Translations under genes and position numbers: made by a program
NCBI GenBank assembly: GCA_020054095.1
Contig: JAGVMA010000040.1
Coordinates: 1-48,135, forward strand
Direction: 5' to 3'
Length of the DNA stretch: 48,135 bases
DNA from: Bacteroidia bacterium
Lineage (GTDB): Bacteria > Bacteroidota > Bacteroidia > JADZBD01
Notes under the pieces: model-generated
What the model was told of the DNA's origin: nothing
The model's database searches: none
Seen by the model: the letters and a program-made list of their open reading frames with translations, nothing else
In this document: in pieces, positions 1-48,135 of the stretch
How the letters are laid out: each line of letters opens with the position of its first letter
How positions within the stretch are numbered: position 1 is the first letter of the stretch

Positions 1-1
1 C

Positions 2-214
2 ATCATAAAATATTATTTGCCAAGTAACATAACCACTGCCGTTATGAATTTTATGGATGAAACAGGCCGCAAAATAAAAGAAGTGCAACTAACGCAAACA
101 GGCGATGGTCAAATCACCATCAATGCGCAAGACCTTGCATCGGGCATTTACACCTATTCGCTTTATGTAAATGGCCAAAATGTGCAAACAAGAAGAATGT
201 TGAAGCAAAAGTAA
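2..214 (+). CDS. 3' end of a T9SS type A sorting-domain protein (5' truncated by window edge)
   Basis: Only the last ~70 codons are inside the window, and the frame is open from base 2, so the gene begins upstream. The peptide reads IIKYYLPSNITTAVMNF, then a strand rich in E/Q, then GIYTYSLYVNGQ and the basic end RRMLKQK. This is the beta-sandwich T9SS C-terminal sorting domain (type A), which directs a Sec-exported protein through the outer membrane before the domain is removed. The form with KYYLP and GxYxYSL is common at the end of tail-fibre-like Bacteroidota surface proteins, so the missing part may be of that kind (inference). A TTG at 17 is an internal codon, not a start. The last five codons are duplicated 49 bp downstream (see the repeat at 199-264). 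Confidence 0.8.
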   Translation: MIKYYLPSNITTAVMNFMDETGRKIKEVQLTQTGDGQITINAQDLASGIYTYSLYVNGQNVQTRRMLKQK

Positions 215-264
215 TAATTACAACGCTTGATGTCCCGCTTAGGCGGGGTTGAAGCAAAAGTAAT
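199..264. repeat. 17-bp direct repeat flanking a small palindrome
   Basis: The sequence GTTGAAGCAAAAGTAAT occurs at 199-215, where it encodes the last codons and stop of the preceding gene, and again at 248-264. Between the copies are 32 bp containing a short G/C-rich inverted repeat, CCCGCTTAGGCGGG. This looks like a palindromic element inserted with duplication of the gene end, or a slippage duplication. The palindrome may also act as a terminator, because the second copy runs into a T-rich tract. Confidence 0.6.
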
Positions 265-304
265 TTTTTATACGTGTTTGGTGTATTTAGTTAGGGTTGC
301 ACTT

Positions 305-343
305 AAAAAGAAAGCGCAACAATTGCTGCGCTTTCTTTTTTTT
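305..343. terminator. Intrinsic terminator hairpin upstream of valS
   Basis: The perfect stem AAAAAGAAAGCGCA / TGCGCTTTCTTTTT has an 8-nt loop and a T-run. It is A-rich on one side and T-rich on the other, so it can work in both directions. It ends the preceding T9SS gene and lies just before the valS promoter. Confidence 0.8.
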
Positions 344-349
344 GATTCG

Positions 350-357
350 TATATTCG
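350..357 (+). promoter_or_regulatory. -7 box of the valS promoter
   Basis: TATATTCG fits the Bacteroidota -7 consensus TAnnTTTG with one change and lies 18 nt before the valS ATG. The same TATATTCGC core precedes ppiD on the other strand (5346-5353). Confidence 0.5.
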
Positions 358-375
358 CAACCCTAATTGCCGGAT

Positions 376-3030
376 ATGGAAATCCCCAAAACATACGACC
401 CCAAATCGGTTGAAGATAAATGGTACAGCCATTGGCTGAAAAATAAATTTTTTAGTTCGCAGCCCGATGAGCGCGACCCTTATACAATAGTAATACCTCC
501 GCCCAATGTTACAGGTGTGCTTCACATGGGGCACATGCTCAATAATACCATACAAGATGTATTAATACGCAAAGCACGCATGCAAGGTAAAAATGCCTGC
601 TGGGTTCCGGGAACAGATCATGCTTCTATTGCTACCGAAGCAAAAGTGGTGGCTTTGCTCAAAGAAAAAGGAATTAAAAAAACCGATTTATCGCGCGAAG
701 AATTTTTAAAACACGCATGGGAATGGAAAAATAAATATGGCGGAATTATTTTAAAGCAATTAGAAAAATTAGGCGCTTCGTGCGATTGGGATCGTACTAA
801 GTTTACGATGGATGAAACATTGAGCCAAGCGGTGATAGATGTTTTTATTGACTTGTATAACAAAGGGCAAATATATCGCGGTGTGCGCATGGTTAATTGG
901 GATCCGCAAGGTTTAACTGCCGTATCTGACGAAGAAGTTATTCACAAGGAAGTTAATTCTAAACTCTTTTTTGTAAAATATAAAATTGAAGGTACAGAAG
1001 AATGGATAACTATTGCCACCACTCGCCCCGAAACAATTTTAGGCGATACTGCCGTGTGCGTTCATCCCGATGATGAGCGATACAAACATTTAAAAGGTAA
1101 GCGCTGCATTATTCCGATTGTAAACCGAAGCGTACCAATAATTTTTGATGATTACATAGATATGGAATTTGGAACCGGAGCGCTGAAAGTAACACCTGCA
1201 CACGATATCAATGACTATAACTTAGGACTTAAGCACAAGCTCGAAGTGATAGATACCATTGCAGCAGATGGTAAAATGAGTGCTGCCGCTAAATTTTATA
1301 TTGGCGAAGATAGATTTGCTGTGCGCAAAAAAATTGCCAAAGATTTAGAAGAACTCGGACAAATAGTTAAAGTAGAGGACATTAAAAACAAAGTAGGATA
1401 TAGCGAACGTACCGATGCCGTAATAGAACCAAAACTATCTATGCAGTGGTTTTTAAGAATGGATAAAATATCGGAACCGGCATTGCAAAATGTTTTAAAC
1501 GAAAACATAAAACTAATACCTGATAAATTTTTAAATACCTATAAGCATTGGATGGAAAACGTGCACGATTGGTGCATCTCTCGCCAACTGTGGTGGGGAC
1601 AACGTATTCCGGCATGGTATGCACCCAATGGCGATTGTGTGGTTGCAAAAACGAGAGAGGATGCTGTTGCTGCTTTTATGCGTGATAACAAAGCCATCTC
1701 CTTTGGAGAGGGTTGGGAGAGGCAGTTAAACCAAGATGAAGACGTGCTTGATACTTGGTTCTCTTCATGGCTTTGGCCCATCACGGTTTTTGATGCCGAT
1801 GTTATTCGCACCAAAAAGCCGAACAAAGATTTACAATATTATTACCCAACAAATGATTTGGTTACTGCTCCTGAAATTTTATTTTTCTGGGTAGCACGTA
1901 TGATAATTGCCGGATACGCATACATGGACAATAAACCATTTACAAATGTGTATTTAACCGGAATTGTGCGCGATAAGCAAGGGCGAAAAATGAGTAAGTC
2001 GCTTGGCAACTCTCCCGACCCGATAGATTTAATTGAAAAGTATGGAGCCGATGGCGTGCGTGTGGGCATGCTTTTATGTTCGCCTGCCGGCAACGATTTA
2101 CCTTTTGATGAAGCATATTGCGAACAAGGCCGCAATTTTTCAAACAAAATTTGGAATGCTTTCCGATTGGTTAATATGTGGGAAGTAGCTGCCGAAAAAC
2201 AAACAGAGGCAAATAAAACGGCCGCAAACTGGTTTGATGCTCGTTTTAATGAACAGCTCGAAATCATAAACGATTTATACAGCAAATACCGTATCTCCGA
2301 AGCGTTAATGACTACCTATAAATTAGTGTGGGACGATTTCTGTGCATGGTATTTAGAAATGATTAAGCCTGAGTTTGTAGATGGTAAATCTTTGCCAATT
2401 GACAAGCAAACTTACGATACCACCATTATTTTCTTCGAAAAAATATTAAAACTCTTGCATCCTTTTATGCCTTTTATTACCGAGGAAATTTGGAGTTTAA
2501 TAAAGCAGCGAACCGAAAAAGATTGCATTATAGTTGCCGATTGGCCATTAGTGCAAAAAACCGACTCGGTGATTATTAGCCGTGTTGAGTTATTGAAAGA
2601 AGTGGTGGCGAACATTCGCAACCTTCGCCAGCAAAAAAATATTTCTCCAAAAGAAAAACTCGAAATTTTTCAATTTGAAACCGAAAATATTAATAAGATT
2701 TGCGATTTAGATCCTATCATCATTAAACTTTGCAACCTTAGCGGCTATAAATACACTGCTAAAAAAATAGATGGGGCCTATAGTTTTTTGGTAAAAACCA
2801 TTGAGTGTTTTGTTCCGCTGCAAGGTGCGTTAAATATAGATGATGAAAAAATACGCATTGGAAAAGAAATAGAATACAACAAAGGTTTCTTGCAATCTGT
2901 TCAGAAAAAATTAGCTAACGAAAAGTTTGTGCAAAATGCCAAACCCGAAATACTTGCATTAGAGCGCAAAAAAGAAGCAGATGCACAGGCGAAAATCAAA
3001 ACATTAGAAGAGCAGTTAAGCGCGCTTTAG
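376..3030 (+). CDS. valS: Valine--tRNA ligase
   Basis: ValRS charges tRNA-Val with valine in the cytoplasm and hydrolyses mischarged Thr-tRNA. The product is 884 aa, normal for bacterial ValS. The class Ia signature HMGH is at residues 50-53 after PPPNVTG, and KMSKS is at 538-542. The CP1 editing region lies between them, with TTRPETILGDTAV visible. The anticodon-binding domain follows, and the C-terminal ~65 residues form the charged coiled coil typical of ValS (IEYNKGFLQSVQKKL, then ERKKEADAQAKIKTLEEQL). I chose ATG 376 because the TTG at 367 adds only three residues and sits almost on the promoter. A terminator-like hairpin follows directly. No frameshift or missing motif was seen. Confidence 0.97.
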   Translation: MEIPKTYDPKSVEDKWYSHWLKNKFFSSQPDERDPYTIVIPPPNVTGVLHMGHMLNNTIQDVLIRKARMQGKNACWVPGTDHASIATEAKVVALLKEKGIKKTDLSREEFLKHAWEWKNKYGGIILKQLEKLGASCDWDRTKFTMDETLSQAVIDVFIDLYNKGQIYRGVRMVNWDPQGLTAVSDEEVIHKEVNSKLFFVKYKIEGTEEWITIATTRPETILGDTAVCVHPDDERYKHLKGKRCIIPIVNRSVPIIFDDYIDMEFGTGALKVTPAHDINDYNLGLKHKLEVIDTIAADGKMSAAAKFYIGEDRFAVRKKIAKDLEELGQIVKVEDIKNKVGYSERTDAVIEPKLSMQWFLRMDKISEPALQNVLNENIKLIPDKFLNTYKHWMENVHDWCISRQLWWGQRIPAWYAPNGDCVVAKTREDAVAAFMRDNKAISFGEGWERQLNQDEDVLDTWFSSWLWPITVFDADVIRTKKPNKDLQYYYPTNDLVTAPEILFFWVARMIIAGYAYMDNKPFTNVYLTGIVRDKQGRKMSKSLGNSPDPIDLIEKYGADGVRVGMLLCSPAGNDLPFDEAYCEQGRNFSNKIWNAFRLVNMWEVAAEKQTEANKTAANWFDARFNEQLEIINDLYSKYRISEALMTTYKLVWDDFCAWYLEMIKPEFVDGKSLPIDKQTYDTTIIFFEKILKLLHPFMPFITEEIWSLIKQRTEKDCIIVADWPLVQKTDSVIISRVELLKEVVANIRNLRQQKNISPKEKLEIFQFETENINKICDLDPIIIKLCNLSGYKYTAKKIDGAYSFLVKTIECFVPLQGALNIDDEKIRIGKEIEYNKGFLQSVQKKLANEKFVQNAKPEILALERKKEADAQAKIKTLEEQLSAL

Positions 3031-3050
3031 CTATTTGAAAATTGTAGAAT

Positions 3051-3096
3051 AAAAAAACGTCATCCTGAGTTTAGTCGAGGGATGACGCTTTTTTGT
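3051..3096. terminator. Bidirectional terminator built from a dispersed palindrome
   Basis: The stem is AAAAAAACGTCATCC paired with GGATGACGCTTTTTT, with the loop TGAGTTTAGTCGAG. It separates the convergent genes valS and ppiD and has A/T tracts on both sides. The core GTCATCCTGAG...TCGAGGGATGAC belongs to the same intergenic palindrome family as 8967-9016. Confidence 0.75.
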
Positions 3097-3120
3097 TTTA
3101 GTAATTAGCAGAGCTAATTA

Positions 3121-5322
3121 TTAATAATACTTCACACGGTTATCTACCACATTAGCGATTTCTTTCATTGCCTGAAACAAATCGGTATCAACGCTGTATT
3201 GTAATTTTTGCTGCAATTGTTTTTTAGATGCAGTATAATCTTTTGTATCGGCAGCAGGTGTGGTTTTATCTACTACTACTACAAATACACCTTGTGTGCC
3301 TTTTATTGGTTTTGAAATCTGATTTTCTTTCAATGCAAATACATTACCAAGCACATTTAACTCTCTGCCTAAGTTAGGAACAGAAAATGCCGAGAAATTA
3401 ATGTTATCAATTAACTCTACCGGCAAATTTAGTTTCGTACCCAATGCATCTATAGCTGTAGCTCCGGCTTTGGTAAACTCTTCCATAAACATAGCCGCTT
3501 TTTTATCCTGCTTTGCACCAATTTCTACTTCTATTTTTCGTTGCTCAAGCGGTGCTATGCCTTTTTCGCGAACATCGGTTAAAAGTGCCACCACATATTT
3601 GTTGCCAAGTGTAAATGGCTCCACACACACAGTTCCTTTTTCATTGGTATAAGCCCAGCGTATTAAATCTTTAGGTTGCTCTATGCCCGGTATTTGTTTG
3701 TCAGATTGTTTTAAAGTTTCAATCACGCGCTTGTTTAGTTTTTGTTCTTCCACACCTTTATTAAACAAATCGGCAGTGTTGTATTTAATTGCAAAATCAC
3801 TTGCAAGGTCATAAATACCTTGTTTGGTTTTTGTACTTGGCTCAATGGTGCGCTCAATGGTTGCAATTTGATAGCGTGGTGATGAACCACCCACCGCTAA
3901 TACTTCCACAATGTGGAAACCATAAGGCGTTTCGGCAATTACCACATCACCTTTTTTGCCAAAGAAAGCAGCATCCTGAAATTCTTTCATCATTTGCCCT
4001 TCTTTAAACCATTCGTAAGCACCTAATTTTTTTTTCTCTTTCAGCACCATTTTCCCCTCTTTCATTTCGCGTACCGAACCCGAATCGGAAGAAAATTTTA
4101 CAACATAATCAGCAAAATTAGCAGTGCTCTTTTTTAATATTTTTAATAAACTATCGGCAGTAGCTTTAGCTTGCTCTTTAGTTTGTTTTGCACCGGCCGG
4201 GGCTTGTTGCGCTCCCACATAAGGTATTAAAATATGGCGCACACTTGCCGAATCTACCGATGTGGCAGATTTTATAAGTTTAGATACTTTCACTTTTATG
4301 CCTTCGTAATAAGGGCCTATAACGGTGCCCACCGGAGCAGTAAAAATACTTGTATCCATAGCGCCCGAAATTTGATTGCGTTTCATTAAGTTGGCATCAA
4401 AGTAAGGCGTTTCAGATTCGCGCACCACTAATGCCGAATCTTCTTTAGTGGTTTTAAACTCATCGGCAATTGCTTTTAATTTATCAAGCGCATCGGTTGA
4501 GTCTTCGCCCGATGGTAAAATATCCCACACTAAGTATTCTACCTTGCGCGATGCTTCTTGCTTGTATTTGTATTTGTTTTCGTTGTAATAGCGTTGCATT
4601 TCGTCTTCGGTTACTTTTATGGTAGTATCCGATACCACTGAGTAGCGTTTTAATATATAACGAAATTTTACCATTGTATTTTGTGCCAAATATTCTTGCT
4701 TGGCATACGATGTGGTAACGTATAATCCCTTTTTAATGGCATTAAAATATTTTGTGTTTTTTCTTTGTTCGCGTAAACTTTCTTCAAATTTTTTCCATTT
4801 TTCGTAATACTCGGCACCTTCGGGGCTTTCTTGTAATTTATCTACATACTCTTTTATTTTAGCACCGTTCAAATTTCCGGCTGCATCGGCAAATTGCGGA
4901 TTCACTTTTTGTGTTTGCGGATCCATGAAAGCCGATTTTACTGATTGATCGGGGTTTTTGCCGATAATCATATCCGATAATTCGTTGTCAGAAACCTGAA
5001 TGCCCGAGGCATCTATTTCTTTACCCAAGGTTAAATCGCGGATAAGTTTTTCCCATGCATTGCCGCTCACCATTTCTTGTGCTTGTGCATCAAGCGATGT
5101 TTGGCCGGTATTATCTAATTGTTGCTGAGTCATTTTATCCACTTCCAGGTCATATTGTTCAAGCGATATTTCGGTGCCTGCAATTTCACCTGCAAAAGGC
5201 CTGTCTTGAAACAATGAAAAACGCGACTCGAACAAGCCCGTTAATACAAACGAAAAAAGTGCTACACCCACTATTGTAACCAATAGTCCGGAGCGTTTAC
5301 GTAATCTTTCTAATACTGTCAT
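3121..5322 (-). CDS. PpiD-like membrane-anchored peptidyl-prolyl isomerase (SurA_N/parvulin)
   Basis: This is a periplasmic folding factor held in the inner membrane that assists newly exported envelope proteins. One N-terminal membrane anchor (about residues 13-34, LLVTIVGVALFSFVLTGLF) follows a short basic cytoplasmic tail, MTVLERLRKRSG. A helical SurA_N-type chaperone region comes next, with the parvulin domain at about residues 355-472, where SVRHILIPY and ETPYGFHIVEV mark its first and last strands. A second, divergent chaperone/rotamase-like half follows. At 733 aa it is longer than E. coli PpiD (623 aa) but usual for Bacteroidota. The gene stands alone, downstream of its own TATATTCG -7 box and convergent with valS. 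With so many T9SS and outer-membrane proteins nearby, such clients are plausible (inference). Confidence 0.9.
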   Translation of the reverse strand: MTVLERLRKRSGLLVTIVGVALFSFVLTGLFESRFSLFQDRPFAGEIAGTEISLEQYDLEVDKMTQQQLDNTGQTSLDAQAQEMVSGNAWEKLIRDLTLGKEIDASGIQVSDNELSDMIIGKNPDQSVKSAFMDPQTQKVNPQFADAAGNLNGAKIKEYVDKLQESPEGAEYYEKWKKFEESLREQRKNTKYFNAIKKGLYVTTSYAKQEYLAQNTMVKFRYILKRYSVVSDTTIKVTEDEMQRYYNENKYKYKQEASRKVEYLVWDILPSGEDSTDALDKLKAIADEFKTTKEDSALVVRESETPYFDANLMKRNQISGAMDTSIFTAPVGTVIGPYYEGIKVKVSKLIKSATSVDSASVRHILIPYVGAQQAPAGAKQTKEQAKATADSLLKILKKSTANFADYVVKFSSDSGSVREMKEGKMVLKEKKKLGAYEWFKEGQMMKEFQDAAFFGKKGDVVIAETPYGFHIVEVLAVGGSSPRYQIATIERTIEPSTKTKQGIYDLASDFAIKYNTADLFNKGVEEQKLNKRVIETLKQSDKQIPGIEQPKDLIRWAYTNEKGTVCVEPFTLGNKYVVALLTDVREKGIAPLEQRKIEVEIGAKQDKKAAMFMEEFTKAGATAIDALGTKLNLPVELIDNINFSAFSVPNLGRELNVLGNVFALKENQISKPIKGTQGVFVVVVDKTTPAADTKDYTASKKQLQQKLQYSVDTDLFQAMKEIANVVDNRVKYY

Positions 5323-5345
5323 TTTTATTTATTTTAATAGGGCAG

Positions 5346-5353
5346 CGAATATA
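5346..5353 (-). promoter_or_regulatory. -7 box of the ppiD promoter
   Basis: On the minus strand this reads TATATTCG followed by CTGCCC, 23 nt before the ppiD ATG. It is nearly the same as the valS box (TATATTCGCAACCC). Confidence 0.5.
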
Positions 5354-5400
5354 CGATTTTTGATTAAAACCTAATACCTGTTTTTAAGGGTGATTTTTTA

Positions 5401-5437
5401 TAAAAAAAAACTCCGACTGCAAACTACAGCCGGAGTA
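5401..5437 (-). terminator. Intrinsic terminator after the fibronectin-III gene
   Basis: Read on the minus strand, the stem ACTCCGGCTG / CAGTCGGAGT (one mismatch, loop of seven) is followed by nine T. It ends transcription of the 5514-6131 gene before ppiD. The ~75 nt between that stop codon and this hairpin form a long 3' untranslated stretch with no clear further feature. Confidence 0.8.
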
Positions 5438-5513
5438 TAAACTTGTGCCTTGTTGCCATCCCCTAATTTGCGCTTGGCAAAAGAACTCTTCAGGCAACAG
5501 CGCTTGTTTTCTT

Positions 5514-6131
5514 TTACAGCACTATTGTACTGTAAGGCCCATCCCAATCGGTGGGGCCGTTTTTTTGAACTGCTCTGTGACGGAAGTAGTAACGCGTACC
5601 ACTTGTTAAGCCGCTAAGTGTTATTACCGATTTGGTTCCCAAATCAGCATCTATCCACGATGCAGCCACATTGGGTGTGGTTGTGTACTCCCACTCGTGT
5701 GTGCCGTTTACAACGCGCTTGGCTGTTAACTTTACTTTGCCCACGCTTACGGCCTCAACAGTAAACACCTGTTTTTGCCTTGGCGTATTGCGTTTCACGT
5801 TCATGCCAGCGGTGAGTACTATCAGTTCGGCTGTTATGCTGTCGGCACTGTCGTTAGCAATACCTTCTACATAATGGCCTAATTGAACTAACAAGTTCTC
5901 CACCACATCGCGTTGCACCTTCACTGCCGCGGTTTTTGCCGTACCTCCACCCTTTGCTTCTTCGGCTAACGTCTGTAAACTGGAAACAGCAGACGAAACT
6001 ACTGATAGCGCTGGATAAGGTGTGGCAAAATAGCTGCTTGTTCCAATGTTGGTTACAACATGGTTACCAAAGGCAACCATTTTCATCACACTCATTTTGG
6101 CGAGTTCCAAACTTACTTTTACTTTGTTCAT
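5514..6131 (-). CDS. Small fibronectin type III domain protein of unknown role
   Basis: The 205-aa protein has no signal peptide or membrane segment. Residues 1-115 are an Ala/Val-rich helical region beginning MNKVKVSLELAKMSV, with several AxxxLxxxA stretches. Residues ~118-205 form a fibronectin-III sandwich: FTVEAVSVGKVKLTAKR, HEWEYTT, then the G-strand region SGLTSGTRYYFRHRAVQ and DGPYSTIVL at the very end. This two-part arrangement recurs in uncharacterised Bacteroidota proteins. The C-terminal part of a related gene lies at 47958-48135, where GLESEKRYFFRVAVV aligns with GLTSGTRYYFRHRAV. The gene is monocistronic with its own terminator. I know of no established function; absence of a leader argues against Sec or T9SS export. 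Confidence 0.8.
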   Translation of the reverse strand: MNKVKVSLELAKMSVMKMVAFGNHVVTNIGTSSYFATPYPALSVVSSAVSSLQTLAEEAKGGGTAKTAAVKVQRDVVENLLVQLGHYVEGIANDSADSITAELIVLTAGMNVKRNTPRQKQVFTVEAVSVGKVKLTAKRVVNGTHEWEYTTTPNVAASWIDADLGTKSVITLSGLTSGTRYYFRHRAVQKNGPTDWDGPYSTIVL

Positions 6132-6280
6132 AGTAATTATAGTTTAGAGTTACGGCTTTTCTGCTTTTATTTTTTTTAGCTGGTTGTGATGAGGGAGAAA
6201 GCCATGCCTGCCACACCAAGCGTTTACAGGTGCTTATACGGCTAATGCAATGCTAATTCCGCAGTTTAATCGGGTTTTCT

Positions 6281-6343
6281 AATAAGTGGTAGGTTTTAAC
6301 CAATAACTGGTAGGTTTTAGCGCATAACTGGTATAAAAATGGG
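6281..6343. repeat. Three copies of a 21-bp repeat (block A)
   Basis: Units at 6281-6301, 6302-6322 and 6323-6343. The first two share AATAA(G/C)TGGTAGGTTTTA and differ at only a few bases. The third keeps CATAACTGGTA and then diverges. The period is the same as in block B at 6412-6663. Confidence 0.7.
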
Positions 6344-6411
6344 GTGCTATAGGCCTCCGAAGTCCAATAATGCGTGTTAACGATTGTTAAAAACACCTGC
6401 TTTTACTATAC

Positions 6412-6663
6412 AAATGGCAGGTTTGTTTAGTGAAATGTAACCATTGTTTAGAAGAATGCTTACATTCTTCTAAAGATTGTAAACATTTGTTAGCGAGAAC
6501 TTACCATTGTTTAGTGAAATGTAACCATTGTTTAGTGGGATGTTAAGATTGTGAGAGAGGATGCTTGCATCCTGTGCACGAAACGCACGATTGTGTGAGT
6601 GGATGGTTAAATTGTGTGGGGGAATGGTAGTATAATGTACACGAATACTTAAAATTTGTTTTT
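6412..6663. repeat. Degenerate 21-bp minisatellite, twelve units (block B)
   Basis: Exactly 252 bp split into twelve 21-bp units starting at 6412, 6433, 6454 and so on. Each begins with a form of (G/A)AATG and carries ATTG at unit positions 11-14. The A at position 3 is kept in 11 of 12 units and the T at position 4 in 10 of 12. Units 2 and 6 are nearly identical, giving a 28-bp direct repeat at 6424-6451 and 6508-6535. The 21-bp period equals two helical turns. Divergence rises to the right, toward the start of the next gene. Confidence 0.8.
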
Positions 6664-6707
6664 TGATATTTTTTTTATAAGTTAGCTTAATTAAAAAAAC
6701 GGTTGCT

Positions 6708-7499
6708 ATGGCTTATATAAATATGAAAAAACTGTTTGCAGTAATTTTTACTATTGTGTTAATGCCGTGCATGGCGCAAAATACTTATGATACATATAAC
6801 CCGTATAACGGAAGCCCATTTCAAATAATACCATCTTACAATGTAAACCAAAATCCGGGATATACAGGCGAGTACCAGATATTTATGGACGGACATACTT
6901 GGTGGACATCACCGAGCGGTTTTAATAATAATAATTATATAAGTTATAAAATTGAACCAATTTCATTTCCGTTTTATCCAGATTGCTCTACAGGGGATTG
7001 TGAAAACTCAAACAGCACAAGTCGGAAATGTAAAATGGCTCCTAATTTTGGATTAAACTTTGGAATATTTAGTTCGCAATTTGGTATTCAAACGCTTGAT
7101 CAGACGTCCGGCAACCAAAATATGAGTGAACTTCAAGGGCTTGCGGGAAATGGCTTCACAGTATTAAACTATGAAAATGGGGGGGGGAGAATTGTTTTCC
7201 CTCACACAGTTTTAAAACACACGTTCTATATACATTGTAATGGTAATAGCGATTCGCCAATTATTGATGAATTTTCATTTATAGTTGATCATACACGAGG
7301 CAGAATGCGTTATTACCCGTTTCGGCCTGACAATGGGCATTCAGCTGAGGGGGAACATGATGTAACAATTAATCCTTTTTTTATTCATCCGACATGTCCT
7401 AACAATGAGTATTACTGTGGACAACAAGGTAATTTACTTGGTACCATTGATTTTTTCCCTTTATTAAATATATCTTTAAATGCTTGTAACACCACTTAG
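6708..7499 (+). CDS. Orphan secreted protein with an internal G9 tract
   Basis: I do not recognise this 263-aa protein. A Sec signal peptide is clear: MKKLFAVIFTIVLMPCMAQ, cleaved before NTYDTYNPYN. The MKK-type start at 6723 is as likely as the ATG at 6708. The mature part is rich in Asn, Gly and aromatic residues, has a Cys-rich patch (CSTGDCENSN, CK) and no domain I can name. The coding frame crosses nine consecutive G (7179-7187), read as three Gly codons; loss or gain of one G brings early stops. It ends at NACNTT, and a T9SS sorting-domain remnant lies directly after it in another frame, so the original protein was probably longer and exported by T9SS (inference). The 21-bp minisatellite lies immediately upstream. 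Confidence 0.6.
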   Translation: MAYINMKKLFAVIFTIVLMPCMAQNTYDTYNPYNGSPFQIIPSYNVNQNPGYTGEYQIFMDGHTWWTSPSGFNNNNYISYKIEPISFPFYPDCSTGDCENSNSTSRKCKMAPNFGLNFGIFSSQFGIQTLDQTSGNQNMSELQGLAGNGFTVLNYENGGGRIVFPHTVLKHTFYIHCNGNSDSPIIDEFSFIVDHTRGRMRYYPFRPDNGHSAEGEHDVTINPFFIHPTCPNNEYYCGQQGNLLGTIDFFPLLNISLNACNTT

Positions 7500-7585
7500 C
7501 CGATATAGAAAACGGCATATATTATATAACATTAGTGGGAGACAATGGAGTTTTAACCACCGAAAAACTAATTGTAATAAAATGA
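7490..7585 (+). pseudogene. Remnant of a T9SS C-terminal sorting domain, out of frame
   Basis: In the -1 frame relative to the preceding gene, the sequence reads HHLADIENGIYYITL, then VGDNGVLTTEKLIVIK and a TGA stop. This is the last ~30 residues of a type A sorting domain; compare GIYFVMV...YYLQKIVIE in the next gene. The usual first ~45 residues of the domain, with the YPNPSxG motif, are missing. An in-frame TAA at 7487-7489 closes the frame upstream. It is best read as the scar of a deletion that fused an orphan gene to the tail of a T9SS cargo gene. Confidence 0.65.
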
Positions 7586-8953
7586 AAATAGCACGCTTTT
7601 TTGTTTTATTTATTTAATGAAGCGTATGATTATTCTTTCGCTGGTTGTATAAATTACTCATCTTCTGTTATTGAAAATAACTTAGATTTTTTTATAAATG
7701 GAGCATATATCAAGTCTGGCCAAGATCCTGAAGGATTTTCCATTATACACACAAATGCCATGGGGGATACAATTTGGCAAAAATATTATCCAGATTCTTT
7801 CAATGTTTTTTCTCCTGGAGCTTCACAATCACTTATCAGAACAATTGATTCTAACTATATAATGTGTGGCGATGCAACCCGAATAATTAATAATCAAATG
7901 GATGCGCATCTCGCAAAATTTAATGGCTCGGGCGATACTTTATGGACAAAGACATACGGAGGCACGGGCAACGATCATTTTAACACCTTAATAGAAACAC
8001 CCGAAGACAGTGGTTTAACTCTTATAGGCTATACAACAAGCTATGGTCAAGGTCAATCTGATTTTTACATGGTGCATACCGATAAAAATGGCAACCAGCA
8101 ATGGTACAAAACATACGGCAGCGGAAGTAACGAAGGCGCAATAGGAGCAGTGCGGGCACTGGATGGTGGCTATTATATATCAGGTAACAGAGGTAATTTA
8201 CATTGGTTGGTAAAAGCAGATATAAACGGTAACCACTTATGGAACAGAATTTTTTCGGGTAGCAGTAATACCATGTTTGTAAGCCAAATGTCCGACAGTA
8301 ATTTAATACTTGCGGGAGCAAAACAAATAAATGGCTTAGATTGGCAAGGTTGGCTTGCAAAAACAGACAAAAACGGAAACATAATATGGGAAAATACTTA
8401 TGGAGGCACAACAGCCGAAATATTATACACAAAACCCATAGTGCTAAGCGATGGCAGCATAGTGTGTGCGGGCACAAAAAACTATGGTAATATCCCTTAC
8501 GGATGGCTTTTAAAAACAGACGCCAACGGCAACCAGCAATGGGAGCGTAGTTATTATAAAAATCAAAACATTGATAATTATTTTTATGATGTTAAACAAA
8601 CCAGTGATGGAGGGTTTGTTATGAGCGGGACTTGCTATGTTACAAATGCGGACGCTTGGTTAGTAAAAGTAGATAGCAATGGCTGTGAGGTTTTAAATTG
8701 CAATGTGGGGCAAGAAGAGCTGAGTTTAGATAATGCGGTAATAAGTATTTATCCTAACCCAAGCACGGGCGTTTTTACAATAAAAACAGATGCAAAAAAT
8801 TATAGTGTAGAAATTTATAATATGATGGGGCAAGTTATTATGGTAGCTGAAAATAAAACCGATATTGATTTATCGGCAGAACCGAAAGGGATTTATTTTG
8901 TAATGGTGATGGAAAATGAAAAGTATTACTTGCAAAAAATTGTAATTGAGTAA
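7582..8953 (+). CDS. T9SS type A cargo protein with beta-propeller-like repeats (5' end probably frameshifted)
   Basis: The frame from 7601 (450 codons, TTG first) contains repeated blades with the motif WLxKTDxNGNxxWxxxYGG, at least five of them (for example WLAKTDKNGNIIWENTYGG and WLLKTDANGNQQWERSY), alternating with a DGGYxxxG turn. The C-terminus is a full type A sorting domain: ISIYPNPSTGVFTI, EIYNMMGQVI, KGIYFVMVMEN, YYLQKIVIE. This is a secreted, probably surface-attached protein. The frame has no signal peptide. An ATG at 7582 opens MKIARFF in the other frame and stops at 7615; removing one T from the T6 run at 7597-7602 would join it to LFYLFNEAYDYSF. So the coordinates include 7582 on the view that a 1-nt indel, real or from assembly, separates the start from the body. 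Confidence 0.75.
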
Positions 8954-8966
8954 TCGTAATTACAGT

Positions 8967-9016
8967 TTCCCCCCTTCGATAAGCCTTTCTGCCGACAGGC
9001 AGACTCAGGGTGACGG
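8967..9016. repeat. Dispersed intergenic palindrome with a nested inverted repeat
   Basis: The outer arms CCCCTTCGATAAG and CTCAGGGTGACGG match the common Bacteroidota element GTCACCCTGAG...TCGAAGGG. A second palindrome, CTGCC-GACA-GGCAG, sits inside at 8989-9002. It lies between convergent genes and probably serves as their terminator. Related pieces occur at 3051-3096 (outer type) and 47921-47956 (inner type). Confidence 0.6.
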
Positions 9017-9050
9017 CAAAGGTGATAGTTACGTACGAAAGAATAGTTTC

Positions 9051-11399
9051 CTAAAAATTCCAAGTAAGGTTTACGCTTGGCATAATGGGTAATTGGTTAA
9101 CGCGGGTGTAGCGAACACGGTCGAAATAAAATATGTTTTTGCGGTTATATACATTGGTTACACCAAGTGCGAGTTCGAGTTTAGAGTTTTCACCGGTGGC
9201 AAATGTTTTTTTCACTGTTAAATCTAAGCGGTGGTAATAAGGTAAGCGCCCTGCGTTTAACTCGCCATAGAGTATGCCTAATTGGCTGTTAGAACCCGAT
9301 GGGTTATTAGGATCAAAGTTAGTATTGGTATAATCGGTATTAATGCCATCGGTAAATACTAAGTTTTCGTAAAAGCCGGCAGTTTTAGTAAACGGAAATC
9401 CGGAGCCCAAATTCCAACGGCAGTCAAATTCCCAATCTAAGTTTTTGCCAAATGTGTAAGCGGCCACAAGGTTTACGTTATGTCTGCGATCGAAGTGAGG
9501 CATATATTTGTTTATGCCATCCCATCTATCTACCCACGATAATGAATACACGGCCCATATATAAAGGTGCTTGTAATCGTATTTCAAAAGGAAATCAATG
9601 CCTCGTGCGGTACCTGTTTCAATAATAAAATCTTTTTTAATGGCATCGGGCACATCGGCATGGTCTTCGTCATCATCAAATAATTTATTGCGGTTAATGT
9701 TAGCTAATTGGGTAAAGCGTTTAACGTAGGTTTCCACGTTTAAATCCCAATGTTTGCCCAGGTCGTATTCAAAACCTGCAATGGCATGCCATGCTTTTTG
9801 TAAGCGGCTTTTTACGGGTTTTACATTGCCTCGCTCATCGGTAAATTCTTTTTGCAGGTTTTCGGGGCCTGATAAGAATCCGTAAAAGAGGTTTACCACA
9901 TCTCTGTCAGAGCTTGCGCTAAGCAAATTTTGCGAATAAAAACCACCGGCAAATTTAAAGCGGAGTTTTTTAAATGCATTATACTTCCATCCTAAGCGCG
10001 GTTCGGGCGAAAAATTGCGCAACGATGCGTAATAGTGCAAACGGAAACTTGGCTCGAAAATCATTTTTTTGTTTTTCGAAATTAGTTTTGATTTTAAGTA
10101 ACCGGCTAATTCGGTGGTGTTTTGCTGCTGTACTATTTTGCGTTTCACGAAATTATAAAATTCAAAATCGGTACGGAAACCAAGTATTTCAATGCCATAT
10201 CGTAAATCATTATTGCCTTTAAAGTAAGTGAAATTTAGGCCCATGTTAAAGCCCGCAATTTCTGATGTGCGTGGGCTGCTGTCGGCTTCTATTAACTGAA
10301 TATTGTAGTTAGAATAAGAGAATGTGCCATCAACTAAAACAGTGGAATTATTAGGTACTAATACAAATTTAGATCCCATTCCGTACGATTTCCAATCTAA
10401 TGATGATGTTCCTTTGTAATTTACATTGTCGTTAAAATTAAATCCAAAAAGGCTTAATTTACTTCCGTTAGATGAGTTGAAAGATGTTTTGCCATATAAA
10501 TCAACAAAGCTATATGGCAGGCCTTCTAATACATAGGGGTAAATGTATTCGGCACTTCTATCGAGGTACGATGTTTTTGCAGATATTAAGTAGGATGCCG
10601 AGCTGCCTGTTTCTTCATTAAATTTTTTAATAGGTCCTTCTAATAATGTTTTAGCGCCAAAGGTGCTTGCTGATACTTTTCCGCCTATGCGTTTTTTGTT
10701 TCCATCGCGGGTGGTTATATCCATTATGGATGAAATACGGCCACCGTATTCGGCACCAAATCCGCCTGTATAAACATCGGCATTTCGTATAATATCGGCA
10801 TCAAAAACCGAAAACAAACCAATGGAGTGGAATGGATTATAAATTACCATTCCATCAAGCAATACTTTGTTTTGGATGGGTGTACCTCCGCGTATGTAAA
10901 GCTGTCCGCCTTGGTCGCCCGTGAAAACTACACCGGGTAATACTTGCACGTATTGTGCAAAATCGGGTTCGCCCCCCACGCTTGGTATTTTTTTAATGTC
11001 TTCAACCGTAACCGGGATATAAGATACGTTTACCTCGGTGGTTTTTTCTTGTTGCTTGGCAGATATATCTACTTCATCGAGCATGGTAGCCGATTCTACT
11101 AAAAGGAATTTTTTATTGATAATATCGTTAGCTTTAAATGTAATTGTAAAGCGAATGGTATCGTATCCTAAAAAAGTAACTTGCACCGTGTAGCTGCCCG
11201 GTGCTATGCCCGATAATTGGTAGTATCCGTTAACATCGGTACTAATGCTGTATTTGGTGCCTTTTAAAAATACATTGGCTGATGGCATTCCATCACCGGT
11301 TTTTTTATCGTAAACAAATCCCTTAATAGTGGCGTTTTGTGCCATTGCCATAAATGGTAATAGCAATATAACTAATGTATATTTTAAAATCTTAATCAT
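9051..11399 (-). CDS. TonB-dependent receptor with N-terminal carboxypeptidase-regulatory-like domain
   Basis: This is an outer-membrane beta-barrel importer energised by TonB, substrate unknown. The 782-aa protein has a signal peptide (MIKILKYTLVILLLPFMAMAQ), a CarboxypepD_reg-like domain at about residues 23-107 (TIKGFVYDKKTGDGMPSANV, STDVNGYYQLSGI), a plug domain at about 125-230 (IRGGTPIQNKVLLDGM, GGFGAEYGGRISS) and a 22-strand-type barrel ending in the aromatic terminus PSVNLTWNF. There is no SusD-like partner, so this is not a glycan-utilisation pair; a metal chelate or peptide is as likely as a sugar (inference). It is a monocistronic minus-strand gene, downstream of the EVE gene but with its own perfect -7 box at 11435-11442. 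Confidence 0.9.
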   Translation of the reverse strand: MIKILKYTLVILLLPFMAMAQNATIKGFVYDKKTGDGMPSANVFLKGTKYSISTDVNGYYQLSGIAPGSYTVQVTFLGYDTIRFTITFKANDIINKKFLLVESATMLDEVDISAKQQEKTTEVNVSYIPVTVEDIKKIPSVGGEPDFAQYVQVLPGVVFTGDQGGQLYIRGGTPIQNKVLLDGMVIYNPFHSIGLFSVFDADIIRNADVYTGGFGAEYGGRISSIMDITTRDGNKKRIGGKVSASTFGAKTLLEGPIKKFNEETGSSASYLISAKTSYLDRSAEYIYPYVLEGLPYSFVDLYGKTSFNSSNGSKLSLFGFNFNDNVNYKGTSSLDWKSYGMGSKFVLVPNNSTVLVDGTFSYSNYNIQLIEADSSPRTSEIAGFNMGLNFTYFKGNNDLRYGIEILGFRTDFEFYNFVKRKIVQQQNTTELAGYLKSKLISKNKKMIFEPSFRLHYYASLRNFSPEPRLGWKYNAFKKLRFKFAGGFYSQNLLSASSDRDVVNLFYGFLSGPENLQKEFTDERGNVKPVKSRLQKAWHAIAGFEYDLGKHWDLNVETYVKRFTQLANINRNKLFDDDEDHADVPDAIKKDFIIETGTARGIDFLLKYDYKHLYIWAVYSLSWVDRWDGINKYMPHFDRRHNVNLVAAYTFGKNLDWEFDCRWNLGSGFPFTKTAGFYENLVFTDGINTDYTNTNFDPNNPSGSNSQLGILYGELNAGRLPYYHRLDLTVKKTFATGENSKLELALGVTNVYNRKNIFYFDRVRYTRVNQLPIMPSVNLTWNF

Positions 11400-11434
11400 A
11401 CTTTTTTTTGATTATTGTAATAGGGGAAGTGGAA

Positions 11435-11442
11435 CAAAGATA
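11435..11442 (-). promoter_or_regulatory. -7 box of the TonB receptor promoter
   Basis: Read on the minus strand this is TATCTTTG, an exact match to TAnnTTTG, 35 nt before the receptor start codon. Confidence 0.6.
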
Positions 11443-11512
11443 GTTTTAAATTGATAATTTACAATGATAAACTACATATTATGACGAACGGCAAAAAACC
11501 ATAGGTGAATTT

Positions 11513-11914
11513 CTATGCAGTGAGTTCTAAAATGCGCTTGTATTCTTTTTCGGTAACGGGCGATACGCTTAACCGACCTATTTTTACCAATTTCATTTCT
11601 TTTAGCAGCGCATCTTTTTTTATATCGGCAAGTGCTAATGGTTTTTTTAGTGTTTTTACGGGTGCAATGTCAACTGCGCTCCAGTCTTCATCGGTTGTGG
11701 GGTCTTGATAAGCTTCTTTCACAACTTTTGCAATGCCCACAATGTGTAAGCCAATATTACTGTGATAAAAAAACACATGGTCGCCTTTTTTCATGGTGCG
11801 CATGTGGTTGCGTGCTGCATAATTACGCACACCGTTCCATATTGTTTTTTTTTCGGTTAAAAATGTTTCCCAGCTATATGCATCGGGTTCAGATTTTACA
11901 AGCCAATAATTCAT
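11513..11914 (-). CDS. EVE domain-containing protein (THYN1-like)
   Basis: The 133-aa protein is a single EVE domain, a PUA-like fold that in known members binds modified bases in DNA or RNA. It begins MNYWLVKSEPDAYSWE, the signature of the THYN1/EVE branch, and continues with WNGVRNYAARNHMR, a pocket-lining segment, then KGDHVFFYHS and IVGIAKVVKEAY. The length is that of the bare domain, with no fused partner. It is transcribed away from a cytochrome P460-like gene and carries a TATCTTTA box only 2 nt before its ATG, which suggests a leaderless message. A restriction link is sometimes proposed for EVE proteins; the nearby lone HsdR_N protein (13633-14082) is the only possible support here and the link is weak. 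Confidence 0.9.
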   Translation of the reverse strand: MNYWLVKSEPDAYSWETFLTEKKTIWNGVRNYAARNHMRTMKKGDHVFFYHSNIGLHIVGIAKVVKEAYQDPTTDEDWSAVDIAPVKTLKKPLALADIKKDALLKEMKLVKIGRLSVSPVTEKEYKRILELTA

Positions 11915-11982
11915 GATAAAGATAGATTGTGATTATTTGTACTAAATTTGATTATAAAGTTAAAGATATAAAACAGTTAACG

Positions 11983-12552
11983 ATGCGAAAGTATATTTTC
12001 ATTTTGTTTGTTTCTGTGTTGATTGTAACAGTTGCATTTACATCGGCAGATAAAATTACCATTACCGATGCCGAGCTTATAGAAGTGGTGAAAAATACAT
12101 CGGCATTAAAAAAGGTAAATGATAAGCCGGTTTTTATGATGCCGCAAGTATCTATGCTTTGTGTGTCACCCACTGCTGTGCAAGATAGTGCTGCCAATTT
12201 TCCTCACAATAATAATTACATTAATGTATATGTAAACGATACCGCATTTATACCAATGACAAGCAGCAAAAAACCAAAATTTAAAACAGGCAGTGTGTTG
12301 ATAAAGGAAAAACTTACTGCTTTAGATACAAGTTTTAGTGCGCCTACTTTATTTACGATTATGATAAAACGCGAAAAGGGCTACAATCCCGCTTGTGGCG
12401 ATTGGGAATTTGCTACTGTGGAAACAAAAAGCTGGCATGTTAACAGGGGCAAAATAGAAAAGTGCATGAGTTGCCATAAGAATTACACACAAAAAGATTT
12501 TATTTACCGTGAAAATTATCTTTCAGATAAATACAAGATGGGAATGAGGTAG
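11983..12552 (+). CDS. Cytochrome P460-like exported haem protein
   Basis: This is a predicted periplasmic c-type haem protein of the cytochrome P460 family. The start ATG 11983 gives 189 aa with a signal peptide, MRKYIFILFVSVLIVTVAFTSA. An earlier in-frame ATG at 11929 is unlikely because it lies before the TAAATTTG -7 box at 11943-11950. The P460 fold is visible as YINVYVNDTAFIPM, FKTGSVLIKEKL, FTIMIKREKGYNPACGDWEF and the haem-binding site CMSCH at residues 161-165. Characterised P460 proteins oxidise hydroxylamine or bind NO through a haem cross-linked to Lys. The exact activity of this short member is unknown, and no nitrification gene lies nearby. Divergent from the EVE gene. Confidence 0.75.
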   Translation: MRKYIFILFVSVLIVTVAFTSADKITITDAELIEVVKNTSALKKVNDKPVFMMPQVSMLCVSPTAVQDSAANFPHNNNYINVYVNDTAFIPMTSSKKPKFKTGSVLIKEKLTALDTSFSAPTLFTIMIKREKGYNPACGDWEFATVETKSWHVNRGKIEKCMSCHKNYTQKDFIYRENYLSDKYKMGMR

Positions 12553-12557
12553 TTTGC

Positions 12558-13613
12558 TTAATGTAAAATCTTGTAGATTAATTCTTTCATTATCTGGCTT
12601 TGGTCGGTAGTAACGGTGCCCACGCCTTTTGATTGTAAATCGGCTTGGCGTAATGCTGTTATAATGTTAAGCAATTTTCCGCCACCATAATTATTTGCAG
12701 CAGCAGCGTAATCTTTAACAAAATAGGGGTTTATTTTTAGCTCGCGCGCCACATTAGCTGCCGATTTATCTGCTAAGCAATAATACATCAGCAGTTTTGA
12801 AAAATACCCGAAAAGCGTGGATATGGTTACCACCACCGGATTATCTTTAGGGTTAGCCGCAAAGTAATTTATAATTCTGTTCGCTTTTAAAACATCGCGC
12901 CTTGCAAGTGCATGCTGTAATTCAAAAACATTGTAATCTTTACTGATGCCGATATAAGTTTGAATATGGTCAACATTAATTTCGGTGCCTTGCTTTACGT
13001 TTATTTGCAGTTTTTCTAATTCGCCATAAATCTTTGATAAATCATTGCCCAAATATTCGGCAAGTAATAAAGCTGCCTGCACGCTAATACTCATTTTTTG
13101 TTCCTTTACCTGATTCATAATCCAATCAGGTATTTTATCATCGTACATTTTCTTCGATTCAAAAACTTCGGCTTTTTTATCAAGCGTTTTAGCTAAAGAA
13201 GTGCGCTTGTCAATGGTTTTGTATTTGTAACAAAAAACTAAAATAGTGGTTGGTTGCGGATTTTCGAGGTATAATTCCAGTACTGATTTTGTTTTTTGTT
13301 TTTCCTTTGGGGCATCACTGTCATCATCGCCTTTTTTGCCAAGTTCTTTTAAATGCTGTGCTTCTTTAATGATAATAACAGTGTGCTCACTCATCATCGG
13401 GAAACGCTTGGCTTCGCCCACTATGCGTGCCAAATCTACATCTTGCCCGTATAAAATGGTTTGGTTAAATTCTTTTCCGGCATCGTCTAACACATGCTGT
13501 TCTATGTAATCCGAAATTTTATCAATATAAAAAGGTTCATCGCCCATTAAAAAATAAACGGGCTTGTATTTTTTTGCTTTTAAGTCGGTTAATATTGATT
13601 TGTAATCGGCCAC
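12558..13613 (-). CDS. holA: DNA polymerase III subunit delta
   Basis: Delta is the clamp-loader subunit that opens the sliding clamp for DNA polymerase III. The 351-aa product starts with GTG at 13613 (MADYKSILTDLKAKK), followed by the family start PVYFLMGDEPFYIDKISDYI, then FNQTILYGQDVD, RFPMMSEHTVIIIKEAQHL and the helical collar domain at the C-terminus. It lacks a Walker A motif, as expected for delta. It diverges from the HsdR_N-like gene with only 19 bp between the two start codons, so their promoters must overlap each other's 5' ends. Confidence 0.95.
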   Translation of the reverse strand: MADYKSILTDLKAKKYKPVYFLMGDEPFYIDKISDYIEQHVLDDAGKEFNQTILYGQDVDLARIVGEAKRFPMMSEHTVIIIKEAQHLKELGKKGDDDSDAPKEKQKTKSVLELYLENPQPTTILVFCYKYKTIDKRTSLAKTLDKKAEVFESKKMYDDKIPDWIMNQVKEQKMSISVQAALLLAEYLGNDLSKIYGELEKLQINVKQGTEINVDHIQTYIGISKDYNVFELQHALARRDVLKANRIINYFAANPKDNPVVVTISTLFGYFSKLLMYYCLADKSAANVARELKINPYFVKDYAAAANNYGGGKLLNIITALRQADLQSKGVGTVTTDQSQIMKELIYKILH

Positions 13614-13620
13614 AGATGAT

Positions 13621-13628
13621 TATACTTG
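13621..13628 (+). promoter_or_regulatory. -7 box of the HsdR_N-like gene, inside the holA/hsdR-like gap
   Basis: TATACTTG, then TAAA, then the start GTG at 13633. The 4-nt gap implies a leaderless transcript. The surrounding ACTTGTAAAGT is a small inverted repeat, and read on the other strand (TATCACTTTACAAG) it offers a possible holA -7 box. Confidence 0.45.
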
Positions 13629-13632
13629 TAAA

Positions 13633-14082
13633 GTGATAGCGTTAAATTTTCCGAAATATAGTTTTAAAATTAAAGTGCACGAAACGAAGCGTCAAATTTT
13701 TGATGAAATAAGAAAAAAATATGTGCAGCTTACACCGGAAGAGTGGGTGAGGCAGCACCTGATAAAATATATTATTACTGAAAAAAATTTCCCGCCCGGC
13801 TTGATAGCCGTGGAGAAAAAGGTGGAATATAACGGCATAAATAAAAGGGCCGATGTGGTGGTATACAATAAAGAAGGCAAGCCATTTTTAATTGCCGAAT
13901 GTAAAGCGCCATCGGTTAATATCACCGAAGCAGCATTTCAGCAAGCAGTTGCTTACAATTATACTTTGCAAGCAAAATACATAGTGCTTACGAATGGCAT
14001 GCAGCATTTTTTTGCCTCCATTGACTATGCTAAAAAGCAATTACTAATATTAACTGATATTTTGCCCTATACCGAATTGTAA
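13633..14082 (+). CDS. Stand-alone type I restriction HsdR N-terminal (PD-(D/E)xK) nuclease-domain protein
   Basis: The 149-aa protein resembles the isolated HSDR_N family. It starts with GTG at 13633. The nuclease motif is intact: D74 in KRADVVVYN, then E89 and K91 in LIAECKAP, with a later Q104-A-V-A-Y108, the QxxxY motif of type I restriction nuclease domains. It has no helicase or motor domain and no hsdM or hsdS nearby, so it is not a restriction system by itself. Such single-domain proteins are common in Bacteroidota, usually next to holA as here. Repair or recombination roles have been suggested but are not proven. With the catalytic residues kept, it is probably an active nuclease (inference). 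Confidence 0.85.
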   Translation: MIALNFPKYSFKIKVHETKRQIFDEIRKKYVQLTPEEWVRQHLIKYIITEKNFPPGLIAVEKKVEYNGINKRADVVVYNKEGKPFLIAECKAPSVNITEAAFQQAVAYNYTLQAKYIVLTNGMQHFFASIDYAKKQLLILTDILPYTEL

Positions 14083-14121
14083 TTTAGACGTTAAAAAATT
14101 TGTTTTTTTCGTTTGGTTTTA

Positions 14122-14129
14122 TACTTTAG
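14122..14129 (+). promoter_or_regulatory. -7 box of the subtilisin gene
   Basis: TACTTTAG lies 41 nt before the ATG at 14171. The leader carries an imperfect inverted repeat, GGTTT near 14115 and AAACC near 14150, in an A-rich stretch. Confidence 0.45.
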
Positions 14130-14170
14130 ACAAAATTTTAAAAACAGAAACCAAACCAAACCAATAAACC

Positions 14171-17029
14171 ATGAGAAAATTTACTTCAATTGTTTGTTTA
14201 GCGCTATCGGCAACGGTTGCAATGGCAAACATAAATCCTACTGTAACTAAAGGCAGTGGAGGTTATTTCCGTATGCCGGATAATATACAGGCAGACGAGT
14301 ATATGGCTAAAACTGTAATCGTTCAGGTGAAAGACCAATACCGTGCCAATTGCATGGTTAATGGCATCGAAAACTTAATGATGCTTAATTCATATTTTGT
14401 TGAATTAGGAGCAAATCAGGTGAACAAAATATTCCCTAACCACACGCCTCCTGAAAAAAAATACAATGAGTTAGGTCAAAAATATGCCGACTTATCGCTT
14501 ATCTATACAATTAAGTACACAAGCGATGCTAATTTGGAAAAAGTGATAAATAAACTTTTCTCGCTTGGCTATTTTGAATATGCACAGCCCTATTATATAC
14601 CTAAGGCGGATTTTACTCCAAACGATCCGCAGCAAGGTAGCCAATACCATTTAACTCGTATTGATGCTTACACCGGTTGGGATGTTCAGCAAGGTAATTC
14701 TAATGTTGTAATTGGTATTACCGATACAGGCGTAGATTTAACACACGTAGATTTAACAAATCAAATTAAATATAATACTGCTGACCCCATTAACGGATCG
14801 GATGATGATAACGATGGATTTACTGACAATTACCGTGGGTGGGATGTGGCTATGAATGATAACGACCCCACATGGCAATCAAATAATCATGGGGTACACG
14901 TATCGGGTTGTGCTGCCGCACAAACAAATAATAGCACAGGAGTTGCATCACCCGGCTTTAATTGTAAAATTTTACCCGTAAAAATTTCGAATGCGAGCGG
15001 TGCTTTAGTAGCTGCGTACCAGGGTATAACTTATGCTGCCGACCATGGATGCCAAATTATTAACTGCTCTTGGGGCGGTACAGGTGGTGGCCCGTTTGGT
15101 CAAACCATTATTGATTATGCTACTATTAACAGAAACTCATTAGTTGTAGCTGCTGCGGGTAATAATGGAGTAGAACAAGATTTTTGGCCTGCTGCTTATA
15201 ATTATGTATTAAGCGTGGGTGCAACACAATCTAACGATACAAAAGTGAGCTTCTCTAACTACGGTTACTCTGTAGATATTATGTCTCCGGGTAATAACAT
15301 TTTAGCAACATTACCAGGCAATCAATATGGTACAATGAGTGGTACTTCAATGGCATCTCCGGTTTGTGCAGGTGTTGTTGGTATTATAAAAGCGCAGTTT
15401 CCATCTTACACAGCGTTACAGCTTCTTGCTTATACAAAAGCCACCGCTAAATCAAGTATTCTAAGTCTATCCGGCAACTTGCCTTATGCCGGTAAATTAG
15501 GCACCGGCTTGGTTAATATGAATAACGCAATGACGATGAGTAACGTAAAATACGTTTCGTACGAGAACGTGAACTTTACGGATAATAATGATAACTCATT
15601 TGTAGGTAACGATACTATTAATATTGCAGGAAATTTCATTAACTATTTAACAGCCACATCTTCATCCTGTACTGCCACAATCACGACAACTTCTACTGCA
15701 GTTACCTTATTAGGATCTACTACTTTCACAGTAGGCGCATTAAATACATTAGGGCAAACTAATAATAATGCCGCACCATTTAGAGCGAGAGTTAATGTTA
15801 ACGCCCCACTTAATGCAGCGGTTCAGTTCCGTGTTAGAATTATTGATGGAATCTACCAAGCTGATTACTACTTTAACACTACCGTGAATGTTGATTACAT
15901 TAACGTAACTGTTAATGATGTAAAGACTACCATTACTTCCAAAGGTAGAATTGGTTACAATTTAGATGGCCAACAACAAGGTTTAGGTTTTGTTTACATG
16001 GATTCATCAATGATGTACGAGTCGAGTTTCATGCTAGGGTCATCAGCCACAATGGTATCGGATATGTTCCGCGAATCAACAACAGGAAATAACGATAACA
16101 GCACCGTTACTCGTGTTTACAAAGTAACGCCTAACGTGTTTTCTGATTTTGATTTAGATGGAACTTTCAGAGATAACTTAGCTCCATCACCGGTAGGCAT
16201 TACTACACACCATAAAGCTTATGCATGGACATCAACCGGAAACCGCAAATTTGTGATTGTAGAATATGTAATGCGTAATACAGGAAGCGGTACAGTATCT
16301 AACCTTTTTGGTGGCGTAATTTCAGATTGGGATGTGATGAATTATGTAAACAACAAAGCGAATGAAGACCAAACACTAAAAATGGGTTATGTTTATAATA
16401 CTGCAAATAATGGATTGTATGCCGGTATTAAACTCTTAACATCTGGTCCTTTTGTACATTACGCTGTTGATAACATCACTGGCGGAGGTGGAGGTATTGA
16501 CCCTACAGCCGGAACACCCGAGTTTTCAACGAGCGAAAAATATACAACGCTTTCAACCAACCGCCCTACAGCAGGAGGAACAGGAACCGGTAATGACGTA
16601 ATGGATGTAGTATCTACAGGGCCATTTACATTAAACGTGGGCGATTCGGTTAAAATTGCATTTGCTTTAATTGCCGGAGATAACCTTAGCGATTTGCAAA
16701 CAGGTGCCGGGAATGCACAAATTATTTACAACGGCTTAACCGGAGTTGATAATTTGGTAGGCGATAATTCGTTTATGCTAAACAGCTATCCTAACCCTGC
16801 ATCAGGAACAACCATGATTCAGTTTAACTTAAGTACCTCTGCAATGGTTGATTTAAAACTATTTGATGTTACAGGTCGCGAAGTTGTTACAATTGACAAT
16901 GGTCAATTGGCAGCCGGAATGTACCAGTATGTGTTAGATGTAAACAACATGAGTAATGGTATCTATTTCTATTCTTTAAATGTTAACGGAAAAATAGTTA
17001 CCAAAAAACTAATCGTTAACAACAACTAA
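14171..17029 (+). CDS. Secreted subtilisin-like serine peptidase (S8) with T9SS sorting domain
   Basis: This is an extracellular or cell-surface protease exported by Sec and then T9SS. The 952-aa protein has a signal peptide (MRKFTSIVCLALSATVAMA), a propeptide of ~140 residues, and an S8 domain with an intact catalytic set: D185 in GITDTGVD, H240 in NHGVHVSG, oxyanion N331 in AAAGNNG and S393 in GTSMASP. A Ca-binding-like acidic loop, DDDNDGFTDN, lies at 211-220. A beta-rich region of about 450 residues follows, and the C-terminal sorting domain begins near residue 880 with LNSYPNPASG and ends NGIYFYSLNVNGKIVTKKLIV. It is monocistronic, with its own promoter and a strong terminator at 17053-17084. 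Likely roles are nutrition or maturation of surface proteins (inference). Confidence 0.95.
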   Translation: MRKFTSIVCLALSATVAMANINPTVTKGSGGYFRMPDNIQADEYMAKTVIVQVKDQYRANCMVNGIENLMMLNSYFVELGANQVNKIFPNHTPPEKKYNELGQKYADLSLIYTIKYTSDANLEKVINKLFSLGYFEYAQPYYIPKADFTPNDPQQGSQYHLTRIDAYTGWDVQQGNSNVVIGITDTGVDLTHVDLTNQIKYNTADPINGSDDDNDGFTDNYRGWDVAMNDNDPTWQSNNHGVHVSGCAAAQTNNSTGVASPGFNCKILPVKISNASGALVAAYQGITYAADHGCQIINCSWGGTGGGPFGQTIIDYATINRNSLVVAAAGNNGVEQDFWPAAYNYVLSVGATQSNDTKVSFSNYGYSVDIMSPGNNILATLPGNQYGTMSGTSMASPVCAGVVGIIKAQFPSYTALQLLAYTKATAKSSILSLSGNLPYAGKLGTGLVNMNNAMTMSNVKYVSYENVNFTDNNDNSFVGNDTINIAGNFINYLTATSSSCTATITTTSTAVTLLGSTTFTVGALNTLGQTNNNAAPFRARVNVNAPLNAAVQFRVRIIDGIYQADYYFNTTVNVDYINVTVNDVKTTITSKGRIGYNLDGQQQGLGFVYMDSSMMYESSFMLGSSATMVSDMFRESTTGNNDNSTVTRVYKVTPNVFSDFDLDGTFRDNLAPSPVGITTHHKAYAWTSTGNRKFVIVEYVMRNTGSGTVSNLFGGVISDWDVMNYVNNKANEDQTLKMGYVYNTANNGLYAGIKLLTSGPFVHYAVDNITGGGGGIDPTAGTPEFSTSEKYTTLSTNRPTAGGTGTGNDVMDVVSTGPFTLNVGDSVKIAFALIAGDNLSDLQTGAGNAQIIYNGLTGVDNLVGDNSFMLNSYPNPASGTTMIQFNLSTSAMVDLKLFDVTGREVVTIDNGQLAAGMYQYVLDVNNMSNGIYFYSLNVNGKIVTKKLIVNNN

Positions 17030-17052
17030 CTATAAAACTAAATTTCTATTCC

Positions 17053-17084
17053 AAAAACGGGGCGCACTCAAGCGCTCCGTTTTT
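17053..17084 (+). terminator. Intrinsic terminator after the subtilisin gene
   Basis: AAAAACGGGGCGC, loop ACTCAA, then GCGCTCCGTTTTT: a long stem with one G/T pair and a closing T-run. Confidence 0.8.
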
Positions 17085-17102
17085 GCTTTAAAAGGGTTTG
17101 TG

Positions 17103-17110
17103 TACTTTCG
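17103..17110 (+). promoter_or_regulatory. -7 box of the saccharopine dehydrogenase-like gene
   Basis: TACTTTCG followed by CA, 14 nt before ATG 17125. It decides the start, because the longer frame from TTG 17098 would begin upstream of this box. Confidence 0.55.
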
Positions 17111-17124
17111 CAAAAAAAACGGAG

Positions 17125-18453
17125 ATGCGTAATATACTTTTGGTAGGAGCAGGAAAATCATCGGTTTCGCTGATTAACTATTTTTCAGAAAATGCTCAAG
17201 CAGAAAACTGGCAACTAACAGTTGCGGATAGTTCATTAAAAGCAGCGCAAGATAAAATTAAAGGACTGCAGTTTTGTAGTGCAATAGAACTTGATATTAA
17301 TAATAATGATTTGCTGAAAGCGGCTACTGACAAAGCTGATTTAGTTATTTCACTTTTGCCCGCTCACATGCACATAGGCGTGGCTAAAAATTGTTTGCAA
17401 TTAAAAAAACATTTGGTTACGGCAAGTTACATTTCGGCTGAAATGGCTGAGCTGAATGAACATGCTCGAAAGAAAAATCTTGTGTTTATGAATGAATGTG
17501 GACTCGACCCCGGACTCGACCACATGAGTGCCATGAAAATAATAAACCAAGTTAAAGCCGATGGAGGAGAAATAATTTCGTTTAAATCTTTTTGTGGAGG
17601 ATTAGTTGCGCCCGAAAGCAATGACAATCCGTGGGGATATAAATTTTCGTGGAACCCGCGCAATGTTATTTTGGCAGGACAATCAACCGCACAATATATT
17701 GAAGATGGCAATCTGAAATTTATACCTTATAATCGTCTCTTTCTGCAAACCGAAACAATAGAGATAGATGGCTTAGGTAAATTTGATGCTTATGCTAATC
17801 GTGATTCATTATCATATCGAAAACCTTACGACTTAGAAAATATTAAAACAATCTTGCGCGGCACATTGCGTAACCAGGGTTATTGCAAAGCGTGGAACGT
17901 GCTTGTAAAGCTTGGATTAACTGACGATAGCTATAAAGTAAACATCGAAAATTTAACCTACAAGCAATTGGTGGATGCTTATTTACCCAATGGCTCAAAA
18001 TCAATAAAAAATAAATTAGCAGATTTTATGGCAGCCGATGCTGATGCCGAAGCGATTGATAAAGTGGAATGGCTTGGTTTGTTATCTGACATTAAAATAA
18101 ATGCTGCAAACGCTTCGCCTGCTCAAATGCTGCAAAATTTATTGGAAGAAAAATGGAAATTACAACCTACCGATAAAGACATGATTGTGATGCAGCATTT
18201 ATTTACTGTGGTGAATATAAGCGGTGAACAGAAAAAAATTACTTCATCGCTTGTTGTAAAAGGCAGTGATTCTGTTCACACAGCAATGGCAAAAACAGTG
18301 GGATTGCCTGCCGCAATTGCTGCCAAAGTGATACTTAATAATAAGATAAAAACTCGTGGTGTATTAATGCCAATTGAGCAAGAAGTATATAATCCTGTTT
18401 TATCAGAATTAGAAAAGCACAATATCGTATTTGCTGAAAAAGAACTTGGTTAA
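17125..18453 (+). CDS. Saccharopine dehydrogenase-family oxidoreductase
   Basis: The 442-aa enzyme has an N-terminal NAD(P)-binding Rossmann fold (MRNILLVGAGKSSVSLINYF, GxGxxS type) and a saccharopine dehydrogenase C-terminal domain. The family motif NECGLDPGLDHMSAM is present, as is FKSFCGGLVAPES, which lines the substrate site. Family members interconvert saccharopine with glutamate and 2-aminoadipate semialdehyde in lysine metabolism. In Bacteroidota, where lysine is made by the diaminopimelate route, a catabolic role is more likely (inference). I chose ATG 17125 over TTG 17098 because of the promoter. The stop overlaps that of the convergent trmN6-like gene (TTAA shared), leaving no room for a terminator between them. 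Confidence 0.88.
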   Translation: MRNILLVGAGKSSVSLINYFSENAQAENWQLTVADSSLKAAQDKIKGLQFCSAIELDINNNDLLKAATDKADLVISLLPAHMHIGVAKNCLQLKKHLVTASYISAEMAELNEHARKKNLVFMNECGLDPGLDHMSAMKIINQVKADGGEIISFKSFCGGLVAPESNDNPWGYKFSWNPRNVILAGQSTAQYIEDGNLKFIPYNRLFLQTETIEIDGLGKFDAYANRDSLSYRKPYDLENIKTILRGTLRNQGYCKAWNVLVKLGLTDDSYKVNIENLTYKQLVDAYLPNGSKSIKNKLADFMAADADAEAIDKVEWLGLLSDIKINAANASPAQMLQNLLEEKWKLQPTDKDMIVMQHLFTVVNISGEQKKITSSLVVKGSDSVHTAMAKTVGLPAAIAAKVILNNKIKTRGVLMPIEQEVYNPVLSELEKHNIVFAEKELG

Positions 18454-19166
18454 AAAGCCAAGTAGTAATCTTTTGTAAGCTCTTTATACTCATCGCTGTA
18501 CTCGTGCCTGTTATTATTCTCAATAACAATAGTGCTCTCCGAAAATGTTTTTTGCTCCAACCCAAATTGCATCATCATTCGCTTATCGGTTGATTTGTCG
18601 GCACGGGTTTTTACCCGCATTAATTTATTTAAATGCAGCTTTTTTTGCTCAGCCATTTCTCTAAATTGTTCTGCTTCTTTAAATGGAAGGATGATGCAAA
18701 ATTTCCCTTTTTTATCAATCAGGTTTATCACAGCTTCTATTAATTCGCAGCGTGGCATTAAATCATCGTGTCGAGCAAGTGTTCTTTTCTCTTCCGATGC
18801 TTTTGTTGAGTCAACAAAGTAAGGCGGATTGGTAACTATCAAGTCGTATTTCTTTGCGGCATTTTCGGCAAGATGCTGAATAGATGTTTGAGAAATTGTG
18901 ATTCTGTTTTTCCAATTACTTAGCTCAACATTTTCTGTTGCTTGGTTGCAGGCATTTTCATCTATGTCAATTGCATCAATCTCTGCTGTTGATTTTTGAG
19001 CCAGCATAAGTGCAATAATTCCGGTGCCGGTGCCAATATCTAAAATTGAATTTGCACTGCTTGCATTTACCCATGCTCCCAGCAAAACAGAATCAGTGCC
19101 AACTTTAAATGCACATTTATCCTGATTAATTATAAATTGTTTAAATGCGAACGATTGATTGGACAT
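18450..19166 (-). CDS. trmN6: tRNA1(Val) (adenine(37)-N6)-methyltransferase-like protein
   Basis: This is an S-adenosylmethionine-dependent N6-adenine methyltransferase of the YfiC/TrmN6 type, which in E. coli modifies A37 of tRNA-Val. The 238-aa product matches the family length. The SAM-binding motif I is visible as ILDIGTGTGIIALMLAQ, an acidic post-motif I as EIDAIDIDENAC, and the catalytic NPPY motif as IVTNPPYF. The start MSNQSFAFKQFIINQDKCAFKV gives the family opening FxFKQFxI. The 3' end overlaps that of the saccharopine dehydrogenase-like gene by 4 bp. Confidence 0.88.
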   Translation of the reverse strand: MSNQSFAFKQFIINQDKCAFKVGTDSVLLGAWVNASSANSILDIGTGTGIIALMLAQKSTAEIDAIDIDENACNQATENVELSNWKNRITISQTSIQHLAENAAKKYDLIVTNPPYFVDSTKASEEKRTLARHDDLMPRCELIEAVINLIDKKGKFCIILPFKEAEQFREMAEQKKLHLNKLMRVKTRADKSTDKRMMMQFGLEQKTFSESTIVIENNNRHEYSDEYKELTKDYYLAF

Positions 19167-19212
19167 ACACGTTCAAATGCTTGTGTATGATAAAGTTAGT
19201 AAAACAGCGCAC

Positions 19213-19230
19213 AAAACCAAAAATGGTTTT
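19213..19230 (-). terminator. Possible weak terminator overlapping the end of rimM
   Basis: AAAACC-AAAAAT-GGTTTT can form a short A/T-rich stem at the rimM stop codon. It is weak and of uncertain function. Confidence 0.3.
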
Positions 19231-19774
19231 ATTCCTCTTCGTCTTCGCTGGTAAGGTAAGATTCAATAATTCCTTCGGGAGTATTTACAAAAAGTTTTTT
19301 TTCGGTGCGATCAACTTTTGCTATCACATTTTCCCATAGCGGAACTAACGCTTCTCTAAAACCATTTTTTACCAATAGTAAATTCTGATGTGGATGCTCA
19401 ATTACTTCTTTTGCTATACCCACTTCGCCATAGTTTTTGTCAATTACAGCATAACCAACTATCTCGTGAAAGTAAAAACGCTTTTCGTTTAACTTAGGAA
19501 GTAATGTCAGTGGCAAATAAATATCGCAATGCTGAATAGTGCGTACATCATCAGCATTTTTTATTTGATTGATTTGAATGGTTGCAGTGTTGTTTTTATT
19601 AACCTCAATTTTTTCGATATTATGCTTTACTAATTCACGATTTTGTTCAATGTAAATTTCAGTCAGCGATTTATAATTATCAGGCTTATCCACTTCAAGA
19701 CCTACAATAAATTGCCCCTCAAAGCCCTTTGACTTTATAATTTTTCCGAAATAATAATAATCGTTGTGTTGCAT
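19229..19774 (-). CDS. rimM: Ribosome maturation factor RimM
   Basis: RimM binds S19 and helps mature the 30S head. The 181-aa product starts at ATG 19774 (MQHNDYYYFGKIIKSKGFEG); a TTG at 19786 adds four residues but lies in the upstream hairpin tract. The N-terminal RimM barrel contains GKIIKSKGFEGQFIVGLEVD, and the C-terminal PRC-like barrel has YAVIDKNYGEVG and LVPLWENVIAKVDRTEK. It lies just downstream of rpsP, as usual, but the expected trmD and rplS do not follow; trmN6 does, 62 bp further on. A terminator-like hairpin separates it from rpsP. Confidence 0.93.
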   Translation of the reverse strand: MQHNDYYYFGKIIKSKGFEGQFIVGLEVDKPDNYKSLTEIYIEQNRELVKHNIEKIEVNKNNTATIQINQIKNADDVRTIQHCDIYLPLTLLPKLNEKRFYFHEIVGYAVIDKNYGEVGIAKEVIEHPHQNLLLVKNGFREALVPLWENVIAKVDRTEKKLFVNTPEGIIESYLTSEDEEE

Positions 19775-19783
19775 TAGCGTTAA

Positions 19784-19819
19784 CAAAAAAGGGCATAAAC
19801 TTAATCATGCCCTCTTTAA
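19784..19819 (-). terminator. Terminator or attenuator hairpin between rpsP and rimM
   Basis: On the minus strand, AAAGAGGGCAT, a loop, then ATGCCCTTTTTTG: a clear GGGCAT/ATGCCC stem with six T. The T-run ends 11 nt before the rimM ATG, so it sits inside the rimM ribosome-binding region and would reduce read-through or initiation. Confidence 0.7.
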
Positions 19820-19836
19820 TAAGAATATAATTGATA

Positions 19837-20361
19837 CTATCCTTCAGCAGGTTGTTCGTTTTGTGCTTCCGGTGCAGCTTCTGCTTCAGCAGCAGGTGCC
19901 GGTGCAGCTAACTTAGCAGCAATTTTTGCAGCACGCGCTTCTTTAGCAGCAGTTTCGGCTTCCATTTTTTGTTTGTAAGCATTTTGTTTTACCGATGCTA
20001 CTTTGGTTTTTTTCGAATCAATTTTGTTGGTTTTTTCTTCTAACCATTTCTCGAATTTTGCATTTGCTTGTTCTTGAGTAATAGCCCCTTTGCGAACTCC
20101 TACTGCCAAATGATATTTGTACAAAATACCTTTGTAAGATAAAATAGCGCGAGCTGTATCCGTGGGCTGAGCCCCGTTTTGTAACCAGCTAACTGTTTTA
20201 TCAAAGTTAAGGTCAATTGTTGCCGGATTTGTAAGCGGATTATAAGTTCCCAGCTTTTCAATGAACTTTCCATCGCGTGGTGCACGACCATCCGCTACAA
20301 CAATGTGAAAAAAGGCATTACCTTTTTTACCATGTCTTTGCAATCTAATTTTTACTGCCAT
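19837..20361 (-). CDS. rpsP: 30S ribosomal protein S16 (with long Ala/Glu-rich tail)
   Basis: S16 is a structural protein of the 30S body. The 174-aa product has the full S16 domain in its first ~85 residues ([53 protein letters not shown]), plus an extension with Lys-rich helices and then Ala/Pro/Glu repeats ([29 protein letters not shown]). E. coli S16 is 82 aa; such a tail is usual in Bacteroidota. A -7-like TATTCGCA lies upstream at about 20395-20405 on the minus strand. First gene of the short rpsP-rimM unit. Confidence 0.97.
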
Positions 20362-20496
20362 TGTTTTTAGTTTTTGTTTTTTTAAATTTTAGGGATGCGA
20401 ATATCATAAAAATTTACCATCTGGTGAAATAAATATTCAAATTATTTACCCTCCCAATTATTGAAAAAACGACCGATTTAAAAGTAAAAATAATCC

Positions 20497-20504
20497 TACT
20501 TTTA
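20497..20504 (+). promoter_or_regulatory. -7 box before the first Wzi/RemB-like gene
   Basis: TACTTTTA, 9 nt before the TTG start at 20514; the leader would be very short. Confidence 0.4.
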
Positions 20505-20513
20505 GCCCAAGTT

Positions 20514-22148
20514 TTGAAACAATCCCTCATAATAACTTGTTTTTTGCCTGTTTTGCTGTTTGCACAGCAGAAAAACATACCACTTAACCGCGAGTTTAGT
20601 TTAAACTATGAGGCAAATATTGAGCACAATTCCCTTTCCGGATATACAGATTCAATTACGGACTTTACGCAGTTTAAACCGTATATCGAAAAAGGCGTAC
20701 GTAGCTATAGCTATTATCAATTTTCAAACAATAAGAATTTTAACAGAAAACATTATTGGCCTCCAAAAACAAATTGGTTAGTAAGAAAATTAAAGCGCGA
20801 AAGTTTTATTGTAATTGAAGATACATCCGATAATTTTTCGCTTACAATAGATCCGCTTTTTAATTTTCAAATTGGGCGCGATTTTAATGACTCGCTCAAC
20901 GAAAAAATATACACCAACACACGCGGTGTTTTAGCGCAAGGTGATATAGGCGCAAAATTTTCATTTGCTACCTCGTTTTACGAAAACCAAAGTACATTTC
21001 AGCAATACATTGATACTTTTAACCGACAATATTTAGTAGTGCCGGGCCAAGGCCGATGGAAAAAATTTAAATTAAATGGTTACGATTACGCTATGGCCAA
21101 TGGTTATGTTTCCTACAGTCCTTGCAAAATCACCAATATTCAAATGGGGCATGGTAAGCACTTTGTGGGCGATGGTTACCGTTCGTTACTTTTAAGCGAT
21201 AACGCATTTAATTATCCCTATTTGCGAATCACAAATGCGTGGAAAAATATCAGTTACACTAATTTGTACACAGTGTTTATGAACTTAACTGCCGGTGGGG
21301 TAAGCACACCGGTTGGTACAGAAAGGTTGTTCCAGAAAAAGGCAGGCAGTTTTCAGATGCTAAACATAGCAATTGCAAAAAAAATTCAACTTGGTTTTTT
21401 TCAAGGATTAATATGGCAAGCAAGCGATTCTCTAAACAGACAAAAACTGAATTTCAATTATTTTAACCCCATAATTTTTAGCAACGCACTTATTTATGGT
21501 TTAAATAAACCTATTAATGTATTGGTTGGTGCCACATTAAAAGCTTCGTTCCGAAAAAATCATTTGTACGCACAGTTTGTTGCCGATGATTTTGGAGCAA
21601 AAAACACGTTACGTAATAAAGTAGGTTATCAATTGGGATTAAAGTTTTTCGACTTGCTTAAAATCCCGAACCTTCATTTGCAAGCAGAGTATAATAAAGT
21701 GAGACCTTTCACTTATGCCTACAAAAAAGTGGAGCAGAACTATTCGCAATACAATCAATCATTAGCTCATCCATTGGGCGCAAATTTTAGTGAAATAGTA
21801 TTGTTTTTAAATTATAGAGTTGCTGATTTTTTTGCTGAGATACGATACAGTTCAGCACAAATTGGCAAAGATAGCGCAGGCACACACTTCGGCAACAATA
21901 TTTTTAATTCGGATAATAACGCAAGTGACGGTATAGCAGCAAACACATATAATTTTGGACGCGGAACTGCAACACAAATTGATTTTATAAATGCGCATAT
22001 TGGTTATTTAGTTAATCCATCAACTAACTTCAACATTGTTGCCGGTATCAGTATTCGCACCCAAAAGCAGGGCAAAGAATTAAACCAAACGCCATTTTTC
22101 TACGTAGGTATTCGTACTTCGCTCACCAATATTTATTACGATTTTTAG
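20514..22148 (+). CDS. Wzi/RemB-like outer-membrane beta-barrel protein (first copy)
   Basis: The 544-aa protein resembles the capsule-assembly Wzi family, whose Flavobacterium relatives are annotated RemB (gliding motility). Wzi is an outer-membrane lectin-like barrel that anchors polysaccharide. It starts with TTG (MKQSLIITCFLPVLLFAQ, a signal peptide) and is rich in alternating aromatic strands. Two blocks are shared with the second copy at 23374-24957: FVGDGYRSLLLSDNAFNYPY and QNYSQYNQSLAHPLGANF. The final residues are aromatic (NIYYDF), as for many barrels. It lies 39 bp before a WecA-type transferase, which supports a polysaccharide role. Direct function is inferred. Confidence 0.75.
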   Translation: MKQSLIITCFLPVLLFAQQKNIPLNREFSLNYEANIEHNSLSGYTDSITDFTQFKPYIEKGVRSYSYYQFSNNKNFNRKHYWPPKTNWLVRKLKRESFIVIEDTSDNFSLTIDPLFNFQIGRDFNDSLNEKIYTNTRGVLAQGDIGAKFSFATSFYENQSTFQQYIDTFNRQYLVVPGQGRWKKFKLNGYDYAMANGYVSYSPCKITNIQMGHGKHFVGDGYRSLLLSDNAFNYPYLRITNAWKNISYTNLYTVFMNLTAGGVSTPVGTERLFQKKAGSFQMLNIAIAKKIQLGFFQGLIWQASDSLNRQKLNFNYFNPIIFSNALIYGLNKPINVLVGATLKASFRKNHLYAQFVADDFGAKNTLRNKVGYQLGLKFFDLLKIPNLHLQAEYNKVRPFTYAYKKVEQNYSQYNQSLAHPLGANFSEIVLFLNYRVADFFAEIRYSSAQIGKDSAGTHFGNNIFNSDNNASDGIAANTYNFGRGTATQIDFINAHIGYLVNPSTNFNIVAGISIRTQKQGKELNQTPFFYVGIRTSLTNIYYDF

Positions 22149-22159
22149 CATAAATAGCC

Positions 22160-22167
22160 TACATTTG
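22160..22167 (+). promoter_or_regulatory. -7 box before the WecA-like gene
   Basis: TACATTTG, matching TAnnTTTG exactly, lies 20 nt before the TTG start at 22188 and 11 nt after the stop of the upstream gene. So the transferase may have its own promoter. Confidence 0.5.
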
Positions 22168-22187
22168 TTAACCACAACGCCCATATA

Positions 22188-23384
22188 TTGTACCCACTCA
22201 TCGTATTTATAACTGCATTTTTTTTAGTAATTATAGCAACTCCTTCGCTTATAAAGGTTGCTATATTAAAGCGTTTGCTTGATGAACCCGATGAACACCG
22301 GAAATTACACTCGCGCAGGGTGCCGACCATAGGTGGTATTATCATTTTTGCAGCCACTATTTTCTCTTTTGCGCTGTGGTTTCCTACCGAAAGTTTTTTC
22401 AAAACAGACGGAATCGGTAATCAAATAAGTGATTTAAAATACTTATCGGAAGTAAATCTATCTACCTCATCCATGAACGATTTTAAATACATATTAGCAA
22501 CCATGCTAATTATGTTTTTTGTGGGAGTGAAAGATGACATTATTGGCACTGCTGCCATCAAAAAACTAATGGCGCATATTTTAGTTGGAATGGTTTTAGT
22601 ACTAATGGCAAACGTGCGCTTAACCGGTATGCATGGTGTTTTTGGAATTTTAGAATTGCCTTATTGGGCAACAGTTTTTTTCTCAATCTTTACAATTATA
22701 GTTGTAATCAATGCATTTAATTTAATAGATGGAGTGGATGGATTAGCAGCCGGTGTTGGGTTAATTTCATCTGCCGCATTTGGAACTTGGTTTTTAATTG
22801 CCGGAGACAATGTGATGTCGCTTTTGGCATTTTCATTAGCAGGCGCATTGTTCGGATTTTTATTTTTCAATTTCAGCCCCGCAAAAATTTTTATGGGCGA
22901 TTCCGGTTCGCTTATAATCGGGCTAATCACCGTTATTATGGCTATTCGTTTAATAGAATACAATCGCCTTGACCAAAGCGATTCGGTGATGATAACCGAA
23001 ATTTCTAAACCCGTTTTTGCAATGGCGGTGCTTGCTTATCCGCTGATGGACACGCTGCGTGTTTTCGTAATCCGAATCATAAAAGGGATATCACCCTTTA
23101 CTGCCGACCGCAACCATATTCACCACCACCTTATGGATTTGGGGTTCTCGCACCGAAAAACAGTTTTGATAATTTATTCCGCCAATATTCTAATAGTAGC
23201 CGGAGTAATAGCAGTGCGAAATTTCCAAGTTGGAATTCAACTCTTAATTATTGGTGGAGCGGCTATCTTGTTATCTCAAGTACCTGTGTTTTTTAACAAT
23301 CGCAGGCGCAGGAAGTTAGAAGAGAAAAATAAACTCACAGCCGTTCATGTGAACGATAAAAAGGTCGCGGCAAATGAAGTGTAA
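22188..23384 (+). CDS. WecA-type undecaprenyl-phosphate sugar-1-phosphate transferase
   Basis: This polytopic inner-membrane enzyme transfers a HexNAc-1-phosphate from UDP to undecaprenyl phosphate and so starts O-antigen, capsule or related glycans. The 398-aa, ~11-helix protein has the PNPT family motifs in order: DEPDEHRKLHSRRVPTIGG near residue 27, the Mg-binding VGVKDDIIGTAAIKKLMAH, NAFNLIDGVDGLAAG, FMGDSGSLIIGL and the cytosolic loop RNHIHHHLMDLGFSHRKTV, whose HIHHHL marks the GlcNAc/WecA branch rather than MraY. The start is TTG 22188. The 3' end overlaps the start of the second Wzi-like gene by 11 bp, so the two are translationally linked. Confidence 0.92.
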   Translation: MYPLIVFITAFFLVIIATPSLIKVAILKRLLDEPDEHRKLHSRRVPTIGGIIIFAATIFSFALWFPTESFFKTDGIGNQISDLKYLSEVNLSTSSMNDFKYILATMLIMFFVGVKDDIIGTAAIKKLMAHILVGMVLVLMANVRLTGMHGVFGILELPYWATVFFSIFTIIVVINAFNLIDGVDGLAAGVGLISSAAFGTWFLIAGDNVMSLLAFSLAGALFGFLFFNFSPAKIFMGDSGSLIIGLITVIMAIRLIEYNRLDQSDSVMITEISKPVFAMAVLAYPLMDTLRVFVIRIIKGISPFTADRNHIHHHLMDLGFSHRKTVLIIYSANILIVAGVIAVRNFQVGIQLLIIGGAAILLSQVPVFFNNRRRRKLEEKNKLTAVHVNDKKVAANEV

Positions 23385-24957
23385 AATTTATTTTTATTTT
23401 ATTATTTGCTCTTTACTTTTCCACTTCCCTATTTTTTCTCAGCCCACTAATATTTCGCTTAACCGTGATGTGCTTGAACTCTACGATAAGTTTGGAGCCG
23501 TTGAGCACAGCGCAATAAAACCCTATTTATATACTGAGGTAAAAACCACTAATTCCGAAAAACAAAACATAAATTCGGAATTACTGCCGTTTTTTTTAAA
23601 AACACCTTTCAGCAAATTTGCTCGTTTCGATACACCACAAAAAGTACTTCTTTCACGCGCTGTTTTTAATATTTCACCCATTGCCGATTTTAATGCCGGC
23701 TATCAATTGAATACTTCGCAATTAAAAAATTATTTAGGAGGCGGTGCATGTTTTCAGTTTACTAATTACCGTTTTCACGTTCAACTAAATGCATATACCG
23801 CTTCTGCAGACTTGCCAAATTATGCCGATAGTGTGGCAAAATACACAGCTATTATTCCCGGCTGGGGGCGTGCTTATCCTACAAAAAACGGATACAGTAT
23901 GCAAAAATTATGGGGCTATGTTTCAGTGTCGCCAAATAAAATTTTCAATCTCCAATTAGGTAACGACAAAAATTTTATTGGCGATGGATACCGCTCACTT
24001 TTTTTATCAGACGCTGCAGCGCCATATCCTTTTTTTAAAATCAGTACTAAAATCTGGAAACTGAAATATCAATCGCTTTTTGCTTGGCAGCAAGATATTA
24101 CGGCTCCATCTAAATTAAAATCAGACACTAAAAATAAATTCGGCACGTTTCATTTTTTAAGTTGGAATGCCACTCGCTGGCTTAACTTAAATATTTTTGA
24201 ATCTGTAGTTTGGCAAGGAAAAGATACTAACCGTGTCCGCAATTTTGATGTGAACTATCTAAATCCTGTGGCGTTTTTTCGTCCCATTGAATATTCACTT
24301 GGCTCTTCTGATAATGCTTTTTTGGGTTTTGGTTGCAAAGTAAAATTCAATAGAAATAACCATTTATATGGGCAATTAATGTTAGACGAATTTTATTTAC
24401 CCGAAATAAAAGCAAGGCGCGGATGGTGGGCGAATAAACAAGCAGTGCAAATGGGGTTTAAAACCGAAAATCTTTTCAAGATCAAAAACCTTGCTATGCG
24501 CACCGAAGTAAATGTGGTGAGACCATATATGTATGCACACGGTAGTGTGCAACAGAACTATGGTCAACTCAACCAGTCGTTGGCACATCCGCTGGGTGCA
24601 AATTTTTACGAAGGCATAGGAATTTTAACTTATCGTTACAAAAATATTTTAATGGAAGGAAAATTAATTTACGCTGCTTATGGTGCCGATAGTGCAGGAG
24701 AAAATATGGGGCGCGATATTTTTCAATCTTACATAACACGTCCGCACGAGTTTGGTAACGAATTAACACAGGGCGTTAAAACTAATTTAATTATTGCCGG
24801 CTTGCGATGTGCCTACATGATAAAGCCCGAGTGGGGCACGCAATTTGAAGCCGGATGTTTATTTCGAACCGAGAGAAACGAGCAGTTAGTACTAAACACT
24901 GCTATGGTTTACATCGGATTTAAATCGCGACTGTGGACTGAATTCGACAGTTATTAA
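23374..24957 (+). CDS. Wzi/RemB-like outer-membrane beta-barrel protein (second copy)
   Basis: The 527-aa paralogue of the 20514 gene has a signal peptide (MKCKIYFYFIICSLLFHF then PIFSQ) and the same conserved blocks: FIGDGYRSLFLSDAAAPYPF and QNYGQLNQSLAHPLGANF, plus VNVVRPYMYAHGSV against the first copy's VRPFTYAYKKV. It overlaps the WecA-like gene by 11 bp at its start and the purS stop by 4 bp at its end. The two copies differ outside the blocks, suggesting an old duplication and different ligands. A role in fixing a glycan to the outer membrane is an inference from Wzi. Confidence 0.75.
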   Translation: MKCKIYFYFIICSLLFHFPIFSQPTNISLNRDVLELYDKFGAVEHSAIKPYLYTEVKTTNSEKQNINSELLPFFLKTPFSKFARFDTPQKVLLSRAVFNISPIADFNAGYQLNTSQLKNYLGGGACFQFTNYRFHVQLNAYTASADLPNYADSVAKYTAIIPGWGRAYPTKNGYSMQKLWGYVSVSPNKIFNLQLGNDKNFIGDGYRSLFLSDAAAPYPFFKISTKIWKLKYQSLFAWQQDITAPSKLKSDTKNKFGTFHFLSWNATRWLNLNIFESVVWQGKDTNRVRNFDVNYLNPVAFFRPIEYSLGSSDNAFLGFGCKVKFNRNNHLYGQLMLDEFYLPEIKARRGWWANKQAVQMGFKTENLFKIKNLAMRTEVNVVRPYMYAHGSVQQNYGQLNQSLAHPLGANFYEGIGILTYRYKNILMEGKLIYAAYGADSAGENMGRDIFQSYITRPHEFGNELTQGVKTNLIIAGLRCAYMIKPEWGTQFEAGCLFRTERNEQLVLNTAMVYIGFKSRLWTEFDSY

Positions 24958-25205
24958 TTTTCAAAAATTTCAAATTCGTAATATTCCATAATTGGGTTGT
25001 GCAATAATTTTTTGCATGCCTCGTCAACTTTGGTTTTTGCCATTTCTTTATTTCCGGCTTCTATTACAAGTGTTATGTGTTTGCCTATGCGAACATTTTC
25101 TATTTCTGATAAACTCAAATTTTTCATGCTGTTTGTTACTGCTTTCCCTTGCGGGTCAAGCAGGGCTTTTAATGGCATCACATTTATTTCGGCTCTAAAT
25201 TTCAT
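24954..25205 (-). CDS. purS: Phosphoribosylformylglycinamidine synthase subunit PurS
   Basis: PurS is the small subunit bridging PurL and PurQ in the fourth step of purine synthesis. The 83-aa product has the family length: MKFRAEINVMPLKALLDPQG, then KAVTNSMKNLSLSEIENVRIG and the end NPIMEYYEFEIFE. The start overlaps the 3' end of pssA by 11 bp, and the stop overlaps that of the second Wzi-like gene. No purL or purQ lies nearby, so purS travels with phospholipid genes here. Last gene of the acyltransferase-pssA-purS unit. Confidence 0.92.
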   Translation of the reverse strand: MKFRAEINVMPLKALLDPQGKAVTNSMKNLSLSEIENVRIGKHITLVIEAGNKEMAKTKVDEACKKLLHNPIMEYYEFEIFEN

Positions 25206-26112
25206 TTCTTTTTTTTTTATTTATTAAGTTATTTACAATTGATAAAAAGATGTACAAAACTATGCTTAATGCAATTCCTTGGTACTGAAATAATATTAAC
25301 ACAATGGCAGATAATACTAAAAAAAGGTAGCGAATTTCATTCCCTTTAAAGGCGAATGTCTTAAACTTTAATGCAAATAGTGGCAGTGGTGCAACAAGTA
25401 ATAAGGAAAAAATAACGGTAATAGCAATAAGTAAATAGGGATGCATTATTCCCAGTTCCCACGGAACAGAAAGTGATGGAATTTCTGTGGGAACTGCCGA
25501 CAGCATTTTATTTAAATCAAGTGATTGCAAACTATCGAACAAACTTAGCGGATTATTAACAGCGTTTAATGCTGTTTTAAAATTATTAACTGCACTGGTA
25601 ATAAACTCAAGTCCGCTGCCAATTATTAGCGGAATAGAACAAATAAAAATACTGTTTGCCGGTGTGGGTAATCCTATAAATGAATCGGTTTGGCGAGTGT
25701 CAACGTTAAATTTTGCTAATCGTATTGCCGAAAAAACTGGAATTAAAAAAGCAAAATAGGGCAGAAAATTAAATTCGTTTGGCTTTGTAAAACTATCAAT
25801 AGCTGTACTCAGCGATAGATTAGCGGGGTTGAATTTTTGAATCAAGCAAGCATAGCCAATTAAGTGGAACATTACAATGCCCGGCAATACACCAAATGTT
25901 ACCATATCTGCAAGCGAATCGAGTTGCTTACCAATTTCGGAATGTACCTTTAAGATGCGCGCCATAAATCCATCTAAAAAATCGAAAATGGCAGCTATAC
26001 CAACCATATATGCGCTCCAAATAAGATTGCCTTTAAAGGCAAACACAATACCTATGCAGCCACAAAGCAAGTTTAGGCAGGTGATAAAGTTGGGTATGTT
26101 TCGTTTTATCAA
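25195..26112 (-). CDS. pssA: CDP-diacylglycerol--serine O-phosphatidyltransferase
   Basis: PssA makes phosphatidylserine, the precursor of phosphatidylethanolamine, in the inner membrane. The 305-aa protein opens MIKRNIPNFITCLNLLCGCI with about 8 helices. The CDP-alcohol phosphotransferase motif is complete: D44, D47, G48, A51, R52, G61, D65 and D69 (DFLDGFMAR, then G and QLDSLAD). It starts with TTG at 26112, overlapping the TGA of the upstream acyltransferase by 4 bp, and its end overlaps the purS start by 11 bp, so all three genes are tightly coupled. Confidence 0.95.
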   Translation of the reverse strand: MIKRNIPNFITCLNLLCGCIGIVFAFKGNLIWSAYMVGIAAIFDFLDGFMARILKVHSEIGKQLDSLADMVTFGVLPGIVMFHLIGYACLIQKFNPANLSLSTAIDSFTKPNEFNFLPYFAFLIPVFSAIRLAKFNVDTRQTDSFIGLPTPANSIFICSIPLIIGSGLEFITSAVNNFKTALNAVNNPLSLFDSLQSLDLNKMLSAVPTEIPSLSVPWELGIMHPYLLIAITVIFSLLLVAPLPLFALKFKTFAFKGNEIRYLFLVLSAIVLILFQYQGIALSIVLYIFLSIVNNLINKKKRNEI

Positions 26113-27191
26113 AGGTTGTTTTTATAATTTAAAAATCTTTTTTCAAGAAAAGTGAAACTGAGCCAAGCCAATAGCACGGTTATTCCAAAAATAAAAAGTG
26201 GGTTCATCATCAGCAATTCTAATTTACTGTTTAGTTCAAATGCGATAGCAATTTTACTAAAAATACTGAGTGCTATGGTGTGAAAACAATACAAGCCGAA
26301 TGATATTTTTCCGAGAAAATTAATATTGCCGTTGCCACCAAGTTTAATTAAAGAATTATTCGCATATACTTGTTCGAGTATAACGAAGCAGAAAAATAAG
26401 CCAAAAATTATTTTTTCGAACACAAGTAGAACACCGCTATTATACCATACCGAGTAAAATAATATGTTAATGAAAATTACGAGGTAAAAGATAAGGATGA
26501 AGCCAAAACTGAGATTTTTTATTTTTTCGATAAATGCGCTTTTGTTTATTGCCAGCCTTGCAGCCATTGCCCCCATTGAGAAATAGCTTAAGTAACTAAA
26601 GCTGCTGAAATAAATAAGTTGACTATTTGATTGTGCCATTGCTCTAAAAAGTATACTTACTAAAATCATCGATAAGCATATTTCGGTAAAATATTTTTTC
26701 AGATACTTAATGCAAAATCCGAAAAAAAGATAAAACTGAAGTTCAACTGCAATTGTCCAACAAATGGCAGCAAATGGTAAAAACAAAATTGGATTATCTG
26801 CCAAGTAGAAATTAAGAGTAAGTGCAAAATGCCAAGCCGGAGGCAGCGTATATAGTTGGTTGGTAAAAAAATGACTTACATATATTATCATGAATATTAA
26901 AAAATAAAGCGGAAAAATTCGCAGCGCACGCTTACGATAAAAGTTTTTCAACGAAAAGTTTCCAGATGATTGGTACTCGTTTAAAATAGTCCAAGTGATG
27001 ATGAAGCCTGAAAGCGTAAAAAAATAATCAACGCCAAGCTGAAAGGTGTTAATGTGTGCATCAAAAAACTGCTTTAGCTGTGGATGGTATTTAAATTCCG
27101 GAACTGAAAGTATATGCAATAAAAATACCGATAGAAATGCCCAAAATCGGGTGGCATCTAAATTGGCTAATCTTTTTTCAGTTATTTCCAC
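26109..27191 (-). CDS. Membrane acyltransferase (acyltransferase-3 family)
   Basis: The 360-aa, ~10-helix protein resembles the O-acetyltransferases (OafA/NodX type) that modify surface glycans or peptidoglycan. Family motifs are LDATRFWAFLSVFLLHI with its essential-type R and H, LGVDYFFTLSGFIIT and FYRKRALRIFPLYFL. The start is GTG at 27191; a TATTTTTG box ends only 4 nt upstream (27196-27203 on the minus strand), which suggests a leaderless transcript. First gene of the pssA-purS operon. The substrate is unknown; the WecA/Wzi cluster just downstream on the other strand makes a surface glycan reasonable. Confidence 0.88.
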   Translation of the reverse strand: MEITEKRLANLDATRFWAFLSVFLLHILSVPEFKYHPQLKQFFDAHINTFQLGVDYFFTLSGFIITWTILNEYQSSGNFSLKNFYRKRALRIFPLYFLIFMIIYVSHFFTNQLYTLPPAWHFALTLNFYLADNPILFLPFAAICWTIAVELQFYLFFGFCIKYLKKYFTEICLSMILVSILFRAMAQSNSQLIYFSSFSYLSYFSMGAMAARLAINKSAFIEKIKNLSFGFILIFYLVIFINILFYSVWYNSGVLLVFEKIIFGLFFCFVILEQVYANNSLIKLGGNGNINFLGKISFGLYCFHTIALSIFSKIAIAFELNSKLELLMMNPLFIFGITVLLAWLSFTFLEKRFLNYKNNL

Positions 27192-27195
27192 GACC

Positions 27196-27203
27196 CAAAA
27201 ATA
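27196..27203 (-). promoter_or_regulatory. -7 box of the acyltransferase-pssA-purS operon
   Basis: On the minus strand TATTTTTG, then GGTC, then the start GTG. The 4-nt spacing is the same as for prfB, the 45980 gene and the HsdR_N-like gene. Confidence 0.5.
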
Positions 27204-27273
27204 GTATTAATGCAGACAATAAATCGTTGGTTTTTCCGTTATCGTATGTAATTGTTGATAAGCAAATATTACT

Positions 27274-27281
27274 TATCTTTA
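27274..27281 (+). promoter_or_regulatory. -7 box of the PorV2/PorU2 unit
   Basis: TATCTTTA lies 12 nt before ATG 27294 and excludes the longer reading from 27252. Confidence 0.5.
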
Positions 27282-27293
27282 AACTCGTTAAAC

Positions 27294-28370
27294 ATGAAAA
27301 AATTAAATTCATTTTTAGTTGCCGTAGTTATTACTTCTTCGGCATTAGCCCAAGCGCCAAAATACAGTAATGAGTTTTTGTCAATTGGCGTAGGAGCTCG
27401 TGCGCTGGGCATGTCGAACTCAAATGTTGTTTCGGTAAATGATGTTACAGCAGGATATTGGAACCCGGCCGGATTGCTACACATTAAAACCGATTACAAC
27501 GTGGCGTTAATGCACGCCCAATATTTTGCCGGAATAGCCAAATACGACTATGCAGGTTTTGCAAAGCGAATAGACTCCTCGTCTGTATTTAGTGTGAACA
27601 TAATTCGTTTTGGAGTGGATAACATTCCAAATACAACCGAACTGATAGACGCCCAGGGGAATGTGAATTACGACAGAATTACAACATTTACAGCTGCCGA
27701 TTATGCATTTATGTTTTCGTATGCACGGAAATTAAAAATGGAAGGACTTAAAGTAGGAGCAAGTGCAAAAATTATACGCAGAAAAGTAGGTGATTTTGCC
27801 GGTGCTTGGGGATTTGGTATAGATGCCGGAGCTCAATACGAATACAAAAAATGGAATTTTGGTTTAATGCTGCGCGATGTTACCACCACTTTTAATGCAT
27901 GGAGTTTTAATTTAACTGACGAAATGAAGCAAACCTTTATTGCCACCGGCAATGAAATACCCGATAACAGCGTAGAAATTACACTCCCCAAAATGATACT
28001 AGGCGCAGCTCGTAAATGGGATTTTAAACACAACTTATCGCTAATGGCAGAGGCCAATTTTGATTTCACATTTGATGGAAAAAGAAATACCATCATTAAA
28101 TCGAACTTTACAAGTATTGACCCGCATGGCGGCTTTGAGTTTGGCTACAATAATTTGGTTTTTTTGAGAATGGGGGTTTATAATCTTCAACAAATCACAG
28201 ATATTGCCGGTAAAAAGGGCTGGAGCATACAACCTAACTTTGGACTGGGTGTAAAAATAAAACGTTTTAGTATTGATTATGCACTAACCGATATTGGCGA
28301 TGCCTCAGTAGCGCTTTATTCAAATATATTTTCTGTAAAAATAGATTTAGATAAAAAGAAAATAAAATAA
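27294..28370 (+). CDS. PorV/PorQ-family outer-membrane protein (PorV2-like)
   Basis: The 358-aa FadL-like barrel has a signal peptide (MKKLNSFLVAVVITSSALAQ). It continues FLSIGVGARALGMSNSNV and ends its first block with TAGYWNPAGL, the signature of the PorV/PorQ family. PorV of the T9SS shuttles cargo from the translocon to the PorU sortase. The gene lies 15 bp before a PorU-like peptidase, the usual arrangement of the secondary pair called PorV2-PorU2 in Bacteroidota. A role as shuttle for that peptidase is inferred. It is distinct from the main porV, which normally sits beside the main porU. Confidence 0.82.
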   Translation: MKKLNSFLVAVVITSSALAQAPKYSNEFLSIGVGARALGMSNSNVVSVNDVTAGYWNPAGLLHIKTDYNVALMHAQYFAGIAKYDYAGFAKRIDSSSVFSVNIIRFGVDNIPNTTELIDAQGNVNYDRITTFTAADYAFMFSYARKLKMEGLKVGASAKIIRRKVGDFAGAWGFGIDAGAQYEYKKWNFGLMLRDVTTTFNAWSFNLTDEMKQTFIATGNEIPDNSVEITLPKMILGAARKWDFKHNLSLMAEANFDFTFDGKRNTIIKSNFTSIDPHGGFEFGYNNLVFLRMGVYNLQQITDIAGKKGWSIQPNFGLGVKIKRFSIDYALTDIGDASVALYSNIFSVKIDLDKKKIK

Positions 28371-28385
28371 TACTTCAACAGTCTA

Positions 28386-31300
28386 ATGAAGAAACTTTAC
28401 ACCTTATTCTTCATCGTTTTTTTTGCAAACAACTTGCTTGCCCAAAATTATGGCAACGAGTGGATTGACTACAGCCAAAAATATTATCGCATTAAAATAT
28501 ATTCTGACGGGGTTTACCGCATAGACTCATCGGCACTTGCAGCAAGTGGCATAAACTTATCCGGATTAAATCCGCAGTGGTTTCAATTGTTTGGCAGAGG
28601 AGCAGAGCAGGCGATATTTATAAACGGTGAAGCAGATGGTATTTTTAATACAAGCGATTTCATAGAATTCTACGGCCGCAAAAACGATGGTTATTTCGAC
28701 CAACAACTGTACGATACTGCCGCAAATCCCAATCCCTATTATAGTTTAATTACAGATACAGCCACTTACTTTCTCACTTGGAAACCAAATACATCTAACA
28801 ATTTGCGCTTACAAGTTATTTCGGATACAACATTTAGTCAATATACTCCTGTAAATTATTTTTTCAAAGAAGATGTCATTATTAGACCGAATGATTTTTT
28901 TGGAGGAAATACGTTAACCGTAGGAGCTACAGAGCCACAGTACACACAAGGCGAAGGTTGGTTTGATTACGCTTTCACAAAAGGCAACAGCCCACTACCT
29001 TTTATATTTAACACATCAAATGTTTTTTCCGGAGGCCCATTATCGGTAATTAAGTTTACAGCAGTAGGAGCATCAAATGAATTTAACACGCTTGCTAAAG
29101 ATCATGAGTTGCTTGCCGAGTATAATAACATCAATAATGTATTTAATGTTATTGCTGATACATTATTTGATGGTTACAAGCAAGTAGTCATTAATTTTCA
29201 GTTGGCAAGTAACCAATTAGGAGCTAACACAACAGTTAGATTTACAAGTGTAAACAATCCCAATTTTTCATGGGGCAATAGAACAGCTATTGCACATGTT
29301 TCGCTCAAGTTTCCCCATAACTTGAATTTAGAAAACACATCAGCATATAAATTGTTTCTGCCCGATAATACACAGCAAACAAAATCTTTTTTAAATTTTT
29401 CAAATTTTAGCTCCTCAAACACACAGATTTATTTATACGACATTACTAATGCAAAAAGATACATTGTAACAAGTGCAAATGGTAACCAAAAAGTATTGGT
29501 GCAAAATACAAACAATGAAAAAGAGTGTTATGTTTTCGCATCCTCTCAAATACAAACTATTTCATCCCTTACACCAGTAACTAGCAATGCTCAATTCACA
29601 CAATTTTCACCTTCTGATTTTGATTCGGCATATTTGATCATCACACATAATTCGCTGATGAATGGAGCACAACAATACGAGAATTATCGCCAATCTTTAG
29701 CTGGAGGCTCGCACAATGTTTTAGTTGCGGATGTAAACGAATTATATGATCAATATGCTAATGGTATAGAAAACCATCCCCTCGGAGTAAAAAACTTTTT
29801 ACGTTTTGGAATTGATACTGCCGATGTTGTTCCTCGTTACCTCTTTCTTCTTGGTAAATCAATAGTGTATATAGAGAGTCGTAAAGCATCATATAATAGT
29901 AGCTTCCAAAGCAACTTTAACAAAACTCTAGTTCCGTGCATCGGCTATCCTGCTGTAGATAACATGTTTACTGCCGGATTAATTGGAACTATGCTACAAC
30001 CATTTATACCTACCGGTAGATTAGCAGCAAATACTAACCAAGAAGTTATTGATTATTTGAACAAGATTATCTTACACGAATCTAATACACCAGGAGCATG
30101 GATGAAGCATGTTTTACATTTTGGAGGCGGCTCAAATACATTTGAACAAAATGCCATACAACAATACTTAACAAATTACGAAAACGTAATAGAAAGCCCG
30201 CTCTTTGGCGGATCTGTTCATACTTTTTTAAAAACCACTAGCCAGCCCATCCAACTAACAATATCCGACTCAGTGAAGGCACTAGTAAATAATGGTGTTT
30301 CATTGATGACATTTTTTGGCCATGCATCGGGTAACAGTTTTGACCAAAACTTGGATTTGCCACAGAACTACAATAACTATGGGAAGTATCCTGTACTTTT
30401 AGCTAATGCTTGTTTCACCGGAGATATCCACCAGCCAGTTGGCTTAGCTCAATCAAGCGCAAGCGAAGAGTGGGTACTCGTCCCAAACAAGGGAGTAGTT
30501 GCATTTGTTGCAACTGTAAGCAAGAGTGTAATGTTTGCACTTAACCTTTTTAGCGCGGGTTTTTACAATAACCTATCCGGTACACATTACAATAAATCAT
30601 TAGCCGAGAACATAAAACAATCCATCACCACTTATCAAAACCCACTTGACCCTATATTAAATGCAGTGCTTTTTGAATTTACACTGCATGGCGACCCGGC
30701 ACTAAAATTGAACAATCACCTCTTACCGGATTACTCAATTGCTGACAGCAGCATTTATTTCTCGCCACAAATTGTAACCACTGCCATTGATTCGTTTGGT
30801 ATGAACGTAGTTATCACCAATATCGGAAAAGCAACTAACGACACCGTTCTGGTAGAAGTTAAACGCATTTTCCCCGATGGCTCATCGGTGATTAAAACAA
30901 AGCAGCTCACAGCAATTTATTACCGCGATACTGTTGCTTTCACATTTGAAGTAGATAAAATAAAAGGACCCGGCTTAAATAAATTTGAAGTGAGAGTTGA
31001 CCCACTATATGCAATTAATGAATTGAGCGAAAACAATAACAATGTAGTATTCCCACCTGCATTGCTTTTAATTTCTTCGGGCGATATCAATCCAATTTAT
31101 CCATACAAGTACGCAATAATTCCTAATGATACAGTTACACTTAAAGCATCAACCGGAGACCCATTTGCAAAAACAGCAAAGTATCGTTTTGAGATTGATA
31201 CCACTGATTTGTTTACCACTGTTCTATCATCCACACAATTAATTGCACCGGGCGGTGTTTTAAAATGGCAAGTACCGCTTACGTTAACAGATAGCACTGT

Positions 31301-33446
31301 TTATTTTTGGCGCATTCGCAGAGATACAACCGATACAACTAATTATCGCTGGAAAGAATTTTCTTTCCAATACATAAAAAATAAACGCGGGTGGGAGCAG
31401 GCACATTTTTTTCAGTTCAAGAATGATGATTTTTCTTTTTTAAATCATAACCGAACCACACGCACCTTTGATTTTGTGCAAACGGGCAAAACTTTAATTT
31501 GTAACGATTATGGTCAGCGACCACCAAATTTAAATACCACACAACTTTACGGAACGGAATATAAACTCGATTTAGACATTATAGAATATGCAGGATGCGG
31601 TGGCGCACCGGCAATGCACATAGCAGTTATTGATCCAATTACATTACTACCATGGGGCAAACATTGGATTGATAATTCGCAACAGCCGCCTGTGGAGTAC
31701 AATACCAATCACGATTACGGAAATCAAAACAACTTGAGCAATTGTCGCGATAGGATGGAGCGCTATTTTATTTTCCGCTACAGCGATGCCGCTCAAATGC
31801 AAGGCATGAAACAAATGTTAATGGACTCTGTGCCAAATGGACATTATGTTTTGGCTTACACCTGGATAAATGGTTCGTTTCGCTCGTGGGCTGATACTAC
31901 AGCTAAAACCGCTTTTGATTTGCTTGGTTCGCAGTACATACACACCATGCCCGACTCAATACCTTATATTTTCTTTTGCAAAAAAGGCGATACTTCTTCT
32001 GTAATTGAATTGGTTGGACAATCGGCCACCGATTTTTTGCAACTGCAAACTGTGCTTACCAACAACGCTTACGTAGGCACAATTAATTCCGAAATCATTG
32101 GTCCTGCCATTTCTTGGGATTCATTATCATGGTATCAAAAATCATTTGAAAATCCATCGCAAGATTCAGTAGCATTAAATATTATTGGCATAAACAACGC
32201 AGGACAAGAGGTGGTGTTGCGACAAGGACTGCCCATTGATTCTGCAAATATCTACATCAGCAATATTAATGCGGCTAATTATCCGTTCTTGAAACTTAAT
32301 TTGTTTGTTGAAGATGACAGCTTGAACACTGCAGCACAATTAAAAAAATGGCAAGTATTTTACCAGCCCGCACCCGAATTGTCAGTGAATCCGCCCGTAT
32401 TGTTTTCTTTTTACAGCGATACGCTACAAGAAGGCGACAGCTTGCGATTTAAAGTAGCAGTTACAAATGTGAGCGAATTTTACATGGATAGTACACTCGT
32501 TACATTCTGGATAATTGACCGAAACAGAGCCTTGCAACCTGTATCGAGTTACATGGCAAAACCTTTAATGCCCGATAGCTCGCTAATCACATCGGTTAAT
32601 TTTGCTACCAATGGTTTGCCGGGCATAAATAGCGTGTGGATGGAAATAAACCCAATAAACCGACCACAAACAAAATACGAGCAATATCATTTTAACAACA
32701 TAGCACAGTTAGGATTTTTTGTTGGCGTAGATAAGACTAATCCGCTGCTTGATGTTACGTTCGATGGAGTGCATATCCTTAACGGAGATATTGTATCGGG
32801 TAAACCATCCATACTTGTTAAGCTAAAAGACGAAAATATGTTTTTGGCATTAAACGATACTGCTGATTTTGCGGTGTACGTTAAAAGCCCATCGCAGCAA
32901 ACGGCACAGCGTATTTATTTTAGTAGTATTATGATTTTTGAACAAGCTAACTTACCTAACAATAGTTGTAAAATAAATTACACACCCACACTTTTAGAAG
33001 ATGGTATTTATGAATTTATCGTTCAGGCAAAAGACCGCAGCGCAAACAATTCGGGGGCGATAGATTATAAAATAACCTTTGAAGTAATAAATAAACCAAG
33101 TGTAACCGAAGTGTTAAACTATCCAAATCCATTTTCAACTTCCACCCGTTTTGTATTTACGTTAACGGGAAACGAAGTACCCGATTACTTTAAAATTCAA
33201 ATATTCACCATCACCGGAAAATTAATAAAAGAAATAAGTAAAGATGAATTGGGTAATATTCACATTGGGCGCAACATTACTGATTATGCATGGGATGGGA
33301 CAGATATGTTTGGCGATAAATTAGCTAACGGAATTTACTTATACCGTGTGCAAACACAATTAAACGGCAGCGAGATGGAAAAACGCGAATCGGGTGCTGA
33401 TTCATATTTCAAAAAAGGATTTGGCAAAATGTATCTAATGCGTTAG
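28386..33446 (+). CDS. C25-family cysteine peptidase, PorU2-like sortase
   Basis: The 1686-aa secreted protein has the C25 (gingipain/PorU) fold. PorU is the T9SS sortase that removes C-terminal sorting domains and attaches cargo to lipopolysaccharide. The signal peptide MKKLYTLFFIVFFANNLLAQ is followed by a beta-rich region; the C25 domain covers about residues 400-770. The catalytic dyad appears intact: H646 in FFGHASG and C676 in LLANACFTGD. CARDB/Ig-like modules lie near 780-890 and 1340-1450. The end (from ~1578, LNYPNPFSTSTRFVF, DGTDMFGDKLANGIYLYRV) is a FlgD-like Ig domain, not a cleaved sorting signal, as also seen in PorU. It is larger than PorU of Porphyromonas (~1158 aa). It probably processes a subset of cargo (inference). 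Confidence 0.85.
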   Translation: MKKLYTLFFIVFFANNLLAQNYGNEWIDYSQKYYRIKIYSDGVYRIDSSALAASGINLSGLNPQWFQLFGRGAEQAIFINGEADGIFNTSDFIEFYGRKNDGYFDQQLYDTAANPNPYYSLITDTATYFLTWKPNTSNNLRLQVISDTTFSQYTPVNYFFKEDVIIRPNDFFGGNTLTVGATEPQYTQGEGWFDYAFTKGNSPLPFIFNTSNVFSGGPLSVIKFTAVGASNEFNTLAKDHELLAEYNNINNVFNVIADTLFDGYKQVVINFQLASNQLGANTTVRFTSVNNPNFSWGNRTAIAHVSLKFPHNLNLENTSAYKLFLPDNTQQTKSFLNFSNFSSSNTQIYLYDITNAKRYIVTSANGNQKVLVQNTNNEKECYVFASSQIQTISSLTPVTSNAQFTQFSPSDFDSAYLIITHNSLMNGAQQYENYRQSLAGGSHNVLVADVNELYDQYANGIENHPLGVKNFLRFGIDTADVVPRYLFLLGKSIVYIESRKASYNSSFQSNFNKTLVPCIGYPAVDNMFTAGLIGTMLQPFIPTGRLAANTNQEVIDYLNKIILHESNTPGAWMKHVLHFGGGSNTFEQNAIQQYLTNYENVIESPLFGGSVHTFLKTTSQPIQLTISDSVKALVNNGVSLMTFFGHASGNSFDQNLDLPQNYNNYGKYPVLLANACFTGDIHQPVGLAQSSASEEWVLVPNKGVVAFVATVSKSVMFALNLFSAGFYNNLSGTHYNKSLAENIKQSITTYQNPLDPILNAVLFEFTLHGDPALKLNNHLLPDYSIADSSIYFSPQIVTTAIDSFGMNVVITNIGKATNDTVLVEVKRIFPDGSSVIKTKQLTAIYYRDTVAFTFEVDKIKGPGLNKFEVRVDPLYAINELSENNNNVVFPPALLLISSGDINPIYPYKYAIIPNDTVTLKASTGDPFAKTAKYRFEIDTTDLFTTVLSSTQLIAPGGVLKWQVPLTLTDSTVYFWRIRRDTTDTTNYRWKEFSFQYIKNKRGWEQAHFFQFKNDDFSFLNHNRTTRTFDFVQTGKTLICNDYGQRPPNLNTTQLYGTEYKLDLDIIEYAGCGGAPAMHIAVIDPITLLPWGKHWIDNSQQPPVEYNTNHDYGNQNNLSNCRDRMERYFIFRYSDAAQMQGMKQMLMDSVPNGHYVLAYTWINGSFRSWADTTAKTAFDLLGSQYIHTMPDSIPYIFFCKKGDTSSVIELVGQSATDFLQLQTVLTNNAYVGTINSEIIGPAISWDSLSWYQKSFENPSQDSVALNIIGINNAGQEVVLRQGLPIDSANIYISNINAANYPFLKLNLFVEDDSLNTAAQLKKWQVFYQPAPELSVNPPVLFSFYSDTLQEGDSLRFKVAVTNVSEFYMDSTLVTFWIIDRNRALQPVSSYMAKPLMPDSSLITSVNFATNGLPGINSVWMEINPINRPQTKYEQYHFNNIAQLGFFVGVDKTNPLLDVTFDGVHILNGDIVSGKPSILVKLKDENMFLALNDTADFAVYVKSPSQQTAQRIYFSSIMIFEQANLPNNSCKINYTPTLLEDGIYEFIVQAKDRSANNSGAIDYKITFEVINKPSVTEVLNYPNPFSTSTRFVFTLTGNEVPDYFKIQIFTITGKLIKEISKDELGNIHIGRNITDYAWDGTDMFGDKLANGIYLYRVQTQLNGSEMEKRESGADSYFKKGFGKMYLMR

Positions 33447-33520
33447 CGGCACAATTTCTGAAACACATTAAACCATTCAAAAAAATAGTAGTCATAACAA
33501 AAAAATTAAAAAACCAGCGT

Positions 33521-33985
33521 ATGAAAAAAATAATGATGTTAACGCTAATAGCTCTGATGATTGCACCTGCCATAGCTCAAAAAAAAGGACCAAAGCCTAA
33601 CTACAAAGCAAATGCTAAACGAGTTATTGCCGTAACTCAAGTGGTAATTCATAAAACCAAAAAAGCGGTAAAAGAAAATAAAGTTTATACCGGCAATTTG
33701 GCAAAAGCCATTCGCCACCAGCGCTTTGCTCGTAAATTATTTGCTCAGGGCAAATATATACGAGCCATGCACCAATCGCGCAGAGCACGTTACTTCGCCA
33801 AACTTGCTTATGCAGCTAACAAAGGTGCAGATTCTGATGATATGAATTTCAGCAAAGAAGACGATGATCTGATGAATACAAATCCGGTTAACGATACCGA
33901 TTTAGATAATGAAATGATGAAAGACGATCCTAACGGCCCCACCAAAGACGAAGATGTGGTTGGCTTACCAGATGAAAAAGAATAA
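33521..33985 (+). CDS. Small secreted protein with basic body and acidic tail
   Basis: I do not recognise this 154-aa protein. It has a signal peptide (MKKIMMLTLIALMIAPAIAQ). Residues 21-100 are strongly basic and helical (HKTKKAVKENKVY, IRHQRFARKLFAQGKYIRA, QSRRARYFAKLAYAANK), with only one acidic residue. Residues ~101-154 are the opposite: about 19 Asp/Glu against four Lys, with DDMNFSKEDDDL, NDTDLDNEMMKDDP and DEDVVGLPDE. The tail could bind Ca or fold back on the basic half. It lies 74 bp after the PorU2-like gene and ends in a strong terminator, so it may be the last gene of that unit. A periplasmic location is predicted. Confidence 0.7.
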   Translation: MKKIMMLTLIALMIAPAIAQKKGPKPNYKANAKRVIAVTQVVIHKTKKAVKENKVYTGNLAKAIRHQRFARKLFAQGKYIRAMHQSRRARYFAKLAYAANKGADSDDMNFSKEDDDLMNTNPVNDTDLDNEMMKDDPNGPTKDEDVVGLPDEKE

Positions 33986-33999
33986 AAATTAAATTGTAA

Positions 34000-34030
34000 A
34001 CTCCCGATAAAAAATATCGGGAGTTTTGCT
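34000..34030 (+). terminator. Intrinsic terminator after the charge-split gene
   Basis: ACTCCCGATA-AAAAA-TATCGGGAGT followed by TTT; a perfect 10-bp stem ending the PorV2/PorU2 region. Confidence 0.85.
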
Positions 34031-34043
34031 TTTAGGATAACTG

Positions 34044-34051
34044 TATCTTTA
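34044..34051 (+). promoter_or_regulatory. -7 box of lnt
   Basis: TATCTTTA followed by GCGC, 16 nt before the TTG start at 34068. Confidence 0.45.
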
Positions 34052-34067
34052 GCGCAAATAACAGTTT

Positions 34068-35666
34068 TTGACGAAAAGCAATTATTTTTCATTAGCCATA
34101 ACAACCGGATTGCTGCTAACAGCCGCCTGGCCCGTTATGGGCTTTGCACCAATTATTTTCTTTGCTTTTGTGCCGCTTTTAATTTTAGAACAAAGAATAA
34201 CCGTATCAGATGTTGTAAAAAAAAGCAGAGCAGTATTTGGCTACAGTTATCTCAGTTTTTTTATTTGGAATGCGATCAGCACTTGGTGGATTTGGAATGC
34301 TACTGCCGGTGGAGCAATAATGGCAATCGCGGCAAACTCGCTTTTAATGTCGTTAGTGTTTTTGTTTTACCACAAAACAAAAAATAAAATCGGGCATAAA
34401 TATGCTCCGTTTATTTTTTCGGCTTATTGGATTTCATTTGAATACCTGCACCTGCATTGGGACATATCCTGGACCTGGCTCAATTTAGGAAACGTATTTT
34501 CAAATTATTACAACCTGGTGCAATGGTATGAATACACAGGTGTTTTTGGCGGAGCATTATGGATTATAGCAACTAATTTTTTAGTACTGCGACTTTATGA
34601 TTTACATTTTTCATCCGATAGAAAAACGTCTCTTATCAGAAAAAACAGTGCTGCTTTAATTTTGTTAATTCTGGTTCCTGTTATTTGTTCGGTTATAGTG
34701 AAATTTGTAAGCAAAACATTTTATAAAGGTGGCGGCACAGATGTAGTTATTGTGCAGCCAAACATTGACCCGTACAACGAAAAATTTAGCGGCAATTTTA
34801 TGCAGCAATTAGATAAAATGTTGCAACTCGCTTTACAAAAAGTAGATTCAAATACATCTTATTTAGTTTTCCCCGAAACTGCACTTACTGAAAGTATTTG
34901 GGAAAACGATTTTAAGCAAACCTATAGTTACAGTGCGTTAAAAAAATACGTTAAAAAATTTCCGCGCCTTAAAATAATTATTGGCGCAAACACATGGAAA
35001 GCTTATGAGGGCAAAGAAAAACCATCTTTAACTGCGCGTAAATTTGAACGCGAAGAAGGATATTATGACGTGTTCAACACAGCTATTCAAATAGATAATT
35101 CTGACTCGGTGCAGATTTATCATAAATCTAAATTAGTTCCCGGTGTAGAAAAAATGCCGTTTCCGCAGGTTTTAGGTTTTTTAGAATCGCTTGCAATAAA
35201 AATGGGTGGCAGTACAGGTAGCTTGGGAGTGCAAGATGAGCCATCGGTTTTTTATGCTGATGATAAAAGAACTATTGCACCCATCATTTGCTACGAATCA
35301 ATTTACGGAGGTTATGTAGGCGATTATGTGAACAAAAGTGCCGGACTGCTTTTTATTATTACGAATGACGGATGGTGGGGCGATACTCCGGGATATAAAC
35401 AGCATTTGAGCTACGCTTCGCTGCGAGCTATTGAAACTCGCAGATGGATTGCTCGCTCGGCAAACACAGGAATTTCTTGTTTTATAAATCCGCAGGGCGA
35501 AGCAACGCAACAAACTGCGTGGTGGCAACAAGCAGTAGTAAAAGAGCAACTGTATTTTAGTAATTACATTACCTTTTACACACTCTTTGGCGATTACATA
35601 GCTTTTTTTGCCGTAGTTGCAACAATAGTTTTTGCCATTTTTTCGGTATTGCCGATAAAAAAATAA
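34068..35666 (+). CDS. lnt: Apolipoprotein N-acyltransferase
   Basis: Lnt adds the third acyl chain to outer-membrane lipoproteins at the periplasmic face of the inner membrane. The 532-aa protein starts with TTG (MTKSNYFSLAITTGLLL) and has about six N-terminal helices, a nitrilase domain and a last helix near 505-525. The Glu-Lys-Cys triad is in place: E270 in VFPETALTES, K353 in YHKSKLVPGVE and C408 in IICYES; the last is followed by YGGYVGDYVNKSAGL and then TNDGWWGDTPG. Length and order match E. coli Lnt (512 aa). It is followed without a gap by an open fragment in another frame. Confidence 0.95.
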   Translation: MTKSNYFSLAITTGLLLTAAWPVMGFAPIIFFAFVPLLILEQRITVSDVVKKSRAVFGYSYLSFFIWNAISTWWIWNATAGGAIMAIAANSLLMSLVFLFYHKTKNKIGHKYAPFIFSAYWISFEYLHLHWDISWTWLNLGNVFSNYYNLVQWYEYTGVFGGALWIIATNFLVLRLYDLHFSSDRKTSLIRKNSAALILLILVPVICSVIVKFVSKTFYKGGGTDVVIVQPNIDPYNEKFSGNFMQQLDKMLQLALQKVDSNTSYLVFPETALTESIWENDFKQTYSYSALKKYVKKFPRLKIIIGANTWKAYEGKEKPSLTARKFEREEGYYDVFNTAIQIDNSDSVQIYHKSKLVPGVEKMPFPQVLGFLESLAIKMGGSTGSLGVQDEPSVFYADDKRTIAPIICYESIYGGYVGDYVNKSAGLLFIITNDGWWGDTPGYKQHLSYASLRAIETRRWIARSANTGISCFINPQGEATQQTAWWQQAVVKEQLYFSNYITFYTLFGDYIAFFAVVATIVFAIFSVLPIKK

Positions 35667-35905
35667 TTGCATTAAAAATTTTATCTTCACCTGTTCCATC
35701 AGGATCGTGTGTTGTAATAGGGCAGTTTGCAAATCCACTTACCATTACCGGGAATGAAACGAACGATATTGTAATTGTTGTTTCGTTATCTACCAACAAA
35801 AGTTTTGAGTGTACAGATGCTGCAAATAATAATTTATTTGAACCTCTTAATGGCCATACGGTCGTTGATATGGGAGTTAGAGGAATGATACCAATTGTTC
35901 AATAA
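35667..35905 (+). pseudogene. Start-less open frame, probable gene fragment
   Basis: A ~79-codon frame is open straight after the lnt stop and ends at TAA 35903-35905: ALKILSSPVPSGSCVVIGQF, ANPLTITGNETNDIVIVV, later NNNLFEPLNGHTVVDM and GMIPIVQ. Codon choice looks like that of real genes here, but there is no ATG, GTG or TTG in frame. An antisense frame at 35569-35799 is also open. The peptide resembles the last part of a secreted beta-strand protein, but I cannot name a family. It could be the 3' remnant of a deleted gene. Confidence 0.35.
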
Positions 35906-35909
35906 AAAA

Positions 35910-36331
35910 TTAATTTAGCAAAGGTTTGTATTCGATTATTTTTTTGTTTTTTACAATAAATATTTCCGGATATAATTTAGTTAATCCTCTTTTCGTAACA
36001 TTTTTTTCATCGTAATAAATTACCCATTGATTTTTATTTTGAGATTCAAAAACAGTTGGATTGGATGCAAATATATATACATTGCTAATTGTGTCTAAGA
36101 TTTCAAGCGCTTCCTTTTTACAAGAAGAGCACTTTGATGGTGGCATTAATACAACTCTTGATTCTTCTGTAGGAATTTTATATAAATTGAGTAGTTCCAT
36201 TAACTCCTTTTCCTTTTCGAAAATTATTTTTTTACACTCTCCAAATGTGTGTCGTTTTTAACTTCTGCATTATTACTGCTAATCATTAAAAAGAGTGAAA
36301 TTGTGTAAATTATAGAAAAATATATTTTCAT
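35910..36331 (-). pseudogene. Secreted thioredoxin-fold-like protein with a 1-nt frameshift
   Basis: Two frames make one gene. From ATG 36331, 35 codons encode a signal peptide and linker (MKIYFSIIYTISLFLMISS, then NNAEVKNDTHLESVKK) and hit a stop after the A7 run at 36227-36233 (minus-strand reading). One more A would continue as KKIIFEKEKELMELLN into the 96-codon frame ending at 35910. The restored 140-aa product has a CSSC site at residues 68-71 (MPPSKCSSCKKEALEIL) followed by NVYIFASNP and PEIFIVKNKKIIEY, a thioredoxin/redoxin-like pattern. If the shift is real the protein is off. It may also be a sequencing error or a slippage switch. Confidence 0.65.
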
Positions 36332-36572
36332 TTTTTGCAGATATAATTAAAAAGGGTAGATAATTTTTTTTGGTACTTGTTATAACTCCACAAGCACGGT
36401 ATATTGTATGTTTTCCCTCTTGCAACTAGAAGCAAAAAGTAGTAAAATAGGAGTTGAAAAAAGTATGTTTTTCATAGTAAATAAATATTTAAGTTTCTGC
36501 TTTATAGCATTGAAACAAATATGTTTTTTGTAAATATTTTTTTTATTCCCTTTCAACAACTTTAGACATTTA
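36332..36572. other. AT-rich divergent region
   Basis: About 240 bp of very AT-rich sequence between the minus-strand pair and the XRE regulator. Besides the tiny lipoprotein frame at 36380-36475, it holds a minus-strand CATATTTG at about 36516-36523 that could be the pair's -7 box. No other feature was seen. Confidence 0.5.
36380..36475 (-). CDS. 31-residue lipoprotein-like peptide, possibly truncated
   Basis: ATG at 36475 opens MKNILFSTPILLLFASSCKR, a clear lipoprotein signal (FASSC lipobox, Cys at residue 18), then ENIQYTVLVEL and stop TAA. Only 13 residues follow the Cys, so it is either a lysis/entericidin-like small lipoprotein or, more likely, the start of a broken lipoprotein gene. 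It lies 48 bp upstream of the frameshifted thioredoxin-like gene on the same strand, probably in one unit. Confidence 0.45.
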   Translation of the reverse strand: MKNILFSTPILLLFASSCKRENIQYTVLVEL

Positions 36573-36968
36573 ATGCGTTTTTTAGACGTTTCAATATATT
36601 TGGACTATGGAAAAAATATATGGTACATACGCAAACTTCGAACAATGAAAGTTTTGTCGCAACAAAACATGGCTGTAGAATTGGATTTAAGTCAGCGTCA
36701 TTATGGTAGAATTGAAAATGGGCAGGTTGATATTAATTATTCATTGTTATGTAAAATCGCGGATGCACTTGGAGTGAAACTTCAGCATTTAATTGGAATG
36801 GATGAAATGCTCATTTTTAATAATATTAATCAGCATCTGCAAAACGGGCAATTCATTGCCTATAATGCAACTGAGGTTGAAAATATTACAAAACTTTATG
36901 AGCGTTTAGCTACAGAAAAAGACGAACACATTGTTTCGCTTAAAAATCTGCCTATACGCAAAAAATAG
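36573..36968 (+). CDS. XRE-family helix-turn-helix regulator
   Basis: This 131-aa DNA-binding protein carries a Cro/CI-type HTH: YIRKLRTMKVLSQQNMAVEL, then DLSQRHYGRIENGQVDINYS and LLCKIADALGVKLQHLIG. The C-terminal ~55 residues are helical and charged (NATEVENITKLYERLATEKD), perhaps for dimerisation. The ATG at 36573 gives an odd nine-residue start; a TTG at 36600 would give MDYGKNIWYIRKLR, closer to relatives, so the real start may be there. Target unknown; the divergent neighbours upstream are candidates. Confidence 0.85.
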   Translation: MRFLDVSIYLDYGKNIWYIRKLRTMKVLSQQNMAVELDLSQRHYGRIENGQVDINYSLLCKIADALGVKLQHLIGMDEMLIFNNINQHLQNGQFIAYNATEVENITKLYERLATEKDEHIVSLKNLPIRKK

Positions 36969-37025
36969 TACATTTATAGCCATTTTAAGAGTATATAGCA
37001 AAGATTAATCTCAAAATAATATTGT

Positions 37026-38432
37026 ATGGAAAAATTTGATGTTACAGTTATTGGTTCGGGCCCCGGAGGATATGTGGCAGCCATTCGTTGCGCACAGTTG
37101 GGAATGAAAACAGCAATTATTGAACGATACAATACACTTGGCGGTACTTGCCTTAATGTTGGCTGTATTCCATCAAAAGCACTGTTAGATTCATCGGAGC
37201 ATTACCACAACGCTACACACACTTTTACTGAGCACGGCATAGATGTAAAAGATGTGAAAGTGAATTTAAAACAAATGATAAAACGCAAAGGCGATGTGGT
37301 GAAACAAACCTGCGATGGTATTAATTTTTTGATGAAGAAAAACAAAATAACTGTTTTTAACGGGCATGGTTCTTTCATCAATAAAAACACGATACAAGTT
37401 ATCCCCCTTGGAGGGACAGAGGGGCTTCAAATTGAAACACAGAAAACAATTATTGCTACCGGCTCAAAACCATCAACACTTCCCGGAATAGAAATAGACA
37501 AGAAACGAGTAATCACTTCTACCGAAGCATTAGAGTTAACCGAAGTGCCTAAACACATGATTATTATCGGTGGCGGTGTTATTGGCTTAGAGTTAGGCTC
37601 AGTTTATGCTCGCTTAGGGTCTAAAACTTCGGTGGTAGAATTTACAAGCGGAATCATCAGCACAATGGATGGTGCATTAGGAAAAGAATTACAAAAAAGT
37701 CTAAAAAAATTGGGCTTTGATTTTTATTTCAATCACAAAGTAACAGTAGCAAAAAATAAAGGAAAAGAAGTTGTAGTAACTGCTGAAAATGCAAAAGGCG
37801 AAAAAATTGAATTAAAAGGCGACTATTGTTTGGTGTCTGTTGGCAGAAAACCATACACCGACAAACTTGGCTTGGATAAATCCGGAGTTAAAACCGACAA
37901 CAGAGGCAGAATAGAAACCGACAATCATCTGCAAACAAATGTGCAAGGTATTTATGCCATTGGCGATGTGGTGAAAGGCGCTATGCTTGCTCATAAAGCA
38001 GAGGAAGAAGGTATATTTGTTGCCGAAACTTTAGCCGGACAAAAACCACATATTAATTACAATTTAATACCGGGCGTAGTTTACACATGGCCCGAAGTAG
38101 CTGCCGTAGGTTATACCGAAGAGCAATTGAAAGAGCAAGGTAAAAAATACAAGGTGGGCAGCTTCCCATTTAAAGCAAGTGGCAGAGCGCGTGCATCAAT
38201 GGATACCGATGGATTTATTAAAGTACTTGCTGATGATGCAACAGATGAAATTTTGGGAGTGCACATGATAGGCCCACGAGCTGCCGATATGATTGCTGAA
38301 GCAGTTGTTGCAATGGAATATCGTGCAAGTGCCGAAGATATTTCGCGCATGAGCCACGCTCATCCTACGTTTACCGAATCGTTTAAAGAAGCATGTTTGG
38401 ATGCAACCGGTAAAAGAGCGTTGCATATTTAG
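37026..38432 (+). CDS. lpdA: Dihydrolipoyl dehydrogenase
   Basis: E3 of 2-oxoacid dehydrogenase and glycine cleavage complexes; it reoxidises dihydrolipoamide with NAD. The 468-aa FAD enzyme opens MEKFDVTVIGSGPGGYVAAI, with the redox-active disulfide C42/C47 in GGTCLNVGCIPSK, the NAD site IIGGGVIGLELGSVYARLGS, the FAD site GIYAIGDVVKGAMLAHKAEE and the catalytic H446/E451 in HAHPTFTES. A TACATTTA box lies at 36969-36976. No E1 or E2 gene is nearby. hemH follows after only 2 bp, so the two are probably cotranscribed. Confidence 0.96.
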   Translation: MEKFDVTVIGSGPGGYVAAIRCAQLGMKTAIIERYNTLGGTCLNVGCIPSKALLDSSEHYHNATHTFTEHGIDVKDVKVNLKQMIKRKGDVVKQTCDGINFLMKKNKITVFNGHGSFINKNTIQVIPLGGTEGLQIETQKTIIATGSKPSTLPGIEIDKKRVITSTEALELTEVPKHMIIIGGGVIGLELGSVYARLGSKTSVVEFTSGIISTMDGALGKELQKSLKKLGFDFYFNHKVTVAKNKGKEVVVTAENAKGEKIELKGDYCLVSVGRKPYTDKLGLDKSGVKTDNRGRIETDNHLQTNVQGIYAIGDVVKGAMLAHKAEEEGIFVAETLAGQKPHINYNLIPGVVYTWPEVAAVGYTEEQLKEQGKKYKVGSFPFKASGRARASMDTDGFIKVLADDATDEILGVHMIGPRAADMIAEAVVAMEYRASAEDISRMSHAHPTFTESFKEACLDATGKRALHI

Positions 38433-38434
38433 AG

Positions 38435-39457
38435 TTGAAAACAGGCATCCTCTTAATAAATCTCGGAACACCCGATAGCCCTAAAACTGCTGATGTAAGA
38501 AAATACCTCACGCAGTTTCTTAACGACCCGCGCGTTATTGACATAAACCCTATTGCGCGTTTTTTATTGGTGAATGGTATCATTGTGCCTTTTCGTGCGC
38601 CTAAGTCAGCAAAATTGTATCAAGCAATTTGGACTAACGAAGGTTCGCCACTTTTAATTAATAGCATCAAGCAAAAAGAATTACTGCAAACATCGCTCGG
38701 CAGTAATTTTGTTGTGGAATTAGGTATGCGTTATCAAAACCCGAGTATTGAATCGGCAGTAAAAAAATTAAAAGCGGCAAACGTAAGCAAGATAATTGCT
38801 ATTCCGCTTTACCCGCAGTACGCTACATCCAGCACCACATCATCTATCGAGGAAACAAACCGCGTATTTAAAAAATGGAAAAATCATCCGCCACTTTCAT
38901 TTGTAAACAACTTTTTTGATAATGAAGGCTTTATTAATGCCTGTGTTGAAAAAGCATCGAAATACAGTTTAGCAGATTACGATTATTTTATTTTCAGTTA
39001 TCACGGTTTGCCCGAACGGCAAATTATAAAAGCATCAAAAGAGTTTGGTAATGGTTCGTGCCAAATAGGCTCGTGTTGCAATAAAATAACACCTGCAAAC
39101 AGATTGTGCTATCGTGCCAATTGCTTTGCAACCACTCGCCAATTAGTTAGCCGCTTAAATATTCCTGAAGGAAAATACGAAACCACTTTTCAATCGCGCT
39201 TAGATGATAAATGGCTAAAGCCATACAGCGATAAAGTAATAGAAGAACTGGCAAAGCAGGGCAAAAAGAAAGTGTTGGTTTTTTCCCCTGCCTTTGTTGC
39301 CGATTGTTTAGAAACCATCCACGAAATTGGAACCGAGTACCAAGAAATTTTTACCGAGCACGGTGGCCAAAAAATACAACTCGTAGAAAGTTTAAATGAC
39401 TCGCCCGTTTTTATTGATGCGCTTGCTGGTATGGTAGAAAAACTATTTAGTCGTTAA
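38435..39457 (+). CDS. hemH: Ferrochelatase with internal Cys cluster
   Basis: HemH inserts iron into protoporphyrin IX, or into coproporphyrin in some lineages. The 340-aa product starts with TTG (MKTGILLINLGTPDSPKTAD). The catalytic His is H190 in FSYHGLPER, and the late acidic site lies in SPAFVADCLETIHEIG. Between them are five cysteines at 209, 214, 215, 225 and 230 (GSCQIGSCCNK, LCYRANCFATTRQL). Such internal cysteines hold a [2Fe-2S] cluster in some bacterial ferrochelatases, so a cluster is likely here too (inference). It sits 2 bp after lpdA. Confidence 0.95.
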   Translation: MKTGILLINLGTPDSPKTADVRKYLTQFLNDPRVIDINPIARFLLVNGIIVPFRAPKSAKLYQAIWTNEGSPLLINSIKQKELLQTSLGSNFVVELGMRYQNPSIESAVKKLKAANVSKIIAIPLYPQYATSSTTSSIEETNRVFKKWKNHPPLSFVNNFFDNEGFINACVEKASKYSLADYDYFIFSYHGLPERQIIKASKEFGNGSCQIGSCCNKITPANRLCYRANCFATTRQLVSRLNIPEGKYETTFQSRLDDKWLKPYSDKVIEELAKQGKKKVLVFSPAFVADCLETIHEIGTEYQEIFTEHGGQKIQLVESLNDSPVFIDALAGMVEKLFSR

Positions 39458-39532
39458 AAAAACCAGTTTCGGCATTTTTGTAGTATATATTTATGCTGTT
39501 CAATCAGTTTTTCGTAATTTTATACATAATAA

Positions 39533-40783
39533 ATGCGCCCCTTATTTATTATAATCGCCCTATTATTTTCACAAGTGTTTACTATTGCGCAGGCACGCAT
39601 TGTTTTTAACGCTAATCCTTATGTAGTGATGAACGGTGGTATATACATCGTACAGGCCAATCCGGCAACCAATGCAATTAGCGGAGCCGGTAGAATAATT
39701 TCTGAAGCAGAAACAAATAGAGTGAGGTGGATGATTGGCACATCAACAGGAACTTACACTATGCCTTTCGGATATACGGGCGCAATCAGTATCCCACATT
39801 CAATTACCATTGGCACAGCAGGTGTTGGTGCCACCGGCTATATAGATTTTTCAACATATAGAACACCAACCTTTATGAATACACCTTGGGCAACCGGTGT
39901 TACTCATCTAACAAATAATAATACGCTTCTTCCTAACCAAACTTATGTTTTAGACAGATGGTGGATTACAAATGCAGCAAGCTATACCACCAAGCCAGCG
40001 TTATCAGGAATGTTGTTTACATATATTGATGCAGAATGGTTGGCCGTAGGAAACACAATTAGTGAAGCCAACCTTCAGGCACAGCGGTTTAACACCACAG
40101 CCAATGTTTGGTACGATATGGCTCCAATAGGAGTAGTTAATACAGGTGCAAATACAGTAACCATTTCCACTGCGGTATCATCTGCTAATTTCTTTCGCCC
40201 ATGGGTTCTGGTAGATAACCTTTATCCCCTTCCTGTGGTTTTATCAGATTTTAATGCAACATGTAATGCTACAAATAAAACTGCCGAACTAAACTGGACA
40301 ACCCAATCTGAAACAAATAACGACTATTTCATGATTGAACGAAGCACCGATGGATTTAACTTTGAGCAAATAGCAATTGTGGATGGAGCTGGAAACAGTA
40401 ACATAACACTAAACTATACGTTTATTGATGATAGCCCTTTGCCGGTCACATCTTATTACAGATTATCACAATTTGATTTTTCAAATTATAAAACCGAAGG
40501 AAATATTTTAAGTTTTGAAAATTGCTTTAACAATGTTTTAGATGCACTTACAATAGTAACGGATGGTAATAGCAACTTTTTACAAATAAATGCAATTACC
40601 GATGGCGTTTACACACTTGAGCTTTTTGATGCATCCGGAAAAATTATTCAGCGCGAAAATGTTACAGTATCAAAAGGCAATAACATATTTGCAATAGAAA
40701 ATATTTTTGCACAAGGCATTTATTTCTTGCGTGCTTCCAACGATTTACAATCAGTCACAAAAAAATTAATTATAAAAAAATAA
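39533..40783 (+). CDS. T9SS type A cargo protein of unknown function
   Basis: A secreted 416-aa protein. The signal peptide MRPLFIIIALLFSQVFTIAQ is followed by a beta-rich domain at about 25-235 (RIVFNANPYVVMNGGIYIV, TYTMPFGYTGAISIP), which often precedes sorting domains in Bacteroidota. A fibronectin-like module follows at about 236-330 (LPVVLSDFNATCNATNKTAE, then SETNNDYFMIERSTDGFNF). The T9SS sorting domain covers the last ~70 residues (YTLELFDASGKIIQ, QGIYFLRASN, SVTKKLIIKK). The next gene begins 3 bp later, so both are made together. Confidence 0.82.
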   Translation: MRPLFIIIALLFSQVFTIAQARIVFNANPYVVMNGGIYIVQANPATNAISGAGRIISEAETNRVRWMIGTSTGTYTMPFGYTGAISIPHSITIGTAGVGATGYIDFSTYRTPTFMNTPWATGVTHLTNNNTLLPNQTYVLDRWWITNAASYTTKPALSGMLFTYIDAEWLAVGNTISEANLQAQRFNTTANVWYDMAPIGVVNTGANTVTISTAVSSANFFRPWVLVDNLYPLPVVLSDFNATCNATNKTAELNWTTQSETNNDYFMIERSTDGFNFEQIAIVDGAGNSNITLNYTFIDDSPLPVTSYYRLSQFDFSNYKTEGNILSFENCFNNVLDALTIVTDGNSNFLQINAITDGVYTLELFDASGKIIQRENVTVSKGNNIFAIENIFAQGIYFLRASNDLQSVTKKLIIKK

Positions 40784-40786
40784 ACC

Positions 40787-42196
40787 ATGAAAGCTAAACT
40801 AATCTCTTCGGCTTTATTATTGGCATTAACATTTTCAAACTTTGTTAAAGCGCAAAGCGTAGCAATTAATATAACTGGAGCTACAGCTACTGCATCTTCC
40901 ATCCTCGATATATCGTCTACTACCTTGGGTTTGCTAATCCCACGAATGACGACAGGTAATCGTAACGCAATTGCAACTCCTGCAACAGGATTGTTGGTTT
41001 ACGATACATCGCTTAACTTGTTTTATTATTACAATGGCACTGCTTGGGTGCCACTGTTTAATTCTACTCTTGGCTGGTCGTTAACTGGTAATGCACTTTC
41101 AACCGGCCTCGAATTTATTGGTAGCACAAATGCATTTCCTTTTGCAATTTATACTAATAATATTGAACGTATGCGTATTTTATCATCGGGTTTTGTGGGC
41201 ATTGGCACAACTACACCTGCGTATTTATTTACAGTTATGGGGGCAGCAGCAAACTCATATATTGGAAGATTTGAAAACTCAACTAATAATGGCTTTGGTG
41301 CAATTATCGGAAGAAATATGGCCACCACAGGTGCTTCTACTGGTAATGGCGTTGTAGGGATGACATCACAAAGCCAAGGTTTTGGATTGTATGGTGCAAA
41401 TATTGGAACTACAGTGATTGGAACGGGTGTTTTGGGTATTGGAAATAACACAACAGGATCGTACTTAACTAATGGAAGCGGTGGAGCATTCACCGGAACA
41501 AATTTTGGTATTGCAGGGTATGGTAATGCTGGAGCAGGAACGGGCATTACTGCAAGTGGTCAAGGTATAGGAGCATTTTATTCTTTAATCGCTGGATCTG
41601 GTGGTGCATTTGCAGGATCAGGCGTAGGTGTGTATGGTTACTCAACTGGTACCGGAAATAATACTTGGGGCGGGTATTTTTCGAATGGAAGTGGAAACGC
41701 ATATGCATATGTGGGTGGTAGGGTAGGAGGAACTGATTATAAAATTAACGGTGTTGGAGCAGTATCTACTATTGTAAAGGACTTAAACGGAAAGAGCGTG
41801 AATATGTTTTGTCCTGAAGCTCCGGAAATATTATTTCAGGACTTTGGACAAGGCAAGTTAATAAATGGTAAGTGCCATATATCAATTGACCCTGTATTTT
41901 CTAATAATGTGGTGGTAAATGATAAACATCCATTGAGAGTGTTTATTCAACTTAATGGCGATTGTAAAGGAGTGTATGTAATAAATAGAACAAAGGAAGG
42001 ATTTGACGTAATAGAGCTTGATGGTGGAAGTTCTAATGCTGAATTTACATATTACATTACTGCTAACAGAATTGACACTTATGATGAAAACGGGAATATG
42101 CAATCTAAATATACAGATGTCAGATTTCCTGATAGCCCGCAAAAGCAGCAGACTGTTATTATTGAAAGCAAGACAGCTAAAGTTATTGAGCAATAA
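40787..42196 (+). CDS. Tail-fibre-like repetitive surface protein
   Basis: The 469-aa secreted protein has the signal peptide MKAKLISSALLLALTFSNFVKAQ. The N-terminal part has the common Bacteroidota pattern SSILDISSTTLGLLIPRMT, ATGLLVYDTSLNLFYYYNG and SGFVGIGTTTPAYLFTV, as in trimeric tail-fibre-like proteins. Residues ~170-310 are low-complexity Gly/Asn/Thr repeats (GxGxGxYGxxxGTG), probably a beta-helical or trimeric stalk. The last ~140 residues form a distinct domain from KDLNGKSVNMFCPEAPEILF to KVIEQ. There is no T9SS sorting domain, so attachment may depend on the preceding T9SS protein, 3 bp upstream (inference). Confidence 0.75.
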   Translation: MKAKLISSALLLALTFSNFVKAQSVAINITGATATASSILDISSTTLGLLIPRMTTGNRNAIATPATGLLVYDTSLNLFYYYNGTAWVPLFNSTLGWSLTGNALSTGLEFIGSTNAFPFAIYTNNIERMRILSSGFVGIGTTTPAYLFTVMGAAANSYIGRFENSTNNGFGAIIGRNMATTGASTGNGVVGMTSQSQGFGLYGANIGTTVIGTGVLGIGNNTTGSYLTNGSGGAFTGTNFGIAGYGNAGAGTGITASGQGIGAFYSLIAGSGGAFAGSGVGVYGYSTGTGNNTWGGYFSNGSGNAYAYVGGRVGGTDYKINGVGAVSTIVKDLNGKSVNMFCPEAPEILFQDFGQGKLINGKCHISIDPVFSNNVVVNDKHPLRVFIQLNGDCKGVYVINRTKEGFDVIELDGGSSNAEFTYYITANRIDTYDENGNMQSKYTDVRFPDSPQKQQTVIIESKTAKVIEQ

Positions 42197-42228
42197 AAAA
42201 GCCCCGCTGAAATGCGGGGCTTTTTTAT
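42195..42228. terminator. Bidirectional terminator between the surface-protein pair and efp
   Basis: AAAAAA-GCCCCGC-TGAAAT-GCGGGGC-TTTTTT: a perfect 7-bp GC stem flanked by A and T runs, serving both convergent genes. Confidence 0.9.
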
Positions 42229-42243
42229 TTTTTTTGCCTAAAC

Positions 42244-42807
42244 TTATTTCACTCGTTCAGAATAACTACCCGTGCGAGTATCAACTTTTATTTTTTCTCC
42301 TTGGTTAATAAAGAGCGGAACATTTATTTCGGCTCCGGTTTCGAGTGTGGCGGGTTTTAATGTGTTTGTAGCTGTATCGCCTTTCACACCTGGTTCGGTA
42401 TAAGTTACTTCCAGCTCAACAAAAGTTGGCGGCTCGGCTAAAATAGGAGTCTCTCCTTCTTCAAATGCTATGCGAACGGTAACACCTTCTTTTAAAAATT
42501 TTGCGCCTTCGCCAAACATGGTTTTGTTCAAATAAATTTGCTCAAATGTTTCGTTATCCATGCAAACCACCATTTCGCCTTCAGGGTAAATAAACTGCAA
42601 ATCTTTATACTCCACTCGTACAATCTCTACTATCTCGCCCGAGCGAAAACGGTTTTCAATAAGTTTACCATTTTTTAGGTTACGCATTTTGGCTTGGTAA
42701 AAAGCGCGTAAGTTGCCCGGTGTGCGGTGCTGATATTCTTCCACTCTGCATAGTTCGCCATTAAAGCGTAATACTGTACCGATGCTTACATCTCCTGTGT
42801 CTGCCAT
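42244..42807 (-). CDS. efp: Elongation factor P
   Basis: EF-P relieves ribosome stalling at polyproline. The 187-aa product has the three beta-barrel domains: N-terminal KOW-like (TGDVSIGTVLRFNGELCRVE), central (MFGEGAKFLKEGVTVRI) and C-terminal OB (TYTEPGVKGDTATNTLKPAT, then VPLFINQGEKIKVDTRTG). The domain I loop reads HRTPGNLRAFY, so the tip residue that is Lys34 in E. coli is Asn32 here. This is the usual form in this part of Bacteroidota and implies no lysylation. A TATTTTTG -7 box lies at 42841-42848 on the minus strand. Confidence 0.96.
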   Translation of the reverse strand: MADTGDVSIGTVLRFNGELCRVEEYQHRTPGNLRAFYQAKMRNLKNGKLIENRFRSGEIVEIVRVEYKDLQFIYPEGEMVVCMDNETFEQIYLNKTMFGEGAKFLKEGVTVRIAFEEGETPILAEPPTFVELEVTYTEPGVKGDTATNTLKPATLETGAEINVPLFINQGEKIKVDTRTGSYSERVK

Positions 42808-42840
42808 GTGTGTTTTGTTTTAATTTGTTTTTAAGGACTG

Positions 42841-42848
42841 CAAAAATA
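42841..42848 (-). promoter_or_regulatory. -7 box of efp
   Basis: Minus-strand TATTTTTG followed by CAG, an exact TAnnTTTG match, 33 nt before the efp ATG. Confidence 0.55.
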
Positions 42849-42892
42849 GGCGAATTCGGCAAACAGCCAAATCAAATGTGCGATGGAAATGT

Positions 42893-43927
42893 TTACTTTT
42901 TTAGTCCGTTTCCTGTAAAAAGTGTAACAATGGTTTTATCATCAAAACCTGCAGTGTATTTTTTCATCCCTGCAATAGTAGCAGCCGATGTTGGCTCAAT
43001 ATAAAATCCTTTTGCCGCAGTTTCTTTCCAGGTTGTAGCTATTTCTGTTTCGTTTACGGTTACAAAACAGCCGTTGGTTAACTTCACAATTTGCATTATC
43101 TCGTTTCCACGATGAGGTTTTGCAATGGCAATGCCTTCGGCAAAAGTTTCGGTTGTCTTTACTTGTGTGTAATGGCTTTCATTTTTATTAAATGCTTGTG
43201 CAAGTGGTGAGCAATTTTCTGCTTGCACTGCAATTATTTTTGGCATTTTAGAAATGATACCCGCATTTAATAAATCAGTGAAACCGACATAGCATCCCAA
43301 AACCAGTGTTCCGTTTCCTGCCGGCAGTACAACAGCATCGGGCGCTTGCCAATGTAACTGTTCGCACACCTCGTATGCAAAAGTTTTTGTGCCTTGGTAA
43401 AAATAATTATTGTAACAGTGCGATGCATAAAAAGTGTGTGCAACTGCGGCTTTAGCCGCAGCTGCTGTATCTTCGCGCGAGCCCTCAATTTTTTTTAGTG
43501 CAGCACCGTAACTTTCTATTTGTTTTAATTTGGCAGCCGATGTACTTGCAGGCACAAAAATATCGCAGCAAATTCCTGCCAAAGCACTGTATGCAGCAAT
43601 GGCACAACCCGCATTGCCCGATGAATCCTGTACACAATGTTTTATTCCTATTTCTTTTGCATGGCTCATTAATACACTCGCGCCACGGTCTTTGTATGAG
43701 CCGGTAGGGAAAAGATAATCCTGTTTCACATAAATTTTTTTGCCGTTAAAATCAATCGGTAAAAGAGGCGTAAATCCTTCTTCAAAACTTATTATGTTGT
43801 TGTCTTCCTTTATTGGTATTGCTTCGCGGTAGCGCCATAAATTTGGCTTACGGCTATTGTATTTATTTAGTTCAAAGCGAGGCGTGAAATCAACACCTAT
43901 TGATTGAAGTATATTTTTACCTTCCAT
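42893..43927 (-). CDS. thrC: Threonine synthase (PLP-dependent)
   Basis: Converts O-phosphohomoserine to threonine. The 344-aa fold type II PLP enzyme has its Schiff-base Lys in FPTGSYKDRGASV, the cofactor-binding loop SSGNAGCAIAAYSALAG, the phosphate-binding VVLPAGNGTLVLGCYVG and GFYIEPTSAATIAGM. It is shorter than E. coli ThrC but like the compact form with N-terminal FELNKYNSRKPNLWRYRE. It could instead be a related threonine synthase-like lyase. Its start overlaps the 3' end of the epimerase gene by 11 bp; it is the last gene of an otherwise sugar-nucleotide operon. Confidence 0.85.
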   Translation of the reverse strand: MEGKNILQSIGVDFTPRFELNKYNSRKPNLWRYREAIPIKEDNNIISFEEGFTPLLPIDFNGKKIYVKQDYLFPTGSYKDRGASVLMSHAKEIGIKHCVQDSSGNAGCAIAAYSALAGICCDIFVPASTSAAKLKQIESYGAALKKIEGSREDTAAAAKAAVAHTFYASHCYNNYFYQGTKTFAYEVCEQLHWQAPDAVVLPAGNGTLVLGCYVGFTDLLNAGIISKMPKIIAVQAENCSPLAQAFNKNESHYTQVKTTETFAEGIAIAKPHRGNEIMQIVKLTNGCFVTVNETEIATTWKETAAKGFYIEPTSAATIAGMKKYTAGFDDKTIVTLFTGNGLKK

Positions 43928-44903
43928 CTTTTAGCGAGTTTATGGTGATTAAAATTCCTTCATCAAATAATATTTCAGGATTATAATCAAATGCGTTTCT
44001 TGCTTTTGCGACATCTGCCTGCGAGTTTTTCGGTTCTCCCTTTCGCGATGGCTTGTAGCTTGCGTTTGCGCTTGCCTGTGTGTGCTCTTTTATTGTGTTC
44101 ACCAGATGATTTACAGAAAAGCTATTGCCACATGCCACATTAAAAATATCGCCATTCACTTTTTCGGTATCGGCAAAAGCCGCTTTAATATTTGCCTGCA
44201 CGGCATTGGCTACAAAAGTAAAATCGCGCGATTGTTCGCCATCGCCAAAAATAATGGGCGAATTATTTTTTAAAAGTGCATCAATAAACAATGGAATGGC
44301 GGCCGCATATTCGCCTTTTGGGTTTTGCCTCGGTCCGAAAATATTAAAATAACGCAGGCCAACTATTTGCATATTATATGCCTGCGAAAAAACTTGGGCG
44401 TACACTTCGTCAATCATTTTTGATGCAGCATATGGCGATAATAAATTTCCGGTTCGCATTTCAGTTTTTGGCGAATCGGCTATATCTCCGTACACGGACG
44501 ATGAACTTGCATAAACAATGCGCTTTACTTTTTTTTCTTTGGCAGCCGTTAGTAATGTTACAAATCCGTTGCAGTTTGCTTTTTCGGTTGCCAATGGATT
44601 TTCAACCGAGCGAGGCACAGAGCCCAATGCAGCTTGGTGAAACACGTAGTCAATTCCTTCCAATGCTTGCAGGCAATTTTCGTAATCGCAAATATCGCCT
44701 TTGCGGAAAATGAAATTTGCCGATGTGTAAAACTGCTTTATGTTTGATTCAAATCCGGTAGCTAAATTATCGAGCACCACTATTTTTTTTGCGCCATGTT
44801 TTACTAAATATTCTACTATGTGCGAACCAATAAAGCCCGCACCACCGGTAACTAAAAAGCTGAATAATGAAATATTGATATCGGTAAACGGCTTCTCGTA
44901 CAT
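43917..44903 (-). CDS. UDP-N-acetylglucosamine 4-epimerase-like SDR (WbpP/GalE type)
   Basis: A cytoplasmic extended SDR that makes sugar nucleotides for surface glycans. The 328-aa protein has the long N-terminal lead-in MYEKPFTDINISLFSFLVTG typical of WbpP-like enzymes, the NAD motif GGAGFIG, the catalytic Ser region YASSSSVYGD, YxxxK as SPYAASK, then LRYFNIFGPRQNP and FGDGEQSRDFTFV. Substrate (GlcNAc/GalNAc or their acids) cannot be fixed from sequence. It lies 7 bp after rfbB and overlaps thrC by 11 bp. Confidence 0.88.
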   Translation of the reverse strand: MYEKPFTDINISLFSFLVTGGAGFIGSHIVEYLVKHGAKKIVVLDNLATGFESNIKQFYTSANFIFRKGDICDYENCLQALEGIDYVFHQAALGSVPRSVENPLATEKANCNGFVTLLTAAKEKKVKRIVYASSSSVYGDIADSPKTEMRTGNLLSPYAASKMIDEVYAQVFSQAYNMQIVGLRYFNIFGPRQNPKGEYAAAIPLFIDALLKNNSPIIFGDGEQSRDFTFVANAVQANIKAAFADTEKVNGDIFNVACGNSFSVNHLVNTIKEHTQASANASYKPSRKGEPKNSQADVAKARNAFDYNPEILFDEGILITINSLKDGR

Positions 44904-44910
44904 CGCTTGC

Positions 44911-45975
44911 TTACCTTTTGGTGTACTGTTCTTCGTAATATTTTTGGTAGCTGCCGCTGGTTACATTTTGCAACCATGTTTGGTTTGCTAAATACCAATC
45001 AACCGTTTTTTCCAATCCTTCTTCAAATTGTAACGATGGCTGCCAACCCAATTCGTTTTGCAGTTTTGATGAATCAATGGCGTAACGTAAATCGTGGCCG
45101 GCACGGTCTTTTACAAATGTTATTAGTTTAGCCGATTCGCCATCAGGTCTTGCTAATTTTTTGTCCATTATTTTGCAAAGCAAATTTATCAGGTCAATGT
45201 TTTTCCATTCGTTATTGCCGCCTATGTTATAGGTTTCGCCTGTTTTTCCTTTATGAAAAATTAAATCAATAGCGCACGCATGGTCTTCCACAAAAAGCCA
45301 ATCGCGTACATTTTCGCCTTTGCCGTAAACGGGAACAGGCTTGTTATTTTTTATGTTGTTAATAGCAAGCGGTATTAATTTTTCGGGGAAATGATACGAA
45401 CCGTAATTGTTAGAACAGTTTGAAATCACAGTTGGCAATTGATAAGTATCGTGATAAGCGCGTACAAAGTGGTCGCTGCTTGCTTTTGATGCAGAATAAG
45501 GGCTGTGTGGATCGTATTTGGTTTGCTCGGTAAACATTCCTGTTTCGCCCAGCGCACCGTAAACTTCATCGGTGCTTACGTGGTAAAATATTTTATTGTT
45601 GCTAGGTATTGTTTTCCAGTTTTCTTTTGCTGCATTTAGTAGCGTTACGGTTCCTATAACATTGGTGGTAACAAATTCCATAGGGTTTGCAATGCTTCGA
45701 TCCACATGGCTTTCAGCAGCTAAATGAATTACACCATCAAAGTTTAATTTCGCAAACAACGATTGAACAAAACCGCTGTCACAAATATCGCCTTTCACAA
45801 ATTCGTAATTAGCTTTTCTTTCTATGTCGGTTAAATTAGCAAGGTTACCTGCATAAGTAAGTTTATCAATGTTCACTATTTTGTAATCGGGATATTTGTT
45901 TACAAACAAGCGTACCACATGCGAGCCAATAAAACCTGCACCTCCGGTAATTAATAATGTACGTTTAAAATTCAT
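44911..45975 (-). CDS. rfbB: dTDP-glucose 4,6-dehydratase
   Basis: Converts dTDP-glucose to the 4-keto-6-deoxy intermediate, the second step to rhamnose and other deoxysugars. The 354-aa SDR has the NAD site LLITGGAGFIGSHVVRLF, the Asp-Glu dehydration pair in HVSTDEVYGALGE, YSASKASSDHFVRAYH with the catalytic Tyr/Lys, and SNCSNNYGSYHFPEKLIP. rfbA, rfbC and rfbD are not in the window. It is 7 bp before the epimerase and 4 bp after a small membrane-protein gene in the same operon. Confidence 0.95.
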   Translation of the reverse strand: MNFKRTLLITGGAGFIGSHVVRLFVNKYPDYKIVNIDKLTYAGNLANLTDIERKANYEFVKGDICDSGFVQSLFAKLNFDGVIHLAAESHVDRSIANPMEFVTTNVIGTVTLLNAAKENWKTIPSNNKIFYHVSTDEVYGALGETGMFTEQTKYDPHSPYSASKASSDHFVRAYHDTYQLPTVISNCSNNYGSYHFPEKLIPLAINNIKNNKPVPVYGKGENVRDWLFVEDHACAIDLIFHKGKTGETYNIGGNNEWKNIDLINLLCKIMDKKLARPDGESAKLITFVKDRAGHDLRYAIDSSKLQNELGWQPSLQFEEGLEKTVDWYLANQTWLQNVTSGSYQKYYEEQYTKR

Positions 45976-45979
45976 TGCG

Positions 45980-46456
45980 CTATATTAGCTGTTCTTGTTT
46001 TAATAGTAGTTCGGCTTTTGCTTCAAACTCAGCCGAATCGTAAATGTTTACAATTTTACGAAGCTTTTCGCCTTTATTAGTTTTAAAAAAAAACACGATG
46101 GTGGAGTAGCCCCAATTACGTTTTATAAGTTTTACGCTCGTGAGTAAATTGCGCTCAATGCAATTGGTATCTGAAGCATCGCGGTTTAAGAACAAACTAT
46201 ACAATCCGCCTATGGCAGCCAGTGATAATGCCAACCAAAGCCACTGAACAAAATTGCCATTGAAATATAAATAGGATAAGCCGGAAATAATTGCTGTATA
46301 AAAAAGTGCCATCAATAGTGTAAACGTATTTCTATTACTGTGGTTCATTTCCGGAATTTGAATGATACTAATCGGTTCACCAAAAATAATTTTATCGGGT
46401 AAAATATGGCAATAAGTGCCATCGGCAATCATAAATTGTTTTTCCTCCTTATTCAT
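45980..46456 (-). CDS. Small two-helix membrane protein of unknown function
   Basis: The 158-aa protein has no recognised domain. Two adjacent membrane helices lie at about residues 44-85 (NTFTLLMALFYTAIISGLSY, WLWLALSLAAIGGLYSLFL). The N-terminal ~40 and C-terminal ~70 residues are soluble and cytosolic-looking, the latter with SVKLIKRNWGYSTIVFFFKT, like a small PH-like sheet. It is the first gene of the rfbB operon and starts 4 nt after a perfect -7 box, so it is probably leaderless. A link to glycan synthesis is only by position. Confidence 0.65.
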   Translation of the reverse strand: MNKEEKQFMIADGTYCHILPDKIIFGEPISIIQIPEMNHSNRNTFTLLMALFYTAIISGLSYLYFNGNFVQWLWLALSLAAIGGLYSLFLNRDASDTNCIERNLLTSVKLIKRNWGYSTIVFFFKTNKGEKLRKIVNIYDSAEFEAKAELLLKQEQLI

Positions 46457-46460
46457 GGCG

Positions 46461-46468
46461 CAAAGTTA
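46461..46468 (-). promoter_or_regulatory. -7 box of the rfbB operon
   Basis: Minus-strand TAACTTTG, exact TAnnTTTG, then CGCC and the ATG at 46456. The 4-nt gap implies transcription starting at or next to the start codon. Confidence 0.6.
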
Positions 46469-46535
46469 GTATTAAAAGCTTGTCTGCTGAAAGCAGGTAT
46501 AATTTATCAACCTGCTCATACATTATAACTAATAC

Positions 46536-46543
46536 TATATTTG
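46536..46543 (+). promoter_or_regulatory. -7 box of prfB
   Basis: TATATTTG, exact match, followed by TGGC and ATG 46548: again a 4-nt gap and a probable leaderless message. A small hairpin, CTGC-TGAAA-GCAG, lies between this and the divergent operon promoter. Confidence 0.6.
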
Positions 46544-46547
46544 TGGC

Positions 46548-47643
46548 ATGATTACTACTGAGCAGATAAAGGATATTAAAGATCGTCAGGATGCGTTAAG
46601 GAGGCATCTTTGACCTCGACAAGAAAAAAAATACCTTAGAAGAGTTAGAAGAAAAAACATTGGCGCCCAATTTTTGGAACGATGCCAAAAAAGCGGAAGA
46701 AATTTTACGCAAAATCCGAACTGTAAAAGCATGGATTGTTGCATACACCGAACTTGCAGTTTGTAACGATGACCTGCAAGTAATTTTTGATTTTTATAAA
46801 GCTGCCGAAGCTACCGAAGCCGATGTGGAAAAACAATATGCCGAGGCCTTACAAAAAACCGAACAACTCGAATTTAAAAACATGCTTAGCGGCAACGAAG
46901 ACCATTTGAGTGCTGTGTTGCAAATTAATGCAGGCGCAGGCGGCACCGAAAGCTGCGACTGGGCAGCTATGCTTATGCGCATGTACATTATGTGGGGCGA
47001 AAAACACGGAATAAAAGTTACCGAGCAAGACATACAAGATGGTGATATGGCGGGCATAAAATCGGTAACGCTGCAATTTGATGGCGATTACGCTTACGGT
47101 TATTTAAAAGGCGAAAACGGTGTACACCGTTTGGTTCGCATTTCACCTTTTGATGCAAATGCCAAGCGCCACACTTCATTTGCATCGGTTTATGTTTATC
47201 CGCTTATTGATGATAGTATTGAAATAGACATAAAAGATGCCGATATAGAATGGGAAACTTTTCGCTCGGGTGGGGCAGGCGGCCAAAATGTGAACAAGGT
47301 AGAAACCGCAGTGCGGCTTTACCACAAGCCATCGGGCATTATTATAAAAAACCAGGAAAGCCGCTCGCAAGGCACTAATAAAGAAAACGCATTGCGCCTG
47401 CTGCGCTCACAACTTTACGAAAACGAAATGCGCAAGCGCATGGAAACCACAGCAGCCATAGAGGCCGGAAAGAAAAAAATAGAATGGGGTTCGCAAATTC
47501 GCAACTATGTGCTGCACCCTTATAAACTCATAAAAGATTTGCGAACCAATTACGAAACATCTAATACGCAAACTATTTTAGATGGCGATTTAGATGATTT
47601 TATAAAAGCATACTTAATGGAGTATGGCGAAAAAATAAAATAA
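46548..47643 (+). CDS. prfB: Peptide chain release factor 2, expressed by programmed +1 frameshift
   Basis: RF2 ends translation at UGA and UAA. ATG 46548 opens 21 codons ([21 protein letters not shown]) to an in-frame TGA at 46611-46613. The site is the classic CTT TGA C with the internal Shine-Dalgarno AGGAGG at 46599-46604, three nt before CTT. Slipping by +1 reads GAC at 46612 and continues [15 protein letters not shown] for 343 codons, total 364 aa, the normal RF2 size. The anticodon-like tripeptide is SPF in [13 protein letters not shown] and the catalytic GGQ is in [18 protein letters not shown]-triggered shift lets RF2 set its own level. It is the only clear AGGAGG in a functional place that I noticed in the window. 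Confidence 0.96.
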
Positions 47644-47667
47644 CAGCACCTTTTAATTTTTATAACA

Positions 47668-47922
47668 ATGGATGTAACAGTAGAAATTAGCATTTACCCG
47701 CTCACCGAAAATTACGAGCAAGTGGTTTTAAATTTTATTGACCAATTGCACCAAAACAAAAACATACAAGTAGTTACCAATGGGCTAAGCACACAAATGT
47801 TTGGCAATTACGATGAGGTGATGCAACATTTTTTACCCGAAAAAATAAAACAACTATTTGAGCAAGGCAAAGCAGTGGTGCTGATGAAATTAGCACAAGG
47901 TATTTTAAAGTTTAATGTTTAA
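47668..47922 (+). CDS. YkoF/MTH1187-like small ligand-binding protein
   Basis: The 84-aa protein matches the thiamine-binding/YkoF-like (DUF77 relative) ferredoxin-fold domain: MDVTVEISIYPLTENYEQVV, then IQVVTNGLSTQMFGNYDEVM and AVVLMKLAQG. Relatives bind thiamine or similar small molecules as dimers or tetramers. The function here is not established. It follows prfB by 24 bp, likely cotranscribed, and ends in a strong hairpin terminator. Confidence 0.8.
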   Translation: MDVTVEISIYPLTENYEQVVLNFIDQLHQNKNIQVVTNGLSTQMFGNYDEVMQHFLPEKIKQLFEQGKAVVLMKLAQGILKFNV

Positions 47923-47956
47923 AAACCACCTGCCGATAGGCAGGTGGTTTTTCTTT
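47921..47956. terminator. Bidirectional terminator with CCTGCC-GATA-GGCAGG palindrome
   Basis: AAAAACCACCTGCC-GATA-GGCAGGTGGTTTTT, a 14-bp perfect stem. It ends the prfB-YkoF unit and the convergent fibronectin-III gene. Its core recurs inside the element at 8989-9002. Confidence 0.9.
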
Positions 47957-47957
47957 T

Positions 47958-48135
47958 TTACAACACCAATAAATCTTTCACTTCGCTAAAAGGGCCCATT
48001 TGGTTATTGATAACCACTGCCACACGGAAAAAGTAACGCTTTTCGCTTTCCAATCCGCTAATGGATGTGCTTGCTTTAACGGTGATGCCTGCATCTGTCC
48101 AGCCATCTTCGGCAATATTGGCGCTGTATTGCCAC
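47958..48135 (-). CDS. 3' end of a second fibronectin type III protein (truncated by window edge)
   Basis: On the minus strand the last 58 codons read WQYSANIAEDGWTDAGITVK, then SISGLESEKRYFFRVAVVI and MGPFSEVKDLLVL, ending at TAA 47958-47960. This is the end of a fibronectin-III domain and aligns with the end of the 5514-6131 protein (WEYTT..., GLTSGTRYYFRHRAV, DGPYSTIVL). The start lies beyond the window. It is probably the same two-part family. Confidence 0.75.
   Translation of the reverse strand, partial: WQYSANIAEDGWTDAGITVKASTSISGLESEKRYFFRVAVVINNQMGPFSEVKDLLVL

Follow-up and report, generated by a model that had tools for sequence, protein, structure and literature searches.

We analyzed a 48,135-nucleotide stretch of Bacteroidia DNA (the window) in which the original prediction had placed a PorV2-like and PorU2-like pair followed by a charge-split secreted protein. 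All three reading frames were open where they had been reported, and both genes of the pair scored over their NCBIfam cut-offs. The locus comprises the following features, all on the + strand, and three further sorting-domain genes are given on the last line.

27294..28370, +, porV2, an outer-membrane barrel of the PorV/PorQ family and the proposed anchor of PorU2 (NF052325, 528.9 bits)
28386..33446, +, porU2, a 1686-aa secreted C25 cysteine peptidase and proposed second sortase (NF052324, 779.2 bits)
29631..30710, +, C25 catalytic domain, aa 416-775 (Pfam PF01364)
30321..30323, +, catalytic His646 (81/81 PorU2s; 24/24 PorU2s and 21/21 PorUs in a second set)
30411..30413, +, catalytic Cys676 in a C-x-x-G-[DN] loop (80/81 PorU2s, with one gap; 24/24 PorU2s and 21/21 PorUs)
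30777..31046, +, first CARDB, aa 798-887 (PF07705, 21.5 bits at full length and 23.6 for the C-terminal part, cut-off 22.7)
31383..32363, +, insert that PorU lacks, predicted jelly roll, aa 1000-1326, interrupted by a FAM3-like domain
31482..32069, +, predicted POMGnT1-stem/FAM3 (ILEI)-fold domain, aa 1033-1228 (5ggj, Z 17.1, 146 aligned, rmsd 2.1)
32358..32732, +, second CARDB, aa 1325-1449 (by structure, CARDB 3idu, Z 13.0, 110 aligned, rmsd 2.8)
32727..33443, +, Ig-like plus sorting domain, aa 1448-1686 (PorU 935-1157 in 6za2, Z 10.6, 194 aligned; rmsd 13.0, measured over two domains)
33087..33443, +, PorU2-type C-terminal sorting domain, aa 1568-1686, the best-conserved PorU2 segment
33521..33985, +, small secreted-looking charge-split protein of 154 aa, optional and not a core part
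33998..34026, +, terminator-like hairpin after the small gene, with a 12-pair stem
34068..35666, +, lnt, apolipoprotein N-acyltransferase (TIGR00546, 227.8 bits), a neighbour outside the unit
7601..8953; 14171..17029; 39533..40783 (barely over cut-off), sorting-domain genes in the window besides porU2

The ORF caller started porV2 at a TTG at 27252, and an in-frame ATG lies at 27294. PorV2 exceeded the cut-off of its own family (325) and that of the general PorV/PorQ family model (115.2 bits, cut-off 90), while it stayed under those specific to PorV (NF033710, 47 bits, cut-off 250) and PorQ (NF033711, 82.3 bits, cut-off 220), the two barrels of T9SS attachment complexes, and under that of Pfam PorV (23.4 bits, cut-off 27). 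Since it scored closer to PorQ than to PorV, it may anchor its partner without shuttling cargo. PorU2 matched its family over aa 6-885 (cut-off 450) and reached 217.6 bits on the PorU model NF033707, under the cut-off of 420. The window pair thus belongs to both NCBIfam families and shows only ordinary divergence from them. Both families carry the label "putative", and our literature search found no paper naming either one.

The unit had been predicted to be separate from the canonical T9SS sortase, and this was borne out by the rest of the genome. PorU (G000:C21:18985-22374, 1291.9 bits) with an adjoining PorV, PorQ (a separate gene, 367.3 bits on NF033711) and SprA all sit elsewhere, so PorU2 and PorV2 are not the sole PorU/PorV pair. 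The canonical pair runs in the order enzyme-barrel, in contrast to the barrel-enzyme order of porV2 and porU2. Several sorting-domain cargos had also been expected in the window, and the three genes listed above were found. In the available text of T9SS reviews and papers, PMC8545088, PMC7463736 and PMC11285876 among them, the role of sortase falls to PorU.

Of 295 genomes from the class, 208 contained a PorU2 that scored over cut-off in a profile search. Cultured carriers of the pair include Fulvivirga imtechensis (L145) and Brumimicrobium aurantiacum (L105). We also examined 80 PorU2 loci, the best 80 of at least 492, drawn with patterns from PorU2 itself; this sample may omit close relatives of the window, and some loci seem to duplicate genomes of our set (L084/G032, L106/G057, L079/G251). 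Among these best 80 of at least 492, PorV2 lay directly upstream of PorU2 in 73 with a median gap of -4 bp, the gap was 30 bp or less in 66 of the 73 adjacent cases, and PorV2 was missing beside PorU2 in 5 of the 78 loci with room for it. Conservation, length and trees were assessed on 24 PorU2, 21 PorU, 21 PorV and 20 PorV2 sequences, the last from a one-sequence search in which some PorV2 may have been missed. The proteins of the two pairs are paralogs: PorU parted from PorU2, and PorV from PorV2, with support 1.0, in trees that were built without an outgroup and so show two groups, not which is older. Tree distances of PorU2 correlated with those of PorV2, PorV and PorU at 0.82, 0.83 and 0.86, respectively. 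Because the correlation with PorV2 was no higher than that with PorV or PorU, the case for PorU2-PorV2 co-evolution is not made; tree distances carry no signal of it above shared ancestry.

Only three of 60 relatives had no PorU or PorU2 match (G026, G033 and G041), and these also lacked SprA. Three genomes that are 99-100% complete (G005, G020 and G022) had PorU and SprA and no PorU2, and one that is 95% complete (G059) had PorU2 and PorU and no SprA match. In G036, rated complete, we found SprA, PorV, PorV2 and PorU2 and did not find PorU. A tblastn search there with 21 PorUs against 20 kb near PorV gave 96 rows, the best at E 0.007 over 81 residues and at the far end of those 20 kb, away from PorV; we took these rows as chance. 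Apart from PorU2, G036 retains about six proteins with a type-A sorting domain, including an M43 peptidase, and its type-A matches over cut-off number 8 (PorU2 included) versus 72, 86, 112 and at least 150 in four other genomes. The PorU-less state was seen in this one genome.

At its C terminus, PorU2 scored 25.8 bits as a type A sorting domain (TIGR04183, aa 1579-1665, cut-off 23), and by eye there was no variable linker between the Ig and sorting domains. In a 50-row alignment, composed of the window and the 49 of the 80 loci (best 80 of at least 492) whose matches reach the query end, the share of the majority residue in the sorting domain was 0.72-0.81 in four of five blocks and 0.62 in the fifth. 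When we searched 60 genomes for the PorU2-type sorting domain (E<=1e-8), it was found in PorU2, in PorU and in one weak other (G023:C13, 37.2 bits). A client group marked by this domain was considered and rejected, as that profile search found no cargo sharing it. The PorU2 sorting domain is therefore private, and it is probably a dock that remains uncleaved. According to the available text of PMC11285876, PorU, PorZ and PorA keep their sorting domains, and PorV anchors PorU, according to that of PMC7463736.

PorU2 had been described as half as long again as PorU. It is indeed longer, given that PorU measures 1110-1219 aa in 20 of 21 cases and 1310 aa in this genome, but its length is nothing special among PorU2s, for which 1651-1736 aa is the norm (n = 24); an unusual length was thereby ruled out. 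The extra CARDB modules were recovered, the first by Pfam near its cut-off and the second clearly by structure alone. A model of 911 residues of PorU2 had a pTM of 0.65, which leaves the relative placement of domains uncertain, and Foldseek on it returned mostly generic long multi-domain chains, so we folded the insert alone (AlphaFold model m02a27328b8e7, pLDDT 93.3). Jelly-roll matches ran across the whole insert model at Z 8.5-9.5. In this model, the insert resembles a jelly roll with a POMGnT1-stem/FAM3-fold domain nested inside it, a module whose predicted fold is like that of a human sugar-binding domain.

The fold of the inserted domain is shared with the POMGnT1 stem and FAM3 (ILEI, PANDER), at Z 17.1 and 14.5; below the FAM3 and POMGnT1 rows came TMEM2 at 12.1 and other folds at 9.5 or less. 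A profile of the domain matched FAM3B, POMGnT1, FAM3C and FAM3A, and nothing else, in the PDB at E<=1. Pfam ILEI matched 28 of 50 PorU2s at E<=0.01 and gave 18.9 and 19.7 bits in the window PorU2, below its cut-off of 27. Besides this sub-cut-off score, the domain differs from its relatives in being nested in a jelly roll and in its sugar contacts. The GlcNAc-contact residues of POMGnT1 are R129, D179 and R207 in the available text of PMC9802357, and the HMMER-aligned columns of 50 PorU2s held them in 1, 1 and 0 sequences, respectively. Sugar binding via conserved POMGnT1 residues is thus not supported.

The His-Cys dyad that had been called intact in the 1686-aa peptidase is present, in a Pfam C25 domain scoring 193.3 bits (cut-off 23). 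A single-sequence PorU2 search of the PDB gave no match at E<=0.1, and profiles were needed. A profile of 18 PorU2s matched PorU (6za2, E 2e-17) and gingipain R (E 3.9e-8) and nothing beyond them among solved structures at E<=0.01. PorU has in common with PorU2 the N-terminal region, the C25 dyad, the C-terminal Ig and sorting domains and an adjoining PorV-family barrel, but PorU2 differs by about 500 extra residues and by the residues around the Cys. Gingipain R shares the catalytic domain and the C-x-x-G-D loop, but the match is restricted to part of the C25 domain (profile positions 511-766). Out of the positions around the Cys that are invariant in 21 PorUs, T-3, A-2, E+1 and R+4 were kept in none of the 24 PorU2s and P+8 in 10 of them. 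As far as sequence tells, the loop around the catalytic Cys of PorU2 resembles that of gingipain, not that of PorU.

We infer, at about an even chance, that PorU2, docked on PorV2, is a second T9SS attachment enzyme and handles a subset of cargos. PorU2 would be exported through the same SprA translocon via its own sorting domain, which would be retained and dock it to the PorV2 barrel at the cell surface, much as PorU is docked to PorV. The His646-Cys676 dyad would then cut the sorting domain off a subset of cargos, and PorU2 would join the newly made cargo C terminus to an acceptor on the surface, its specificity being unlike that of PorU. The insert, made up of the jelly roll, the POMGnT1-stem/FAM3-like domain and CARDB, may position or bind the acceptor or the cargo. 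In favor of an attachment enzyme we counted the PorU and gingipain profile matches, the likeness of the last 239 residues to PorU, the published parallel of retained sorting domains and of PorV as anchor, the conserved His and Cys, the adjacency of PorV2, the support-1.0 splits, the SprA-less genomes without PorU or PorU2, the conservation of the sorting domain, and G036. Against it we counted the loop change, the lost sugar contacts, the PorQ-like PorV2, the five loci without PorV2, the lack of a cargo sharing the domain, G059 without SprA, the singleness of G036 and its few type-A matches, the flat tree correlations and the pTM of the long model.

The gingipain-like loop fits a plain endopeptidase equally well. 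PorU2 could be a surface-anchored peptidase of the gingipain type, held on PorV2, that matures or degrades surface proteins and uses no sugar acceptor, a possibility that we regard as somewhat unlikely. It would account for the C-x-x-G-[DN] loop after the Cys, and the pattern of conservation also agrees with it: the majority residue in C25 blocks of PorU2 was 0.44-0.60 (18-row alignment), and conservation of C25 falls below that of the sorting domain in PorU2, whereas the two are about equal in PorU (21 genomes with both). The architecture of PorU2 is nevertheless that of PorU, and the pair mimics PorU-PorV.

PorU2-PorV2 might instead duplicate PorU-PorV, as a backup or for quality control, and act on the same substrates, but this is improbable. 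Type-A cargos do persist in G036, where PorU2 is the sole PorU-type protein found, but the two enzymes are deeply divergent, they split with full support, the active-site loop is altered, and both are retained, with 49 of the 50 relatives that carry PorU2 over cut-off having at least one additional, weaker match to the PorU2 model. We attach similarly little probability to the idea that the unit assembles one specific surface structure, such as a surface layer or a motility adhesin, and not a cargo class. T9SS runs without PorU2 in the three genomes that have PorU and SprA only, and no common sorting-domain type marks a client group, both as this idea would have it; on the other hand, no third gene was seen accompanying the pair across lineages, and its flanks change.

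The third protein is charge-split as described, with +22 over residues 20-103 and -15 over 104-154. We ran a charge-split test on the 332 ORFs of 120-220 aa that the window and 100 loci contain, and 15 passed, all of them members of the small-gene family; 21 loci hold a member, and some members fail the test, the one in G007 reaching only about +6/-4. It scored 16.4 bits as a SoxAX-binding protein, far from the cut-off of 95. The suggestion that it serves as a cofactor or substrate did not hold as a general rule: the family was found in 24 of 295 genomes and at none of the 80 other PorU2 loci (best 80 of at least 492), eight of which lack an ORF past PorU2, and a neighbourhood survey found it largely absent beside PorU2 in relatives. 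Leaving aside three weak matches (G145, G175 and G078), five of 19 strong members lay directly after PorU2, two within about 1 kb (G110, and G172, whose PorU2 is split into several frames), one about 9 kb off (G006) and 11 not near; on one side of the small gene, the contigs of G014 and G007 run for no more than about 2 kb, and PorU2 is on other contigs in both genomes. We therefore rejected a conserved cofactor as a general rule, the gene being rare and mostly away from PorU2.

In G006 the small gene still adjoins lnt. Eight genomes have the small gene no more than about 9 kb from PorU2; it stood just before lnt in seven of them, and a 247-aa gene separates the two in the eighth (G110). A partnership with lnt was rejected, because no lnt was found around the other 11 members and the adjacency is only local synteny. 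In the five direct cases the gap after PorU2 is 61-74 bp, and three of them have, past the small gene, a terminator-like hairpin whose tail is rich in T, so the small gene may share the PorU2 transcript there. Ten hairpin sites were found in the region versus 7.8 expected by chance, that at 33998..34026 having the longest stem; T-tailed hairpins also follow the small gene in L153, L162, L152 and L159 and are unclear in L151 and L161. We conclude that the small gene is a lineage-specific neighbour, optional and not a core part of the unit. That it is a functional third component is very improbable, since its spacing and hairpins in the direct cases and its conservation over eight aligned members are set against its absence from the 80 other PorU2 loci (best 80 of at least 492), the 11 of 19 strong members that lie elsewhere, and the G006 copy, which is beside lnt with PorU2 distant.

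Returning to PorU2 as a second attachment enzyme, a bolder form of this proposal, which we consider unlikely, is that it is a self-contained glycan-transferring sortase whose insert would hold the acceptor by the active site, doing the job of PorZ in one chain. PorZ brings anionic LPS to PorU, in the available text of PMC8545088, and the likeness lies in the proposed role of the insert, the presentation of a glycan acceptor. PorZ, in the same text, is a protein in its own right that combines two beta-propellers with a sorting domain, and Pfam scans found no beta-propeller in PorU2. Bacteroidia would then have two parallel anchoring routes through one translocon, with different acceptors or cargos, and PorU2 would suffice where PorU has been lost.

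If PorU2 is a second attachment enzyme, cargo processing and surface anchoring would be divided between two C25 enzymes in most sampled genomes (208 of 295), and the phenotypes of porU mutants may under-report what T9SS does. Its private sorting domain, gingipain-like active site and glycan-module-like insert open the way to specific tests in cultured genera with both genes.

The original prediction had proposed three genes at this locus, and all three were found as open reading frames where it placed them. The third matched no family in a Pfam or NCBIfam scan, its sole NCBIfam match scoring 16.4 bits against a cut-off of 95.

27294..28370, porV2; NCBIfam NF052325, 528.9 bits (cut-off 325)
28386..33446, porU2; NCBIfam NF052324, 779.2 bits (cut-off 450)
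33521..33985, small gene; no Pfam or NCBIfam family
33998..34026, terminator-like hairpin between the small gene and lnt

PorU2 contains a full-length C25 peptidase domain (Pfam, 193.3 bits) and scored 217.6 bits against the PorU model, below its threshold of 420. PorU2 and PorV2 are NCBIfam families named "putative", and the pair is undescribed in the literature searched. No paper on PorU2 was found there; in the excerpts returned, PorV2 occurred in papers on T9SS bacteria only as PorV followed by a reference or footnote number, and otherwise in work on rotavirus and Helicobacter, and no excerpt on a PorU/PorV paralogue described the PorU2/PorV2 pair. Upstream of porV2 in the window are a divergent Acyl_transf_3 membrane acyltransferase gene (26109..27191), with relatives near PorV2 at a few other loci (e.g. 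L072, L095, L096 and L153), a purS and phosphatidylserine-synthase-like pair on the opposite strand (24954..26112) and, a few kb away, a glycosyl transferase family 4 gene flanked by two proteins of the same BLAST cluster (544 and 527 aa, without a Pfam family; 20514..24957). A secreted-looking protein of 469 aa, also without a Pfam family (40787..42196), directly follows a sorting-domain cargo gene.

The proposal that this unit is separate from the main sortase was borne out. A canonical PorU lies elsewhere in the same genome (G000:C21:18985-22374, 1291.9 bits) with PorV adjoining it, and PorQ (367.3 bits) and SprA are also present. PorU and PorU2, and likewise PorV and PorV2, formed distinct groups with support of 1.0 in a tree without an outgroup. 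PorU2 was above cut-off in 50 of 60 relatives, 49 of which held at least one additional, weaker match to the model (the exception was genome G036). Three of the 60 had no match to the PorU2 model and lacked SprA as well, and genome G059 had PorU2 and PorU with no SprA match. Across an even draw of the class, 208 of 295 genomes were above cut-off and 280 had some match. Five genomes (G187, G228, G241, G277 and G289) held two above-cut-off matches, close together in G187 and G228. At the best 80 of 492 named PorU2 loci, PorV2 was directly 5′ of PorU2 in 73; in two the contig start was too near, and five had no PorV2 there (L129, L138, L139, L143 and L149, two of them Pedobacter records). Where PorV2 adjoined PorU2, the median gap was −4 bp, meaning that overlap of the two genes is frequent. 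The surrounding genes varied by lineage, except that a purS/phosphatidylserine-synthase-like pair was a recurrent upstream neighbour, on the opposite strand, at many loci.

The His-Cys dyad had been described as intact, and in the window plus the best 80 of 492 loci His646 was present in 81/81 PorU2s and Cys676 in 80/81, with one gap; both residues were also present in all 24 PorU2s of a second set. In that set, all 21 PorUs had T, A, E, R and P at −3, −2, +1, +4 and +8 from the Cys. None of the first four occurred in any of the 24 PorU2s, and the proline occurred in 10. The PorU2 loop had N at −2 (22/24), G at +3 (22/24) and D or N at +4 (23/24), the same C, G and D spacing as in gingipain R. 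By score and active-site residues, then, PorU2 is not PorU, and the aligned sequences have the dyad retained in altered surroundings. The alteration points to a different substrate or acceptor, and is also compatible with an ordinary peptidase.

Across 50 PorU2s the best-conserved part was the last 119 residues, and the Ig block spanning 1451-1475 was nearly as well conserved. In 21 genomes with both proteins, mean pairwise identity of PorU2 was 0.64-0.66 at residues 1551-1650 and 0.54 over the last 36, while the C25 domain reached 0.51 in its best 50-residue block; in PorU, by contrast, the C25 domain and tail were about equally conserved. A PorU2-tail profile searched against 60 genomes (E<=1e-8) matched PorU2s at 150 bits or more in 47 genomes, PorU at 40-80 bits, a weaker second PorU2 copy in G040 (104.4 bits) and the G015 PorU2 (72.5 bits). 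Apart from one weak match to another protein (37.2 bits), it found no cargo with a PorU2-type tail in those genomes at that threshold. By eye, no variable linker precedes the sorting domain. A conserved tail for which this search found no clear cargo match, with no variable linker, suggests that PorU2 retains its sorting domain as a dock; PorU, PorZ and PorA likewise keep theirs, according to excerpts of PMC11285876.

PorU is shorter than PorU2 by about 500 residues, and in PorU2 the extra sequence separates the C25-CARDB region from the tail. AlphaFold models were confident at the level of single residues, with pLDDT 89.2 and pTM 0.65 (aa 776-1686) and pLDDT 93.3 and pTM 0.80 (aa 1000-1326).

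aa 1033-1228, POMGnT1-stem fold in the model; Z 17.1, 146 residues aligned, rmsd 2.1
aa 1325-1449, CARDB domain in the model; Z 13.0

Residues 1033-1228 also resembled FAM3 proteins (Z about 14.5), followed at Z 12.1 by the TMEM2 ectodomain. Lower matches (Z<=9.5) covered all of aa 1000-1326; among them were carbohydrate-binding modules, the PNGase C-terminal domain and the sugar-binding ubiquitin ligase Fbs1, yet so were meprins, ephrin receptors and phage tail proteins. We read the modelled aa 1000-1326 as a jelly roll with an inserted FAM3-like domain. Sequence agrees, since an insert profile matched only FAM3B, POMGnT1, FAM3C and FAM3A in the PDB at E<=1 (best E 0.0011) and Pfam ILEI matched 28 of 50 PorU2s at E<=0.01, the window protein falling below the Pfam cut-off. 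No paper joining type IX secretion and FAM3 was found in the literature searched. GlcNAc is a ligand of both the POMGnT1 stem and FAM3C, and in POMGnT1 it is contacted by R129, D179 and R207 (excerpts of PMC9802357); these contacts are not conserved in the PorU2 insert, being retained in 1/50, 1/50 and 0/50 PorU2s. Thus the fold is predicted with confidence, and any sugar binding is putative. A built-in glycan module is an attractive guess because excerpts describe the P. gingivalis T9SS linking sugar as related to a di-N-acetylated glucuronic acid, the product expected of the Wbp pathway (PMC7468200), and PorZ as presenting LPS to PorU (PMC8545088).

The small gene had been suggested as a cofactor, and a core role is contradicted by its distribution: it was at 0 of the best 80 of 492 named PorU2 loci, and 11 of its 19 strong members were not near PorU2. 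Of 295 genomes, 24 carried the family, with a strong match (>=97 bits) in 19, and we read 21 neighbourhoods (19 strong, 2 weak). The gene was directly 3′ of PorU2 in the window, G001, G019, G229 and G077. In G110 and G172 it lay no more than about 1 kb from PorU2 or the final PorU2 fragment, and in G006 about 9 kb away. PorU2 of G172 (L160 9897..15861) is spread over several frames, reflecting either a fault in the assembly or genuine decay of the gene. The lnt gene followed immediately in seven of these eight cases, a 247-aa gene intervening in G110; the other 11 strong members had neither PorU2 nor lnt nearby. The protein begins with what by eye is a signal-peptide-like segment; a basic stretch and then an acidic C-terminal one follow, and both contain residues conserved among eight members. 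The proposed charge split set the family apart, 15 of 332 ORFs of 120-220 aa in the window and 100 loci being split and all 15 belonging to it. From this conservation, the charge split and the neighbourhood counts, the small gene represents a genuine protein family, which in a few lineages lies at the junction of PorU2 and lnt. Its transcript could be shared with PorU2 in the five direct cases, because the gap there is 61-74 bp and a hairpin with a T-rich tail lies 3′ of the gene in three (the window, L153 and L162), as also in L152 and L159; terminator-like sites in the region numbered 10 against 7.8 expected by chance. Weak relatives of the protein, at L169 9106..9564 and L170 9099..9566, are encoded directly 5′ of giant proteins, 2440 and 2811 aa long.

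Genome G036 (L171 and L172; 2 contigs, rated 100% complete) holds SprA (2705 bits), PorV (487.8), PorV2 (475) and PorU2 (822.5) and has no canonical PorU, its top PorU-model match being PorU2 itself (116.4 bits). It had eight type-A sorting-domain matches above cut-off, PorU2 included, one of which (L233) was by eye a poor likeness to a proper sorting domain. Four PorU-bearing genomes had 72, 86, 112 and at least 150 such matches, and two without SprA had 1 and 0. The type-A proteins of this single genome, among them a PKD-repeat protein, an fn3/PA14 protein and an M43 peptidase, are first candidate clients of PorU2. Throughout, we infer that PorU2-PorV2 is most likely a second attachment unit acting like PorU-PorV.
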